This document shows positions 1 to 64,000 of a DNA stretch of 64,000 nucleotides, piece by piece (position 1 is the first letter of the stretch; every line of letters starts with the position of its first letter). Source of the stretch: Tetramitus jugosus (taxonomy: Eukaryota; Heterolobosea; Eutetramitea; Acrasida; Vahlkampfiidae); the NCBI GenBank assembly GCA_937625935.1, contig OW569388.1, positions 336,225 through 400,224 on the forward strand, in the 5' to 3' direction. The notes beneath the pieces were generated by a model, which did not search any database, had not been told where the DNA came from, and saw nothing but the letters and a program-made list of their open reading frames with translations. Made by a program: the position numbers and the translations under genes.

Positions 1-1375
1 CAGAAGGTGATTTACTGCTACTTGTTGTAGAGATCGCTATTGGAGTTGCAATGGTACCTGTATGGGAATGTTGCTGGTGCTGGTGATGCTTTGATCTCAT
101 TTCCATGGTGAGTCGCACTGAGCGTGGAATCTTGTTAATCAACTGGTTCATCGCCTCATGTTCATCCATCACTGTTGTGCCACGTGCTGATGTTGTCGAT
201 GGCGATGGTGGAGACAATCTTGTGCAGTATTGACCCAACAATCGTTGCACATAAGCATTATCATGCTTTGATCCACTGTAGATGCACTTTGGTCTCAGTG
301 CACTCACAAATGAGATCAACTCCGAGTACGAAGAATGCAGACTGTACGCAACACGGTGAATCCATGGATTTCCCTTCTTTTGTTGATTGTTGCTCGTACT
401 CAGAGCAGACACTGACCATCCACTAGGCAATATACCAATAACAGGCAACGAAGGACACGATGTTCGCAACTGTCTCATCTTGGCATACACTTCCTTCTTA
501 CCGACAACAATGACTCGACCTAAACGTTCATCATGAGTAAACACATGAGGTATGCCTGTTCCGGAAGATGATGCTGAAGAACTGGTAGCATCACGTATCG
601 TATTCAACATTCTCAACCGTTCTTCATCCACAACAACAAGACTCTTTAGTTTCAACGCCACAGCAATCAACAATTCTTCCTTGCCTAACGTATCCATTCC
701 AATGACAAACCGAGTCATCAATGCCTTACTCGCATTCATATTGTTGCCAATAGTAGCAGTAGTCGGAGGAGCATATGGTTCCAATATTTGAAGAAGTTGA
801 TTACCAGCGATTCTTCTCGTAGGAAACTCATAGTCCGGATCCAAAAACGTATCATCCAAATACAGTGCATCCAACACTTTATTCTCTCCACCTACTTCAT
901 TTTCACCCTCATCACCCTCATCACCCTCATCATTTTGTTCCTCATCTTGTCCATGTTGACGTGCTAACAATGGTCGAAAGCTTTTCAGTGCAGGATGATC
1001 CAAAATCAAGGGATCAAATCGAAAATCACCCGTATGCAACACACTACCAAAATACCCTTGCATCAAAAACATGCAAGCTCCAGGACAATGATTCGCATCA
1101 ATCAATGTCAATTGCATACTCACTCGATTGTCATTGTCCAGTGGTATACTATGGGATTCATCTTCATCGAGAGCTACGACACAACTTGCATCATTGACTT
1201 GAAACTTGTCCAATAGTAGAGCACGTGTAATACGAGTACAGTAAATCGTACCGTGGTTCCAACTGGGTGTCAATCCAGATGTGTGATCCGAGTGCATGTG
1301 AGTCAATAGGTAAATGTAGACACCTGGGATGTAACGAAATTCATCAATGACAATCGGTGTGTTTGGTATTCGCAT
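1..1375 (-). CDS. Apollo/SNM1B-like 5' exonuclease (5' part, runs off the window)
   Basis: The frame is open from an ATG at 1375 to the left edge (458 codons), so the C-terminus is missing. Residues 26-31 read HMHSDH, the metallo-beta-lactamase metal motif (HxHxDH). An ANHCPGACMF segment and LHTGDFRF follow, which are the signature blocks of the SNM1/Pso2 family (beta-CASP nucleases). The short N-terminus before the first motif fits Apollo (DCLRE1B) better than SNM1A or Artemis. Family members are 5'-3' DNA exonucleases in interstrand-crosslink repair, and Apollo also processes telomere ends. An acidic low-complexity insert (repeated EGD) lies near residues 150-165. A tRNA gene lies about 100 bp upstream on the same strand. 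The family call is firm; the Apollo subtype is moderately sure. Confidence 0.85.
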   Translation of the reverse strand, partial: MRIPNTPIVIDEFRYIPGVYIYLLTHMHSDHTSGLTPSWNHGTIYCTRITRALLLDKFQVNDASCVVALDEDESHSIPLDNDNRVSMQLTLIDANHCPGACMFLMQGYFGSVLHTGDFRFDPLILDHPALKSFRPLLARQHGQDEEQNDEGDEGDEGENEVGGENKVLDALYLDDTFLDPDYEFPTRRIAGNQLLQILEPYAPPTTATIGNNMNASKALMTRFVIGMDTLGKEELLIAVALKLKSLVVVDEERLRMLNTIRDATSSSASSSGTGIPHVFTHDERLGRVIVVGKKEVYAKMRQLRTSCPSLPVIGILPSGWSVSALSTSNNQQKKGNPWIHRVAYSLHSSYSELISFVSALRPKCIYSGSKHDNAYVQRLLGQYCTRLSPPSPSTTSARGTTVMDEHEAMNQLINKIPRSVRLTMEMRSKHHQHQQHSHTGTIATPIAISTTSSSKSPS

Positions 1376-1478
1376 TATGGTGGTGGTCCAATTGTAACGT
1401 TGTGTGAATTGTTGTGTTGGTGGAATCGAGTTCCAGAAAGGAGAGAGAAAAAAGTGGAATTTGAGATTGCCAAAAACT

Positions 1479-1566
1479 AGGCCCCACCGGGGATTGAACC
1501 CGGGACCCCTGGCTATCTGATCGTATTAGATACGAGGCCAGTGCACTACCTCTGTGCTATAAGGCC
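1479..1566 (-). tRNA. tRNA-Thr (anticodon CGT) with a 16-nt intron
   Basis: The minus strand folds as a full cloverleaf: a 7-bp acceptor stem (1560-1566 with 1480-1486, two G-U pairs), D stem GCAC/GTGC, anticodon stem CTGGC/GCCAG, and T arm CCGGG-TTCAATC-CCCGG. Discriminator base U is at 1479. The anticodon loop is interrupted by 16 nt (1515-1530) after position 37. Removing them leaves loop CTCGTAA, anticodon CGT (Thr). The intron contains ATACG, which can pair with CGTAT at the anticodon, as in canonical pre-tRNA introns. A run of T (AGTTTTT on the transcribed strand) directly follows as a Pol III terminator. A retrotransposon begins 34 bp upstream of its 5' end. Confidence 0.9.
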
Positions 1567-1627
1567 GACTTGAATACAATTGTTTTTACAATAAATTAAA
1601 GGAATATTTGGAAAAAAACAAAACGCA

Positions 1628-2260
1628 ATGAAAACAAACGCAAACATTCCATCCTCTCGCGAGGTTCGAGAATATACTCGAGATAGGTATGCGGTGTGGA
1701 CCACATTGAAAAATGGCAGTGGAATTAATAAAAAGGAAGCAGTCATCAAAGGCAGGGAGTGCAACAGGACAGGCCCAGCAATTGCTCGATCGATTGGAAT
1801 GAATTACTCTGAATGGGTGACCAGAGTGCAAGTGATCAAATGGAATAAAGGTCACTTCATTGCATGGGTAAATGTCAAAGGAGACAAAATATATGAGTTT
1901 GTGGATGAATTCAACAAGACTGGAAAGATTTCACACACTGTGGCTTCAATCAAGAGAGGAATGGACTCTGAGAAGAAACTGGTGGTACACAAGATCGAGG
2001 GTAAGACAAAGCTTGAGATAGCCAAAATGATTGGCGAAGACAAGGTGCAACATGTGGATGTAAAGGGCAAAACAGCCTTTGTCACTATGATGACTCAGAC
2101 ATATGCACAGACAGTGATTGGGAATAAACAGCTGAACTCGGATATCTCACCATATATTAACAAGGAACTAGATCCGCACAAGGTCATGGCGAAGAGACTC
2201 CAGAGGACAAAGGAAGGAATGAGCAAGCAGATAGAAAGTCTTGATCAAGAGAGTCAATAA
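1628..2260 (+). CDS. LINE ORF1 protein, N-terminal part
   Basis: ATG at 1628, 210 codons to a stop at 2260. It is clearly homologous to the intact ORF at 6945-7857: both have a YAVWTT motif near residue 21, a TRVQVIK segment and a KGKT block, and both are rich in Lys. ORF1 proteins of LINEs usually bind the element RNA. I see no CCHC zinc knuckle or RRM. The reading frame appears to continue in the +1 frame from about 2235, so this stop probably reflects a frameshift rather than the natural end. The paralogue continues well past the equivalent point. No host function is suggested. Confidence 0.7.
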   Translation: MKTNANIPSSREVREYTRDRYAVWTTLKNGSGINKKEAVIKGRECNRTGPAIARSIGMNYSEWVTRVQVIKWNKGHFIAWVNVKGDKIYEFVDEFNKTGKISHTVASIKRGMDSEKKLVVHKIEGKTKLEIAKMIGEDKVQHVDVKGKTAFVTMMTQTYAQTVIGNKQLNSDISPYINKELDPHKVMAKRLQRTKEGMSKQIESLDQESQ

Positions 2261-2987
2261 ATTGGAGCAACTGGTTGCAGAAGGTAGAGGATATCGCAAA
2301 GGAAAGAATACTGTAAATACAAAGTCAAGTCAGGTGACGACTAGTATTGAACAGCTTGCTGTTGGGCAGTCTCCACAAACAGGTCACACGGAGGATGGAT
2401 CTATGGACAGAATGATAGGTGAGCAATTGGATAATCAGGAAAGAATGCAGGATGAAGGGGACATTGTCCCTTTCGAGTCCACAGTTGAAGCAACAAATAC
2501 CGAAGCACCATCAGAAACACAGTTCGATAGTTCCGAGGAACAGGAGCAACCAGTGAGGATTGAAGAGATGGAAGATTCAAATGACAACTGGGAATCAGTA
2601 TTGTATGAAGAAACCCCCACAACAGTACTAAATGCATGTATTCCCATAACTGCTACCACCAATTCTAGTGAAGGAACTACAATTGGAAGTAACTTGCTAC
2701 AAAGTGAGGAGGAGAAGAAAGAGAGGAGAAGGGAGTGGAGAAGAAGAAGACTCGAGCGCCAATCGAGCATTGAACAATTTCTGACTATGGAACGTCCACC
2801 AGTTACAATAGAGGAGCATACCCCAATTAAGGAGAGTGGTAAAAGGGGTGCACACCATCCTCTCACCGAAAAGACAAAGAAGAAACCCATGCTGTTCACA
2901 CCAGACAAATCAACAGATCGGAATGACGTCAACCAAACGATGGTTGATGAGTCCCCAGAGTCAGTTCAAGAGCAACAACCATGTTGA
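2235..2987 (+). CDS. LINE ORF1 C-terminal part in the +1 frame
   Basis: This frame opens after a stop at 2232 and runs to 2987. It has no convincing ATG near its start, so it is best read as the continuation of the ORF at 1628 after a +1 shift within 2235-2257. The product is hydrophilic, acidic and then basic, with an RRRxWRRRR-like basic cluster (about 2735-2760) that could bind RNA or act as a nuclear signal. Its end overlaps the start of ORF2 as ATGTTGA (2981-2987), an arrangement that in other LINEs permits termination-reinitiation. Whether the frame break is decay, a sequence error or programmed shifting cannot be told from one copy. Confidence 0.6.
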   Translation, partial: KVLIKRVNKLEQLVAEGRGYRKGKNTVNTKSSQVTTSIEQLAVGQSPQTGHTEDGSMDRMIGEQLDNQERMQDEGDIVPFESTVEATNTEAPSETQFDSSEEQEQPVRIEEMEDSNDNWESVLYEETPTTVLNACIPITATTNSSEGTTIGSNLLQSEEEKKERRREWRRRRLERQSSIEQFLTMERPPVTIEEHTPIKESGKRGAHHPLTEKTKKKPMLFTPDKSTDRNDVNQTMVDESPESVQEQQPC

Positions 2988-5707
2988 ATGTTGTATGGTA
3001 CAACATCAACGGCATCAAAGGAAAAGTCACAGATGTCGTTGCTATGATGGAGGCGGAGGAGATAGATATACTCATGCTGCAAGAGGCCACGGGAATTGAC
3101 GATGGGTGGTACAAGAAGATAAGCCGAATGCTCAGTAGAATCAAGTGTGTGTTGATTTGTGACTCACCCAATGTTCAACTGGCAATCATAGTGCGGACAA
3201 CAAGAGTGCCAACATATGGACTACTACACAGTGAGGAACGTCTCCAAGTGATCAGAGTAGTAGTTGATAATACTGTGGTAACACTCGCCAACCACTACGG
3301 ACCGCACGAAAAAGACTCGGAGCACTACGAAAGAATCAAGGATACGATTAGTGGTTTCGCTGTTGAAGGGAAGTTCTTGATCGGAGGTGATCACAATGCA
3401 GTAGCCAAGGCGGAAGACAGAACAGCAAGAAGAGTTGACTGTAACACCGCGCTACTAGTAGCGTCGATGTCACAAAATAACCTAATGGATGTAAACGATG
3501 CATTAGGCGTTGAAAGATATCACACATTCTATAGAAAGGGAACATCGTCTCGCATAGATAGTGTGTGGTGTAACAGAGCGGCGCTGGATATAGTGAGTGA
3601 AGTGAAGATGTTCACTAGGAATGGGGTAAACAGTGACCATGTTCCCACCCTCCTGTCATTGAGATGCGAACCGCAGGTCGCTACTGTTGACGAAAGGGTG
3701 TCATATATGTTCCCGAAGAACAAAAAGGAACAGAGGTGGATACTATACGGCCAAAGTGTAGTGAATGAGTTGGAGAGTCGCAATGTCGAGAACATAAAAG
3801 ATGTGGACAGGCAATGCGATGCGATTACAACCACACTACTGAAGCACGCACAGTCGTTCCGCAAAACTGACAGTTCTAAAATTTGGAGGCACAACAGAGC
3901 AGTTCGTAGGCTTCTACAACGTAGGGCCATACTAATGAAATTTTTGGAAGAGCATGTGTGGAGTTCGAAGCTTGAAGCGCTGTGCATGAATTGTGAAGGT
4001 GGTGCATCTAGATCGGACAAAGTGTTGGAAACTCTCTGTCAAGTTAACAAAGTTCTACACCATACCAGAGCCATGAATGCTGGGAAAAAGTTTCGGAAGT
4101 GGGAATGGGTGGCAAGAACTGCGGAATTCAGCGACCCTTCCAAGTTCTTCTCGGCGGCCTCAGCTAAAAAGAGTTGCAGAATCAGATTGGCAAGAGTCAC
4201 TAAGGAGGGAATGGAACATACTGACCCAGTCACTGTAGGAGAGGTGGCTGCCAAGTATTTCGAACAAGCTTTCAAAAGAGAGGAGGCTGACATGGGGTTC
4301 CTGAGGAATTTGGAATATCATGGTGACAAAAGAAAGATGCGGGAAGCATTCGTCCCATTTGTGACGGAGGAAGTGGTAACTGCAGTAAAATGGCTGCGAA
4401 ACAGGAAATGTCCAGGAGCAGATGGACTGCACAATGAAATGTTCAAACTGCCTCGGACTAAGAAAAGAGACTACAATTTTGCGTTGGCCGAAATCCTGTG
4501 TGGGTTCTTCAACAATGTGACTTCCAGTGGGTGCTTCCCTAAGGCGTGGAAAGAGTGTATCATCATCCGTGCCTACAAGAAAGGGGATGTGACCAACCCG
4601 GAGAATTACCGGCCGATTTGTCTGCTGAGTTCATTGTCCAAACTGTATACCAAGCTGCTTAATATGAGAGTTTCTAAAGCCGCAGAGGTAAGTGGAGTGT
4701 TCACCAACGTGCAAGGTGGAGGGAGGAAATTCCGTGATATTAGAGAGAAACTCTCGATTATCAGAGGGGTGATTGACTCGGCCAACCGGCATGACAAACA
4801 ACTGTATCTGTTGTTAACCGACATCTCTAAAGCCTTCGATTCGGTGCCACATAATGCAATCGAAGCGGTGTATAGGTTCTTTGGTTTCCCGGAAGGAATT
4901 GTAAGACTTGTGAGTGGAATGGTTAGAGACAATTTTGCGCGAGTGCTCACGTCATCCTTGTCACGGAGGTTCCACATAGGTAAGGGAACGAGACAGGGTG
5001 ATTCCCTCTCACCAACAACATATGTGCTGGTACATCAAACAGTGCTGATGTATGTTAACAAAAGAATGGATGGATACAGGGCTATGTCACAAAGGCTGTG
5101 GAATGCTGCATATGTAGATGACTGCAACTTGTTCGCTGAGTCCAGAGCAGACATAGAAAGAGCTACAGAAGCGATGTCCTCAGTTCTCGGATCACTTAGG
5201 ATGACCATGCATCCTGACAAGCTGGAACTGTATGTGAGAAAGTCGGAAGACGACAATTGTCATGACATAGCGGTGAATGATAATTTGGTAAAAGCGCGAA
5301 ATCGGAGAGAAGTGTTCAGAGCTCTAGGTCTGTTCACCAATCTTCAGGGTGATACTAAGAAGCAGCGTGAGCAAGCTTGGCAGAAGGCTCAAAGGGTGGT
5401 TGTCAGGCTGAAGTTGATGAAACTGACATCTAGACAAGTGAGCAGAGTTGTCAACACTTGCATTCACCCGATATTCACATATGCCTCTGAGTTCACAGAC
5501 TGGTCAGCAGAATGGTTTGATAAAGTAAATTTGCTGGGCAGAAGTCTAGTGAGGCATGGATCTACTGCTATGCCGCGATTTCCAGTGGATCTTCTCTCAG
5601 TAGGAGACGAAAAGGGGTTGATGGGCTTGAGGGACATCGAGGAGACCATCGCGACCCGTACTTCGTGGTTCGTGTACTCGATGATAATTGAGGGACACCG
5701 AGGCTAG
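2981..5707 (+). CDS. LINE ORF2: APE endonuclease and reverse transcriptase
   Basis: ATG at 2981 overlaps the ORF1 stop. Residues 1-230 form an APE-type endonuclease: YNINGIKG at the start, LMLQEATG with the catalytic Glu, GGDHNAV, and a SRIDSVW plus NSDHVP ending, all hallmarks of the exonuclease-endonuclease-phosphatase fold. The reverse transcriptase spans about residues 460-760, with the NYRPICLLS block, TDISKAFDSV (first catalytic Asp, about 612), GTRQGDSLSP, and AAYVDD (catalytic YVDD, about 709). The frame ends at 5707, but homologous sequence continues one base out of frame at 5688. This supplies nicking and cDNA synthesis for the element. Confidence 0.9.
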   Translation: MLNVVWYNINGIKGKVTDVVAMMEAEEIDILMLQEATGIDDGWYKKISRMLSRIKCVLICDSPNVQLAIIVRTTRVPTYGLLHSEERLQVIRVVVDNTVVTLANHYGPHEKDSEHYERIKDTISGFAVEGKFLIGGDHNAVAKAEDRTARRVDCNTALLVASMSQNNLMDVNDALGVERYHTFYRKGTSSRIDSVWCNRAALDIVSEVKMFTRNGVNSDHVPTLLSLRCEPQVATVDERVSYMFPKNKKEQRWILYGQSVVNELESRNVENIKDVDRQCDAITTTLLKHAQSFRKTDSSKIWRHNRAVRRLLQRRAILMKFLEEHVWSSKLEALCMNCEGGASRSDKVLETLCQVNKVLHHTRAMNAGKKFRKWEWVARTAEFSDPSKFFSAASAKKSCRIRLARVTKEGMEHTDPVTVGEVAAKYFEQAFKREEADMGFLRNLEYHGDKRKMREAFVPFVTEEVVTAVKWLRNRKCPGADGLHNEMFKLPRTKKRDYNFALAEILCGFFNNVTSSGCFPKAWKECIIIRAYKKGDVTNPENYRPICLLSSLSKLYTKLLNMRVSKAAEVSGVFTNVQGGGRKFRDIREKLSIIRGVIDSANRHDKQLYLLLTDISKAFDSVPHNAIEAVYRFFGFPEGIVRLVSGMVRDNFARVLTSSLSRRFHIGKGTRQGDSLSPTTYVLVHQTVLMYVNKRMDGYRAMSQRLWNAAYVDDCNLFAESRADIERATEAMSSVLGSLRMTMHPDKLELYVRKSEDDNCHDIAVNDNLVKARNRREVFRALGLFTNLQGDTKKQREQAWQKAQRVVVRLKLMKLTSRQVSRVVNTCIHPIFTYASEFTDWSAEWFDKVNLLGRSLVRHGSTAMPRFPVDLLSVGDEKGLMGLRDIEETIATRTSWFVYSMIIEGHRG

Positions 5708-6797
5708 ACAACTGTTTCTTGGCACGCTTGAGGAAATCAAGCAAACACAAACATTCCAAAATGAGAATGTATTCCAGTCAAGAAACAGGCTTGAATTTGT
5801 CAAGCACTCCTTCCTCAAGTGGTGTGCATGCAGAATGCACAAACATGAAATACGTGTCACCAAAACTAATCCCTACTGTGATAGTTGTTGGTTGGCCAGG
5901 TATGTACCAAGTGCAATTCTCAAGAAGCTCTACAAGGCAGGTATCACAAGCCGTGAGCAACTAATGGTGGACGATCACCCACTGTGTCTGAAGGAATTTA
6001 AGCATATTTTTCCCTCCTGCAAGGTCGGAGCAATGTCGTTTGAGGTGCTGAAAGTGTTAATATCCCAAATGAGTGGGTGTGGATGCGAAGGGAAGAGGTC
6101 TATCGAAGGTGCAGAACCGGACTTGTACAAAGGAAATCTGCATGTGGAAAGTAGATCGCATCTACAGTCGCTGTTTGATCAAGAAAGAAGTGCAAGAATT
6201 GGTGAAGACGAGCGATGTTGGCTACAGAGGGCAGCAAATAACAGTGGTGCAGATTTTAGCTTCCTCAAATACCCCCATGGTATAGACAGGAAGCTGGAAT
6301 GGTTTCATGCACAGGTACGCAGTGGAACACTCCACACAGCAGAAGTTGTACGGTATCTATACAACACTGGTGAGGAACAGATCATGTGCAGCTGGTGTCA
6401 GAGTGAGCCCGAAAGTGTGCTACATTGTTTGATCAGGTGTCCAAGGGCCATTATGATTAGAAGGCAATTGGCTGTGAAAGTGGGGCATGAGCTCAAGAGT
6501 ATGGGAATCCCGGACTCTGCCTACGCCGATGTTTGGTTTGATGAGGTGCGACTGAAGGAAGGAAAGGTTGTGAGGCAACCAATCAAAAAGTCTAGCCGTG
6601 AACTGCTGCAAGGAATGATGGGCATAGAAACGGACGCCATCATGGAGGTCGCTGAGGGTCTTATGTCTGGAGGAATGAAGAAGCCATTGGCACAGAAGAA
6701 AGCCAAAACTTATGTGAATAGTGTCAAGAGGAGATGTCTTAAGACGCTCCACCACCTGTTCACTACGACGAAGGATAAATGTAATCAACGGCAATGA
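5688..6797 (+). CDS. LINE ORF2 C-terminal domain in the +1 frame
   Basis: This frame opens after a TAA at 5685 and has no ATG near its beginning, so it is read as the ORF2 tail after a +1 shift inside 5688-5707. It contains CSWCQSEPESVLHCLIRCP (about 6387-6443), a C-x2-C-x8-H-x4-C zinc-binding motif like the one after the RT in many LINEs. There is an earlier Cys-rich segment (CACRMH and CDSCW, 5825-5895). The end is basic. A diverged copy of the last 80 or so residues is recognisable at 13755-13995, which supports this being a real part of the element. Confidence 0.7.
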   Translation: MRDTEARQLFLGTLEEIKQTQTFQNENVFQSRNRLEFVKHSFLKWCACRMHKHEIRVTKTNPYCDSCWLARYVPSAILKKLYKAGITSREQLMVDDHPLCLKEFKHIFPSCKVGAMSFEVLKVLISQMSGCGCEGKRSIEGAEPDLYKGNLHVESRSHLQSLFDQERSARIGEDERCWLQRAANNSGADFSFLKYPHGIDRKLEWFHAQVRSGTLHTAEVVRYLYNTGEEQIMCSWCQSEPESVLHCLIRCPRAIMIRRQLAVKVGHELKSMGIPDSAYADVWFDEVRLKEGKVVRQPIKKSSRELLQGMMGIETDAIMEVAEGLMSGGMKKPLAQKKAKTYVNSVKRRCLKTLHHLFTTTKDKCNQRQ

Positions 6798-6840
6798 CGC
6801 TCTCCGAGAATCATTGCCTACCAACTGGTAACTAACCAGG

Positions 6841-6863
6841 GCCTACGCTCTTCGAGCGTAGGC
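6841..6863 (+). other. Perfect 10-bp hairpin in the LINE 3' UTR
   Basis: GCCTACGCTC and its exact reverse complement flank a 3-nt TTC loop. It lies 43 bases after the ORF2 stop and about 50 bases before the poly(A). A second small stem (CAACC/GGTTG, 6892-6906) abuts the tail. Some LINE reverse transcriptases recognise a 3'-terminal stem-loop of their own RNA, so this is a plausible recognition signal; that role is inferred. Confidence 0.6.
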
Positions 6864-6927
6864 AAGTGAATAAGCAAGACAATAAAAAGAGCAACCGAAA
6901 TGGTTGTATTTAAAAAAAAAAAAAAAA

Positions 6928-8019
6928 ATTTGGAAAAAAACAACGATGAAAAAACGAACACACACCCCTGTTGTTCGCGAGTATGAGAATCCACGCTATG
7001 CTGTGTGGACCACAGCACCAAGAGGAACTGCTCCAAGCAAGGAGGTCATCATCACTGGAAAGTGTGATGACTCTCCCAAGGCTGCCTTGGCCAAGAAGAT
7101 TGGCTTGGATTTTGGTGATTTGCTCACCAGGGTCCAAGTCATCAAGAAGGGCCCCAAGAGGTTTGTTGCGTGGGTAACTGTTGTTGATGACAACATTTAC
7201 CCATTTGTTGAATCCTTCAACCGCAACAAGAAGATGAGTGGCTGCAAGGCAGCACTCAAGCACAACGTAGATGGTGCCAAGAAGGTCGTCCTCCACGGAG
7301 TTAAAGGTAAGACTGAGGACGACATAAAGGCCATGCTTGGCACAACAAAGGTCAAGAACGTGCTCAAGAAGCACGACACCGCCTTTGTTGTGATGGAGTC
7401 CGAAACGTATGCCGAAGCTTTGCTTCGGAACGTTCAATCCATGCCAGTGGAGGTGGAAGCAAAACGCTTCCTTCCACGCCCACGTGATCCGGTCAAGGCT
7501 GTCAGCAAGAGGCTGACCAAGATGTACCAAGAGCTCCTGGTTGTGGTGGACGACCTGATCCTCGAGCTAGTATTGAACACCTCCGAGGTGTTCAAGAAAG
7601 TCAAGAAAGAGATTGCTGCCCGAGCAATCATGGTGGACCGTGCAAGAAGCACAACCACCGAAGAAGATCCAGTTGAGTTGGATCTCAGTAACTCTGACTG
7701 TGAGTTACAGAGTCCCCAACTCAACGAACACAAGAAGCGATCAGCACGTGTCACCGTTGGTGACACTGCTGCCAACAAGATCCCGGCCAGGTTGGCCAGT
7801 ATCAAGTCAGCTACAATTGAGAGCAGGCAAGCCTGCTCTCACGCAAAAGAAAAATAAAAGTTCCGCAACGTGGTGCGTGAGCACCACCCGAGTAAAAATT
7901 TGTCCACCAACATTTGGAAGTTGACACGATAGATGAACCGTCGACTTTTTTTTTCTCCCGTGTCGTTCTCACTTACGATTCGACTTTTAAAAGTTGGCAC
8001 GTCAAATACAAAAAAAAAA
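6928..8019 (+). mobile_element. Second LINE-related element with ORF1 only, joined to the first element's poly(A)
   Basis: ATTTGGAAAAAAAC follows directly on the A tract of the upstream element and matches its 5' leader (ATTTGGAAAAAAAC at 1605-1618). An intact ORF1 homologue (6945-7857) comes next, with no ORF2 after it. A hairpin (TGGTGC-GTGA-GCACCA, 7871-7886) and an A-rich stretch near 8010-8019 may be its 3' end, but the right boundary is uncertain. It may be a non-autonomous derivative that relies on ORF2 of its larger relative, or an ORF1 copy maintained for another reason. Confidence 0.55.
6945..7857 (+). CDS. Intact LINE ORF1-like protein
   Basis: The first ATG is at 6945; the frame is also open upstream through the poly(A), but without an ATG. 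It encodes 304 residues, homologous to the ORF at 1628 over the first 190 or so (YAVWTT, LLTRVQVIK, HGVKGKT, TYAEAL). It then diverges into a more acidic middle and a basic C-terminus. It is Lys/Arg rich and likely RNA-binding by analogy with LINE ORF1 proteins; no named domain is visible. It has no internal stop or frameshift, and its third codon positions are noticeably richer in G/C than those of the 1628 copy. This suggests a younger element or selection on the protein. Confidence 0.7.
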
Positions 8020-8070
8020 TGGGTCCAAAAAGAAAAACAAAAAGAAATTGTTTTACCTTGTCATAATCTT

Positions 8071-9412
8071 TTATTGATGACGAGCAATTTTGGCAGGAGG
8101 TTCCACTTCGTCGTCGTCTACATTATCTTCGATAACCTCCTCACTTGAACCTTTCTTCTCAAGGCGCTCCTTGTGAAAGTCTGCCAATGTCTTACCCAAA
8201 GCTTTCGTGATGGAAGCATCATTCGCACCAATGAAGAAGTTGAATGACTTTCGGACACAAGCGCAAATGTTGTTTACCAATTGACGATCCAATCTAATCC
8301 TATCTGTGCCTGTATATCCAGGACGACTGTAAGACACGTTTACCAAATCCAACTGGCAATCGGAGGCGACAATTTCCAAGAAGGCCTTGAGAACCACATT
8401 CGGTTGGGAAAGACTCAACTTGTGGTGTTGCTCGGGAGTTGTTTTGTAAAACTTGTTGTTGAACTTGAACCCAGTTTCAAAGTTCAGTGACTGGCACTTT
8501 TTTTCCCTGAGTCACTTCAGCCATCTTTTCTATCACTGTCTTTTGGGTCTTCATGAACCATGCTTCAAAGACCTTCAAGTTCTCCAGTCTCTCCAGAGCT
8601 TCAACCAATCTTCTTTGTGCATCCTTGCCTCGTTCAAATTCTTCCACCGGTACCGTGACAAACCCACTATCTTGTGTAGGAGGCACCTGATCTGATTGAC
8701 GCAATTGAGGTTCTTGCGTTTGAGTAAGAACCACTGGTGGAGGAGCGATGGTTTGGGAGCTCCCTCTGACATCGAAGAATTCATCCACATGCTTAAAGCG
8801 CTCCCTATCCTCATTAGAACTACTCTTGGTGAATTCATCTTGGTCTACAATGAGAACTTTATCCCAACCGACGACAGAACCAACGCATACCGGCTCTGTC
8901 TCCTCTGGAAGATAAAAATCTGAGGCGAACTGAGCATTAATGAAAATGATGGAGACAGTCACTTTGTCCTCCTGAGTGCTGGGGATGTCACCGCAGATAT
9001 TTGCACTTCCAAAATGCGCTCCATCTGCGCACAGCAGCTCGACACGACTACCGTCTTGCAAGAGTGATGGCTTGAATTTTGTCAGGTTAGTAGTACCTGA
9101 TGAGGAAGTTGCCCCTTTCTTTGTGTTGGCAGATGGTTCGACAGGTAGTTGTCTTACAAAAGGTAGACACTCTACCTTGTACTCCTTGAGTTTCTTGGCC
9201 AAATCGTCATACGAGAGTCCAGTAAACTTTTTTTCATTCTTGTTTTTTTGTATTACTTTGTCCTTTGAGGACAGCCATACATACAGCAGTTGTTTTTTGG
9301 ACAGTTTGCTGTAGTTGTTGTTGGAGTCCTGTGACAAGAAGGTGATGAGAGCTAAACGATCTGCGGACGAAAACTTCTCCACATGAAGAGTTTTGTATGT
9401 TCTAGTGCTCAT
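8071..9412 (-). CDS. Transposon accessory protein, possible BEN-like C-terminus, one frame break
   Basis: ATG at 9412. The first frame runs to 8477 (311 residues), and a second frame continues to 8071 without an ATG. They meet at a run of seven T (8498-8504), where one base too many breaks the frame, so this is one gene of about 446 residues. The middle holds a beta-rich segment with LLCADGAHFG and FYLPEETEPVC. A linker rich in Gln, Pro and Thr follows, then a helical segment. The C-terminal 100 residues (VVLKAFLEIV, LDRQLVNNICACVRKSF, ITKALGKTL) loosely resemble a BEN DNA-binding domain; this is a weak call. Divergent transcription with the transposase (123 bp apart) suggests a DNA-binding partner or regulator. 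Not otherwise recognised. Confidence 0.55.
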
Positions 9413-9535
9413 GTTTGTTCAATTTAAGTGTGTTTCGTCTTCAAGACAAAGCTCCGACTTCAGCCGCTCGTGGATACAATAAATCACAATTCTCAAAGTT
9501 TCTCACTCAAAAAACCTACAAGCACGTCCATTTAT

Positions 9536-12166
9536 ATGAAATATCGAACGACAAGAACAAGAACTAGGCGACAAGTGTTGTTGAACATGTTGGAAAATCC
9601 AACATATAGCTTTGTTGATCATCAATATGATTGTTGCTCCTCAACAGTCCAAACAACACCCAACACTCCACTGATCACCACTGCCGTGCCCTCTATCCAA
9701 TGCCAAACAACTGATTTTGGTGGTAGTGAACCAATGCTTGGTGATGAAGAGTTCATCGAAGCCAAACTCTCGTCCGTTGATGTAGAAGACTTGGCTCAAG
9801 CTCGACCCGTGCTCGAGATGCAAGAATCAAGGTCAGTCATCGGAGATGATTACACCAATGGAATCTCCACGATTCATAGTGATGATCCACTATGGGATCA
9901 AAAGGTGTGTCTATATCTTCCCATTTCTTTGTATACTGCTTACACTTTGATTTTGTATCTCATGGTCCAACTCAATCTGAGCAAGTCAGGTTTGGAAAAG
10001 TTGTTGACCTTCCTCCAGGCGTTTCTTCCCAAGAACAATGCTCTAGTGACATCCAAGCACAAGTTTTTCAAGTGCCTTGCTCACCACTCAAGAATGAACA
10101 AGATTTACTTTTGTCGCGAGCACAATTTTGTGACGGGCAACAGTGTTTGCAAGCACAATAGGAATTGTGCCATGGAGTATTTCCTTTGGAACAATCCGGT
10201 CCAGCAGTTTGTTGACAGAATGAAAGTGGACAAAGGGTTTTACACTCTCGCCCAGCACTATCGCCTGAGGCATTGTAAATCATCTGATATGATTAGTGAT
10301 GTTTATGACGGTGAAGTTTACAAGAGAATTGCTGCTCCTGTGACAAAAACCAGAGGGGGCTACTCCTTTCTGGTGAATTATGACGGTGCCACAAAGTGGA
10401 AGAGCAGTCTCGTTACTGCCATTCCCATTTTCATGGTGTGCAACGAGCTGCCTTTCAACGAGAGGATGAAGATTGAAAATGTCATCTTCTGTGGCGTGTG
10501 GTTTGGCAAGAACAAGCCAACATCGAACATTTTGTTCTCGGTGCTAGCAACTGAATTGAAGGAGGCTGATCAAGGTATTAGAGGGCAGGATGCACACGGT
10601 AAAGAAGAGTTGTTCCGGCTCCGATGTATCAACTCTTGTTGCGGTCTACCGGCTAAAGCAGGTTTGTTCATGCAACAACAACACGGTGGAAGGGGCGCCT
10701 GTGGATTTTGCAATCACTCTGGTTGCACTATTGATAAGAGGTTTTGTTATCCTCTGTTGAGACGATTCCAAGATTTTGTGTTTGATCACTCCCTGAGAAC
10801 AGAGACTCAAGTGAAAGAAGTGTACAACAAGTATCGAACACTACTCAGTGAAGGAGTGGCTTGGTCTGATCTACCAGTCATCAATGGACACACTGTGGGA
10901 ATGGACAAGTTTTGGAAGTATTGATATTATGCATTTGCTGGAGGGAGTATTCTCCTTGTTGATGAAGCTTTGGACAGAATCCAAGGTATGTGACGTTTCA
11001 TTGTTTACACTCATTCTCCAAGGCACATACTCTTTGTTGACAATCATTCTTCATGGCACTCATGCAGTATAACGACAGATTGGGAGCAAGAGTGAGCAAG
11101 CAGATGTGGGAGTCATTCGATCAATTGCTCCTGCAGCAACAGCTTCCATCTGTGTTTCGACGAAATCTCAGATCAATCATCAAGCATCATCGATATTTTA
11201 AAGCATCAGAGTGTCTTGTGTTCATGCTCTATACATCGAGACTTACAAAACACTTGTTTCCAGCAAACACTCCCTATTTTGACCACCACATGATTCTGGT
11301 CAATGCTCTGTATGACCTGCTTCAACCTGAACTGTCAACGCAACAATTGGATAAAGTACAAATGGAGCTGACACATTATGTGACTCAGTTCCAGGAAGTG
11401 TATGGTGATCGGTATGTTACCTTAAATGTTCATCTTCTTACCCATTTGGTTGACTGTGTGAAGAGGCATGGACCTCTCTGGTGCTACACAGCATTCCCGT
11501 TTGAGAGTTTTAACCGAGTGATTCTTCGATCCATCCACGGAACGTATCGAGTGGATCAAGGTATTTGCGAGGCTATTCCCTTGTTGCAGCATCTCGAAGA
11601 TCGCTTGAACTGCATGACACACAAAGGAACGATGAAAGTGTTACATGCAATGAGTGTAAGTAGTATGTTGTTGTCACTTTGTTCAATGAACTCAACCAAT
11701 TCTTACTTACCCTTGTAGAAGAGACGATTCGGGTCTCGCTCTGATGGTGTTCGGCTGGACGGGGTGCATGTGTTTGGAAGAGTGAAGAAAAAGGAGGAGG
11801 GCTACTACAAGTACATGAGAAAAGACTGGTATTCAATTGATGCGCTGCATGATGTAAGACAAAGGTCGTACAATAACTCCACTGTAAGGTTAAGAGATGG
11901 AAGGTATGTTGACTTGGTGTAGCTGTTTCATTTATTCTTGATCATCTAACTGTCATTGTTAAAGAGTTGTTCAAGTGGTGGGCATTCAAGTGAAAAAGCA
12001 GGAGGGAGTGTGCATCTCATTCAAGGTTTTGATGAATCAAGTGTTTCAAGGTCTTGAGCATTGCCGAGTATCGGCTATCGAAACTCCAGTGATTGTGTTT
12101 TGGAAGCAAGAGAAGGTGATTGGTTGTGTGGATTTGTTGCCCTGGCATGGAGCATTGCTGCGCTAG
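9536..12166 (+). CDS. TNP2/Transposase_21-like transposase with DUF4218-like region (four exons, one frame break)
   Basis: ATG at 9536. Exons 9536-10985, 11068-11655, 11719-11903 and 11965-12166 have GT-AG introns of 82, 63 and 61 nt and consistent phases. Conserved blocks are NYDGATKWKS and FCGVWFGKNKP (RNase H-like core), a Cys-rich CGLPAKAGL...CGFCNHSGC segment, GSIDIMHLLEGV with an Asp-x-x-His pair, and a DUF4218-like end (NVHLLTHLVDCVKRHGPLW, FPFESFNR). This is the pattern of EnSpm/CACTA-related transposases. A single extra T in the run at 10910-10913 breaks the frame just before GSIDIMH, so the copy is inactive unless that base is a sequence error. The tail after DUF4218 is family-specific and unrecognised. 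Confidence 0.8.
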
Positions 12167-12483
12167 TTTAAGTGGTAGGCGGAGAAGAGGTCACGAGACA
12201 CTTCAAAGACTTTGTTAATTTTCGATAAAAGAAAAGTTGATACTACCTTTGTTTTATTTGCTCCAAGGTTGCATGTTGTTCCGTTCATGTTAAGGAAAGT
12301 GGAAGGGGAGAACATTGCTTCATTGTTCGAAAAGTTCATACCTCGAAGATCAACCTTTCAATTTTCGACAGTGAACACTGCAAAGAAAACTAAAAAACTT
12401 ATGTGTCCACTTTGTATTGTTGAGGGGTCGACTTTTAAAAGTCATGTGGAGCTCCAACTGGGAAAATCAGAAAAACGACCGTA

Positions 12484-13090
12484 AAAGTTGGTGGTCTTCT
12501 GGAGAGATTATCAGTCAAGAAAATTGCAGCAGGAAGGCAAACAGCTTATGCAGTTGCTGAAGATGGATTCTTGTATGCTTGGGGTGACAATTCATTCGGT
12601 CAACTCGGAATCAATTCAACAATTCCAATGTCAACAACGCCTGTGAGAGTCATTGGAATTCAAAACATCACCGTGCTTTCAGCAAGTGTTTGGTCAGACA
12701 GTGTTCAAGTCACAACAAGTGATGGATTGAGTTATGCTTGGGGAAACAATGCCAACAAGCACTTGAGTTTGGAAACAACAATGTCCAAAGTGCTGTTTCC
12801 TCATCCAACTTTCAGATTCGAGAATCAAACAAGTTTCATTGTTTCATTTTCATCAGGAAGTGCTCATTCATTGATGATTTACAATGGAACATATTGTTTT
12901 GGAATTCTTTCAGATGATGAGAATGCTTGTTCAAGGAGAGGAGCATGTGTTGGGCCAGATGAATGCTTGTGTGATGAAGGATATTTGGGCAATGATTGCA
13001 GCACCAATATCTGCTTCGGAAAACACCACACTGACCCGAGAGTCTGCTCGAGTCACGGAGCATGTGTCGCCAAAATTTTTATTCGGGCAT
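12484..13090 (+). pseudogene. Fragment of an RCC1-repeat/EGF-like protein gene
   Basis: The open frame has no start. It reads two RCC1-type repeats (LYAWGDNSFGQLGIN at about 12570, LSYAWGNNANKHL at about 12730), then EGF-like modules (CSRRGACVGPDECLCDEGY, followed by CSSHGACVA). RCC1 blades followed by EGF repeats are typical of large surface or secreted proteins in amoebae. The left end is cut by the DNA transposon and the right end by a LINE fragment at about 13090, so it is a relic. A second, more decayed EGF-like relic of the same kind lies near 57.2 kb. Confidence 0.75.
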
Positions 13091-13262
13091 TTGTTGTATT
13101 AAAAAAAAAAAGGAATATTTGGACAGCTCAGCTGCACCCAAGCGTCGTGCAATTTCCCAAGACAGGTGGTAGTCCATGACATGAAGAACATGTCAGTGGG
13201 CGACATCAAGAAGCTACTGGGACCTGAGAACCCGCGGCTGACGAAAATCTGAACAGGAATAG
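13091..13262 (+). mobile_element. LINE junction fragment: poly(A) tail plus truncated ORF1 piece
   Basis: TTGTATT followed by 11 A (13095-13111) resembles the 3' end of the large LINE (TTGTATTT plus A). GGAATATTTGG (13112-13122), the exact 5' start of the LINE at 1601, follows immediately. A piece of ORF1 then reads VVVHDMKN...GDIKKLLG to a stop at about 13252, matching KVVLHGVKGKT...DIKAMLG of the intact ORF1. Most of the element between these points is deleted. Confidence 0.6.
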
Positions 13263-13341
13263 AACCAAAAACGGATAAAGCGACAACCAGTAACAAATTG
13301 TTGATAAGAGGTGTTGAAACAAAATAGAAGATATCAAGCGT

Positions 13342-13790
13342 TTACACAAGGATAACAAGTTGGAACAAACCTGCAATCAACAATGTAACGATAGATGCTG
13401 TAATCTTACTCGTACCAGAACCTTGGTACACTGGGAGTGTTGGAAATCTAAGACCAGCAGTTTTCAAAGTCCTCTCCAACTTCTTTAGATGAGCCATCAT
13501 TTCAGAATAGCACATTCTACTCATACAGCTGTCAAGATCATACATTGCTGCTTCTAAATATAACATGTTGCATTTGTTGATAGCACAAGCATGCGCCAAA
13601 CCTACCTCAGCAATATATCTTGAACCAGTAGCAGAACGATAGACACAAATTCCTTGTTCAGCTCCAGCATTACATGCACATACAGCTCTATGATCATTGC
13701 AATCAGATGTAGTTGCACACATAGTTGAAGGTACTTGTAGAGCTTGGACGACTATGTGTTTATGTGGGAGGTCCGACCACGAAACGTCAA
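13342..13790 (-). pseudogene. 3' fragment of a Cys-rich, GPI-anchored surface protein gene
   Basis: From an in-frame ATG at 13722 the frame encodes 126 residues: a Cys-rich part (CATTSDCN, CACNAGAEQGIC, CAINKCN, CMSRMC) and a hydrophobic C-terminus after GSGTSK that looks like a GPI-attachment signal. The frame is open upstream to about 13790 without a signal peptide and abuts LINE sequence, so the 5' part is missing. The large protein at 50890-52886 has similar architecture, but I see no close sequence match. Confidence 0.5.
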
Positions 13791-14005
13791 AAGATCTGCA
13801 GAGGGGCTTGAAGGTCTGATGGGAAAAGAGTAAGACTTTAGGGAGGATTATCGGGAGGAGCTGAAGCTTAGAGGACGCAAGAAGAAGGAAGCAGAGAAAA
13901 GGATGAAGGGAATCGTCGACTCAACCAAACGTGCCTGCATTAAGGCACAAGGTGTATATCAATTTGTTGTGAAGAGAAATGAAACACCGTATTAAAAACA
14001 AATTA
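13755..14005 (+). mobile_element. Diverged LINE 3'-end fragment
   Basis: With one or two stops the plus strand reads EVRPRNVKRSAEGLEGLMG, then RGRKKKEAEKRMKGIVDSTKRAC. This aligns with the end of ORF2 at 6560-6790 (VVRQPIKKSSRELLQGMMG, then MKKPLAQKKAKTYVNSVKRRC). It ends in GTATTAAAAAC, like the tail junctions of the other copies. It is an old, truncated copy. Confidence 0.55.
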
Positions 14006-14046
14006 ACGGAGAACTACGTTTTATTGAACCACACATACTCGGGCTG

Positions 14047-15057
14047 TCAACTCACGATGCATCTGGTCTTTGTTTTTGATCGTTCTAGAACTGACTGTCG
14101 ATAGCATGAGTAAAACCTTCTCAACAAGAGATCAGACATGGCAGCTAGGTTGTCATGAGTGAATTCAAAATACTCCAAAGGCAAAATGTTGAATGATTGA
14201 GTACAATCCTTGAGGAACATCTGGATTGAGATTGGTGCATCTTGTGACCAAATTCCAACACCAACAATCAATACGCCTTGGCAAACACCTGACGATTCGA
14301 GCTTGAACATGGGTTTAGCTCTTTTGAGTACGGCTAAAGCCCTCGATAAAGAGTTTGAACGATAGTAGCTACAACATGATTGAGTGGTAGAATACGTGTC
14401 TTCGTTCCACGCATCTCTCGAGTCTACTGTAACCACCATGCAATGACTCCCACGATAATACATTCTCGAAATATCTTGAGGTCGCTCCGTTTGAAATCGT
14501 CCTGGACCACTCGTCCATATTTGAAAAACCATGTCAGTTATATCTGTCTGTCTGGATGCCATAGATAAGATCAAGAAATCACGTAATGGTCGAGTAAACT
14601 GGCCAACCGTTGGTATCACGAGCGTTTTGGTCACTAGGGCATCAACCACTGGTTCGTTCAACGAGAAATCGGGCACTAAGAACAGTACCTTTAATATCAC
14701 ATACTCGTCTTCCACGAACCCGTGCATTACTCTTTCAAATGGAAGACAATGATAAAAACGTATCCAGTGACACATGTATTCTCTCATTTCATCACAAGAA
14801 CAACCACAATTTGGATCCACAAGCGCATCCGAAGTCATTCGAGCTTCTCTGTCCAGTTCCAATATTGATCCCAAATTCATTTGTTCGACAAGGGCAGAAA
14901 AATCTCTATTGATAAGTTCTTGCCAGAGAGATGAACTGCGGTTCATGTGGTCATACGCAGTGCGATTCGTTTGACAATAGTGAACCATATCAGTCACTGG
15001 AAGAAAAAGCAAAATCTGGTTCAGTTCGTCCCAGCTCACACCCGTAATCCTCAACAT
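14047..15057 (-). CDS. F-box protein with a degenerate Rab-like GTPase domain
   Basis: ATG at 15057 (preceded by AAAA on the coding strand) gives 336 residues; longer versions would need a non-ATG start inside an inverted repeat. Residues 7-55 form an F-box (WDELNQILLFLPVTDMV...LWQELINRDF), the SCF ubiquitin-ligase adaptor domain. From about residue 120 the chain follows a Rab/Ras fold: KVLFLVPDFS where the P-loop should be, VFQIWTSGPGRFQ at the DTAGQERF site, then ISRMYYRGSHCMVV, and VLIVGVGIWSQD at the NKxD site. The GKS/T of the P-loop and the NKxD motif are both absent, so it probably does not bind GTP and may act as a substrate-recognition module. It is divergent from the RCC1 gene, with 170 bp between starts. 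Confidence 0.7.
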   Translation of the reverse strand: MLRITGVSWDELNQILLFLPVTDMVHYCQTNRTAYDHMNRSSSLWQELINRDFSALVEQMNLGSILELDREARMTSDALVDPNCGCSCDEMREYMCHWIRFYHCLPFERVMHGFVEDEYVILKVLFLVPDFSLNEPVVDALVTKTLVIPTVGQFTRPLRDFLILSMASRQTDITDMVFQIWTSGPGRFQTERPQDISRMYYRGSHCMVVTVDSRDAWNEDTYSTTQSCCSYYRSNSLSRALAVLKRAKPMFKLESSGVCQGVLIVGVGIWSQDAPISIQMFLKDCTQSFNILPLEYFEFTHDNLAAMSDLLLRRFYSCYRQSVLERSKTKTRCIVS

Positions 15058-15084
15058 TTTCAGTCTTGTTGTTTTTCTGGGCAC

Positions 15085-15203
15085 TGAAAAATTCCCAAAT
15101 TCCACTTTCTTTCTCCCGAGATCTTCCAACTGAAAAGTTCGTCATTCCAAGTTTCTCAACAACAAAACAACCATTGATCCAAGTGGAATTTGGGAATTTT
15201 TCA
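15085..15203. repeat. Perfect 23-bp inverted repeat between two divergent genes
   Basis: The arm at 15085-15107 (starts TGAAAAATTCCC) is the exact reverse complement of 15181-15203 (starts AAGTGGAATTTG). The spacer is 73 nt. It sits wholly in the 170-bp gap between the F-box gene (start 15057, minus) and the RCC1 gene (start 15228, plus), one arm near each start. A shared bidirectional operator or core promoter is the simplest reading. Confidence 0.8.
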
Positions 15204-15227
15204 CAACGACAAGTAAAGTCACACAAC

Positions 15228-16649
15228 ATGGGCACAGCAGCTTCTAACATCAATTATAGTCCCTACTATTCCTCGCCGGCCTATAGTACAACTACGACCC
15301 AACTACGACAATCATCTGATGATGATGAAACTGTCAATTTCTCCAGTGACAATATTCTTGGATTTGGAAACAATGCCAAGGGTCAACTCGGTCTGGGTGA
15401 TGATCTTGTTCAGTCAAGTCTTCGAGGTGTACACTCGGTACAGTACCATCATGTGAATCGAGAGGTCAATCTGGTGGCTACAGGTGGTTACTTTACAATA
15501 CTGGTGACTGGAACAAGGAATCAGCAAATGTTTGTCTGCGGAGAGAACAGTTATGGTCAATTGTTTATGAACCCAGAAACAGTGACAAAATTGACAACGT
15601 TTTCAGAGTTGGATGCGTCGCAACATCCTTGGTTGAAGCGAGGTGTTCGTGCCATTGGATGCGGTAGAACATGTACTATTCTTGTCACCATGGACCATCG
15701 TATTGTGAGTGTTGGGTCGAATTATGATGGTCAACTCGGTAGAACCGATTGTACTGCGGCTTTTGAGTGCAGTGAGCCACTAGGAGATGGATCTCTGGAA
15801 TTTGTAAAGGTGGCTTGTGGTATGAGGCACTCACTATTGTTGACAAGTGATGGAAGAGTGTTGTGCGCAGGGTCCAAGGGTTATTGCTCCACTGTTCCAG
15901 TAGGCAAAGCAGTGCCTGGATATGATGGTTGGAGATTTTTCCAGGATTTCGATTTGCCAAGGGATGGTTCTCCAGCTGCAAACAGCATCCAACCCACGGT
16001 TTTCGACCGATTCTTGAAGGGCCGTTCTTCGAGGAGTCCGAAGAGTGTGACAGATATTGCATGTGGTTTGTACTTTTCTGCCTTTTTGGTTGATAATCGT
16101 CAAGTATACGTATGTGGGTTCAATCGCGCAGGTGGACCCCAAAACAATACTCCAACATTGCTGTTCGATGCAACAACTGTTGGCTCTCAAGGTATCAAGT
16201 GTATGACTTGTGCAGGTAGAACTCTTGTGGTTCTTACAGAGGAAGCCGAAGTGTACATTCATGGTGAAGCACTAGCTTTCAATCACGAGTATCAAACAAT
16301 GACACACGTCTCCTATTCTTCACTCGGCATTCCACCCATTGATATTCGTTTGATTGCTGGTGGTGAACAACACATGATTTTTGTGACCTCCCAAAACCAT
16401 GTTTATGTGTGTGGCACGAACTCCTTTGGTCAACTGGGAGAGAACGTTTATACGACACAACACTTGGCCATTGGTCCATTGCGCGACATTAATCATAAGC
16501 TTGAACTTCATCGGAGAGAAGTGTTCCATGTGTGTTGTGGTGCCTACTTTACTCTTGTTGTATTGAAACGTCCGGTCAAGAATGAAAGACTGTGGACGTA
16601 TTGTCTGAAACAACAACTCACCGAAGTTGAAGTTTTCACACAGCACTAG
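15228..16649 (+). CDS. RCC1-repeat (beta-propeller) protein
   Basis: ATG at 15228, 473 residues. It has repeated RCC1 signatures: ILGFGNNAKGQLGLG, FVCGENSYGQLF, IVSVGSNYDGQLG, YVCGFNRAGGP and VYVCGTNSFGQLG, each followed by a G(C)G...H/T...L blade element. This makes a six- to seven-bladed propeller with no other domain. It begins MGTAAS, a good N-myristoylation signal, so membrane association is possible. RCC1 proteins are guanine-exchange factors or binding platforms, and this one cannot be assigned a partner. It is transcribed divergently from the F-box gene. Confidence 0.85.
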   Translation: MGTAASNINYSPYYSSPAYSTTTTQLRQSSDDDETVNFSSDNILGFGNNAKGQLGLGDDLVQSSLRGVHSVQYHHVNREVNLVATGGYFTILVTGTRNQQMFVCGENSYGQLFMNPETVTKLTTFSELDASQHPWLKRGVRAIGCGRTCTILVTMDHRIVSVGSNYDGQLGRTDCTAAFECSEPLGDGSLEFVKVACGMRHSLLLTSDGRVLCAGSKGYCSTVPVGKAVPGYDGWRFFQDFDLPRDGSPAANSIQPTVFDRFLKGRSSRSPKSVTDIACGLYFSAFLVDNRQVYVCGFNRAGGPQNNTPTLLFDATTVGSQGIKCMTCAGRTLVVLTEEAEVYIHGEALAFNHEYQTMTHVSYSSLGIPPIDIRLIAGGEQHMIFVTSQNHVYVCGTNSFGQLGENVYTTQHLAIGPLRDINHKLELHRREVFHVCCGAYFTLVVLKRPVKNERLWTYCLKQQLTEVEVFTQH

Positions 16650-17172
16650 AAACAACTGTGTTGGTGATTGACGTCTGAGAGATTAGTTTCGGAAACCATA
16701 CGGCCTGAGATAAAAATCTCTGGTCTTTATTCCTTTCTTCCCATCTCCTTCCTTTTGGTGAAGATGCAGGACTCGCGGCTTTTCTTTGATTTGACCACGT
16801 TTGTATCGAGATATCGGAATTTTATTGTCTAATCGTTGGTGACGTCTCTTGCATTTTGCTGACATCGCAAATTACTAATCTGGAACGTTCCACCAAAAAG
16901 AATTGGGCTTTTCGCTGTTCTAGCGTCGGGTCATCGCGAGCGCACATGGAAAATAACCAGAGGGGCTTTGAAGCTGAGCTACCTTTCAATCTTTGCATAA
17001 AAACCCAACAGCCACACTACCACCTTTCCTCCCAACAACAAAAACCAACCACCACCACTCATCACCCACACTCACTCACAACCACTCACCCATAACCATA
17101 ACCCTATCATCCTATCTTACCATCCAAAAGCTAAAGCTAAAACTATTACTTTCACACAACCAACACTCAAAC
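16650..17172. promoter_or_regulatory. Intergenic region and 5' leader of the cyclin gene
   Basis: No gene is seen. GCATAAAAAC at about 16997 is a TATA-like element. It is followed by a strongly C/A-rich stretch (CAC/ACC repeats, 17010-17110) up to the cyclin ATG, which looks like a transcribed leader with little secondary structure. The left part (16680-16860) holds a minus-strand ORF of 60 codons that I do not trust. Confidence 0.4.
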
Positions 17173-18280
17173 ATGCACTCCAAAAATAATCAACAACAAC
17201 TAGAACTAGAGCAACAACAACAGCAACAACATAAAGAACGTGCTCTGAAACAATTACATTATCAGATGGCACAAGAACAACATGAAGAAGAGATTTCACG
17301 GAGAGAGCTATACCATGCGAATCAACACTTGTTGAAACATGGATATTTTGGAATGACTCAATATGAATTTTTTTACACATTTGTGTGTTCACTGTTGGAA
17401 GTGGCTGGACAAGGTGATGAAACTCAAAAATTGATACACAATAACAACAAGAAGAAGAAGAGCACGGTAGCAAAATTGTTCACTTGTACGGATTGGGAGA
17501 CGATTGATCTTTTCACCTATGCGGAAAGGTAAGATTTTGTCCATTTTTCACCAAAGATTTTTTTTACGGTGTCGCGCATTTTTTCGTTTCCGCGGAATAA
17601 TGCTTTGACCCAAAATATCCGTAGTGACGTGAACCGTTTTCTAACCCGAATACCAAAAATAATTTCTCCTCTACTACAGAATATCCAGGTTTAGCTTTTG
17701 CGGACCAGAAATTTACGTGGCATCTCTCATTTACATTGATCGCCTCATGATGGCCAATTTTGAGGTTAGCTCTCAAACGATTCACAAGATTCTGCTCACA
17801 AGCATTGTCATTGCAAGCAAGTTCTTTGATGAAAAATACTTTGACAATGTCTACTTTGCTAGAGTAGGTGGTGTCTCAACCAAGGAGTTCAATCGATTGG
17901 AAATTGAGTTTTTAAAGCTCATTGACTATCGATTGCACATTTTGCCTCATGAGTTTACACAGTACACTGACTCTCTGTTGCATCTATTGTCATTGATTAT
18001 CAATAACAGTAACAATAACAACAACAATAATGCATCACATAGTGAGTCAGAAAGTGTCTCTACTGATCATGATACTGATGAACAAGAAAATGGCAGTCAT
18101 CATTCAGCTGGAGAAGAAGAATCAGAAGAGATTGCTGATGACTCTGAACACACAAGTGATGAATATGACTATTTTACAAGCAATGAGGAAGAAGAAGAAG
18201 AAGTGGATCATGACGGCTATTATCATCATCATCACTCGACAACACAAGAACAACAGCACAATTTTGTTTTTGCGTGCTAA
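17173..18280 (+). CDS. Pho80-type (cyclin P/U) cyclin
   Basis: Exons 17173-17528 and 17680-18280 (intron 151 nt, GT-AG) give 318 residues. A poly-Gln N-terminus precedes the cyclin box, which reads FCGPEIYVASLIYIDRLM, then LLTSIVIASKFFDEKYFDNVYFARVGG, then FNRLEIEFLKLIDYRLHI. The KFxDDxxxxN-type core and EFLxxIDyxLxI ending identify the Pho80-like family, which partners Pho85/CDK5-like kinases in nutrient and cell-cycle signalling. The C-terminal 100 residues are Asn/Ser/Glu/Asp and His runs, a low-complexity tail. The intron splits an Arg codon just before the cyclin core, and the joined frame is continuous. Confidence 0.85.
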
Positions 18281-18507
18281 GTTTTTTGTTAGATTTATAC
18301 ACTAGGCTCCACTTAAGATCACGTGAAAGAAACACTTGCGCGATAAGTTCTCTCTAAGGCGAATGTGTGTTCTCGTTTTGAATACTCACGTGAAATGTAC
18401 TTTAGATGTTCCACAATCATCCCTCCACAATAAATACTCTTGCTAGGTTTTTGATTGATTGAGCGTTGGTCTTTTTGATGGTTGTACAAATTTTATTTCC
18501 TTTGTTG

Positions 18508-20466
18508 TTAGAGTTGACTGTCTGGCATTTCTTCGTCATCTTCATCTTCGTCTGCTTCTTCCAGCATTCTTCGTTCCTCTTCGGTGAGATTCTCCAGGTC
18601 AATGTCATCCGTCAGGAGATCATCATCGTTATCTTCCATGAGTTCTTCTTCGTCACCGCCCTCTTCGTCTTCCTCTGGCATATCATTTTCGACATCATCT
18701 TCGTCGACATCAAACTCGTATGATACATTGCTCACTGCACTTGGCAATTCTGCTTCATCAGCACCTAGCATAAATCCTTCCTTTTCAGCACGAGCTTTGT
18801 ACACCTTCTCGAACCAAAGATCCGTTCCTGATTTGGAAGCGCCATCCACCGGACCGAGCTTCACTTCCTTGTCCTTTTGTAACAGTGCTTGCTGATAAAA
18901 CTTTTGAACGTCATCGATAAATTTGTCTGCCTTTGCTTCGTGCTCAAAAGTTTGCCACTCGTCATGCAGTCCCTTGGCAGGAGTAGGTTGTTGATACGTC
19001 ATCTGAGCATTGAGTCGACTAGAGTACTGCACGATATAGTACGGCAACACCAATTCAGTGTTTGTAACGGTAAAGGAGGTGAATTGGTTCACTTGATGTG
19101 GAGCGAGAACGAGCGACAGAATCAACTTTTGGTTCTCACCATTCTTGATGTGCGAAGACACTTGAGATGGCTCATAAAAGAAATTGATTGGCTTGTTTCT
19201 ATCGTATCCCTCTCTAGCAATACGCAACAAGTTATCGTCTGAATCATCAGCAATAGGAGCAAATGCCAGTATAGGCTTAAAATCCTTGAATTTCTTCTTG
19301 GCCTCAAATGCCATCTGTGCTCTGTTTCTTTCGAACCGATGAATCAAGTCGGGAGACACAATGTACTTGACTTCAGTTACCGTGTGACTTGATTTGTTCA
19401 CGAGCAGACGATGGAACTCTGATTCGGCCACTCTGAAATGAATATGTGAAACTTCATTTGCAAATGTTCGTTCAGGCTTGAACGTGAACAGTCTAAATTC
19501 TTCATTCTGAATGGCTTCGTACTCACCGGCCAAGAACAATCGATTCGATGTCATTTCATCTTCATCTATATTCTTGATACCTGATGTGAGATGAGACAAC
19601 ACTTGATGAGAATCTCTGTGCATTTGAACAGTTTTGTTCAGTTTGTCAATGGCTAGCTTCTCCATGGCAATTTGAGAGCTAATAATCATCTTTCTAGTGT
19701 TCAACAGATTGGTTAATGATTCATTGTCAGTCGTCTGTTTTTTGTTGTTAAAAAAGTGTAAGGTAATATCAGGCAACAGTTGATTCTCTTCATTCTTCTG
19801 TTGCTGTTGCGAGGAAGCAGAAGAAGTATTCTTGACCTTTTTCTTGATCATTTTCTTGATTTTTCGTGTGGGAATGCTTGGTCTCATAGGAAGCTTTCCA
19901 CCAGACAGCAGAGTTTCCAATGCTGTAGCTTCATCTCCGCCGCAGCAAATGAGAGCTTCCCTGATTTTTGTTTCATGGACATCAGTCAGGATCCCCTTGA
20001 TGGATCGAAGCTTGTTCTCATAGCCACGAACATTGTCTCTAATGTAACCTTCAATGTCCTCCTCTTCCACTTCAATCTCCTCTTCCACAAACTCAATTCG
20101 AATACCGCCTCCGCTATTGTCTTTCGTCTGATTGTCCGCAGTAGTCGTAGTAAAACCGGAGAAAAGATTGGCGAGTAATCCCGAATTTTTGTTCGTTGTA
20201 GGGGGAACTGTTGTAGTCGTAGCTCCGACAGAGACGTTGTCGTGTTGTGATTCGTTGATGGACCTTGTGACAAACTTGCTTCGTGCAATGTCCAAGTCAC
20301 GTTCCATCAAACACTTTAGTTTGACTGATTCTGTTCGAGAGAGTAATCTTGTCAATTCATCCAAGTCGGAACTTGAAAATTGACTCAGTATATCTTGATG
20401 CTGTAGTGTGTGACGTGTTACATGTTGGTTGGTACTGCTCGTACTACTAGCGACAGAGGTACTCAT
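18508..20466 (-). CDS. CUE/UBA-like protein with a degenerate PARP-like domain
   Basis: ATG at 20466, 652 residues. A CUE/UBA-like helical bundle lies near residues 150-195 (IKGILTDVHETKIREALICCGGDEATALETLL), a ubiquitin-binding type fold. Residues 345-520 follow the order of a PARP/TASOR-type ADP-ribosyltransferase fold: VTEVKYIVSPDLIHRFERNR, ILAFAPI where an HGT would be, LLRIAREGYD, and LVLPYYIVQYSS like the ending of PARP domains. The catalytic His and Tyr motifs are not visible, so it is probably inactive if the fold is right. The C-terminus is extremely acidic, and a Lys-rich patch near residue 205 may be a nuclear signal. Ubiquitin binding and the pseudo-ART assignment are inferences. 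Confidence 0.5.
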   Translation of the reverse strand: MSTSVASSTSSTNQHVTRHTLQHQDILSQFSSSDLDELTRLLSRTESVKLKCLMERDLDIARSKFVTRSINESQHDNVSVGATTTTVPPTTNKNSGLLANLFSGFTTTTADNQTKDNSGGGIRIEFVEEEIEVEEEDIEGYIRDNVRGYENKLRSIKGILTDVHETKIREALICCGGDEATALETLLSGGKLPMRPSIPTRKIKKMIKKKVKNTSSASSQQQQKNEENQLLPDITLHFFNNKKQTTDNESLTNLLNTRKMIISSQIAMEKLAIDKLNKTVQMHRDSHQVLSHLTSGIKNIDEDEMTSNRLFLAGEYEAIQNEEFRLFTFKPERTFANEVSHIHFRVAESEFHRLLVNKSSHTVTEVKYIVSPDLIHRFERNRAQMAFEAKKKFKDFKPILAFAPIADDSDDNLLRIAREGYDRNKPINFFYEPSQVSSHIKNGENQKLILSLVLAPHQVNQFTSFTVTNTELVLPYYIVQYSSRLNAQMTYQQPTPAKGLHDEWQTFEHEAKADKFIDDVQKFYQQALLQKDKEVKLGPVDGASKSGTDLWFEKVYKARAEKEGFMLGADEAELPSAVSNVSYEFDVDEDDVENDMPEEDEEGGDEEELMEDNDDDLLTDDIDLENLTEEERRMLEEADEDEDDEEMPDSQL

Positions 20467-20783
20467 TTTTTTTAGTTGTTGCCAATGTCTGTTTGTTCTG
20501 TTATTTGTTTATTTTCGCAATGTTCAAAGTGATGGTGCACTTTGCTTTTTGCCCTTCAGCAGCTACTTGTTCTTGTTGTTCGCATCGTGAACGAACAACA
20601 CCAGAACTCCACATTTTTTTGACGTGGTCTGTTTTTACACTGGTGCGTCGCTGTTTCTGATCGAAAAATGTTCAATTGTGAAAAATCACTCACACCACGT
20701 ACGTTTCATGCTCATAGCTCAATTTGTGTCAATCCCATTGGATCATCGTCATTCGTTTACTCTTCTCATCAACGACCATCGCA

Positions 20784-21647
20784 TCACAGTAAAACTCCCT
20801 TGGCAAAGCTATGAGCACCAACAAATCCCTTGAAACCAATGTATTGTACATCGATATTGTTGCCTTCAGATCCAATTCTAGATCCAGTCAAATGAATCGT
20901 AATGTACTTTCCCCATCGAGGCACTCTCAACGGTATCATTGTACAATAGTTTTTGTCTTGTAACGAAAACGTACAACACCGATTCTCTTGACTCAAATCT
21001 CTCTCGTCATCCGTTTGATCATCATTATCACTCTCATCATCATCATTGTTACTACTATTGCGATCCAAATGACGCAAAGAATGATGAATATAAATAGATC
21101 CTGTACCAACAGGTGAAGTATAACCGAATTCTGGTGCTTTAATGAGCACATGAGTCAACACAAAGTGTTGTTCCTGTTCCTGCTGTTCTTGTCTCTGTTC
21201 TATATCATCCAAATTTTGATATTCAAATTCTTCATTTTCTTCTTCCATTTCTTCATCATTTTGTTCTTCTTCTTCTTCTTCTTGTTGTTGTTGTTCAGTA
21301 TTCAATGTAGTTTGTGGTAATGGTTGTTGTTGTGGTTGATCACACAATAATTTTTCAATATCTAATCGAACAATCATTTTCACATCCAGAGTACGACTCG
21401 TACAGTAGACGGAAGAGTCTGGTGCGAGTGCATTTTCAGCGGGATAGTCTCTACTGAATTGACCACCATTGGATGAGATGAGTTTCATGGGTAACCATAC
21501 ACATTGACTATGAGAAGGCATTCGTAAAGTACTACTACTACTACTACTGGTGGTAGTGGTAAGAGGTGGAGTGTGAAGGATCATGGGTGATGATGATTGA
21601 TGATGATGACTAGTAGAGTTTGTTCTTGTGTTGTGAACAAGAGTCAT
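20784..21647 (-). CDS. Unrecognised protein with a beta-sandwich (PITH/discoidin-like) C-terminus
   Basis: The first ATG is at 21647, giving 287 residues (the frame is open further upstream only from a GTG). The N-terminus is Ser/His/Thr rich. The middle has Gln/Glu runs and an acidic Asp/Asn run that interrupts a folded region. The C-terminal end (WGKYITIHLTGSRI, then NIDVQYIGFKG) resembles the strand pattern of galactose-binding-like domains such as PITH or APC10; this is a weak match. The folded pieces, from about residue 150 on, appear split by the low-complexity inserts. It is divergent from the VIT-domain gene, with 307 bp between starts. No function is assigned. Confidence 0.5.
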   Translation of the reverse strand: MTLVHNTRTNSTSHHHQSSSPMILHTPPLTTTTSSSSSSTLRMPSHSQCVWLPMKLISSNGGQFSRDYPAENALAPDSSVYCTSRTLDVKMIVRLDIEKLLCDQPQQQPLPQTTLNTEQQQQEEEEEEQNDEEMEEENEEFEYQNLDDIEQRQEQQEQEQHFVLTHVLIKAPEFGYTSPVGTGSIYIHHSLRHLDRNSSNNDDDESDNDDQTDDERDLSQENRCCTFSLQDKNYCTMIPLRVPRWGKYITIHLTGSRIGSEGNNIDVQYIGFKGFVGAHSFAKGVLL

Positions 21648-21954
21648 AGTAGTGGAATGGTTGTTGTTGTTGGTTGTGATCAAACGAATTGCGTTCGTTG
21701 TGAGCTTGTCAGTTTTTTTTGGTGCACAGTGGAATGAAAAGAACGAGCTTGAAGAGTTTTTTTTGTCATCGGGGATTTTCGAATGTTGATGGCGCGAAGA
21801 GAAATTCGTAGACGTATGGGTATTGAGCGACTTCTTGTCATGGGTCACATTTTGAGTTCTTTGCTAGTTCCCCTTCCTTGTTCTGTTTTCATGGGAGTCT
21901 AACATGTTTGATTCGTTGTTTGTTGTTTGATCAAACCAAACAAGCAAAATCTCC

Positions 21955-24900
21955 ATGTGGCTCTCTTCTCTAAAGAAGCGATTAGCTAATAAGTCAAAGT
22001 CGTCTCCTTCTGATACCGACAATGCAACCTCTGCAGATCCAAGTACAATCGATTGCTTGCAGCAGCAAAGAGAAACAAAAGTAGGAAATCCCTCTTTTCC
22101 CATGATTACCTTCTCTGATAAGGCGAGTACTCCACTGCAGATTGATTCTCAGAAATTGACTGTTCAAGTGACTCTACCCATGGTCAAAGTCACATGTTTG
22201 ATGACATTTGTGAATCATCATTCTACGACATTGGAGGGAGAACTCGTGTTTCCATTGCCCGACAATGCTGCACTCACTGGTTATGCGTTGGATGTCGATG
22301 GTGTGCTGGTTGATGCTGTTCCGATTGATAAGGAGAAGGCCAAGGTTGTTTTTGAGCAAGAGGTCAGATCTAGGGGCAAGGGTGCCGCAATTGTCGAAAT
22401 GTCAGAGCAATCCAATTCGTTCAAGACGCGAGTGTATCCATTGCATCCCAATCAGAAGAAAACCATCAAGGTGGTGTATACGATGCCAGTCGAAACGACA
22501 CAAGACAAGAAATCTGTGGTTCATGTGCCGTTTGGTCTGCCTCCTGGTGTGGACAAGTCACAGGTGAACATTGAGGCCAGTATTGAGTGGCTCTGCGCTT
22601 CGACTCATGAATTGAAGCTCTTCTTTAATGGTCAAATTGAAGTACGAAAAACAGCGAGCTTCAAGAACGGTTATCAAGTGGCAACGGTGGATCAAAACGA
22701 TTTGAACTCTGATGTCCAAGTGCTTGTAGTTCAAAGCACTCACACCTTGGAGGATAATGTGACTATTGTGGAAGATGCCTACTTTTGTTCCCGATTCAAG
22801 GTTCAAAAACCAGAAACGAACGCCAGGATCGATGCCGAGACTATTCAGATCATGTGGGACTGCTCCTTCAGTAGAGAAGGCAAGGTAGATCGAGATGTTC
22901 AACTACTGACGAGGATTTTGAAAGAGCTATCACCCAAGCAGATTATCTTTACACCATTTAGCAATGGTATCCTGAAAAAGCAAGAAGCAACGTTTACCAA
23001 TACTCAATCCATCATCCGTCATATTCAGGAGAAGATTCACTATGATGGTGCGACCAATATTTCCATGCTAGAGCAGGGATTGAACGAGTCTGCCGCCTAC
23101 TGCATTGTGTTTACCGATGGTATTCACACCTTGGGTGTGGAAGCAACCCCAGAAACAACCTATTCAATTCCGTTGTATATTATTTCATCTGCTGTCACAT
23201 CGAACAGTCAACTATTGTCCCATATTGCTACCAAGAGCGGTGGTTCGTTCCTAAGTGCTGTCAAGATGAGCGACGATCAAGTCATTGATCAGATTGGACG
23301 ACCAGTCCTCTATTTCCTTGTTGCCGATTATGAGTCAGAGCAGTTTGAAGAAGTTTATCCCAATGAACCAACCATCCTTGATCCAAATGGCTACTTTAAT
23401 CTGTATGGTAAGATTAAAGAGGGAGGAGAGATGGCAGTTAGTTTTAGATATGGAGCCGATATTGTGGAGACGAGAGTGCTGCGTATTGAACAACCAAGCG
23501 ACAAGCATGAAACAAGTGAAAGAATTGTTCACTTTTTGTGGGCAAAACAAAAAATGAGCTCCATGTCTGTGTTTCCTCATCTGTTCGAAGAGGAACTCAA
23601 GCAATTAGGAAGAGATTGGTCTATTGTAACTCCAAAAACTTCTTTGATTGTATTAGAGAGTTTGGAACAGTATGTAAAGCATAAAATTATGCCACCAGCA
23701 TCATTGGGCACTATCAGAAAGGAGTACCTCGCTTCCTTGCTCAAGAAGGACCAAAGTGAAGAAGAAAGAGTAAGAAACAAAATCATCAGCGTTTTAGCGA
23801 CATGGGACGGAAGGAAACGTTGGCATCAAACTACTTTTATTGAGGAGGTTGAGCCAGAACCACAGAATGATAACGATGACTTTAGCAGCTTGATTGACCC
23901 TCCGATGCCACCCTCCACTTCCATCTCTTGTCCACCACCACCGCCATCGTCTACTGATGTCCCGCCACCTCCTCCACCTGCAACACCCTGTTCTGAGCCT
24001 CCTCCACCTCCCTCATCCGCACCTTGTCCACCCCCACCTCCAACAGCACCGATAGCATTTTCTGGACCTCCACCACCTGCAATGCTCTGCTCTGGACCTC
24101 CACCACCGCCACCTTCATCCACACCTTGCCTACCACCACCACCACCGACAGTATATGCTGGTGCTCCACCACCTTCTCCAATGTCCAGTTTGGGACCTCC
24201 ACCACCTCCTCCAGCATCCACTGGTTGTGCTATGCCTCAGACCAACTATCCTTGTGTTCCACCCTCTGGATTACTTAGATCGGTTTCCCGTCCTCCACAA
24301 TCGCAGGCTACTCGTAGTGACGAAGGATCCTTGAATGGAATTCTTGCTTCTGCAATGTCAATGAGACGTTCATTTTCTGAGTCCGAGTCCGCGTCTGATT
24401 CATCCGAAGATGATGATGAATGGGACGAAGTCCCAACTCCTGCGAAGAATTCTGCAAGAAGAGAATCATCAGCTGTCAGTGCGAAAATTAATGTGCAAGT
24501 ATGGAAATCATCCGCCTCGTACATGGCCACTATCCAAAATTCGACTGATCCATATGAAACGTACTTGAAGGAGAGAGATGGACATCGTTCTTCTCCTGCA
24601 TTCTTTTTGGATGTCGCTGATTATTGGTTGACTCAACTCAATGAGTTAGAGACTGGTGTACTCATCTTGACCAATATTCTGGAATTGGAGTTAGAGAATG
24701 CTCAATTATTTAGAATTGTTGGTTATCGATTGGATCAGGCCAAGCAGTATGACTTGGCTGAAATTGTGTTTGAGAAGGTAAAGAAGATGAGACCAGATGA
24801 GCCTCAAAGCTACCGTGATCTTGCTCTGATCAAAGAAAAGTTGGGCAAGTTTGAAGAAGCAGTCGAATTATTCAACAAGGTGATTACAGGCGAATGGGAC

Positions 24901-25377
24901 ATGAGATTTGATGAAATTGAACAGACGGCTGCTATTGAATTGAATCATTGCTTGCAAAAGTGTCCAGATTTGAAGCCATGTCATGAACGCTTCAGATACA
25001 AGATGGACCTCGATCTGAGAATTAGTATGGCCTGGGATGTAAATGACGTTGATATTGACTTGCATGTGCATGAAGGTTGTCGAAATGGTGAGTATTGTTA
25101 CTATGCGTATCCTCGAACGAGGATTGGAGGCTATGTTAGTCGTGATTTCAGACAAGGTTATGGTCCCGAGGAATATATGCTCCGCAAGGCTCCCACAGGC
25201 AAGTACAAAGTAGAAGCAACATATTTTGCAAATCATCAACAGTCATTGACAGGAGGAACAACCGTGCTTTGCACATTCTTTACCAATTACATGAGAGAGG
25301 ATGAGAAGTCAGAAGTAGTAACGATTCGTTTGCCTTCCAGTCGATCAAAATTCTCTGTTTGCACAATTTCTATCTGA
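21955..25377 (+). CDS. VIT domain / degenerate VWA / polyproline / DUF2135 protein
   Basis: ATG at 21955, 1140 residues, no intron. Residues 45-180 form a VIT domain (VKVTCLMTFVNHHS, LEGELVFPLPDNAALTGYALDVDG, then the NSFKTRVYPLHPNQKKTIKVVY end). Residues 290-440 look like a VWA fold, but WDCSFSR lacks the DxSxS metal site. Residues 640-770 are proline-rich with many runs of five or more Pro, suited to profilin or SH3/WW/EVH1 binding. TPR-like helices follow at about 880-980. The C-terminal 120 residues (VNDVDIDLHVHEGCRNGEYCYY, GYGPEEY) are a DUF2135-type domain. The order VIT-VWA-DUF2135 is known from large scaffold proteins. A role as a cytoskeletal scaffold is inferred from the polyproline. 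Confidence 0.8.
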   Translation: MWLSSLKKRLANKSKSSPSDTDNATSADPSTIDCLQQQRETKVGNPSFPMITFSDKASTPLQIDSQKLTVQVTLPMVKVTCLMTFVNHHSTTLEGELVFPLPDNAALTGYALDVDGVLVDAVPIDKEKAKVVFEQEVRSRGKGAAIVEMSEQSNSFKTRVYPLHPNQKKTIKVVYTMPVETTQDKKSVVHVPFGLPPGVDKSQVNIEASIEWLCASTHELKLFFNGQIEVRKTASFKNGYQVATVDQNDLNSDVQVLVVQSTHTLEDNVTIVEDAYFCSRFKVQKPETNARIDAETIQIMWDCSFSREGKVDRDVQLLTRILKELSPKQIIFTPFSNGILKKQEATFTNTQSIIRHIQEKIHYDGATNISMLEQGLNESAAYCIVFTDGIHTLGVEATPETTYSIPLYIISSAVTSNSQLLSHIATKSGGSFLSAVKMSDDQVIDQIGRPVLYFLVADYESEQFEEVYPNEPTILDPNGYFNLYGKIKEGGEMAVSFRYGADIVETRVLRIEQPSDKHETSERIVHFLWAKQKMSSMSVFPHLFEEELKQLGRDWSIVTPKTSLIVLESLEQYVKHKIMPPASLGTIRKEYLASLLKKDQSEEERVRNKIISVLATWDGRKRWHQTTFIEEVEPEPQNDNDDFSSLIDPPMPPSTSISCPPPPPSSTDVPPPPPPATPCSEPPPPPSSAPCPPPPPTAPIAFSGPPPPAMLCSGPPPPPPSSTPCLPPPPPTVYAGAPPPSPMSSLGPPPPPPASTGCAMPQTNYPCVPPSGLLRSVSRPPQSQATRSDEGSLNGILASAMSMRRSFSESESASDSSEDDDEWDEVPTPAKNSARRESSAVSAKINVQVWKSSASYMATIQNSTDPYETYLKERDGHRSSPAFFLDVADYWLTQLNELETGVLILTNILELELENAQLFRIVGYRLDQAKQYDLAEIVFEKVKKMRPDEPQSYRDLALIKEKLGKFEEAVELFNKVITGEWDMRFDEIEQTAAIELNHCLQKCPDLKPCHERFRYKMDLDLRISMAWDVNDVDIDLHVHEGCRNGEYCYYAYPRTRIGGYVSRDFRQGYGPEEYMLRKAPTGKYKVEATYFANHQQSLTGGTTVLCTFFTNYMREDEKSEVVTIRLPSSRSKFSVCTISI

Positions 25378-25434
25378 TGATTCATTCGTCTCAGATGCAA
25401 TTCAATTAGTAATTACATTACAATAGCTCTTTAT

Positions 25435-28299
25435 TCAAATAAAAGTGATGAGATATTCAGGGTATGCTCTTGAATTCTCATAAATAATGAAAATGTTTCC
25501 ATCTGGACTGTTGACCGCATCATATCTGATGCTGTGTGCAATATCAACACCTGTGTTCTTCACTGGCGGCATCGTGATACTGTTATCGTTGCTCATCTTG
25601 ATTGCATCACCCACAGCAACTTTGGCCAGAAACATTTGCTTTGTGTTTGTTGATTGCTTGGTGTGGGCATACCCACCACCAGAGTAGGAAGCGTCATTTG
25701 CAAAGTAACATCCTCTTCCCCACATTCCTTGTTGAGAGTGACGCATATCAAATCCAACTTCATCTTCATAGACTTGCTTTGGAGGTGTTGATTTCGTTCC
25801 ATGGAATAGGTATCGTTCGTTTGCGGCACCTCCATTCTTCATCTCGATCAGTTCTCTCTGGTTGACATACTTCTTCCACAACCATCGATTCTGAATTCGC
25901 TCCACTTTGATAATACGACATTGTGGGAGAGTATGTTTCACCCTGGCACTCACACTAATGTGCTCTCGATTTGTAGCATACAAATTAACTAACCTACAAT
26001 TCTCAGTTTGAGTGGTCCAATGTTCTGGATACTTCATCGAGCTTGGTTGTTGTGACTCTGCACGAAGAATGATGTTTTCTGCTGCGTCCAACTTCTCTTT
26101 AATTCCATTTAGTGCAAAGAACTGTGAATCTCCTTCATTCATTGCAATCACTTCGACATCGGGCATGTGCTTGATCAATTTTCGAAGCTTACGAAGAGTT
26201 TGAGAAGTGTTTGTCAGCTTCCGAACTCCAATGAGTTTGTTAAGCAACTCGAACAAATCGTTCTTTGCCTTTGCAATGTTGGAAGGCCTTCCCACAAGCT
26301 CAATAGTGACTTTCTCATCATATTGAGCACGAGGCGGAGTGTATTTCTCTTCTTTCCTCCTCATATGGCGTTGGAATTGAGTAGCACTGTTTTGTTGAAT
26401 GTGCTTTCCATTTTGATAGTCATAAACAATGTAATAGTTTTGTTTTTCGTCATCAATCATTCTCGATAAGCCAATTTCTATGTATCGCTCCTTTTGTTGA
26501 TATCCCTGTTCGATTTTTTCAGCATTTTCAAAGGAGTACTCTTGCTCAACTTTTTCATCATCAATCCACACCCAGCTGCATAAAGTTCTCTGATGATCTT
26601 TCGTAGCACCCACATTATTCTTTCTGATCAACACCATTTCGACCTCTGTTTCGTTCATCATACGGTTCTTTAAAGTCTCCGCCACAGAGTATTGTATTTT
26701 GCTCAAGGATAGTTGTGTACGATGAAGAGATTGTTGGATCTCGAGCTGGAGTTCTTCGATATCTCTGGTAATATCTTGAGTATGCTGCTTATCAACTTTG
26801 AATGTGAGGCCTTCTTCCCTAGCCCTCTGTTGGAATTTTGCTCCATACTTGGCCGCAATTTGATCCACATCCTCTTTCTTCATTAGAATTCTCATGAACA
26901 ACCTGCATGGCACATTGACGTTTATAGGTGAGGTGGCTGTAGGACACACAGACCGCACGAGTTCATCTATTGTGTCCAAAAGTCCAGAACTCACGCAAGT
27001 GATATTAAGCACAACTCCCGAAACAGGCTTCGGATCTTCCATTGTGAAGATGAAACTGTTCTCTCCTTTTTGCATTTCTTCCAACCTTTTCTGAAGAGAC
27101 CTTCTTGTGGTTGCGAGCAGATTCTTTGGGAGTTCATATCGCAATTGTTGAACAATTAATGACTCCTTAACGGCTTTCAATTCTTTCATGACATTCTCGA
27201 CTGCTTCTTTCTTTCCTTCAATCTTAAAAGCACCATTTTCCTCCTTAATACTAACTGTCTTGGCAATCTCTGATTTGGGGATAGTAAATTGTTTAAGAAA
27301 AGTCTTTTGCCCCTTTTCTCTTCCGCTGAATGTCAGAACATCTGTTTTGACATCTTTCTCATCTAAAAACCTGTTGACCAATTGAATTGCTTCAACAATC
27401 CCTTTTGATCCAATTCCATTGAAATCTAATCCTAGATTCTGAAACACAATAGTGACTTTCAGTTTGTTCACTTCGCTCATTAGTTTTGAATCTTTGACAA
27501 GTTTGATTCTCTCTACACACAATGGCAGGTGCATGCTCGGAAATATCATCAGGAGGGCCTTGTGATATTCATCTACATCGCTCTTCACAGGGCTGGTCAT
27601 TTCGATGTATCCTTCATTCCAGGCAATTTTCTGAAAAGAAGAGCGTACGGTAGGCCACTCCTCCGATAACAGTTCCAATTCTTTCTGCACATCAGAGCTC
27701 CAACTCACTTTTACGTACAGTCTCATCTTCTTTCGGTGAATGTCTTTCTTGGTAGCACTAATTGTCCAAGTATTATTACTACTAATTGACACGGTTTCGG
27801 AAACATTTGAAACAGAAAGAACATGATCTTGGGCACTGTACTCTTTGAAGAACATGGATGGTTCACGAACTTCCTTGACATTCAATACTTGAATAAGATA
27901 GTCCTTGAGAATGGAATACTTTTGCTCATCACCTACAAAGGCCATCCAAATTAAATTGCTGGCCGAGGCACTCTGATAAAACTGCAAAAAGTAGCCGCCC
28001 TGAAAGTAAAACTCACAAAAGTCTTTCAACATCATTCTGTTGTCTGGAGCAGTAGTAATCACTGCCTTTTTACTGGTGAGCCCTTGCTCTAGGTCATCTA
28101 TGATGCATGATAAATTGTGTCCAGATAATTCAATGGTTTTGTTTGTTGGGTACTCGAATTGGACTTCACTGAGGCAAGGTGCCAAAAATTGTTTCACATA
28201 GCGCACGGCCAATGGTGAAGAAAATTGGAGGATTCGTCTCTCTGGTTTCTTCTTCTGGATGTCCTTTGTGTGCTTCTTTCTTGGTCGGCCTGAACTCAT
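25435..28299 (-). CDS. PARP14-like mono-ADP-ribosyltransferase, paralogue 1
   Basis: ATG at 28299, 954 residues. The N-terminal two thirds contain repeated KH-like/RNA-binding-like segments (LKVTIVFQNLGLDFNGIGSK and similar). A WWE domain lies at about 575-650 (SWVWIDDEKVEQEYS...YYIVYDYQNGKHIQQN). The C-terminal ART domain spans about 770-954: LFHGT with His833, GRGCYFA with Tyr865, and NIFIIYENSRAYPEYLI. The residue matching PARP1 Glu988 is Ile, so the triad is H-Y-I, typical of mono-ADP-ribosyl transfer. WWE domains bind iso-ADP-ribose or ADP-ribose. It is the first of four tandem paralogues and closest to paralogue 2, with long stretches nearly identical. It has no macro domain. Confidence 0.88.
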   Translation of the reverse strand: MSSGRPRKKHTKDIQKKKPERRILQFSSPLAVRYVKQFLAPCLSEVQFEYPTNKTIELSGHNLSCIIDDLEQGLTSKKAVITTAPDNRMMLKDFCEFYFQGGYFLQFYQSASASNLIWMAFVGDEQKYSILKDYLIQVLNVKEVREPSMFFKEYSAQDHVLSVSNVSETVSISSNNTWTISATKKDIHRKKMRLYVKVSWSSDVQKELELLSEEWPTVRSSFQKIAWNEGYIEMTSPVKSDVDEYHKALLMIFPSMHLPLCVERIKLVKDSKLMSEVNKLKVTIVFQNLGLDFNGIGSKGIVEAIQLVNRFLDEKDVKTDVLTFSGREKGQKTFLKQFTIPKSEIAKTVSIKEENGAFKIEGKKEAVENVMKELKAVKESLIVQQLRYELPKNLLATTRRSLQKRLEEMQKGENSFIFTMEDPKPVSGVVLNITCVSSGLLDTIDELVRSVCPTATSPINVNVPCRLFMRILMKKEDVDQIAAKYGAKFQQRAREEGLTFKVDKQHTQDITRDIEELQLEIQQSLHRTQLSLSKIQYSVAETLKNRMMNETEVEMVLIRKNNVGATKDHQRTLCSWVWIDDEKVEQEYSFENAEKIEQGYQQKERYIEIGLSRMIDDEKQNYYIVYDYQNGKHIQQNSATQFQRHMRRKEEKYTPPRAQYDEKVTIELVGRPSNIAKAKNDLFELLNKLIGVRKLTNTSQTLRKLRKLIKHMPDVEVIAMNEGDSQFFALNGIKEKLDAAENIILRAESQQPSSMKYPEHWTTQTENCRLVNLYATNREHISVSARVKHTLPQCRIIKVERIQNRWLWKKYVNQRELIEMKNGGAANERYLFHGTKSTPPKQVYEDEVGFDMRHSQQGMWGRGCYFANDASYSGGGYAHTKQSTNTKQMFLAKVAVGDAIKMSNDNSITMPPVKNTGVDIAHSIRYDAVNSPDGNIFIIYENSRAYPEYLITFI

Positions 28300-28379
28300 T
28301 TTGTGTTTTTGTTTGGTGTGATTGCCGAAAACTTTCCTCCTTCAAGTGTCAAGATATTTTCCGCCTTTTTTGGAGGACG

Positions 28380-28404
28380 CTCCTTCATTTTTGTTGGGTC
28401 GGAG
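28380..28404 (-). promoter_or_regulatory. Shared PARP-gene promoter motif (paralogue 1)
   Basis: CTCCTTCATTTT followed by a short spacer and GTCGGAG (given on the plus strand) lies 81-105 bp upstream of the paralogue 1 ATG. The outer CTCC/GGAG are inverted. The same motif precedes paralogues 2 and 3 at similar distances, which suggests common regulation. Confidence 0.5.
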
Positions 28405-28505
28405 ATTCAATGGTCCACCGGAGATTCAATGAACCAAGGCTTGTGTCACTAAAAGCGAACAAAAAGTGATCTTTATTTCACTTGACGTCTTGAACGATCG
28501 AATCG

Positions 28506-31466
28506 TTACTTAAAAGTAATGAGATACTCGGGATATGCCCTTGAATTCTCATAAATAATGAAGACTAGGCAATTTTGAGTAATACCACTGACTGCATCAT
28601 ATCTGATGCTGTGTGCAATATCAACACCTGTGTTCTTCACTGGTGGCATCGTGATACTTTTGTCGCTGTTCATCTGAATTGCATCACCCACAGCCACCTT
28701 AGCCAGAAACATTTGCTTCTCATTGGTTGATGGCAGGGTGTGGGCATACCCACCACCAGAATATGAAGCATTCTTCGCAAAATAGCACCCTCTTCCCCAC
28801 ATTCCTTGTTGAGAGTGACGCATATCAAATCCAACTTCATCTTCATAGACTTGCTTTGGAGGTGTTGATTTCGTTCCATGGAATAGGTATTGTTCGTTTG
28901 AGTCACCTCCATTCTTCATCTCGATCAGTTCTCTCTGGTTGACATACTTCTTCCACAACCATTGATTCTGAATTCGCTCCACTTTGATAATACGACATTG
29001 TGGAAGAGTATGTTTCACCTTTGCACTCACACTAATGTACTCTTGACATGATGAATCTAGGTCGATCAACTTGCAATTCTCAGTTTGAGCAATCCAATGT
29101 TTTGGGTACTTCATCGAGGTCGGTTGTTGTGACTCTGCACGAAGAATGATGTTTTCTGCTGCATCTAACTTCTCTTTCAATCCGCTTATTGCAAAGCACT
29201 GTGAGCCTCCTTCATTCAATTCAATCACTTCGACATCGGGCATGTGCTGGATCAATTTTCGAAGCTCAAAAAGAGTTTGAGAAGTGCTTGTCAGCTCTCG
29301 CTCTCCAATGAGCTTCTTAAATCGAGCGTCCAGATCGTTCTTAGCTTTTGCAATGTTGGTAGGCCTTCCCACAAGCTCAATAGTGACTTTCTCATTCTCT
29401 CGAGCACGAGGCGGAGTGAATTTCTCTTCTCTCCTCCTCATATGGCGTTGGAATTGAGTGACACTGTTTTGTTGGATGTGATTCCCATTTTGATAGTCAT
29501 AAATAATGTAATACTTTTGTCTTTTGTCATCAAGCATTCTCGATAAGTTAATGACTATGTATCGCTCCTTTTGTTGATATCCCTGTTCGATTTTTTCAGC
29601 ATTTCCAAAGGAGTAATCTTGTTCTACTTTTTTATCATCAATCCACACCCAGCTGCATAAAGTTCTCTGATGATCTTTCGTAGCACCCACATTATTCTTT
29701 CTGATCAATGTCATTTCGACCTCTGTTTCGTTCATCATACGGTTCTTTAAAGTCTCCGCCACAGAGTATTGTATTTTGCTCAAGGATAGTTGTGTACGAC
29801 GAAGAGATTGTTGAATCTCGAGCTTGAGTTTTTCGATGTCTCTGGTAATATCTTGAGTATGCTGCTTATCAACTTTGAATGTGAGGCCTTCTTCCCTAGC
29901 CCTCTGTTGGAATTTTGCTTTATACTTGGCCGCAATTTGATCCACATCCTCTTTCTTCATTAGAATTCTCATGAACAACCTGCATGGCACATTGACGATT
30001 ATAGGTGAAGTGGCTGCAGGACATACAGACCGCACCAGTTGATCTATTGAGTCCAAAAGTCCAGAACTCACGCACGTGATGTTAAGCACAACTCCCGAAA
30101 CAGGCTTCGGATCTTCCATTGTGAAGATGAAACTGTTCTCTCCTTTTTGCATTTCTTCCAACCTTTCCTGAAGCAACTTTCTTGTGTTTGCGAGCAGATT
30201 CTTTGGGAGTTCATATCGCAATTGTTGAACAATTAATAGTTCCTTAACGGCTTCCAATTCTTTCATAAACTTCTCAACTGCTTCTCTCTTTCCTTCAATC
30301 TTGAAAGCACCCTCTTCGTCCTTAATACTAACTGTCTTGGCAATCTCTGATTTGGGGATAATAAATTGTTTAAGAAAGATCTTTTGCCCCTTATCTTTTC
30401 CGTTGAATGTCAGAACATCTGTTTTGACATCTTTCTCATCTAAAAACCTGTTGACCAATTGAATTGCTTCTTCAACAATCCCTTTTGATCCAATTCCATT
30501 GAAATCTAATCCTCTCTTCTTAAATACTATAGTGACTTTCAGTTTGTTCACTTCGCTCAGTATTAGTTTTGAATCTTTGACAAGTTTGATTCTTTCTACA
30601 CACAATGGCAGGTGCATGCTCGGAAATATCATCAGGAGGGCCTTGTGATATTCATCTACATCGCTCTTCACAGGGCTGGTCATTTCGATGTATCCTTCAT
30701 TCCAGGCAATTTTCTGAAAAGAAGAGTGTACGGTAGGCCACTTCTCCGATAACAGTTCCAATTCTTTCTGCACATCAGAGCTCCAACTCACTTTTACGTA
30801 CAGTCTCATCTTCTTTCGGTGAAGGTCTTCCTTGGCACTAATCGTCCAAGTATTGCGTTCTGAAGCAACACTACTGCTGATTGATACGTTATCGGAAACA
30901 TCTGAAACGGAACGAACATCATCTTGGGCACTGTACTCTTTGAAGAACATTGATAGTTCAGAAAAGTCCTTGACATTCAATACTTGAATAAGATAGTTCT
31001 TGAGAATTGAATACTTTTGCTCATCACCTACAAAGGCCATCCAAATTAAATTGCTGTCCGTGACATTCAGATAAAACTGCAGAAAGTACTCATCCTGGAG
31101 ATAAAATTCACAAAAGTCCTCCAACATCATCCTGTTTTCTGGAGCAGTTTTAGTCATCACTGCCTTTTTCTTGGCGAGCCTTTTGTCTAGACGATCTATG
31201 ATGAATGATAGATTGTGTCCAGATAATTCAATGGTTGTCGAGTGGTATTCCCATTTAATCTTCCCACGAGGTGAAGCACCTCTCATTTGTTTCACGTATG
31301 ATACGGCAAAAGGTGAAGAAAATTCAAGAATTCTTCTATCTGGCTTCTTTTGTTCTTGTGTGGTGTGCATTTTCTTTGCTTGGTTTGGCTGTTTGGGAGT
31401 GGACGGTGGAGGTGCCTTTGTGCCTTTTGCAACCCGTTTCTTCAATCCTTTACCACTTGAACTCAT
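28506..31466 (-). CDS. PARP14-like mono-ADP-ribosyltransferase, paralogue 2
   Basis: The start is placed at the ATG at 31466 because MSSSG matches the N-termini of its paralogues; the frame is open 32 codons further upstream. 986 residues. Layout as in paralogue 1: basic N-terminus, KH-like repeats, one WWE (about 604-680, SWVWIDDKKVEQDYS), ART domain with His863 in LFHGT and Tyr895 in GRGCYFA. The position of the third triad residue is Val (LVFIIYENSRAYPEY), again incompatible with polymerisation. Before IIYEN it reads SGITQNCLV where the other three read NSPDGN or NSLDGN, a local replacement. There is no macro domain. Nucleotide identity with paralogue 1 is very high over 26.6-26.9/29.7-30.0 kb. 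Confidence 0.88.
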   Translation of the reverse strand: MSSSGKGLKKRVAKGTKAPPPSTPKQPNQAKKMHTTQEQKKPDRRILEFSSPFAVSYVKQMRGASPRGKIKWEYHSTTIELSGHNLSFIIDRLDKRLAKKKAVMTKTAPENRMMLEDFCEFYLQDEYFLQFYLNVTDSNLIWMAFVGDEQKYSILKNYLIQVLNVKDFSELSMFFKEYSAQDDVRSVSDVSDNVSISSSVASERNTWTISAKEDLHRKKMRLYVKVSWSSDVQKELELLSEKWPTVHSSFQKIAWNEGYIEMTSPVKSDVDEYHKALLMIFPSMHLPLCVERIKLVKDSKLILSEVNKLKVTIVFKKRGLDFNGIGSKGIVEEAIQLVNRFLDEKDVKTDVLTFNGKDKGQKIFLKQFIIPKSEIAKTVSIKDEEGAFKIEGKREAVEKFMKELEAVKELLIVQQLRYELPKNLLANTRKLLQERLEEMQKGENSFIFTMEDPKPVSGVVLNITCVSSGLLDSIDQLVRSVCPAATSPIIVNVPCRLFMRILMKKEDVDQIAAKYKAKFQQRAREEGLTFKVDKQHTQDITRDIEKLKLEIQQSLRRTQLSLSKIQYSVAETLKNRMMNETEVEMTLIRKNNVGATKDHQRTLCSWVWIDDKKVEQDYSFGNAEKIEQGYQQKERYIVINLSRMLDDKRQKYYIIYDYQNGNHIQQNSVTQFQRHMRRREEKFTPPRARENEKVTIELVGRPTNIAKAKNDLDARFKKLIGERELTSTSQTLFELRKLIQHMPDVEVIELNEGGSQCFAISGLKEKLDAAENIILRAESQQPTSMKYPKHWIAQTENCKLIDLDSSCQEYISVSAKVKHTLPQCRIIKVERIQNQWLWKKYVNQRELIEMKNGGDSNEQYLFHGTKSTPPKQVYEDEVGFDMRHSQQGMWGRGCYFAKNASYSGGGYAHTLPSTNEKQMFLAKVAVGDAIQMNSDKSITMPPVKNTGVDIAHSIRYDAVSGITQNCLVFIIYENSRAYPEYLITFK

Positions 31467-31534
31467 CTTGTGACACTTGTTGGTTTTTCGGAGGTGGGAT
31501 TTTGTTATCCGGCGGCACTTAAAAAAAGGTAGAC

Positions 31535-31558
31535 CTCCTTCATTTTGCGAAGTCGGAG
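31535..31558 (-). promoter_or_regulatory. Shared PARP-gene promoter motif (paralogue 2)
   Basis: CTCCTTCATTTT, then GCGAA, then GTCGGAG (plus-strand reading), 69-92 bp upstream of the paralogue 2 ATG. It matches the motif at 28380 and 35224 apart from the spacer. The GCGAA in the spacer recurs in the weaker version upstream of paralogue 4 (39778 onward). Confidence 0.5.
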
Positions 31559-31724
31559 TCAAATAATTTTCCTTCTAATTGGAACTTCAAGGAGGAGAAA
31601 TGAAGTCACAAGGGAACTCGAATGAAGTCTAAAGAAAACAATACCTTTACTTACGAAAGGAACCTTCTTCAAGTAAGAAGCGACTTGACGATTTCGTCGT
31701 ATCTTTTCCATCGTTCAGATATCA

Positions 31725-34700
31725 TTACTGAAAAGTGATTAGATACTCGGGATATGCCCTTGAATTCTCATAAATAATGAAAATGTTTCCATCTGGACTG
31801 TTGACTGCATCATATCTGATGCTGTGTGCAATATCAACACCTGTGTTCTTCACTGGCGGCATCGTGATACTGTTATCGTTGCTCATCTTGATTGCATCAC
31901 CCACAGCAACTTTGGCCAGAAACATTTGCTTCTCATTGGTTGATTGCTTGGTGTGAGCATAACCACCAGAGTAGGAAGCATTATTTGCAAAGTAACATCC
32001 TCTTCCCCACATTCCTTGTTGAGAGTGACGCATATCAAATCCAACTTCATCTTCATAGACTTGCTTTGGTGGTGTTGATTTCGTTCCATGGAATAGGTAT
32101 CGTTCGTTTGCGGCACCTCCATTCTTCATCTCGATCAGTTCTCTCTGGTTGACATACTTCTTCCACAACCATCGATTCTGAATTCGCTCCACTTTGATAA
32201 TACGACATTGTGGAAGAGTATGATTCACCTTTGCACTCACACTAATGTACTCTTGGCATGACGAGTCAAGGTTAATCAACTTACAATTTTCAGTTTGAGT
32301 GGTCCAATGTTTTGGGTACTTCATCGAGGTCGGTTGATGTGACTCTGCACGAAGAATGATGTTTTCTGCTGCGTCCAACTTCTCTTTCAATCCTTTGAGG
32401 GTAAAACATTTTGAACCGTCACCGTCTTTCGTTTCAATCACTTCAATATCACGGATGTCCTTGATCAATTCTCGAACCTCAAGAAGAGTTAGGGAGACTC
32501 TTGTCATATTGAGCTTCCGAAATCCAATTAAACTCTTGAACAATTCAGCTAGAACGTGTTTTGCTTTTGGGATGTTGGACGGTCTTCCCAACAGTTCAAT
32601 AGTGCAGACTCTCTCATCTCTTTGAGGCGAACGTGAAATATTCCTTTCGAGAGCAGTAGATAGGGTGTATTTCTCCTCCTTTCTTCTCATCTGGCGTTGG
32701 AACTTAGTGGCACAGTTTTGTTGAATATGGTTCCCATTTTGATAATCATAAAAAATATAGTAGTCTTGGCTTCGGTCATCAAGCATTCTTGATAAGTTAA
32801 CAACTATATATTGCTCCTTATGTTGATATCCCTTTTCAATTTTTGCAGCATTTTCTAATGAGTAATATTGCTCAACTTTGCCATCATCAATCCATGACCA
32901 ACAATATTTGGTTGGCAATTTTTTCTGCAGTTTTCTCTCAAAGTTGGTCTCGGTATTCTTCTGAATCTCTCGATCAAAGTCAATCTCATATGTTTTGGTA
33001 CCTATTGAGAGCTGAAACTGTTTTTTCCCCTCATTGAATGCCTTGGAAATAATCTTGTTACAAGCAGCAGTATAGTTCTTCAATTCATTGTCGTCATTGA
33101 TATAGTACCAGCAATATTCTTGAGATGAAGATGCTCCTTTCAATTTGGTGAGATCTCTGCTAAGTTTCGATACTTGATTATTTCTGGCCCAAACGATCTC
33201 AACCTCTGTTTCGTCCATCCTACGATTCAATTGAGCTTTTGCGGTCTTCAATACAGAATATTCCATTTTACTCAAGACTACTTGCTCACTACAAAGCGAT
33301 TGTTCAATGTCGAGCATCAGTTTTTTGATATCTCTTGTAATATCTTGAACATGATTCTCATTCACTTTGAATGATAGGCAGTCCACCTCACGAACTCTCA
33401 GTTTGTCTGCAAAGAGTTTTGCTTTATACTTGGCTGCAATTTGTTCCACATCCTCTTTCTTCATGAGAATTCTAATGAACAATCGGCATGGAACCTTGAT
33501 AATGGTCTCGGAGGATGTCGAACGAAGAAGTGTCATGAAAGCCTCCTTTGCTTCACGAACACTCTCTTGACTCAACCCTCTTATACAAATCCTCATGTAC
33601 TGTTTGGAGATCTCCACATCCCACTCCTTATTAAAGTTTTGCTCGTTCAATTGGTTCACTGTCTCGAGATCACGTCTTGTGTAATGAATGACATCTGAGG
33701 TCACTTCACGGCAAACTGACTGTACCATTGGATCAATTTCGGCTAGTAGTTTAGAGTCCATACAAGTGACGGTAACAACGACTTTGGAGGAATCGTACAG
33801 TTTTTTCACGTTGAAAATGAGCTCGGTATCCGCTCTCTTTGCTATTTCTTCCAACTTTTTCTTCAACTGGTCTCTCGCAAAATAAGAAGCATTCGTATCT
33901 GTTACATCATACTCTAATTGTTTTAGAATAATTTGTTTCCTCAATTTCTTCAGTTCTGTGAATACTTGTTCGACATCTGTTCCTTTTCCACTGATAGTGA
34001 ATGCAGTATCTTCATGCTTAATATTCACTCCCTTAAAAATCATTGATTTAGGAACAATAAACTCTTTGATAAAAGCTATTCGACTCTTGTCTTCTCCGCA
34101 GAATTTAAATTGTTCGATCTTAACATCTTTCTCATCTAGAAACTTGTTGACCAATTGAATTGCTTCGTCAACTGTTTCTTGTGACCCAATTCCATAGAAA
34201 CCTAATCCTTGTTTGTTGAATACCATGGTTACTTTCAGTTTGTTCACATTGTTTTGCAATGATTTTGACTCTTTGACGAGTTTGAGTCTCTTTGCACTCA
34301 ATTTCAGACTCTTATTAGGTAGCAATTGCAGAGCAGCTTTGTGATACTCCTCCACATCTCTCTTCATAGGGCTGGCTATTTCGATATGTCTTTCAGCCAC
34401 ACTCTCCTTTTTAGCTTTCTGGATCGAATAGTGTACAGTAGGCCACTTCTCCAACAAATTGTCCAGCTCTTTCTGTAGATCTGAGTCCCAATGGACTGAC
34501 ACTATCAATCTAATCTTCTTTCGGTGAAGGTCATCCTTGGCACCAGTACTCAAATTATTAAACTCAGAAGCTACGCTGATACTACTAATTGACACCGCGT
34601 CGGAGACGTCTGAATCAGAATTTTCATCCTCTTGGACATTGTTTTCCTCTTTGAAGCACATTGATAGGTCAGAAATAACCTTGACATCTAGTACTCTCTT

Positions 34701-35129
34701 CAGATAGTTATTGAAAAGAGTAAATCTCTCCTCATTACCTGCAAAAGCAATCCAAATGGAGTTTCTATTGGAGGGATTCGGGTAAAGCTCCAGAAAGCAT
34801 TCATCCTTCAGAAAAAATTCATAGAACTCTTCCAACATTGCTCTGTTCTCTTGAGGAGCTTGTGTTATCATTGCCTTTATCTTGCAAAGGTGATCCTTCA
34901 TACGATCGACAACGACCGATAAATTGTGTCCCGACAATTCAATAGTTTTGTTTGCTGGGTGATACTCGCATTGGATCTCACTGAGGGAAGGCGCCAACAA
35001 TTTTTTCACATAGGGTAGGGCCAATGGCGAAGAAAATTGGAGGATTCTTCTCTCTGGTTTCTTCTTCTGGGTGTGCTTTTTCTTTGGTGAGAAGACCTCA
35101 TCCGAAGACCTTTGACCACTTGAACTCAT
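31725..35129 (-). CDS. PARP14-like mono-ADP-ribosyltransferase, paralogue 3 (two WWE domains)
   Basis: The start is taken at the ATG at 35129 (MSSSG as in the paralogues); 1134 residues. KH-like repeats occupy about 40-640. A first WWE lies at about 670-730 (EYCWYYINDDNELKNY...YEIDFDREIQKN) and a second at 741-815 (YCWSWIDDGKVEQYYS). The ART domain has His1014 (LFHGT), Tyr1046 (GRGCYFA) and Ile in the third position (NIFIIYEN). Just before the first WWE the chain reads DLTKLKGAS, which matches DITKLKVAS at the start of the macro domain of paralogue 4; the rest of the macro domain is absent. It is therefore intermediate between paralogue 4 and the shorter 1 and 2. Confidence 0.88.
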   Translation of the reverse strand: MSSSGQRSSDEVFSPKKKHTQKKKPERRILQFSSPLALPYVKKLLAPSLSEIQCEYHPANKTIELSGHNLSVVVDRMKDHLCKIKAMITQAPQENRAMLEEFYEFFLKDECFLELYPNPSNRNSIWIAFAGNEERFTLFNNYLKRVLDVKVISDLSMCFKEENNVQEDENSDSDVSDAVSISSISVASEFNNLSTGAKDDLHRKKIRLIVSVHWDSDLQKELDNLLEKWPTVHYSIQKAKKESVAERHIEIASPMKRDVEEYHKAALQLLPNKSLKLSAKRLKLVKESKSLQNNVNKLKVTMVFNKQGLGFYGIGSQETVDEAIQLVNKFLDEKDVKIEQFKFCGEDKSRIAFIKEFIVPKSMIFKGVNIKHEDTAFTISGKGTDVEQVFTELKKLRKQIILKQLEYDVTDTNASYFARDQLKKKLEEIAKRADTELIFNVKKLYDSSKVVVTVTCMDSKLLAEIDPMVQSVCREVTSDVIHYTRRDLETVNQLNEQNFNKEWDVEISKQYMRICIRGLSQESVREAKEAFMTLLRSTSSETIIKVPCRLFIRILMKKEDVEQIAAKYKAKLFADKLRVREVDCLSFKVNENHVQDITRDIKKLMLDIEQSLCSEQVVLSKMEYSVLKTAKAQLNRRMDETEVEIVWARNNQVSKLSRDLTKLKGASSSQEYCWYYINDDNELKNYTAACNKIISKAFNEGKKQFQLSIGTKTYEIDFDREIQKNTETNFERKLQKKLPTKYCWSWIDDGKVEQYYSLENAAKIEKGYQHKEQYIVVNLSRMLDDRSQDYYIFYDYQNGNHIQQNCATKFQRQMRRKEEKYTLSTALERNISRSPQRDERVCTIELLGRPSNIPKAKHVLAELFKSLIGFRKLNMTRVSLTLLEVRELIKDIRDIEVIETKDGDGSKCFTLKGLKEKLDAAENIILRAESHQPTSMKYPKHWTTQTENCKLINLDSSCQEYISVSAKVNHTLPQCRIIKVERIQNRWLWKKYVNQRELIEMKNGGAANERYLFHGTKSTPPKQVYEDEVGFDMRHSQQGMWGRGCYFANNASYSGGYAHTKQSTNEKQMFLAKVAVGDAIKMSNDNSITMPPVKNTGVDIAHSIRYDAVNSPDGNIFIIYENSRAYPEYLITFQ

Positions 35130-35223
35130 TTTGTGTTTGTTGTTTTTGTTGTTTTTGTTGATGGGCCGAAAACTTTGTTCCTCCTTCAAGTGTCAAGATA
35201 TTTTCCGCCTTTTTTGGAGGATG

Positions 35224-35248
35224 CTCCTTCATTTTTGTTGGGTCGGAG
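35224..35248 (-). promoter_or_regulatory. Shared PARP-gene promoter motif (paralogue 3)
   Basis: Same motif as at 28380 (CTCCTTCATTTT ... GTCGGAG), 95-119 bp upstream of the paralogue 3 ATG. The whole gap 35135-35345 is nearly identical to 28300-28500, including a second TCCTCC...GGAGGA pair around AAGATATTTTCCGCC, so promoter and terminator appear to have been copied as a unit. Confidence 0.55.
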
Positions 35249-35347
35249 ATTTAATGTTAATTGAGTGGGGACCTCCCAAGGATTGTGTCACTAAAAGCGA
35301 ACAAAAAGTGATCTTTATTTCACTTGACGTCTTTAACGATCGAATCG

Positions 35348-38300
35348 TTACTTAAAAGTGATGAGATACTCGGGATATGCCCTTGAATTCTCATAAATAA
35401 TGAAAATGTTTCCGTCCAGACTATTGACTGCATCATATCTGATGCTGTGTGCAATATCAACACCTGTGTTCTTCACTGGAGGCATCGTGATTTTGTTGTC
35501 TTCCCTCATCTGAATTGCATCACCCACAGCAACTTTAGCCAAAAACATTTGCTTTTCATTTGCCGATGACAGTGTGTGGGCATAAACTCCACCAGAATAT
35601 GAAGAATTCTTCGCAAAATAGCACCCTCTTCCCCACAAACCTTGTAGCGAGTGACGCATATCAAATCCAACTTCATCTTCATAGATTTGCTTTGGAGGTG
35701 TTGATTTCGTTCCATGAAATAAATATTGTTCGTTTGAGTCACCTCCATTCTTCATCTCGATCAGTTCTCTCTGGTTGACATACTTCTTCCACAACCATCG
35801 ATTCTGAACTCTCTCCACTTTGATAACTTGGCATTGTGGAAGGGTTTCACTCATCCTTGTACAAACATGAATATACTCTTGATTCGATGAATCTAAAGGA
35901 ACCAGCTTACAATTTTCAGTTTGAGTGATCCAATGTTTTGGATACTTGATTGAGCCTGATTGTTGTGACTCTGCGTGAAGAACAACATTTTCTGCTGCAT
36001 CTAATTGATCCTTCACACCATGTAAGGCAAAACATTTTGTATCATCGTCCTCCTTGATTTCAATCACCTCAACTTCATTGATGTCCTTGAGTAACTCTTG
36101 AATAGCAGGAAGAGTTTGAGAGATTTTTGTCATATTCAACTTCCTAACTGCAATCACCTTCTTGAACAACTCAGACAGTGCATCCTTTGCTTTTTGAATA
36201 TTAGGAGTTCTTCCGAGAAGATCTATTGTGTAAATTTTATCGACTTCTTGAGATGTAGTAGTTGTAGTATACTCTTCAATAGCAGCAGGTGGAGTGTATT
36301 CTACTTCTCTTCTCATCATCTGACGTTGAAATTTCGTGCCACAGTTTTGTTGGATGTGATTTCCATTTTGATAGTCATAAATAATGAAATAGTCCTGTTT
36401 TAGGTCATCAAGCATTCGAGAGAGGTTGATTAAGATGTATTGCTGCCTTTGTTGATATCCCTGTTCGATTTTTGCAGCATTCTCTAATGAATACTGTTGT
36501 TCGACTCTTCTATCATCAATCCATGACCAGCTGTATTGTGTGGGCAATGTCCTTTGGAGTTTCCTCTCAAAGTTGGTCTCTGTATTCTTCTGAGTCTCTC
36601 GATCAAAGTCAATCTCATATGTTTTGTTACCGATTGCCAGTTGAAAATTTTTCTTTCGTTCATGGAAAGCCTTGGATATCATCTTGTTGTAGGAGGGAAT
36701 ATAGCTCTTCCATTCATTATCGTCATCAACATAGTACCAGCAATATTCCTGATGAGAAGTAGTCGAACTCTCGGGAGTTGTAGACTTGATCTGATCATTG
36801 TCATCATCAGAATTATCAGAAAAGCTGGAGTCAACATATGTGAAAGCAGGATTCTCGTGAGCCACTGCTCTGAACACTGTTCTCCATGTTGGAATCACCT
36901 TCTTGTCTTGATGAACCAAATAGCAAGCTTTTAGATGCTGAGGTTTTTCTTTTTCAACAAATTCAAACACAGCTTTGGTTATCACAGCTAGACAACGTTC
37001 CAAAGGAAAACCGTAGATCCCTGCTGAAACCGCAGGAATAGCAACTCCCCATAGGTGACTTTTCTCTGCCTCTCTCAAAGCGTTCATAATTGCTTGATTC
37101 AACAAGAAATCTTCATTGGAGAGACCACCAGACCAAATAGGACCAACAACATGAATAATTTTCTCGCATCGCTTTAACTTACCAGAGGAAGTCGTCATCG
37201 CTGCTCCAGTTGTCAAATTTCCATGCTGTTGGATATATTGGATGCACTCTTTGATACAGTCTGGCCCAGCAGCATCAGCAATCACCTTGGCTATTCCACC
37301 CGCGTGGTTAAGTTCAACATTAGCTGCGTTTACAATGCTTGCCACTTTCAATTTGGTGATGTCGACGCATTTCAAGGCAATAGAGAACTCAGAGGTAGAA
37401 GCCTTCGAAACAAAGCCATTTTTGGCCTGAACTAACTCGACCTGGGACTTGCTCAATATACGATAGAGTTGATCTGTCGCAGCTTTTAACGCAGCATGTT
37501 CAATCTTGCTCAAAATTACTTGCTCACGATTAATAGATTGTTGAATATCATATTTCAGTTTTTCGATATCTCTTGTAATGTCTTGGACATGTTTCTTATC
37601 TGCTTTGAACATTATAGAGTCCACATCACGATGTTTAAGCTTGTTTGCAAAGAATTTTGCTTTATACTTGGCTGCAATTTGCTCCACATCCTCTTTTCTC
37701 ATTAGAGTTCTGATAAATAATCTGCAGTACACCTTGACAATTGTCTGAGAAGATGTTGAATGCAAGATGGCCATTAGGGCTTCCTTTGCGTTGGCTACGT
37801 CCTCTTGACTTAATCCTCTAATAAATATTTTCATGGTGTGTTTGAAAATCTCTACACCCCATTCCTCATTAAAGTCTTTTTCGCTTAACCTGTTCACCTT
37901 CTCTAGAGCATCTCTTGCGTATTGTATGGTGTCTGAAGTGGATTCGCGACAAATACTCTGTACCATTTGATCTATTTCGTCCATGAGGTCAGAATCCATA
38001 CAGGTAATGTTGATAGCAACTCTCGAACCGGAATCCTTTGAATCCTTCATTTTGAAAATGAGCTCTGTGTTCTCCCCCTTTTGTATTTCTTCAAATTTTC
38101 TCTGAAGCTGTTTTCTTACAAAACTAGATGCATTCGAGTCGGTGATTTCATATCCCAATTGTTTGACGATTATTTTCTTTCTCACTTCCTTCAGTTCTTT
38201 CAAAACTTTCTCAACAGCTGTTCTCTTTCCTTTAATCTTGAAAGCACTCTCTTCATCCTTAATACTAACGACCTTGAACGCCTTGGACTTTGGCATAATA

Positions 38301-39661
38301 AACTTTTTGATAAAGATCATTCGGCTCTTTTCACCTCTACTGAATTTGAGCACTTCAGTCTTGACATCTTTCTCGTCCAAAAACTTGTTGACCAATTCAA
38401 TTGCGTCGGCAATCCCTTTGGAGCCAATTCCATAGAAACCTAATCCTTGTTTGCTAAATATAATATTGACTTTCAATTTGTTCACCTTGTCTTGTATTGG
38501 CTTGGAATCTTTGACAAGCTTGATTCTCTCTGCACTCAATTTCAGACTTTTGTTTGGAAAAAGCTTCATAACAGCCTTGCAATATTCCTCTACATCACTC
38601 TTCATAGGGCTGGTCATCGAGATGTATCTTTCATCCCAGCCCTTGTTTCCAGCACTCTTCTGGATCGAATATTGTACAGTAGGCCACTTCTCCAACAGCC
38701 TATCCAGCTCTTTTTGCACTTCAGAATTCCAACGCTCTTGTACCATGAGTCTAACCTTCTTGTGATGGACATCTTCCTTGAGATCAGTACCTAAATTAAG
38801 TTCTGATGCTACACTAACACTACTCACTGACATATCGGAATCTGAACTGTAGTCAACAACAACATCGTGCTCACTGAAACTCACAGATGGCTCAGAAATG
38901 TTTGAAGTAAGCTTGACTCTCATGAGGTAGTTCTTGAGAAGAGTATGCTTCTGCTCACTGCCTACGTAAGTAACCCAAATCGAATCTCTGTTGTTAAAAT
39001 TATAGGATAAATCAAAGTATTCATCCTTCAAGCTAATATCTCCAAATTCCTCCAACTTTGTTCTGTTTCCGTTGGCAGTTTGACACATGATTGCCTTTAC
39101 CTTTGAAAGATGAACCCGCATAAGATCGACGATTGATGTAGAATTATGTCCGAATAATTCAATGGTGTTGGTGTCCGAGTGATATGTCCATTGTACATTA
39201 TCACAGAGTGAAGAAGCTTTAGGTGCAAAGAAACTCTTCACATATGGAATAGCCAATGGTGAAGAAAATTGGAGAACTCTCTTCTCTTGGTGCTGAGTTT
39301 CTTTGGGAAGCTTTTTCTTGGCTCTTGTCGACTGTTTTGGTGGAGATGATGGAGCAGCAGTCACCTTGCCTTTTTCAACTACTTTCTTTGGTGTGGTCAA
39401 CCCCTGAAAAGTACATTCGAATTGATGACCGAGATACTTCCTGTTGTTCAATATCTTACTTGCTCTTACAGCCTGACCCTCTGATTTGTAATTCAAGTAA
39501 GCATACAGAGTGTCATAAGCATCAATCTTTGGCTTCTTAATGACAAAGGAATCGGGCTTATCAACATTGAGGTCTTGAAGGAGCTTAGCGAACTGATCGT
39601 TAGTCACTGTGGACGCAATGTTCTTGATATATACAGTAAAGTTAGATGAAGATGAACTCAT
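35348..39661 (-). CDS. PARP14-like mono-ADP-ribosyltransferase, paralogue 4 (RRM, macro, two WWE, ART)
   Basis: ATG at 39661, 1437 residues. RRM at 7-85 (FTVYIKNIASTVTNDQF ... FECTF). KH-like repeats from about 125 to 745. Macro domain at about 753-930 with SIVNAANVELNHAGGIA and AVSAGIYGFP, the canonical ADP-ribose loops. WWE domains at about 972-1022 (CWYYVDDDNEW) and 1040-1115 (YSWSWIDDRRVEQQYS). ART domain from about 1243, with His1316 (LFHGT), Tyr1348 (GRGCYFA) and Ile in the third position. RRM-KH-macro-WWE-ART is the architecture of vertebrate PARP14, an antiviral and RNA-linked mono-ART. The start is 250 bp from the divergent PIN gene. Confidence 0.92.
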   Translation of the reverse strand: MSSSSSNFTVYIKNIASTVTNDQFAKLLQDLNVDKPDSFVIKKPKIDAYDTLYAYLNYKSEGQAVRASKILNNRKYLGHQFECTFQGLTTPKKVVEKGKVTAAPSSPPKQSTRAKKKLPKETQHQEKRVLQFSSPLAIPYVKSFFAPKASSLCDNVQWTYHSDTNTIELFGHNSTSIVDLMRVHLSKVKAIMCQTANGNRTKLEEFGDISLKDEYFDLSYNFNNRDSIWVTYVGSEQKHTLLKNYLMRVKLTSNISEPSVSFSEHDVVVDYSSDSDMSVSSVSVASELNLGTDLKEDVHHKKVRLMVQERWNSEVQKELDRLLEKWPTVQYSIQKSAGNKGWDERYISMTSPMKSDVEEYCKAVMKLFPNKSLKLSAERIKLVKDSKPIQDKVNKLKVNIIFSKQGLGFYGIGSKGIADAIELVNKFLDEKDVKTEVLKFSRGEKSRMIFIKKFIMPKSKAFKVVSIKDEESAFKIKGKRTAVEKVLKELKEVRKKIIVKQLGYEITDSNASSFVRKQLQRKFEEIQKGENTELIFKMKDSKDSGSRVAINITCMDSDLMDEIDQMVQSICRESTSDTIQYARDALEKVNRLSEKDFNEEWGVEIFKHTMKIFIRGLSQEDVANAKEALMAILHSTSSQTIVKVYCRLFIRTLMRKEDVEQIAAKYKAKFFANKLKHRDVDSIMFKADKKHVQDITRDIEKLKYDIQQSINREQVILSKIEHAALKAATDQLYRILSKSQVELVQAKNGFVSKASTSEFSIALKCVDITKLKVASIVNAANVELNHAGGIAKVIADAAGPDCIKECIQYIQQHGNLTTGAAMTTSSGKLKRCEKIIHVVGPIWSGGLSNEDFLLNQAIMNALREAEKSHLWGVAIPAVSAGIYGFPLERCLAVITKAVFEFVEKEKPQHLKACYLVHQDKKVIPTWRTVFRAVAHENPAFTYVDSSFSDNSDDDNDQIKSTTPESSTTSHQEYCWYYVDDDNEWKSYIPSYNKMISKAFHERKKNFQLAIGNKTYEIDFDRETQKNTETNFERKLQRTLPTQYSWSWIDDRRVEQQYSLENAAKIEQGYQQRQQYILINLSRMLDDLKQDYFIIYDYQNGNHIQQNCGTKFQRQMMRREVEYTPPAAIEEYTTTTTSQEVDKIYTIDLLGRTPNIQKAKDALSELFKKVIAVRKLNMTKISQTLPAIQELLKDINEVEVIEIKEDDDTKCFALHGVKDQLDAAENVVLHAESQQSGSIKYPKHWITQTENCKLVPLDSSNQEYIHVCTRMSETLPQCQVIKVERVQNRWLWKKYVNQRELIEMKNGGDSNEQYLFHGTKSTPPKQIYEDEVGFDMRHSLQGLWGRGCYFAKNSSYSGGVYAHTLSSANEKQMFLAKVAVGDAIQMREDNKITMPPVKNTGVDIAHSIRYDAVNSLDGNIFIIYENSRAYPEYLITFK

Positions 39662-39911
39662 TGAAGCACTTGTTGGTTTTTTTGATATGGTGATGGGAAA
39701 GTTTTGTTTGTTGGCCCAAATATTTAAGTGACAGTCGCTGCGAATTGTAATGTCCCTTCAATTTTTGAAGGGCGATCCTCCTGCAGTTTTTGTGCGAAGC
39801 ACCAAAAATTCCTTTTATGAAGAAAAATCGCCCCACCTTTGATGTCCGGAGTTCTTGTGATGTTTCCTTCAACTTCAGCAGAAAGTAATATTCAGAAAAG
39901 AGAGAGAGAAG

Positions 39912-40598
39912 ATGAACACGCTCGGCATGGAACAATATCTTGCGGAACAAATATTGCTCAGAGAAGCAATTCACAACTATGGCCAAAGCTTGTTCAGAGA
40001 GAATCAAAGCGAGTCAGCTACAATTAACAAAACTGAAATCAATGAAAAAGTATTGACCGAGAACACCAAACGATATGGCTCTGCGATTGTGCTTGACACG
40101 AACACTTACATTCTTCAATCTGAAATAGTTCGCCAGACCATGAAGAACCGAAAATTGACTGTCATTGTTCCCATTTCCGTAACACAAGAATTGGACCGAC
40201 TAAAATCCAGCTCTGATCACCACTGTTCAAACATGGCCAGAAAATGGAACAAGTTTATGAACGAACAGAGCGCAGTCTTGGCCAAGGGAGAAGAATGTGA
40301 GTGGAACATTCGTTTTCAAAACAGTGAGGAATACGAGAGAGCAGAGAGCCTCTATGAAGCTAAAAAAGCCGATGACAGAATCATTAGCTGTGCTCAGTAC
40401 TTTAGTGAGAACAAACACTTGGTTCCACGAAACACCTTGACCAGGAAGAACAACAAGAATAATAATTTGCCAACTCCAAAAAGAGTCGTCCTCATCACAA
40501 ATGACAACAATATGGCCACCATGGCCAGATCTCGCATGGTCAACGTAACCATGCTTGATGACTTGGTGCGAAAAATGAATTCTCCCAATCATCGGTGA
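39912..40598 (+). CDS. PIN-domain RNase
   Basis: ATG at 39912, 228 residues. The PIN fold carries all expected acidic residues: Asp62 in IVLDTNTYIL, Glu93 in SVTQELDRL, Asp154/155 in KKADDRIIS and Asp198 in LITNDNNMA. These coordinate metal in PIN nucleases such as SMG6, Rrp44 and Swt1, so the protein is probably an active single-strand RNA endonuclease. The N-terminal 55 residues are helical and unassigned. It is divergently transcribed from PARP paralogue 4 (250-bp shared upstream region) and lies just upstream of the macro-domain gene on the same strand (77 bp between stop and next ATG). Its position in an ADP-ribosylation cluster suggests, but does not prove, a linked RNA-decay role. Confidence 0.8.
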   Translation: MNTLGMEQYLAEQILLREAIHNYGQSLFRENQSESATINKTEINEKVLTENTKRYGSAIVLDTNTYILQSEIVRQTMKNRKLTVIVPISVTQELDRLKSSSDHHCSNMARKWNKFMNEQSAVLAKGEECEWNIRFQNSEEYERAESLYEAKKADDRIISCAQYFSENKHLVPRNTLTRKNNKNNNLPTPKRVVLITNDNNMATMARSRMVNVTMLDDLVRKMNSPNHR

Positions 40599-40675
40599 AA
40601 TAAATGGTTTTCTCCGTAATCTCAAAAGAGCGCCAAACACCACCCCATTTCAAAAAACTTAAACAACAACAAAAA

Positions 40676-41863
40676 ATGATCATATTCACACAACAACAAC
40701 GCCTCATGCAACGGAATGCTCAACAATGGCTCACTCGTCACTTATCCCACCAGCGAAAAACAATCGTACCATCAGTACCTCACAACATGAGATTCTTCTC
40801 ACAACAACAACAACCATCATTCGAACAACAACAACAAGTAGGAAGAACCTATGTTCCATCAACAAGTGACTCATCTGAAACTTCATCAACTCAACAATCA
40901 TCATTTACATCAGATTTAGAAAAGGAACGAATCATGGCACAACGCATCCGTTCCACTTCTCATGGCGGGAAAAGCGGAGAAATTCCAAAATTCCGACAAC
41001 AAGGCGGCAGAAGTAAACTATCTACGATTTTGATGCGATTGGTGATATCGGGTGGATTAGGTGTGGCATGCATGGTTGTTGCCTATGGTTACTATGTCAC
41101 CAACAAGGATAAGCTAAGCTTTACAAAAAATTTGGAAGAAGAAAAAAAGAAAAAGACTGGTCTTGATGGTGGCGATGGTGATGGTGGTGTGATTTCGGCC
41201 AACACTGTACAAAAAGGATTTTTCTCAGTGGGTAGAACAAAAACGCTTCGATATCAGTACATTGTCACACGTTCCAGAATCTATGAATTGGAAGTGTGTC
41301 GCGGTGAGCTATTCAATGAAAAGACTGATGCGATTATTGTGGCAACGACTGAGAACCTACAGCCACATGACTCTGCGTTGACTGACAAGAGTGGAAGGGA
41401 GCAGACAATGAAACAGTTGCAAGAGGCTCTCGTGAAGAATGGAGGACCATTTAAGCCTGGTCAAGTCGTAGTCACTGAAGTGAAAAGTGATGATCATTTA
41501 AATTGCAAGTACTTGATCCATGCGGTGACACCAATGTACGAAGGAGGTCAAAAATTGGAAGTTTTCCAATTGTCACAAGCCATTTACAATGCTCTGTTGG
41601 AGGCAGATAAGCTCAGTCTCGAATCAGTGTCCATTCCAGCGATTGGAACTGGAAATGCTCGTTTCCCTCGAGAAAAGTGTGCCAATGTTCTCTTTGACTC
41701 TGTGTTTACGTACTTTAATGACAGAGATAGCACTGTGGCTGCTGCTCGTCAAAACAAGATGTCTCTTCACAATGTTCGTTTCACGAATTCAGAAGAACAA
41801 TCCATTGAGGCATTTGTCAAGGAGTACGACCACAAGAAGAGAATGGGAAAGATTTTGGTGTAA
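40676..41863 (+). CDS. Membrane-anchored macro-domain protein, likely mitochondrial
   Basis: ATG at 40676 (the frame is open upstream without an ATG), 395 residues. The N-terminus is Gln/Arg/His rich, without acidic residues until about 60, and ends in NMRFFSQQ, like a mitochondrial presequence. One membrane segment follows at about 120-140 (ILMRLVISGGLGVACMVVAYGYYV). The C-terminal macro fold begins at about 190: FNEKTDAIIVATTEN, KYLIHAVTPMYEGG, VSIPAIGTGNARFP. The usual NAAN is replaced by VATTEN and the GGIA loop is missing, while the AIGTG loop is kept, so it may bind rather than hydrolyse ADP-ribose. It lies next to the PARP array. Confidence 0.72.
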   Translation: MIIFTQQQRLMQRNAQQWLTRHLSHQRKTIVPSVPHNMRFFSQQQQPSFEQQQQVGRTYVPSTSDSSETSSTQQSSFTSDLEKERIMAQRIRSTSHGGKSGEIPKFRQQGGRSKLSTILMRLVISGGLGVACMVVAYGYYVTNKDKLSFTKNLEEEKKKKTGLDGGDGDGGVISANTVQKGFFSVGRTKTLRYQYIVTRSRIYELEVCRGELFNEKTDAIIVATTENLQPHDSALTDKSGREQTMKQLQEALVKNGGPFKPGQVVVTEVKSDDHLNCKYLIHAVTPMYEGGQKLEVFQLSQAIYNALLEADKLSLESVSIPAIGTGNARFPREKCANVLFDSVFTYFNDRDSTVAAARQNKMSLHNVRFTNSEEQSIEAFVKEYDHKKRMGKILV

Positions 41864-42124
41864 AAACAAACAAATAATTGAACTCTTACAACAGTGAACG
41901 CTCAACCATTTTCTTGTTTGAGAATTCTCAAAGAATCACAAAAGATATCCAAAAAATTCCATGATTCTCTGCTTCCCTCCACATCCGACCATTTTCGCGC
42001 TTTTAACCCCATTACGCGAGAATCTCGAGTGTGACACAAAAACCAACCCACCCACCACCTCGCCCTTAGAAGAGACCAACCAGACACCAACCTCTCAGAG
42101 AGTCCACGCACAAGTGTCAAACAC

Positions 42125-44914
42125 ATGACAATTGGAAATCAACCATTTTCTTCCCCTCTTTCCCATTCTCCAAACAACAACGATAACAACAACTATCCAA
42201 TGAACATGAGAGATAACATGAACAACAACATTAGTGGTAGTGGAAGTCCCAATAGTCAACAACAACAACAACAACAAGAATCTCCCACATTCAAAACTCC
42301 TCATCTGACCATTCACACGAATAGAGGAATAGGTAGCAAGTACAATGAAACACCATTGGAACCAACACTAGTGGATCAGTTGGGTGTCAACGTACCGGCC
42401 AATCTAACAGAGCTCAAGGGTCAACTCGAAGAACAAATTCATCACCAATACACTCAGCTTTATTCGATTTTCGCGCCACCGGAGAAACCCCCTCAATTCA
42501 AGTTTACAACGGTCAACTTTTATGCGACATTGAATGAACCAGAAATTTTGGAACTTAAGGCAAGTGCTGTCAAGGAGAGGACTCGATTAAGGAAGGCAAT
42601 TAGAGGTATCAATCAGGATTTTGTTGGATTGATCAAGGAGTTGGTTCGTATTGGATTTAGTAATGTTCAACGATGGTTCCAGAGACCTTTTGTAGCAGGT
42701 CTCACTTTTCTGTTGGTTCTCAGTTTATTGAGTGCTGTTGCGAGTGTTTTGGTGGATTTGATGACGTTTAAGCTTGTTCAGGCAAGAGTGAAAACGATGA
42801 ACTTGGCAACGACATGGTGGGGCAAGTATCTCGTATGGATCGTCTATGGATTGGTATTTGCTCTATTGAGTGAGAGTTGCGTTCGTTACATCAGTCCTTT
42901 TATTATTGGTAGTGGTATGGCCGATATGAAGACCATGATCTCTGGTATTGTGATGGAGAGAGTGTTGAGCGTGAGAACAATGATTGGAAAGTTCTTGGGC
43001 ATTGCAACGACAATGTCAAGTTCTTTCACCGTCGGCAGGGTGGGTCCGTACATTCACATTACTGCATGCATGGGGCATCAGTTGTTGAAGTTACCCATGT
43101 TTAAGCGACTTCGTCAAAACGATTTTACAAGAACAAACTTATTATGTGCCGCTATATCGGTGGCCACTGCTGCCACTTTTGGAACTCCTGTAGGAGCCGT
43201 GTTGTTCGCCATTGAGTTGTCCACAACGTATTTCCTGGTGAGCAATACTTGGAAAGTGTTTGTTGCTTCATTGTTTGGCTCTGGTTTTTTCTTTTTGGCA
43301 CGACATATCGGAGTTTTCCCTCACAGTCTGGAAGGAGTTTCATTCGCGCTCTATCCTACCAATTTCCCTCCTTTCCCCTATCATTGGTGGGAATATTCAG
43401 CATTTGCGTTCCTTGGCTTGTTTCTAGGTCTTTTGGGAGGCGTCTTCTTGAAACTAGTGGTCCAGATTATCAAAATTAGAAACCGATTCAAGATTTTGAG
43501 AGAGGCAAGATATATGGCCGTGTTTGTGGTTTGTTTGGTCATTGCAGGCATCGATTGGTGGATTAGTTTGGCTAGTATGTCATCTGGTGCCTTGTTCCAT
43601 CGTTTGTTTGGCAATGTTCCATTCGATCTATCCAAGGGAAGTGTTATTCAACAGTTGACCATCTTGTTTCTATTCAAGTACTTCGCCACTTTATTCTCAT
43701 TGTCATTGCCAATTCCTAATGGAGTCACTGTGCAATCCTGGATCATGGGTGCTTGTATCTCCCGTATCATTGGAGAATTGTTGAAGACATATGTCGATCC
43801 TGGAGTGAATCCAGCAGGATACGCTGTCGTCGGTTGTTGTGCCATGAGTGTTTCCATTACCAAGTCATTATCGATGATTGTCATCGTGCTGGAGAGTACT
43901 GGACAAACGCAATACACTATTCCATGCTTTTTGGCTTCCATTCTTGCCAAAGCGATCGCTTCGACATTTACAACAAGTATCTATGAACATATGATCAAAT
44001 TGCGTAATATGCCTTGCTTGATCTTGACGAATCCTTATATTGGTCAGAATATTCTTGCCGTTAATATTATGAAGTCAGATGTGGCCTTCATTTCAACAGA
44101 GGACTCCATGAAACAAATTGACGAATTGCTCGAAAGAACAAATCACTTGAGCTATCCAGTAGTGGACAATAGAACAAACAGAATGGTTATCGGAGAGGCA
44201 TCACGTGTTCATATTGAAAAGATGTTGGATCAGTACCGAGAAATTGCGCCTTCACTAATGGATGACGACAATAATGGTGTTATTAACATTGTTCGAAATA
44301 ATTCAAACGAACCTGACTCAAATCCGTTTGACGACATCGAACTACAGAACATCTCCATGTCAGACAATTCCGGTGCTCATGCAGAACATAAACCAGCCGA
44401 GGAGAGTGTTACCATTAGTAATGACAATGCTATTATTGATGCTGAGGTAAACAGTATCCTCCACAATCGAACTTCTAACAACAACAATACCCAGCCAGTC
44501 CAAGGCTATGTCGGTGATATTCTCATGGCCCCATCGATGATTGATGTCAATTATCAAAAGGAGTCGATAGAAATTAGACACAGAATCAGTAAGGCTCTGT
44601 CCGAGTCTAGAAATCAAGTCAGTGAGCTAACGCCTGAGATGGAGTCCAAACTGCATGATGACGGAGAAGTAACTATTCACGCAGCAAAATACATTACGAT
44701 GAATAGGCGCGGTCGATGTGATATGGTTTTAGAAGTTGATCCAGCACCATTCTGTATCAACGAGCTTACGAGTCTCAACAAGATTCAATACTTGTTCTCA
44801 ATGCTCGGATTGGGATCTACATGGGTTACTAGTCAGAGTCGATTGAAGGGTGTGTTGACCAAGAAAGATTTGATTAACGCTTCCAAAGAACTCGAGAGTT
44901 ACCTAGAGGATTAA
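42125..44914 (+). CDS. CLC-family chloride channel
   Basis: ATG at 42125, 929 residues. The N-terminal 130 residues are Asn/Gln rich, then a CLC core runs from about 190 to 640. Motifs are GSGMADMK at about 263 (Cl-binding loop, GSGIPE in others), GRVGPYIH at about 303 (GKEGPxxH in others), GAVLFAIELSTTYF at about 360 and PIPNGV near 540. Two CBS-like segments close the protein (about 645-700 and 880-925), separated by a long Asn/Asp-rich insert. The gating Glu is Val, as in mammalian CLC-K channels, and the proton Glu position is Leu, so a passive chloride channel is more likely than a Cl/H exchanger. Confidence 0.88.
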   Translation: MTIGNQPFSSPLSHSPNNNDNNNYPMNMRDNMNNNISGSGSPNSQQQQQQQESPTFKTPHLTIHTNRGIGSKYNETPLEPTLVDQLGVNVPANLTELKGQLEEQIHHQYTQLYSIFAPPEKPPQFKFTTVNFYATLNEPEILELKASAVKERTRLRKAIRGINQDFVGLIKELVRIGFSNVQRWFQRPFVAGLTFLLVLSLLSAVASVLVDLMTFKLVQARVKTMNLATTWWGKYLVWIVYGLVFALLSESCVRYISPFIIGSGMADMKTMISGIVMERVLSVRTMIGKFLGIATTMSSSFTVGRVGPYIHITACMGHQLLKLPMFKRLRQNDFTRTNLLCAAISVATAATFGTPVGAVLFAIELSTTYFLVSNTWKVFVASLFGSGFFFLARHIGVFPHSLEGVSFALYPTNFPPFPYHWWEYSAFAFLGLFLGLLGGVFLKLVVQIIKIRNRFKILREARYMAVFVVCLVIAGIDWWISLASMSSGALFHRLFGNVPFDLSKGSVIQQLTILFLFKYFATLFSLSLPIPNGVTVQSWIMGACISRIIGELLKTYVDPGVNPAGYAVVGCCAMSVSITKSLSMIVIVLESTGQTQYTIPCFLASILAKAIASTFTTSIYEHMIKLRNMPCLILTNPYIGQNILAVNIMKSDVAFISTEDSMKQIDELLERTNHLSYPVVDNRTNRMVIGEASRVHIEKMLDQYREIAPSLMDDDNNGVINIVRNNSNEPDSNPFDDIELQNISMSDNSGAHAEHKPAEESVTISNDNAIIDAEVNSILHNRTSNNNNTQPVQGYVGDILMAPSMIDVNYQKESIEIRHRISKALSESRNQVSELTPEMESKLHDDGEVTIHAAKYITMNRRGRCDMVLEVDPAPFCINELTSLNKIQYLFSMLGLGSTWVTSQSRLKGVLTKKDLINASKELESYLED

Positions 44915-44960
44915 TTTATTAGGAGTTCTCGAAAAAGTAAACGTTCATTGTCTGAATAAC

Positions 44961-45446
44961 TCACGAGGAATCTTCCCGTACTGTTCTGATATTTATCGAA
45001 TTCGAGAATGCATGATTTAGGACATTCAGAGTCATGTTGTCAATGAACCTTTCATCGGAGCAAGCCTTTTGATCATTCACAATGTATTCGAGTGATAATT
45101 TCCGTATTTGAGAAGTTCTTGTCACTTCTGCTATTGGACTGTCTTGTGATTTTCTTCTGTTCTCGGGTCGATCAGTGTTCACTAGTAAGTTGATAGCTTG
45201 TTGAGCCTTCTGGGCGCGCTTGGTATCCGAGTACGGCCACCTCTTCATTGGATGGAACTGGTAGAACAGTCTCTTGAGTGTGCTGACAGATATACCGAGT
45301 CGTTTGGCAGCCTCAGGTTGAGAACAACCAAAGTATTGAGCGATCAGAGCGGGAGTGATCTTTTTCCTGGGTTTCTTGATAGGGTTGTCTATGATGTGGT
45401 ACTTTAGACTTATTGGTGTGGTCGAGGAAGATACGCACGTGTGCAT
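44961..45446 (-). CDS. RWP-RK domain transcription factor (small)
   Basis: ATG at 45446, 161 residues. Residues 30-82 match an RWP-RK domain: ITPALIAQYFGCSQPEAAKRLGIS, then VSTLKRLFYQF, then KRWPYSD where the name-giving RWPxRK lies; the final Arg-Lys is altered to Ser-Asp. RWP-RK proteins bind DNA and occur in plants, algae, slime moulds and amoebae, often in nitrogen or gamete regulation. The rest of the protein is Ser/Asn rich and unrecognised. It is convergent with the CLC gene (46 bp between stops). Confidence 0.8.
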   Translation of the reverse strand: MHTCVSSSTTPISLKYHIIDNPIKKPRKKITPALIAQYFGCSQPEAAKRLGISVSTLKRLFYQFHPMKRWPYSDTKRAQKAQQAINLLVNTDRPENRRKSQDSPIAEVTRTSQIRKLSLEYIVNDQKACSDERFIDNMTLNVLNHAFSNSINIRTVREDSS

Positions 45447-46131
45447 GATGATTGCAAGGTTTGGCAGACTATTGCTGGATATGGAGAATGATCCAAGAGG
45501 TCAGTGGATGCACTCGATGAGAGTTGGTGTGTAAGTTGATTTCTTTTCGTGTGTGGCTGGGGATCAAATTCTCTTTTATATATGCTTGCACTAGAGCATA
45601 ACAGCCATGATGAGTTTCCTCATGGGGGTATCATCAACGAACTTGAAACCCAACACACCAACACCCCAGCAGTTATCTATGTCTATTCCGTCCATTTGAT
45701 TCTCAGTGTTAAAAACTGATCCTTCCCTTTTAGTAATGAAACTCCAAGTTCGGGTTCGAAAAAAGCCATTGACCACCCGGAGTAAAACTAGCTGGAGGCC
45801 TCTTGTGGCGATTTTTCGTAGATCGAATCTGCCGAAGCGGTGAATCACCAGCTTCCATTACAGTTTTTTCGTTGTTGTCTAGTTCAACCTCCTTTTTTTG
45901 GAGCCATTGTCGCCAGATTTGATGACGAATCCTTTAGGAAGAATGTGGAATCCTCAGTACTCGCCGTAGATGACCAGTTGACATTTCGGGTTGGTTCTAT
46001 TTTTGTACCAATGGATATGTCCAACACGAACTATTTCGATACAACGAAAAGATAATTCTGATGGAGGTGAAGAGACAAAATTGTCAACAAAAGAACGATC
46101 ATAAAATATAGTAAACATACGTCGTTATCAT
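45447..46131. other. Intergenic region, no supported gene
   Basis: Short frames exist on both strands (for example 45591-45848 minus, 85 codons), but none shows a family motif. A TATATA near 45578 and A/T-rich DNA just before 46132 could be promoter sequence for the flanking genes. Confidence 0.4.
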
Positions 46132-47259
46132 ATGGGAATAGAGTATATTGTGTCACTGTATCAGTCGAATACTGGACCAAGTAGTGACTGGCAAACTAAG
46201 CAACGATATCGTGTTTTTCCAGTAGTCAACTTTTTGTGCCTCGTTGTAATGGGTGTCGCATCAGTTCTTTCCTTTAGCGGAGTTGTCAATCATGAAAAAA
46301 CAAATGAGGTGTACGGAAAATATCTGAATAGGTTTACAACAGCTTCATGGGTCCATTTGTTCTGGATTCCATTCTTCTGTTGGTTAATTCTGTGGGTATC
46401 TGTGAATTGTTATCTAGGTATGTTTTTGAAGAGAGACAATCGGTTGTTCAATGGTAGAATCGGATTCCTGTTCTGTGTCATCACCTTGTCTCAGAGTGTG
46501 TGGTTTCTTCTGTGGAGTCATGAGAGACTACTATTTGGCACCTTTGTACATATCGCATGCGTGTTGATACCACTTAGTGTGGCTTATTCTCGATGTAGAA
46601 TTAATTACAGCTTCAAGGGAAGACACCAAAAGATCAGGAGAGAATTTACGGACACGACTGACATTTTAATGATATCAGAGTCCTCTCCTCTTGTGAATCA
46701 GCAGGAACAGGCATTTGATCATCGAAAGTATCGATTGATTTCTCTTTGGGAGACTGTTCTCTTTTATCCCACATTTAGTGCCTATCTCGCCTGGGCCATC
46801 TTTCATTCGCTGACCAACATTTGGACCATGATCTCGAGTATTCATCTCATAAGTGGTGGTCAACCGGTGTTTCTCAGTCCTCAGACTTGGAGCATCATAT
46901 GCCAATGTGTTCTCACTGGATTGACCATTGGGGTGTTTGTATTTTGGAGAAGAGATCCTGTTGCTCCCTTGGTGATTTTGTGGAATATGGCAGGTCTTTA
47001 TTCGCGACAAAATGATCTCACTAATGGAGCCTGGGTAGAAGTATTCTGCATCATCAACATGAGTCTTCTATCTGCTGTCTGGGTCATGCTCATGGGTTCG
47101 TTGTTGCTGGAAAAGAGATTTACTGAGCGATGGTGGCTTATCCATGACAATCTCGAGGGTCCTGCTCCCAAAATGAACGAAACCGAAGCACCACTCTCCT
47201 TTGAACAGCAATCTAGGTCATCAACAACCCAAATGACCACAATGGTTTCACCAAGTTAA
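46132..47259 (+). CDS. Multi-spanning membrane protein, TspO-like C-terminal half
   Basis: ATG at 46132, 375 residues. Seven or eight hydrophobic segments are visible: about 30-50, 70-95, 105-130, 135-150, 205-225, 250-275, 280-295 and 305-330. The second half reads FYPTFSAYLAWAIFHSLTNIW, then a WSII...GVFVFWRRDPVAPLVILWNMAGLY block. This follows the pattern of tryptophan-rich TspO-related proteins (PxSxYLxW, later RDxxxxLVxxWxxxGI). The match is by eye and moderate. The C-terminal tail is Ser/Thr rich and cytosolic by prediction. A sensor or transporter of small hydrophobic ligands is only a guess. Confidence 0.5.
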   Translation: MGIEYIVSLYQSNTGPSSDWQTKQRYRVFPVVNFLCLVVMGVASVLSFSGVVNHEKTNEVYGKYLNRFTTASWVHLFWIPFFCWLILWVSVNCYLGMFLKRDNRLFNGRIGFLFCVITLSQSVWFLLWSHERLLFGTFVHIACVLIPLSVAYSRCRINYSFKGRHQKIRREFTDTTDILMISESSPLVNQQEQAFDHRKYRLISLWETVLFYPTFSAYLAWAIFHSLTNIWTMISSIHLISGGQPVFLSPQTWSIICQCVLTGLTIGVFVFWRRDPVAPLVILWNMAGLYSRQNDLTNGAWVEVFCIINMSLLSAVWVMLMGSLLLEKRFTERWWLIHDNLEGPAPKMNETEAPLSFEQQSRSSTTQMTTMVSPS

Positions 47260-47334
47260 TCACATAAAGTCTCCAACCAAACAAACCATCCACAGGTTCA
47301 ACAAACAAACATCAAACAACAACGAACCCAAAAA

Positions 47335-48540
47335 ATGCAAACAATCTTTCGCCGTCAAACCCTTCTTTTCACACGAAGAGTCGCAACAACACCTAGACTC
47401 ACCATATGCAACCACCCAACAACAAACCTTCTCTCTCATCACCAAAAATCTTTTTTTTCTCATCATCACTTCCATCCACAACAACAATTGGAACACCATG
47501 AACAACAAAACAACAACAATAATACCAACAAACAACAACAAAAAAGGCAAGATTCACCAGAATACCTCGAAAAACAACAATTCTATCGTCAATTCATCCA
47601 AATGTACGGTAGACAAGCCATTCGTGATGCGTTGCTACAACAAAAATCTGATGTTCAATTTCACATGATTCATGTGTCTCATCACACGAAAAACAAGGGT
47701 ATCATACCAGAGATTTTGTCCATTGCCAAGGAACGTAACATTCCCATCAAGTTTTACACGGATGAGAAAAAATTAATGATCATCTCAAGAGCTAAAAATG
47801 AAAGTATGGTTCAAGGTATCGTCGCAGATGTAAAACCAGTGAAAAAAGAATTGAGTAAAACTGTAGATGCTTTTGTCGCGCTCCAAAAAGAGAAAAAAAA
47901 ATGGAGCGACACAGCAGCTTTACAAGAAAGTGAAAAACATGACGAACAAAAATATTCGTTATTGGGCATTTTAGCATTGGACTCTGTCATGACACCCAAA
48001 AATGTGGGAGTGATATTGAGAACTGTGGCAGCATCAGGTATTGATGCATGTTTGTTGCCTGCTGAAACAGAAGGTCAAGTCTCTGTTTTTCATCCAGAAG
48101 TGATAAGAACATCGACTGGAAGTGCCTTTAGAGCTCACACTATTCGGTGTGAACGAAGAAAGCACATGAAAACGGCATTGTGTCAATTGGTTGATGAATT
48201 GAATGCTTTAATTCTTGTTTTGACACCACCAGTCAATGAAGAATTGACTACGACAGTAGCTACTCGTATGCGTGGTTCAATTGAAAATTCATTGCCCATT
48301 AGTTTGTTTGATGTTACAGTGCATCAAAATCCGTCTCTTGTGAATTATTCAATGATTGTGTATGTTGTGGGGTCAGAGACACTTGGCGTATCGAAAGATA
48401 TTGTTGATTTGTGTGCTGATGCAAAGTACAAGAACAACTTTAAGCAGGTGTATATTCCCATGGCCTCGAATGTAGAGTCGTTGAATGCCAGTTCGGCAGC
48501 AACACTGTGTTGTTATCAACACTATCAACTGGTACAATAA
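47335..48540 (+). CDS. Mitochondrial rRNA 2'-O-methyltransferase, SpoU (TrmH/RlmB) family
   Basis: ATG at 47335, 401 residues. The N-terminus has Arg/Thr-rich, acid-free sequence (FRRQTLLFTRRVATTPRL), a mitochondrial targeting signal, then a Gln/Asn linker. A substrate-binding L30-like domain lies at about 85-165. The SPOUT catalytic domain starts at about 205, with three diagnostic motifs: DSVMTPKNVGVILRTVAASG, YVVGSETLGVS, and IPMASNVESLNASSAATLC. MRM1 and RlmB methylate the large-subunit rRNA ribose at a conserved G; which site is used here is unknown. It starts about 75 bp after the preceding gene on the same strand. Confidence 0.88.
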   Translation: MQTIFRRQTLLFTRRVATTPRLTICNHPTTNLLSHHQKSFFSHHHFHPQQQLEHHEQQNNNNNTNKQQQKRQDSPEYLEKQQFYRQFIQMYGRQAIRDALLQQKSDVQFHMIHVSHHTKNKGIIPEILSIAKERNIPIKFYTDEKKLMIISRAKNESMVQGIVADVKPVKKELSKTVDAFVALQKEKKKWSDTAALQESEKHDEQKYSLLGILALDSVMTPKNVGVILRTVAASGIDACLLPAETEGQVSVFHPEVIRTSTGSAFRAHTIRCERRKHMKTALCQLVDELNALILVLTPPVNEELTTTVATRMRGSIENSLPISLFDVTVHQNPSLVNYSMIVYVVGSETLGVSKDIVDLCADAKYKNNFKQVYIPMASNVESLNASSAATLCCYQHYQLVQ

Positions 48541-49250
48541 GACAATTGAATACATTACTTTTGTTTCTTTTGTGACACCCCTAACTTCAAATGTCAAACT
48601 CTGCTCTAACTGTCATCATCTATAGATGCAGGAATTAGGATTACTGAAGATCTTATCCGCAATAAGTACTTCTGTCTCCTTCCATTTTCTGTACTGTTCG
48701 ATTGTTTGTCTTTGTTCCTCAAAGCACTCACCACATTATATTTCGAAGTACGAGCGAGTCTCAGATTTTGTTTTTTTCGCTCAAGGCATGTTCTTTCATG
48801 TTCTCATTGATAAAGATGAAACTTGGGACAGTGTAACTTGGAAGTTCTTTAAATTTTTTTTCATCCTTAGCTGGTTCTTTCCCAACACATCAAGAAGCAA
48901 GATGTTGTCCTATTCACATCTTCCTCTTTCCCTTTACACTTTTCACTGAGACAGTACTCTGTCGTTCTTTATTATTCTTCAATACTTCGATTGAATTATT
49001 AGGAAGGTTCTCCCAATCTGTTGATTCTCGTTCTGATGATACTTCCAAGTTGATCATTATGTAGTGTTATGATGGCTGGTTAAGTTGTTTATTTCCTGGA
49101 ATGTGATCGACGATATCCTGCATTGTAACAACTCAGCTGTCCTGACTTGATGAATGTCTAGCATGAAATTACGACCTATCTAAAGAAGTAACTCGAGAAA
49201 TGTTAATCGTGTGCACGCTTGAGGTTTGGGATAGTATCCACGCATGGAGA
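48541..49250. other. Intergenic region, nothing recognised
   Basis: About 710 bp between two convergent genes. A plus-strand frame (48626-48949, 107 codons) is rich in Phe, Ser and Leu, has no domain and is probably chance. I see no tRNA-like fold or repeat. Confidence 0.4.
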
Positions 49251-50750
49251 TCAGTCATCCTCGACAACAATCAGTACGACTGAATCAGGTCCATGATTTG
49301 CTCTCAAATTCTTGGGAATTTTTGCCAAGACACGTTCTTCTGCTTCATTTCTCCATTGCCTATACTTTTCGACTCTTTGCTTCTTTTTCTCATCTCCAAA
49401 GCACGAATCACACACTAATATACGAAAGTCATCGTGTCCAGTTGGGCGTGCTATTTTTCCTTGCACAATTACATCGTCGTTTTCATCTGGATACAAACAC
49501 AGTTTTTGACAATCTGGAACGTTACAGAAATAAAGACTTGATCTCCCAGTGTCCGATAGTACGGCTTCACCTGTGTCTTCAAGGACCACTCCGTCACTAT
49601 CGATAGTAATATTGATCTTCTCTGGTTTTACACTTGGATCACCGAACAAGACATCAAAGTGAGTCCTTTCAAAGGTATGACGTTTGCCCGATTTGTCCCG
49701 GGTAGCAATTCGTCTCAGCTTGTTTTCCCAATTTGTTTTAATTGACTCCAGTTCCTCCTTAGGAAAATGAGTGACACAAAGATCTTTGTCATCTACCAAG
49801 TGACTGCACGCATAACAAAGGAGGAGAGAGTTGTGTAGATCACTTCTGTCTACTCCTTCCTCTGTTCCTCCTCTTGGGCCTTGTTTACTCGCTGCAACGT
49901 TGTGGGCAATAATACCGGCCCTTTCAATCCCTTGCTCTGAGCCCTTGTCCTTCAGACACAGCTCTCGACATCTCATACATGTATACAAGGATCTTAGATA
50001 CCTCATTGTTTTTGTTGGTTCAGAGAAATTTTGACGTCCACCATTATTTTCATTGATCATGGATTGAACAAACTTCCTCTCTTGCTGTTTTGGTGAGGAA
50101 ACCTCTTGAATCTTCCTTTTACCATTTGGGCTCTGGTTATTTCCTTTCTCCTTTGGGTAATGTTCTTGGGGATCAATCTCATGTTTCTTCATTTGTTTAT
50201 TGATAAAATCTACGAAGCCCGCGACAGTATTGTTTGGAAGTTCAATCTCGATGTACTTACTCTTCATAGCAATGTTTGACTCCCACTTTGTCCGTAATTT
50301 TGACAAACTAGATGTTGTCCAACTCACATCTTGTTCGTCCCTAAGCGACCAAACATACTGATAAGAATCAGGGTCAGACCATCCATTCCTCCTTGCTTCT
50401 GCCTTGCCATTGGAGCCATGAATAACGGCATCACCTTTTGCAACGAGCAAACATTTCCCGTGTGGTAACGATTCTGAACGTCCCCTCCAATTCAATGGTT
50501 TCCCTTGAGAGAAAAGGAAACATTGAATAGAGCTTGGCAATTTTGTTACATATGTTTCATGAACTTGCATCGGTGGACCCATTCTGCCTCCCCATACGAT
50601 CTGACCATTGGGACTCTGAGATCGATCAAGCGAAATGTAATTTGTGTTTCCATCTTTGTTACCAACATAGAAGAAGAACACTCCAACTTTTCCATCAGAT
50701 GATGATGATGTCCATGGACTGCGAGACAAGGAACGTTCTTTGTCACTCAT
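49251..50750 (-). CDS. HNH nuclease-domain protein with bacterial-effector-like core
   Basis: ATG at 50750, 499 residues. The HNH core spans about 255-320. It has CMRC and CYAC Cys pairs for zinc, AGIIAHNVAASKQGPRGG with His283, HNSLLLCYACSHLVDD with Asn307 and His317. The run (I)AHxVAxSxxGPRG...NxLLLCxxCHxxxD is the pattern of HNH nucleases in bacterial restriction and CBASS-type effectors. The N-terminal 160 residues (VGVFFFYVGNKDG, QIVWGGRMGPPMQV, FLFSQGKPLNWRG) and a C-terminal part with CNVPDCQKLC and CDSCFGD Cys pairs are unrecognised. It is probably a DNA endonuclease, and a defence or repair role is inferred from the core alone. Codon use looks like that of its neighbours, so any transfer is not recent. 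Confidence 0.7.
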   Translation of the reverse strand: MSDKERSLSRSPWTSSSSDGKVGVFFFYVGNKDGNTNYISLDRSQSPNGQIVWGGRMGPPMQVHETYVTKLPSSIQCFLFSQGKPLNWRGRSESLPHGKCLLVAKGDAVIHGSNGKAEARRNGWSDPDSYQYVWSLRDEQDVSWTTSSLSKLRTKWESNIAMKSKYIEIELPNNTVAGFVDFINKQMKKHEIDPQEHYPKEKGNNQSPNGKRKIQEVSSPKQQERKFVQSMINENNGGRQNFSEPTKTMRYLRSLYTCMRCRELCLKDKGSEQGIERAGIIAHNVAASKQGPRGGTEEGVDRSDLHNSLLLCYACSHLVDDKDLCVTHFPKEELESIKTNWENKLRRIATRDKSGKRHTFERTHFDVLFGDPSVKPEKINITIDSDGVVLEDTGEAVLSDTGRSSLYFCNVPDCQKLCLYPDENDDVIVQGKIARPTGHDDFRILVCDSCFGDEKKKQRVEKYRQWRNEAEERVLAKIPKNLRANHGPDSVVLIVVEDD

Positions 50751-50889
50751 CTGTTTTCATCTGTTGTTAGTATCACGGATTTTTTCGTTTTTTCAAGGGA
50801 CCGGAGTTTTATTTAACTGTCAAAAACAGCGAATGACAACTTGGCCAGTGAAAGAATCTCGTGGAATTGTTTATGGAGCATCATTGGGA

Positions 50890-52886
50890 TTACATGAGAG
50901 TCAAGAAGGAAACAACAATACACACAACAAGTGCCAAAGAGGACATCATGGACGAGGCACTGGACGCTTGAGGTTTAGGGATAGGGCCAGCATAGGCCAA
51001 TAGTCCAGGAAGAGAAATAGCGTGACCAGACACAGAGTAAGCTTCCTGTGCCCAGGCAGCAATATTGTCAACCTTGGAAGGAATATCAACCATGCAAATC
51101 TTCATACCAGATGAGATTTTCTGAGCTGGTTTCGATTGTAGGACCGAGATCATCGCACTAAAATCGGTGGCCTTAACACTGGCGCTTGAAATACATGTAC
51201 CAGTTGTAGCGAGAGCAAAATCCCATAGATCCTTACCGGAATCCACCTTTCCTAAAATGTCGAGACAATTTCCATCAGGGCAATCAGCGTTTGAGTTGCA
51301 CAACTTGGCATTAACCAAAGTATTACACATTTTTCCTTCACATAGAAGGTGGAACGCAGGAGCACCTTCAGGGTTTTCATTGCATCTGTAAAAACTGACA
51401 TGAAGTTTGATCTCTTCATCAAATAGCTTGACCAATTGAGTATAGGTACCTGAGCAGCCCTCCTCATCATATGTATCAAACTTACATGTTGTTGGTGTAT
51501 TCAGTTTGGTACTTGGTGAGCCTAGAGACTCATAAATTACTTGAAGTGTGGAGTTTGTCCACTTGCCAACTGAGAATGGGTTCAATGTGTTGGTAAACTT
51601 GTAAAGGAAACCATTTGGTTGGTATACTTGGAATAGAGTTCTTTGCAAAGCAGATGTCCAGCTATTGTCGCAAGATCTGAGTTGATTAATCACAGAGTTG
51701 ATATGCTCCATCCAAGGGGACAGTGTTGGGAGATAGAATTGAAGATCAAGGGATCCAGGGAGCAGAGAAATCAATCCATTACAATCTCTCTTCATTAATG
51801 TCACATACTTGCTGTCGAATTTGGTGGTTGATGAAGGGATCTTGTACGATGAACCATCCTTTCTAGAGTCGCTATTCACAAGAGATCCATCAGGTAGTTT
51901 TCCATTCCAGCTACTTGCTGCCTTTAGTTTGCCAGTTTGGGAATCGATGATACCGTTCTCAAACTCTGCTGAATCTGGAAGGCAAATACTGGGAGTACCC
52001 CAAGCAAATGAAGAAATAGAGGTGAGTCCAAAGCTATCAATCATGACCTTCTTGACCAACGATGAAAAGAAGCTCGAAGGAGAGGAGCCACAATTTCCAC
52101 TGTAAGCATCAAAAATGCCAGTCATGTTCAGGAATCTGTAATAGGCTGAGTCAGAGAAATCTTCACCAAGTTTTTTACAAACCAATGATGATGATCCACA
52201 GCCGTTCGTACATGGCTTGAACATGGTGGAGCAACTTGCACCAGTACACGTAAGTGAAATGTATGGTAATCTATTCTTTCTTCCATTGCTATCAGCAGGA
52301 CATTGATCAATAGCAAGATTCAATGAAGCACCACCAATCGAGTAGGACATGAAGCACGGTTGTCCAGCGACAATGGAACTGAGAGAACAACTGTCAGGTG
52401 GATTAAAACTTTCATACTTTGCATTCGTGTTGATTACGGTGATTCCACCGCTTTGCTCTGGACAGGAGTCATCGAGTCTATTGGTGAGATTGTGAGATAA
52501 GAATGCTTCTACTCCCACCACGTATTGTCTCACGAAATTTCTCTCAGTGATAGAAGGACAAGTGCACTTTGCTCTTTCCATCAATTTCTCCATGAATACG
52601 TTGTACAGCTGTGAGATCTTGTCAGCTTTGACGTGCATCTCAAAAGGTGTACCGGGAAGCAAATGAACTCTTCCTTTACCTATGAGTTCAAAAAGTCAAT
52701 GAGTCAACACACATAAAAGGCACAACGAGAAACTGTTGTAATAATAAGGCAAGTAGTGAGAGTACAGTGCGCTGTGGAATACATACAATCAATGTTGAGA
52801 ACCTCCTCTTGGAGGAGACCACAGGAGCTTGTGCTGGTGAAAAACACGAGCAATAAAAGGGCAGCAAACAAGACGAATGACTTCAT
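50890..52886 (-). CDS. Large Cys-rich secreted or GPI-anchored surface protein
   Basis: Exons 52886-52787 and 52679-50890 (minus), intron 107 nt with GT-AG, splitting a Cys codon; 629 residues. The first exon encodes a signal peptide (MKSFVLFAALLLLVFFTSTSS). The body has over 30 Cys in irregular spacing (CTCPS, CTGASCSTMFKPCTNGC, CNSNADCPDGNC) and many N-glycosylation sites. The C-terminus is a small-residue stretch followed by SSLALVVCIVVSFLTLM, a GPI-attachment signal. It belongs to no family I can name. It probably sits on the cell surface. The upstream gene (HNH) is on the same strand. Confidence 0.7.
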
Positions 52887-53102
52887 ATTGTTATCGATAG
52901 GGATTGGGTTTGTAATTTTGGTGAAGAACCACAGAAGCTTTGGAACTGAATCTGCGGATATCGCATTGTTCGGTTGAACGTTGGAATAGAGTTTTAACTA
53001 TTTTTGGAGGTTGACGTTTGATTCCTGTTATCCATATGAGGAACAGAACAGGCGGGTACTTCCAGAGTTCAACATCACACAAACGATTCGAGAAGAAGAA
53101 AA

Positions 53103-55790
53103 ATGAAATTTTTGATACCGACTCGTTTTCCCATTTGTTCCATACTCACTATCAGTCTCCTTGTGTTTGTGAGTCTTCCTCTTCTCTATTGTTTTTTGAG
53201 AGTGGAGATTGACCCGAAAAAAATTCTTGAAGTTCAAAACTCTCTGCTTCAATCTCGGATTGAGCGAATGGATGAGCTGTTTCCTGAAACCAAGTCAATT
53301 ACAGCTATTCCTGTCATTGTTGTTCCAAGAAACAAATCCGAGCTATTAGATAACAATATTTTGAGTAAACAAGTTCTAACAGAGTTTTCTCAGTTGAGGA
53401 AGAGAATTGCACAACTGGAAGCAGTTTCAAGTGTGACTCAAAGAGTTGTTGCGTTGAATGACATTTGTTACAAGTTGGGAGCGAGTTCTGCAGCTAATAA
53501 TGAAGATTTTGGAGCCTGTTACAGTCCAAGTGTGATGGCATATTGGAAAGACAATGCTACTCGATTATGGAATGACAAGGATCATCTAAAAACCATGTCT
53601 TACAAACTCAAGACTTCTATTGGTGGCTCTATTGATCCGTCTGATCTTATTGGAGGAATATCTTGGAATTCTGTGCACTCAAGAATTGAAATGGCACAAG
53701 CATTGAGCTTCTCAATTACATTTGCCACTAACGATACAGACATGTTTTCAACATGGGAGAGTCAATTTATACACTTTACTTCTAATATCAATCAGAACGA
53801 GACATATTCATTCAGAGTGCTAATTCAGAGCGATTCAATGTTGGAAAAAGAGATTGAACGTACATTTTACAAGATTGGACCTCTATTCGTTGTCGGAGTG
53901 ATTATCAGTTCTGTTATTGTTTTCACTTCATTCATTCTTATGAGAAGCTCAAAGACTGATTCGATAGTGATAAGATTGTTGATTGCATGCTTTGGAATTT
54001 ACTTGGTCATTGGTTCTATTAGTTGTTCAATTGTCATATGTCAGTTAGTATTCGGATATTCAATGACACCACTATCTGCCCAAGCACTGCCGTTATTTTT
54101 AGTGGGTATTGGTGTTGATGGGTTGTTCATTTATCAATCTTATTGGAATACTTACAAGGAGAAGAAAAGATTGAATCGAACAACAAATGAAGAGAATAGT
54201 GAAGCTCAACTTGTTGAACACTTTATTCAACCAGTTGCATCGGCATCTGCATTATCTACTCTATTAATCATATCCACTTTAATTCTGATTATTGTACTCA
54301 TGAATCGATCATCTACCATGATGACAAGAGCACTCACTTTTCAAACATTGCTGTCAATCATTCTAAACTCAATATTTCTATTGTATGCTTTTTCTAGTTC
54401 ATTGCTACTAGAAACACGGTACAATGACCGAAAAAGAGTTCGATTGGATGCGGATGAACAACAATTAGGAGACGACAGAGAGAATGGTAAAAGTGAAGAA
54501 TATAGATCTCAAACCGGAGCAATCTACGAACGGATTTGTAATTATCAGTATAGAATGGCCAAGAACAAGTATTGCATAGTAACAATATTAACTCTATTAG
54601 TAGTTGCACTTGTCGCAAGCGTTTTAGTTTTGGTCATTGTTCCTCAAAGACCATTCGAAATCACTGACTTTTATTCAAAACGATCACAACTAACAGAAGC
54701 TTTTACGACTTATAATGAATTGTTTGGAGGATTTAAGATGCCTGGTTTCATTGTCTTATCGTCAACTAATAGTTCAACAATTGATTTTACATCACCAGAT
54801 ATTCATTCAATGCTCGATGGCCTTTCAGAAACACGCGAAAATGAGGATAGAACAGAATCGATTTTACCATTCGTTTATTCCAATTCGTTAGTGAATTGGT
54901 TCAGCATTTTTAGATCTTGGATTTTCTTCTTGAGTGATCATTCTTCTGAATACATTCAAAATCAATATCAAGTTCCAAGTCAAAAATTTAATCAATGGTT
55001 GGGAGAGTTTTGTTCAAGTAGTATTGGAAATTCAGTGAAACAACTAGTACTTCGAGATAGCGAGCATGATGGAAGGGTAACATTCTCAAGGTTGATGTTC
55101 TTCAATCATAAAATCTTGAATTCCAATGATGCTGTCAAAACAAAGAAGATGAATTTGAAATTCGAACAAAGCATTGTGAAGCAACATCCAAGTATTACGC
55201 AGGATAACTTTTTCGTTATTAATACTTTTGATTCCTTATTTGAATCATTTGTCACGTTTAATACTGATATATTGTGGTTACTTGGAGTTTCTATTGTTTG
55301 TATCACGATCATATCCTTGATTGTGATCATTTTCAGTGTTGATAAACGAGATTCTGAGGAGAAGAATAAGTACTGGGTGAAAACGATTACTCTAGCATTA
55401 TTGAATCCATTTCTGGTCCTAGTGAATACTGTTGAGTTACTGGCATTCACAAGATTACTCCGTATCCCTACTAATTCTCTCTCAATTATGAATCTTATGC
55501 TGCTCATTGGACTATTCTCAGAGTTTCATACTCATTACTTGAAGTCATTCATTTACTCTGGAATGAATGTTAAGAAATCAAGTAACATGATATTGTTTCC
55601 ATTGTTTGTGAGTAGTGTATCAACAACTCTGAGCATCATGCCACTTGGTTTCCATGAGATTATTCTAGTGAGATCCTACTTTTTCCAAATGATTGCTGTG
55701 GGTCAATTCATTCTTCTCGTGAACACCTTCATACTATTTCCTGTTTTATTACAACTTTATTCCTCAGATCAAACAAAAGCCGATGAATAA
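53103..55790 (+). CDS. Patched/NPC1-like (RND/MMPL-type) membrane protein with sterol-sensing-like domain
   Basis: ATG at 53103, 895 residues. One N-terminal membrane segment (10-35) is followed by a large luminal loop. A five-segment block follows at about 255-445 (GVIISSVIVFTSFILM, ACFGIYLVIGSISCSIVIC, ALPLFLVGIGVDGLFIYQSYW) that has the layout of a sterol-sensing domain, including the GVD after the third helix. A second half repeats this: one helix (about 490-515), a loop, and five helices (725-885, LNPFLVLVNTVELLAF ... LLIGLFSEFHTHY). The duplicated 1+5 topology is that of the Patched/NPC1/RND family. Substrate unknown; sterol or lipid transport is the family default. Confidence 0.78.
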   Translation: MKFLIPTRFPICSILTISLLVFVSLPLLYCFLRVEIDPKKILEVQNSLLQSRIERMDELFPETKSITAIPVIVVPRNKSELLDNNILSKQVLTEFSQLRKRIAQLEAVSSVTQRVVALNDICYKLGASSAANNEDFGACYSPSVMAYWKDNATRLWNDKDHLKTMSYKLKTSIGGSIDPSDLIGGISWNSVHSRIEMAQALSFSITFATNDTDMFSTWESQFIHFTSNINQNETYSFRVLIQSDSMLEKEIERTFYKIGPLFVVGVIISSVIVFTSFILMRSSKTDSIVIRLLIACFGIYLVIGSISCSIVICQLVFGYSMTPLSAQALPLFLVGIGVDGLFIYQSYWNTYKEKKRLNRTTNEENSEAQLVEHFIQPVASASALSTLLIISTLILIIVLMNRSSTMMTRALTFQTLLSIILNSIFLLYAFSSSLLLETRYNDRKRVRLDADEQQLGDDRENGKSEEYRSQTGAIYERICNYQYRMAKNKYCIVTILTLLVVALVASVLVLVIVPQRPFEITDFYSKRSQLTEAFTTYNELFGGFKMPGFIVLSSTNSSTIDFTSPDIHSMLDGLSETRENEDRTESILPFVYSNSLVNWFSIFRSWIFFLSDHSSEYIQNQYQVPSQKFNQWLGEFCSSSIGNSVKQLVLRDSEHDGRVTFSRLMFFNHKILNSNDAVKTKKMNLKFEQSIVKQHPSITQDNFFVINTFDSLFESFVTFNTDILWLLGVSIVCITIISLIVIIFSVDKRDSEEKNKYWVKTITLALLNPFLVLVNTVELLAFTRLLRIPTNSLSIMNLMLLIGLFSEFHTHYLKSFIYSGMNVKKSSNMILFPLFVSSVSTTLSIMPLGFHEIILVRSYFFQMIAVGQFILLVNTFILFPVLLQLYSSDQTKADE

Positions 55791-56037
55791 AACAAATCCG
55801 TACTTGCACCGCAGTCACATTCTTTTGAAATGAGAAGGTTTACGAATGGAGTTTTTGATAGCGTTTCTGACAATGCAGTGTTCAGCTTGTCCGGCCGAGA
55901 CCCTAGCTACAGACCTTACAGCTGTTTGCAGGCCTAACCCAAGTATGAGGCACTATTTCTAAAGAAATTTTTGCCAATCAACCAGCTACTACAATCAGAA
56001 CAATATTTATTTACTCATTGTCAAGCCTTTGAGTTCT

Positions 56038-56751
56038 TTAATTTCCTTCAGCACACCACATAAAGTATGCTTTGTGATACAATTTCAATTCCTTTGAATT
56101 GTTCAGATTGATTTGATTTGAAATGGTGGGATAAGTAAGCACAAGACGGCTAACCTCGGTTTCATCCTTAATAATTACGTAAGCGTCTAGTTTCGTTTCT
56201 CTCTCGTAATTATCACACTTTCCCTGTCTACAGCATCTTTCAGAAATGTTTGCAAATTGTTTCCTGGTGACTAAATCATCCACAAGTACATCATCCACAA
56301 AGGCCTGTACATAAAACACCTCCTTTGATCTCTTCTTTTCTGGTTGTATAGCCTGATCTTCATCTTCATCTTCCACTTCATTTCTTCTTCTCTTTAGTTC
56401 CCTTTTATATTTTAATATCTCCTTACTCAAACTCTTGATTCTCATCTGTGAGGATTGTTCATTCAAGTAGTTAGAAATGGTTCCAGCATTCTCTAAAAAC
56501 TGAATAGTTGGTGGCAATAGTGAGGTTGAGTCACTTGGATTTGTTATGAGCATTGGTTCACGAACAGAAGCACCTTTTCTAATCGATTCTAAAATCTCAA
56601 GGCAACTTATATCATCTTCTTGAGACAACAGCTCAACTTCCCTCAGAATAAGCTTCTTGATTGTAGCAGGGTGTTTTTGTCTGAGCAATTGGAACAATTC
56701 TGAAGTGAGATCTTGTGATGGAGATACGGAATTTTCTGTTTCGGTACTCAT
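56038..56751 (-). CDS. Unrecognised protein with coiled coil and nuclear signal
   Basis: ATG at 56751, 237 residues. The N-terminal 60 residues are helical. A coiled-coil stretch with a basic-acidic-basic patch (KYKRELKRRRNEVEDEDED, then PEKKRSKEV) lies at about 115-150 and suggests nuclear entry. The C-terminal part (VFYVQAFVDDVLVDDLVT, TKLDAYVIIKDE, YHKAYFMWC) looks like a small beta-alpha domain, unassigned. It has no close neighbour in orientation; it lies at the edge of the decayed subtelomeric zone but is itself intact. Confidence 0.55.
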   Translation of the reverse strand: MSTETENSVSPSQDLTSELFQLLRQKHPATIKKLILREVELLSQEDDISCLEILESIRKGASVREPMLITNPSDSTSLLPPTIQFLENAGTISNYLNEQSSQMRIKSLSKEILKYKRELKRRRNEVEDEDEDQAIQPEKKRSKEVFYVQAFVDDVLVDDLVTRKQFANISERCCRQGKCDNYERETKLDAYVIIKDETEVSRLVLTYPTISNQINLNNSKELKLYHKAYFMWCAEGN

Positions 56752-57160
56752 TTACTTGGTCTTGATTATTGTGTGGTTTTGTTTGAATTGTTTTATGAAG
56801 TGCCATCTCGATTTTTGTTTTCATCTTTAAAGTGTTGAGGGAACACCGTGACGTCATCGATGGAGGAGGACATAAAAAAGTTCCTTCGACGTCAACGTCA
56901 ACGTTATTGATAAGTAGGTGTAAAAGAGGATTCCTGCAAAGTCGAAAACCATCAGGTTGTCGTTGACGACAGCGATGAACCTAGGTGTGCGTCACATCAT
57001 CGATGCTGACGTCGACGCCCCTCGTGCATGTCGGTCCGGCGGGTCCAACAAAACAATGTCTACATATTGACCACTGGCCTTGACCAAGTCAAGAGGGAGC
57101 TACGACAGTGGAACGGATTGCCTGTGAAACCTGGGACATCGAATCAATCTTGCAGTGTAA
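56752..57160. other. CpG-richer intergenic stretch, possible coding relic
   Basis: Unlike its A/T-rich surroundings, 56845-57140 is rich in CG (GACGTCAACGTCAACGTT, GCTGACGTCGACGCCCC). On the plus strand broken frames read VVVDDSDEPRC and LTTGLDQVKRELRQWNGLP, which looks like decayed protein-coding DNA, perhaps retroelement-derived. I cannot name the source. Confidence 0.35.
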
Positions 57161-57164
57161 CGAT

Positions 57165-57760
57165 GGTATGGTGTACCTAATTGTTCTGCCGTCATTTGCT
57201 ATGGTTCAAATTCTTCTTCTGGGATATGTTCGGATCATGGATCTTGTCAATCACCTAATAATTGTTCATGTGACAGTGGTCATGTAGGCCCAAATTGCTC
57301 CATGATTTTCCGTACCTGTACAAACAGAGATCGAAAAAGAGAAAGGATGATGAACTCCAGGCAAAGTTGCATTGTCAGAGATTGATGACGATGAAAGATC
57401 CCAAGAATTGAGTACGATACAGATAGGTGTTGACGAATTAACATTCTCTTCAAAGGTTAGTGAAAGAGCAGGTGGAACAGTGTACGAGGGGTTATGGTAT
57501 AATAGAACTGTGGATTGAAGTTTGGAGGAGAAGAACCCTTTTTCAGAGAAGTGTCTGTTTTGGATTGTTTGAGATATCCCAATGGCATCGCGCCCTATGG
57601 TTACAGTATTGATCACAGTGACAGCAAGTTCATTGCTACAGAATTTGCTGAAAATGGAAATTATTATAGCCGATGCGTTGTACAGTAACAACCTAAGAAA
57701 GTGTGGAACAAGATGACTGTGACAGAAAACTCGTTTCACACTTCTTTTTCAAGGGTGATC
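57165..57760 (+). pseudogene. Relic of an EGF-like adhesin-type gene
   Basis: 57190-57305 reads through EGF-like modules (CSDHGSCQSPNNCSCDSGHVGPNCS pattern, broken by no stop). It then continues with frame changes and stops into ELTFSSKVSERAGGTVYEGLW and GIAPYGYSIDHSDSKFIATEF. No start or signal is present. It resembles the RCC1/EGF relic at 12484-13090 in its EGF part. Minus-strand ORFs over it are antisense shadows. Confidence 0.6.
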
Positions 57761-57907
57761 AGCTTAAGCAAGCTTTCTGGCAAGGAGATTAGTCAAGTCA
57801 AATTCTTCTGTTTTTTGACAAGTTAGGATCCCACACACAATCGAAATCTCAATAAGTGCGATGAATCAGCACGAAGAAAAGCAAAGCAAGCTCGAATCAA
57901 AAAACAA

Positions 57908-58495
57908 ATGAAGATAGAAATCGTTTTGTTGTTGATTACAGTGGTCACTGTTTTTGCTCAGAGACCTCCTCCAACTCCTGTTCTCCCAGATCAATGGTGT
58001 GCATTCTTTGAATTCAGTTGTCAACCGATCTCATGTGGTGGAAAGGGTTACATCCAGTATGATTACATTAGTAACAGAACATTCTACCAGTTTTTCTCCC
58101 CTTCAAGTGGAGTTTTAAGGTACAGTTTATCATTGTATGATGAGAAGACTCTCTACGTTTTCAATAGTGATGGTTGTGAGAAAAAGGCATTAAAGTCGCA
58201 GCCAAGTCCAACTTTCCTTCAAGATGCTTTCTATGAGGAGACTTCTGGAAAATTGATTACGTACAGTGCATTGGCACCATGGCCAGAGTTCTGGTTTGAT
58301 CAAAATGAGAGACATAGATGGGTGGTCAAGGTACTTGATAACACAACTATGGCAAGTGAACCATTTAGTTATGCATATATTGGACCAATTTCCATTGAAT
58401 CTAGAGATTACATTAATATGATCTTCACTGACTTCTTGAACGGTCCATCAAGCTTGAATCCTTCCTACTGGAAGGTACCTGATATTTGTAAGTAA
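57908..58495 (+). CDS. Secreted ependymin-related protein
   Basis: ATG at 57908, 195 residues. A clear signal peptide (KIEIVLLLITVVTVFA) is followed by four or more Cys (CAFFEFSC, PISCGG, DGC, final DIC). The order of a Cys-flanked N-terminal strand, FFSPSSGVLRY, FLQDAFYEETSGKLITYSA and a closing DFLNGPSSLNPSYWKVPDIC resembles ependymin-related proteins (EPDR), which end in a hydrophobic-P-x-x-C motif and bind lipid or calcium extracellularly or in lysosomes. The match is by pattern only. A GTAAGTAAAG donor-like sequence overlaps the last codons, so an extra 3' exon is possible. Confidence 0.5.
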   Translation: MKIEIVLLLITVVTVFAQRPPPTPVLPDQWCAFFEFSCQPISCGGKGYIQYDYISNRTFYQFFSPSSGVLRYSLSLYDEKTLYVFNSDGCEKKALKSQPSPTFLQDAFYEETSGKLITYSALAPWPEFWFDQNERHRWVVKVLDNTTMASEPFSYAYIGPISIESRDYINMIFTDFLNGPSSLNPSYWKVPDICK

Positions 58496-59035
58496 AGAAT
58501 CTCTTACGTCATGGAACCTTGTTGCACCAACTTGAGTTTTGTTTGTGCACATTTTCCATACTTCTCGGTGAGACTTTTTCCCGTATTATGGAATTCGTTT
58601 GTTGTTGTGAATAATGCAATCCTCTCGGCACCCGTAGTCGATGATGGTCTGATCCAAAGGATGCAATGGAAAGTCGCGTCGTACTTATTGAATCAACCAG
58701 AAAGTGAGTGATTCAGCAGATGTTGTTGTGACACGTGTGGAGTCTTCTTTCACAGAAAGAACTCTGAATTATTGGAACACTCTCAAACGTTTCAACACTT
58801 CTTCAAACATGGATCACGAGTATTCAGCGAGTCGGAGATTATGGCACAGTTTCAACCAAGTTGAACGATTGGAATTGTAAACGAATTCAAATCAGCGTTG
58901 AATTTACTTCCAGAGAAACATTCTGACATTTGTTATCTGTTGCATTGTGGTATCTTCAGAGGAACGCATCAAGATCAAACGAATTGACCATCTTGTAAGA
59001 GTTTTTGAACCAATTATCACAAAAAGTACTTAAAT
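58496..59035. other. Decayed coding sequence, source unknown
   Basis: The plus strand has short frames (58511-58711, 66 codons; SDSADVVVTRVESSFTERT near 58705) interrupted by stops. The composition is coding-like, but no family can be named. No intact gene. Confidence 0.35.
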
Positions 59036-59039
59036 AGTA

Positions 59040-59340
59040 TGGAATCGTGTCAGATAGGAACAAAAGCTATATTGAATCATTGAGTAGCTATTCAAAAATT
59101 CTCCAAGCCGACAGTCAAATTGTATGAGTCTACAGCATATTCTCTGCATGGAGGAGAATGACAAAGCAATATCAGATTTCACAAAGGCAATCGAAATCCT
59201 GCTGATGAACGTGCGTACTAAAACAGAGGTTACTCATACAATGAGCTCAAACAGCAGAAGAATGCGATATCAAACTTCACCAAGACAATCGAAATCAATT
59301 CGGTTCATGAAAATACCTACAATGACTGAGGCTTCCCACT
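59040..59340 (+). pseudogene. TPR-repeat gene relic
   Basis: Across frames and stops the plus strand shows tandem TPR units: AISDFTKAIEI (about 59167-59200) and NRGYSYNELKQQKNAISNFTKTIEIN (about 59225-59310, in another frame). These are the A/B helices of tetratricopeptide repeats about 34 residues apart. No start codon or intact frame remains. Confidence 0.65.
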
Positions 59341-60365
59341 ATAAATCACCATTTAATCGGATTTTGCTCCAATTGCTTGCTGAATTTCCTCAAACAACTT
59401 CCTTTCTTCATATTCGATTGACTGAGCAATAAGAGGGATGTTGTATTCAATGACTATCTTCAAGAGTTGGACAGCTTCTTCATACAAGCTCTACATCACA
59501 CAAAGATCTCATCTGTTGAATTTCATTTTCTAGTTTCTTGACCTTGTCCTCGATGATCTTTCTTTTGTTTTTGAAGTAGTCATCGATCCACTTTAAAACC
59601 TGGGTTACTTTCATTTCTTTATTCTTTGTGCTCTTGTCAGCCATCATACATCGTGTGACGCATGCATACACATCACTCCTCTTCTGGGACCTGATAAACA
59701 CTTTTTACTCATCAGACGAAGTGGATTGATCATCAAAATCGAGCTTCTTGGCAACAGATTCGACATTTTCCTCTTTTAGTCGCTGTATCTCGAGTCTAAT
59801 TGCATTTAACCCAGAGATGAACACAGGAAACATTGTAGTACTTTCTCTTTCTACTTAATTCTTCTTTGCTGCCTTGATTTTTCTAATTATCTAACACTCT
59901 AATTATACGTCTTATGCTTTGAAAAACAAACATGCCTGAGGGTGAGTACTTTTAAATCAAACAACGCCTTGAAATAGTAAATTGGTACGAAAACAGATGA
60001 AACTCATTAAACTACAGTTTGTTCACTCTCTTCGCTTATAGGCTCTAACATGACACAAATCGTTGTTCCTCTTGATTGCAGGAACATTCATCTTCAACTG
60101 CTTGAAAGCCATCAAAGAATTCATAAAGAATTCTACCCACTTGTCGTACCACTGTCCAAAAAGTCAGTAACATTGTTAAGAACTCTAATAAACATAATGT
60201 CACGCCTTGAAATTCAAGGCATTGGATGATCCTTCTTTGTAATATGGAGATAACTTTTAAAACTATTTTTCTGGTGGATATTTTAAGCCTAAATCTCTCT
60301 GATGAGGTTTTTTCTGGAGGAACTTTTGTTGTTGTCCTTTTTGAGGAACAAAAAACCACCTCTCT
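59341..60365. other. Subtelomeric stretch with no intact gene
   Basis: It holds short Lys/Glu-rich frames, for instance 59480-59701 minus (73 codons, KNKRKIIEDKVKKLENEIQQ, coiled-coil-like) and a continuation in other frames. They look like the end of a broken coiled-coil gene. Nothing further is recognised. Confidence 0.4.
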
Positions 60366-60614
60366 ATGTCAAGAATTAGTCTGGCTCAATCTCAAGAGTC
60401 CTCCCAAACTTTAGGGTCATCCTCTGTCTCCACTTCAACCCTGAATCACCAGATGTTGGAAGCAAAAGCCATCATGTTCAACCAAGAAACTCGAATCAAG
60501 GAACTAGAAGATCAAGTGGCCAAGTTGAAAAACTCCAAACCAAGACACCTTGTAAATCAAACCAAAGACCAAAGAGAGGCTCAATTGGTTGGTAAAGGCT
60601 CTCCAGAGTTCTGA
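60366..60614 (+). CDS. Small coiled-coil ORF
   Basis: ATG at 60366, 82 residues: a Ser/Gln-rich N-terminus and a predicted coiled coil (NQETRIKELEDQVAKLKN). It could be a small gene or a remnant of a longer one. No family is recognised. AATAAA-like signals occur about 150 bp downstream (60769). Confidence 0.35.
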   Translation: MSRISLAQSQESSQTLGSSSVSTSTLNHQMLEAKAIMFNQETRIKELEDQVAKLKNSKPRHLVNQTKDQREAQLVGKGSPEF

Positions 60615-60991
60615 GATACTTGTCTTGAAGGAAGTGACTGATATCGGTGATTTAATGCCAATATCCGATCAGGAGTTCACCCACACAGACGTCCTGAACT
60701 GAAGCCTTTCACCTCAGTTCCTCTATTTCTCTTTTATGCTTTGTTAAATAGATTCAGAATATTTTGTAATAAATTTTTATGAATAAAAAAATTCGATGAA
60801 TGGATTCCATTTTACTAAAGAATTTATATATTTTTTATTGGTGATGTTTTTAATCATGGCAATGAGCAATAAAAACAGTAAGTCAGGATCCATGCTGGAA
60901 TGAGAAAGTATGTCGATATCTCCCTCTCATACTACGGGTGCTTGAGATAATAATATCGATGGAGAAAGAAGGCCGCAAAAGATTTCACACA

Positions 60992-61112
60992 CAGCACCGG
61001 GAAACGAACCCGGGTCGCCAGAGTGACAGTCTGGAATGAAACGTGAGTCTCGGACTCCAGAGAAGCGGCAACCAACACTGGTGCTAACCTCGCTCACCTA
61101 AGTCGGGTGCTG
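60992..61112 (-). ncRNA. Structured RNA candidate with tRNA-like T and anticodon arms
   Basis: The minus strand forms a closing 7-bp stem (CAGCACC with GGTGCTG, 121 nt apart) and four internal hairpins: GGTG/CACC, GAGTC-CGA-GACTC, CCAGA-CTGTCAC-TCTGG and CCGGG-TTCGTTT-CCCGG. The last two look like the anticodon (GTC, Asp) and T arms of a tRNA, but position 58 of the T loop is U instead of A and no proper D arm or acceptor stem can be drawn upstream. The closing stem overlaps the T stem by two bases. It may be a tRNA-derived or decayed tRNA gene, or an unrelated structured RNA. Flanks are A/T-rich. Confidence 0.4.
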
Positions 61113-61862
61113 ACTTGTCAAAAAAAGGTCGGAGATTATGGTGGTCTCAACGAAAGAACAATTTTATCACACACAAAAACAAATCAACAACAAAACAACA
61201 ACAATCGATAATCAATCAAAAAAACCATCATCAACAACAAACATAACTATCATGATAAATATAGATTGGAGTTGTTGTTGTTGCAGGCGTTATCCACACA
61301 TTGTTCTTTGTTAGAGAGAACTTTTGCGAGATACTCTTTGCATGAATGGAGGCTCAATTTGTGCGAGATGAGGACGAGTGGTCACATAGATCACATCAGC
61401 TATTTTGAATGCTAAGCTCTGCATCTTCAGAAGATGATATTGATGATGACGTCAAAGATTTAGTTTTTTTCTGTTTTGTTGTTGTGGTTGTGTTCTTGAT
61501 TCATGGATCCAGTTCTGCACCCCACCGTCGTTGAACATGTCCGATCAGAGAGAGTGCTCCTTGAAGGCTGCCAACTCTGCATTAGAAAGAATTCAGTCTT
61601 CACGCGATGCGAACCGAGAATCATGAAAAACGGAGATTCTCTTCGATTCCTCGCACCATTTCTTGTAAAGAAATACAACTTCGTACTGTAGGACGACAAG
61701 ATATTTACGGTAAAGGTTTTGTGATGAAAATAGTTGTTTGAGATCAAATCGATGTGATCACACAGTAGTTTTTCGATCTGGATTATCAAACAAAACCACC
61801 GCCCTCCAATTGGAGGAACAAACTATGGTTAATATACTTTCCTTCGTTCAATTATCGTACAT
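61113..61862. other. Subtelomeric stretch with no supported gene
   Basis: It includes CAA/ACA-rich simple sequence (61170-61240) and short frames on both strands (61460-61789 minus, 61503-61691 plus), none with a motif. Confidence 0.4.
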
Positions 61863-62462
61863 ATGGAACTCTATTGGAAGGAGTATAGAAGGCGTTCCAA
61901 GAGTAGTTGCAACAACCAAGAGAGAATTCCTTCATCCGTCGCAACAGAAGCTTTAAGTAGCCAAGAACCTATTGATTCACTAATTCCTCCCACCAATTGG
62001 CAGGAGATGTACACCGAAACTTGCCAAAATGAATCAATGGAGTCTCAATTAGCACACTTCAAGAAAAGAACACAAGCTCTGGAACAATTTATCACTCAAG
62101 GAGTACATATGACGAGGGAAATGACCAAGAACTACAAGCAACTGAACAACACTGAGATTGTCAATGAAGAAGTGAAAGGCTTTACGTTGAACAAAAAACT
62201 TTATGAAATAAGTGACAAAGAATACACAACCTTGATGAAGGGAGTCCAACCTATCGTTTTGCTAAGAATTGTGGTGAAACATGTGGCACAAGACCTCCTT
62301 CCGTTACTAAATACAAAGGGTTATTGTTTGCCTGGGACAAAGATAAAGAACAATCCTAGAGAGAAATTGGATGAGAGAACGGTTAAGTTGTTGACAATGG
62401 ACACGAAAGCGTTCATTCCACATTTCCGTGGTCAACCTAAAATTTCTGGAAGTCCCAATTGA
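61863..62462 (+). CDS. Unrecognised protein, possible BEN-like C-terminus
   Basis: ATG at 61863, 199 residues. The middle is a coiled-coil-like helix (ESQLAHFKKRTQALEQFITQG). The end (PIVLLRIVVKHVAQDLLPLL, then EKLDERTVKLLTMDTKAF) has the hydrophobic spacing seen in the C-terminus of the transposon-linked protein at 8071-9412 (VVLKAFLEIVASD, LDRQLVNNICACVRKSF). If both are BEN-like domains, this ORF may stem from a related mobile element. That link is weak. Confidence 0.35.
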   Translation: MELYWKEYRRRSKSSCNNQERIPSSVATEALSSQEPIDSLIPPTNWQEMYTETCQNESMESQLAHFKKRTQALEQFITQGVHMTREMTKNYKQLNNTEIVNEEVKGFTLNKKLYEISDKEYTTLMKGVQPIVLLRIVVKHVAQDLLPLLNTKGYCLPGTKIKNNPREKLDERTVKLLTMDTKAFIPHFRGQPKISGSPN

Positions 62463-63087
62463 CATCAAAGCCAAGAATATCATTGCTGCAGTTGGACCAG
62501 GTAGCATACCAGTAGTAATAGATGGTGAACCAGGCAGAGGTGCATTCACAGACGTAATAGAGAGAGGACCAGGTAGAGATGCAGGGACAGAAGGACGTGT
62601 TCCAGTGACAACAGAACCAGGTAGAGTGCTACTGCCAATGGGCTGTGATCCAGATGATTCCTGTACTGAATTCAACAGTAGAATCCTCCAAAGGATCAAC
62701 ATCATCATTCAAATAATCATCATCATTGTACACTGGTTCTGATGGAGGTTCTAGATCTGGAGCCACTTCTGTGAACTTGTCATCTCCATAAAAGAATGGC
62801 TTCATGTCACTGGTAGAGATGTAGTAAGATGTTGTGGTGTGTGGCTTCTCACTCTTAGCAAAACCTCCAGTTTCCATCCATGCTACCGTCCACTTGTCCA
62901 ACAGCTTACCATGAACAATTTGTTGAGTCACAAGCTTTGCCTTTCTGCCCCAGACAAATCTCTCAGTACTTCTGTACTTCTTAGGTACTCTGATCAGAAC
63001 AGATGCATCTCTATGATACTTTGCAACTCTCTTACCACTAATCTTAGGGTTGGGTTTGGGTTTGGGGATACATCCTGGATTCCCCAA
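62440..63087 (-). pseudogene. Broken ORF with repeated LPG motifs next to the telomere
   Basis: The frame from 63087 (no ATG; its first residues come from telomere-like repeat) to 62629 reads RVPKKYRSTERFVWGRKAKL and GKLLDKWTVAWMETGG, then an acidic tail. Sequence in another frame (62690-62440) continues with LPGSVVTG, LPGPLSIT, LPGSPSITT and LPGPTAA at 13-18 residue spacing. A frameshift near 62670 probably separates two parts of one former gene. No family is recognised. Confidence 0.4.
63047..63067 (+). repeat. Short internal telomere-like repeat
   Basis: GGGTTGGGTTTGGGTTTGGG plus one G, about 150 bp inside the main array and in the same orientation. It could be a remnant of an older chromosome end that was extended, or a seed for telomere healing. 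Confidence 0.75.
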
Positions 63088-63217
63088 CCTAAGGAAACGA
63101 TTTCCTTATATGGTAATTTTTTTTTTGAGATTTTTTATTGCTCTAAGAGCTTCAGCTGGTTGAGACGAAGAGATTGGCATTGTTTTCAACTCGATTTGAG
63201 CTTTATCGGCTCGTAGA

Positions 63218-64000
63218 GGGTTGGGGTTTGGGTTTGGGTTTGGGTTTGGGTTTGGGTTTGGGTTTGGGTTTGGGTTTGGGTTTGGGTTTGGGTTTGGGTT
63301 TGGGTTTGGGTTTGGGTTTGGGTTTGGGTTTGGGTTTGGGTTTGGGTTTGGGTTTGGGTTTGGGTTTGGGTTTGGGTTTGGGTTTGGGTTTGGGTTTGGG
63401 TTTGGGTTTGGGTTTGGGTTTGGGTTTGGGTTTGGGTTTGGGTTTGGGTTTGGGTTTGGGTTTGGGTTTGGGTTTGGGTTTGGGTTTGGGTTTGGGTTTG
63501 GGTTTGGGTTTGGGTTTGGGTTTGGGTTTGGGTTTGGGTTTGGGTTTGGGTTTGGGTTTGGGTTTGGGTTTGGGTTTGGGTTTGGGTTTGGGTTTGGGTT
63601 TGGGTTTGGGTTTGGGTTTGGGTTTGGGTTTGGGTTTGGGTTTGGGTTTGGGTTTGGGTTTGGGTTTGGGTTTGGGTTTGGGTTTGGGTTTGGGTTTGGG
63701 TTTGGGTTTGGGTTTGGGTTTGGGTTTGGGTTTGGGTTTGGGTTTGGGTTTGGGTTTGGGTTTGGGTTTGGGTTTGGGTTTGGGTTTGGGTTTGGGTTTG
63801 GGTTTGGGTTTGGGTTTGGGTTTGGGTTTGGGTTTGGGTTTGGGTTTGGGTTTGGGTTTGGGTTTGGGTTTGGGTTTGGGTTTGGGTTTGGGTTTGGGTT
63901 TGGGTTTGGGTTTGGGTTTGGGTTTGGGTTTGGGTTTGGGTTTGGGTTTGGGTTTGGGTTTGGGTTTGGGTTTGGGTTTGGGTTTGGGTTTGGGTTTGGG
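63218..64000 (+). repeat. Telomeric repeat array (TTTGGG)n
   Basis: About 130 nearly perfect 6-bp units run to the last base of the window. The first units are slightly irregular (GGGTTGGGG). The G-rich strand runs 5' to 3' toward the right end, as expected at a chromosome terminus. The unit differs from the common TTAGGG by A to T at the third position. Confidence 0.93.

Follow-up and report, generated by a model that had tools for sequence, protein, structure and literature searches.

Introduction

PARP14-like macro-PARPs have been assigned to the unikonts, a single ciliate case being regarded as a second gain (PMC4245714, in the part cited here). The age of PARP14 is quoted as ~700 million years, and in the human protein the KH domains lie before the WWE domain (PMC13224862, in the sections cited). 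One survey lists clade 3 PARPs only from animals, Dictyostelium, and Tetrahymena and as absent from Naegleria in its sample (PMC2964712), and a later one reports clade 3 members in every supergroup, though not macro-PARPs (PMC4245714); both statements are limited to the cited passages of these surveys.

Several arrangements around PARP14 and its relatives are known, according to the cited portions of each source. Tandem duplications occur in lancelet (PMC4245714), and the vertebrate PARP9 and PARP15, which are partial PARP14 duplicates, keep macrodomains, PARP9 being inactive (PMC13224862, PMC4038475). PARP9 forms a bidirectional pair with the E3 ligase DTX3L (PMC13224862). Furthermore, the PARP-family protein ZAP (PARP13) is paired with a PIN-type nuclease, KHNYN (PMC12709174).

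Here, we describe a locus of the heterolobosean Tetramitus jugosus that, taken as a whole, is best explained by one PARP14-type mono-ADP-ribosyltransferase gene having expanded within this lineage (probability about 0.7). Among the titles listed in searches of the literature outside subscription papers, we saw no earlier description of such arrays in protists.

Organization of the PARP array

The window, the whole stretch of 64,000 nucleotides that was analyzed, contains four intact single-exon genes for PARP14-type ADP-ribosyltransferases (P1–P4), which lie side by side on the reverse strand between positions 25435 and 39661 (Table 1). The Pfam PARP domain is over cut-off in all four copies, and each carries an H-Y-I/V triad, in which a hydrophobic residue follows H and Y. 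The clustered, duplicating PARP14-like family that the initial annotation had proposed is borne out by these domain profiles, by the alignment of the copies, and by the tree of the catalytic (ART) domains.

Table 1 Features of the array and its surroundings, in window positions
Feature	Position	Strand	Remarks
P1, 954 aa	25435..28299	-	mosaic: body P2-like; ART and upstream region P3-like
P2, 986 aa	28506..31466	-	KH chain one unit shorter, WWE 2, ART (H-Y-V)
P3, 1134 aa	31725..35129	-	KH chain, two WWE, ART; without RRM and macrodomain
Remnant of macrodomain start in P3	33102..33176	-	DLTKLKGAS, in P4 DITKLKVAS; WWE 1 directly after
P4, PARP14-type mono-ADP-ribosyltransferase, 1437 aa	35348..39661	-	presumed founder architecture
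ART catalytic domain of P4	35351..35944	-	H-Y-I
KH-like unit between WWE 2 and ART of P4	35957..36244	-	putative; low model confidence
WWE 2 of P4	36302..36544	-	kept in 4/4 copies; aligned with P0001, where two WWE stretches occur
WWE 1 of P4	36551..36745	-	
Macrodomain of P4	36857..37414	-	closest to PARP14 macrodomain 1
KH-like chain of P4, ~8 units, residues 127-709	37535..39283	-	secondary structure of model
RRM of P4, residues 8-92	39386..39640	-	
Upstream region common to P4 and PIN gene, 250 bp	39662..39911	.	head to head
PIN_4-domain protein, 228 aa	39912..40598	+	acidic residues intact
Single-macrodomain protein, one hydrophobic segment	40604..41863	+	neighbor; unit membership unsupported
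Telomeric GGGTTT tract at chromosome end	63224..64000	+	23.6 kb from array

Domain architecture of P4

P4 is composed of an RRM, a KH-like chain, a macrodomain, two WWE domains, a putative KH-like unit, and the ART domain. The RRM is found at the N-terminus, but its Pfam score is below the cut-off. In the KH-like chain, one of the ~8 units (573–636) matched solved KH domains, and KH has no Pfam support. Three GXXG words occur in this stretch (338, 408, and 413), and in our reading of the structure model none is located between the two helices of any KH-like unit. In a Foldseek search with the N-terminal model, a type II secretion chain was the single hit with E no higher than 0.001, followed by mixed alpha/beta folds; the KH domains of KHNYN and N4BP1 appear at E ~0.02 among many others and were not counted as evidence.

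P4 is the only one of the four copies with a macrodomain N-terminal to the ART domain; bacterial YmdB is another close match to this macrodomain. The WWE domain before the ART domain is over cut-off in P3 and P4 and is recognized by alignment only in P1 and P2. The ART part of a second structure model, which was poor and of low confidence, was set aside.

Like animal PARP14, P4 combines an RRM and a putative KH-like front, WWE domains, a C-terminal mono-ART domain, and a macrodomain closest to macrodomain 1, and tandem duplication is a further likeness. The domain order, which had been given as that of PARP14, is similar but not identical to the published one in its cited part: P4 has one macrodomain instead of three, one RRM instead of three, and two WWE domains instead of one, and its putative KH-like unit follows the WWE domains, while in PARP14 it precedes them. 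The single macrodomain bars the name PARP14, but not PARP14-like, since PMC4245714, in its cited part, describes PARP14-like proteins having one macrodomain or more.

Relationships of the catalytic domain

In a tree of 26 ART rows, from which PARP10 and PARP12 were left out, the array groups with five of six animal PARP14-like rows with a support of 99/95, the animal row Patella falling outside the group. None of the 11 further PARP matches of the host genome joins the array; among them, row C39 was trimmed at an incorrect motif and row C5 is on a long branch. The nearest PDB structures to the ART domain by score are PARP12, PARP15, and PARP14. On the basis of the triad and the tree, we assign the array to the clade 3 mono-ART PARPs, with mono-ADP-ribosyl transfer as the predicted activity. 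Unlike animal PARP14, the array has a non-animal and perhaps non-unikont host.

Probable domain loss and recombination among the copies

P1–P3 look like duplicates with stepwise domain loss, the order of losses being inferred. They resemble PARP15 and PARP9 as shorter copies from a parent gene; in contrast to these, they lose the macrodomain, and they keep the triad. Values of dN/dS are between 0.26 and 0.44 over the six copy pairs, so that mean selection is purifying.

Silent identity between P2 and P1 is 0.92 in the body and 0.83 in the ART domain, and between P3 and P1 it is 0.68 in the body and 0.90 in the ART domain (Fisher 5.7e-9). The upstream regions of P3 and P1 are 93% identical over 198 bases. 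Recombination between copies is thus seen in the ART domains and in the P3/P1 upstream regions. The higher silent identity of the ART domains may come partly from codon constraint, though this would not account for the change in the nearest copy of P1 between body and ART. A run-length test for conversion is strong only for P2–P1 (p 0.0002, with the run inside the KH body); the p values of the other five pairs range from 0.03 to 0.74, and none survives correction for six tests.

We also considered one promoter common to all four copies and rejected it, the upstream likeness being clear only for P3/P1. It is weak for P3/P2 (score 12.8, against a maximum of 10.6 in 200 shuffles), and the remaining four pairs do not score above all 200 shuffles.

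The PIN gene and other neighbors

The PIN gene is one of three PIN_4 matches in the genome, and the conserved acidic residues of the domain are present in all three sequences compared. Its nearest solved PIN domain by sequence is that of SMG6/EST1A (E 1.2e-4), from which it differs as a small stand-alone protein. The PIN protein is probably a ribonuclease linked to the array and perhaps co-regulated with it. As in the PARP9/DTX3L pair, a PARP gene is head to head with a partner; here, the partner is a PIN protein in place of an E3 ligase, and shared regulation is putative. The combination of a PARP-family protein with a PIN-type nuclease is also that of ZAP–KHNYN; however, the array PARPs are without CCCH zinc fingers in Pfam, the PIN protein is without a Pfam KH domain, and the pairing is by gene neighborhood only.

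P0001 is a full-length, co-linear relative of P4 (43–44% identity) and P0020 a relative of the PIN protein (55% identity across 74% of its length); for each of the two, the source is listed as a JGI contig of 10,049 bases. Because the contigs are equal in size, the PARP–PIN linkage looks conserved in this distant relative. The adjacency, whose loss had been named beforehand as a refutation, thus seems to be kept in one relative, which hints at an old PARP–PIN partnership. The same cannot be said of the macrodomain gene, also claimed as a member of the unit: the four relatives found for it are all on contigs of other sizes. The frames of the PIN and macrodomain genes are separated by 5 bp.

The originally claimed resemblance to the PARP9/DTX3L/PARP14 locus of vertebrates holds for architecture and fails for gene content: none of the ten flanking frames, taken as single frames with introns unmodelled, contains a RING or DTC domain (Deltex-type E3). 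Five of these ten are without any Pfam match; the others are ordinary, encoding a VIT protein, a chloride channel, an RWP-RK protein, an RNA methylase, and an NPC1-like protein. The gap between P1 and the VIT gene is 57 bp. Genome-wide searches for Deltex (DTC) and Tet/JBP gave no match, their controls being likewise silent. Elsewhere in the genome, we observe a MIZ/RING-type protein (C4) that is not linked to the array and carries two WWE domains, and 18 P450 matches. With CYP51 in view as a host marker, eight of the P450 loci, seven of which yielded a frame, and a further four were inspected for motifs; the one compared with the PDB is best matched by cholesterol 7-alpha-hydroxylase, and CYP51 was dropped as a marker.

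Discussion

From the anatomy of the copies, we infer how the array enzymes might work. P4 keeps the plan it has in common with P0001, in which an RRM and KH-like front would bind RNA or protein, the macrodomain probably removes or reads ADP-ribose, and WWE modules and a C-terminal mono-ART domain follow. Tandem duplication would have given three shorter writers, P3 without the RRM and macrodomain, and P2 and P1 having then lost one KH unit and one WWE domain as well. By recombining, the copies would retain similar catalytic ends even as their KH fronts drift apart; it is therefore probable that they have one chemistry and different binding partners. The enzymes most likely attach ADP-ribose as single units to proteins (or RNA), with the front choosing the sites, and P4 could reverse or read this mark.

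Whether the PIN gene belongs to this system is finely balanced. Slightly short of even odds, its position may be incidental, with a common promoter or chance keeping neighbors side by side in a compact genome; the gaps are short on both sides, and a single relative serves as informant. Against this stand the equal 10,049-base contigs at 44–55% protein identity, where we would expect little gene order, although this is an expectation and not a measurement. Acquisition of the PARP genes from bacteria or a virus is very improbable. The closeness of the macrodomain to YmdB would fit it, but every named relative of P4 is a eukaryote, and other relatives have the same multidomain plan. Moreover, viral and prokaryotic contig scans with alignment A1 were empty (two peptide patterns each, a weak test); such an origin was rejected after P0001, A1, and A4, scanned with few patterns each, had brought up no relative.

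As to function, a role in general stress or ribonucleoprotein regulation, by mono-ADP-ribosylation of ribonucleoproteins or ubiquitin-pathway proteins and with no part in infection, is a tentative reading that we hold somewhat below even. In our reading, the KH-like units have no GXXG where one would be expected, which agrees with this role and fits protein–protein use, as described for PARP14 KH8 with DTX3L in the cited part of PMC13224862; the unlinked two-WWE protein points the same way, but repeated local duplication and recombination are left unexplained by this reading itself. A role in cell-intrinsic defense, directed at viruses or at bacteria inside the cell and with the PIN protein as the nuclease for foreign RNA, would by analogy resemble that of vertebrate PARP14 and its relatives and would draw on the PARP14-like architecture, the PARP–PIN linkage in the relative, and duplication accompanied by loss of domains, which is also how PARP15 arose (PMC4038475, PMC4245714, in the parts cited). 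We consider it rather unlikely, as pairwise selection is purifying on average, the Pfam-matched flanking frames are ordinary (five of the ten having no match), and narrow peptide patterns found no relative in viral contigs. Still more speculative, and doubtful in our view, is an old, divergently transcribed RNA-restriction module of a PARP14-type PARP and a PIN protein in protists, independent of ZAP–KHNYN, in which the PARPs mark or sense ribonucleoproteins, the PIN protein cuts RNA, and the duplicated writers provide amoebal immunity with rapidly changing recognition.

The expansion of one PARP14-type gene in a heterolobosean host, an assignment with which two protein markers agree, would widen the range of macro-PARPs beyond unikonts. 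A full RRM–KH–macro–WWE–ART protein in this host and in a distant relative would mean that the architecture is older or more mobile than published. One full-length gene with three natural domain-loss copies in a microbe would offer a ready-made test of each PARP14 domain, and the PIN linkage would provide a direct, testable partner for the array.

The PARP14-type array and its closest relatives

The four PARP genes P1–P4 lie side by side on the minus strand, each a long single-exon gene with the PARP catalytic domain at its end. The initial annotation was right in outline here: the array is real, well preserved and PARP14-type. A role in mono-ADP-ribosylation is very likely.

Features of the window (positions in nucleotides)
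Feature	Position	Strand	Description
Mobile-element-like frames	2951-5707 and 9428-10924		reverse transcriptase and Transposase_21 matches
VIT/TPR/DUF2135 gene	21955-25377		long proline-rich stretch; adjoins the array
P1	25435-28299	minus	long single-exon gene, PARP catalytic domain at end
P2	28506-31466	minus	long single-exon gene, PARP catalytic domain at end
P3	31725-35129	minus	long single-exon gene, PARP catalytic domain at end
P4	35348-39661	minus	long single-exon gene, PARP catalytic domain at end
PIN gene	39912-40598	plus	228-aa PIN_4 protein
Macro gene	40604-41863	plus	single-macrodomain protein; second ATG at 40676
Telomere repeats	63224-64000		GGGTTT, closing the contig

Of 6564 candidates scored in a search of 5.77 billion proteins, 18 matched P4 with E values no higher than 0.001. 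P0001, encoded on a JGI metagenome contig, ranks first: it is 43-44% identical and co-linear over the full length, including the RRM region. It is followed by P0002 (JGI) and by P0003 and P0004 (ENA; contigs of 1.1 and 2.4 Mb), and only then by animal PARP14-like proteins, with lower coverage.

In a tree of 26 ART domains, from which human PARP10 and PARP12 were left out, P1–P4 form one set (98/97) that joins P0001 and P0002 (97/99). The array groups with five of the six animal PARP14-like rows (99/95), the Patella row falling outside, and is separate from the 11 other host PARP matches, in a tree where the host row from contig C39 was wrongly cut by the motif rule and that from C5 is long-branched.

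As a lineage marker, host glucokinase is nearest to 6da0 (322 bits; the two runners-up reach 229 and 200), and host AdoHcyase to 5v96 (825 bits), with 6uk3 close (812). 6da0 and 5v96 are Naegleria fowleri proteins and 6uk3 is from Acanthamoeba. It is plausible that the host belongs to the Heterolobosea. Among the named relatives of P4, PIN and macro there is no Naegleria protein; many others are listed without an organism name.

Probable domain loss and recombination among the copies

P4 has the same domain plan as P0001. P3 lacks the RRM and the macrodomain, but retains the first residues of the latter (DLTKLKGAS vs DITKLKVAS) and then continues directly into WWE; P2 and P1 are reduced further, with neither the first WWE nor the KH unit located at about 577-640. 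The macrodomain remnant in P3 and the further losses in P2 and P1 suggest an order of domain losses, from P4 to P3 to P2/P1. All six copy pairs show dN/dS of 0.26-0.44, which as pair averages, not site values, indicates purifying selection on average.

P1 and P2 are sisters across the KH body, with a silent identity of 0.92, but not in the ART domain (0.83). There, the nearest copy to P1 is P3, with a silent identity of 0.90 vs 0.68 in the body (Fisher 5.7e-9), and the ART tree pairs the two (95/92). Their upstream regions are 93% identical across 198 bases. Since P1 resembles P2 in its body and P3 in its ART domain and upstream region, it is a mosaic. The P3/P2 upstream score (12.8) also exceeds all 200 shuffles (at most 10.6); the scores of the other four copy pairs do not. 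A stricter run-length test gives a strong signal for P2-P1 only (p 0.0002); in the remaining five pairs, with p 0.03 to 0.74, the signal is weak.

The PIN and macro genes

PIN and P4 are arranged head to head, with their starts 250 bp apart. The acidic positions of the PIN_4 domain are kept in all three homologues. The genome holds three PIN_4 matches, this gene included; the second is Rrp44/Dis3-like and the third is an 817-aa frame, otherwise unplaced.

The protein search found two relatives of the PIN protein: P0019 (95% identity; ENA contig of 784 bases) and P0020 (55% identity over 74% of the query; JGI contig of 10,049 bases). A 10,049-base JGI contig is likewise the listed source of P0001, the P4 relative. 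From the identical figure, for which we roughly estimate chance odds near 1 in 10,000, we infer that P0001 and P0020 share one contig, a statement that covers neither their orientation nor their spacing.

The array, PIN and macro genes had been proposed to form one ADP-ribosylation/RNA-control island. Synteny in related species was proposed with it as a check. By that check the PARP–PIN half of this neighborhood holds in a relative, at the strength of the inferred shared contig; for the macro gene no such link was seen. The four relatives found for it (98%, 69%, 27% and 26% identity) lie on contigs of 3079, 3004, 40545 and 3260 bases; none was found on the 10,049-base contig, where a distant copy could escape the search. 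We therefore leave it out of the unit.

The macro frame starts 5 bp past the PIN stop. Its macrodomain best matches PARP14 macrodomains 1-2, the second more strongly, and then macroH2A. Counted from the second ATG, the N-terminal 60 residues include seven basic and one acidic, and by these counts the stretch looks mitochondrial. In both close relatives (98%, 69%) the listed start lies past it, which gives no sign that it is conserved.

Chromosomal setting

Contig C45, which carries the window as its bases 336225-400224, is 400,224 bases long, in a genome of 56 contigs and 26.3 Mb. GGGTTT (TTTGGG) repeats, uncommon as a telomere repeat, close C45. They also occur at every one of the 12 other ends fetched out of the assembly's 112, including the opposite end of C45. 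C45 thus looks like a complete chromosome, with the array 23.6 to 37.8 kb from the telomere; the assembly as a whole seems close to telomere-to-telomere.

A Pfam scan covered 21 of the 47 window frames of at least 150 aa. Five of the ten flanking frames scanned have a match (the VIT/TPR/DUF2135 protein, a chloride channel, an RWP-RK factor, a SpoU methylase and an NPC1-like protein) and five have none. PARP4 also has a VIT domain; in the VIT/TPR/DUF2135 neighbor, the Pfam scan found no PARP domain. RCC1 repeats lie farther from the array, as do a reverse transcriptase frame (93 bits) and a transposase-like frame (Transposase_21, 22.9 bits, weak and below cut-off). The last two are probably mobile elements upstream of the array.

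Other PARP, macrodomain and WWE genes

The genome holds at least 15 PARP and at least 7 macrodomain matches. A fifth array relative of 528 aa (L024:5597-7180) lies on the same chromosome, about 105 kb inward of the array, beside an ankyrin protein. It carries part of the KH-like chain plus a macrodomain that shares 67% identity with that of P4, and has neither a WWE nor an ART match. An unlinked protein on contig C4 (L041:1413-2699) has two WWE domains, 31% identical to the P4 pair, in addition to a zinc finger of MIZ/RING type, and is a possible ubiquitin-side (E3) partner of the array.

An ankyrin-WGR-PARP protein is encoded by a 1796-aa frame (L050:2-4792); the ankyrin and PARP combination is recorded from Naegleria gruberi in the part of PMC4245714 that treats it. 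L043 and L044, a recent duplicate pair of PARP-domain genes from C40 and C24, lie very close on the ART tree; the C24 match is interrupted by one stop.

Discussion

In the passages of Perina and others that bear on this family (PMC4245714), a PARP14-like ancestor is placed early in unikonts, a Paramecium macrodomain-PARP is a probable second gain, lancelet has clustered PARP14-like duplicates, and clade 3 as a whole is represented in all supergroups; the corresponding text of Citarelli and others (PMC2964712) records clade 3 members from animals, Dictyostelium and Tetrahymena alone. Given this published spread and the lancelet clusters, there are precedents for clade 3 beyond unikonts, for tandem arrays of PARP14-like genes and for partial duplicates. 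The new elements are three: the macro-PARP plan in its probable host lineage, the nested series of domain losses and the linkage to PIN, inferred in a relative.

The P4/PIN head-to-head pair parallels PARP9/DTX3L, whose common bidirectional promoter is described in the portion of PMC13224862 on these genes. An immune role of the array would be a fair guess, and the PIN partnership deserves to be followed next.
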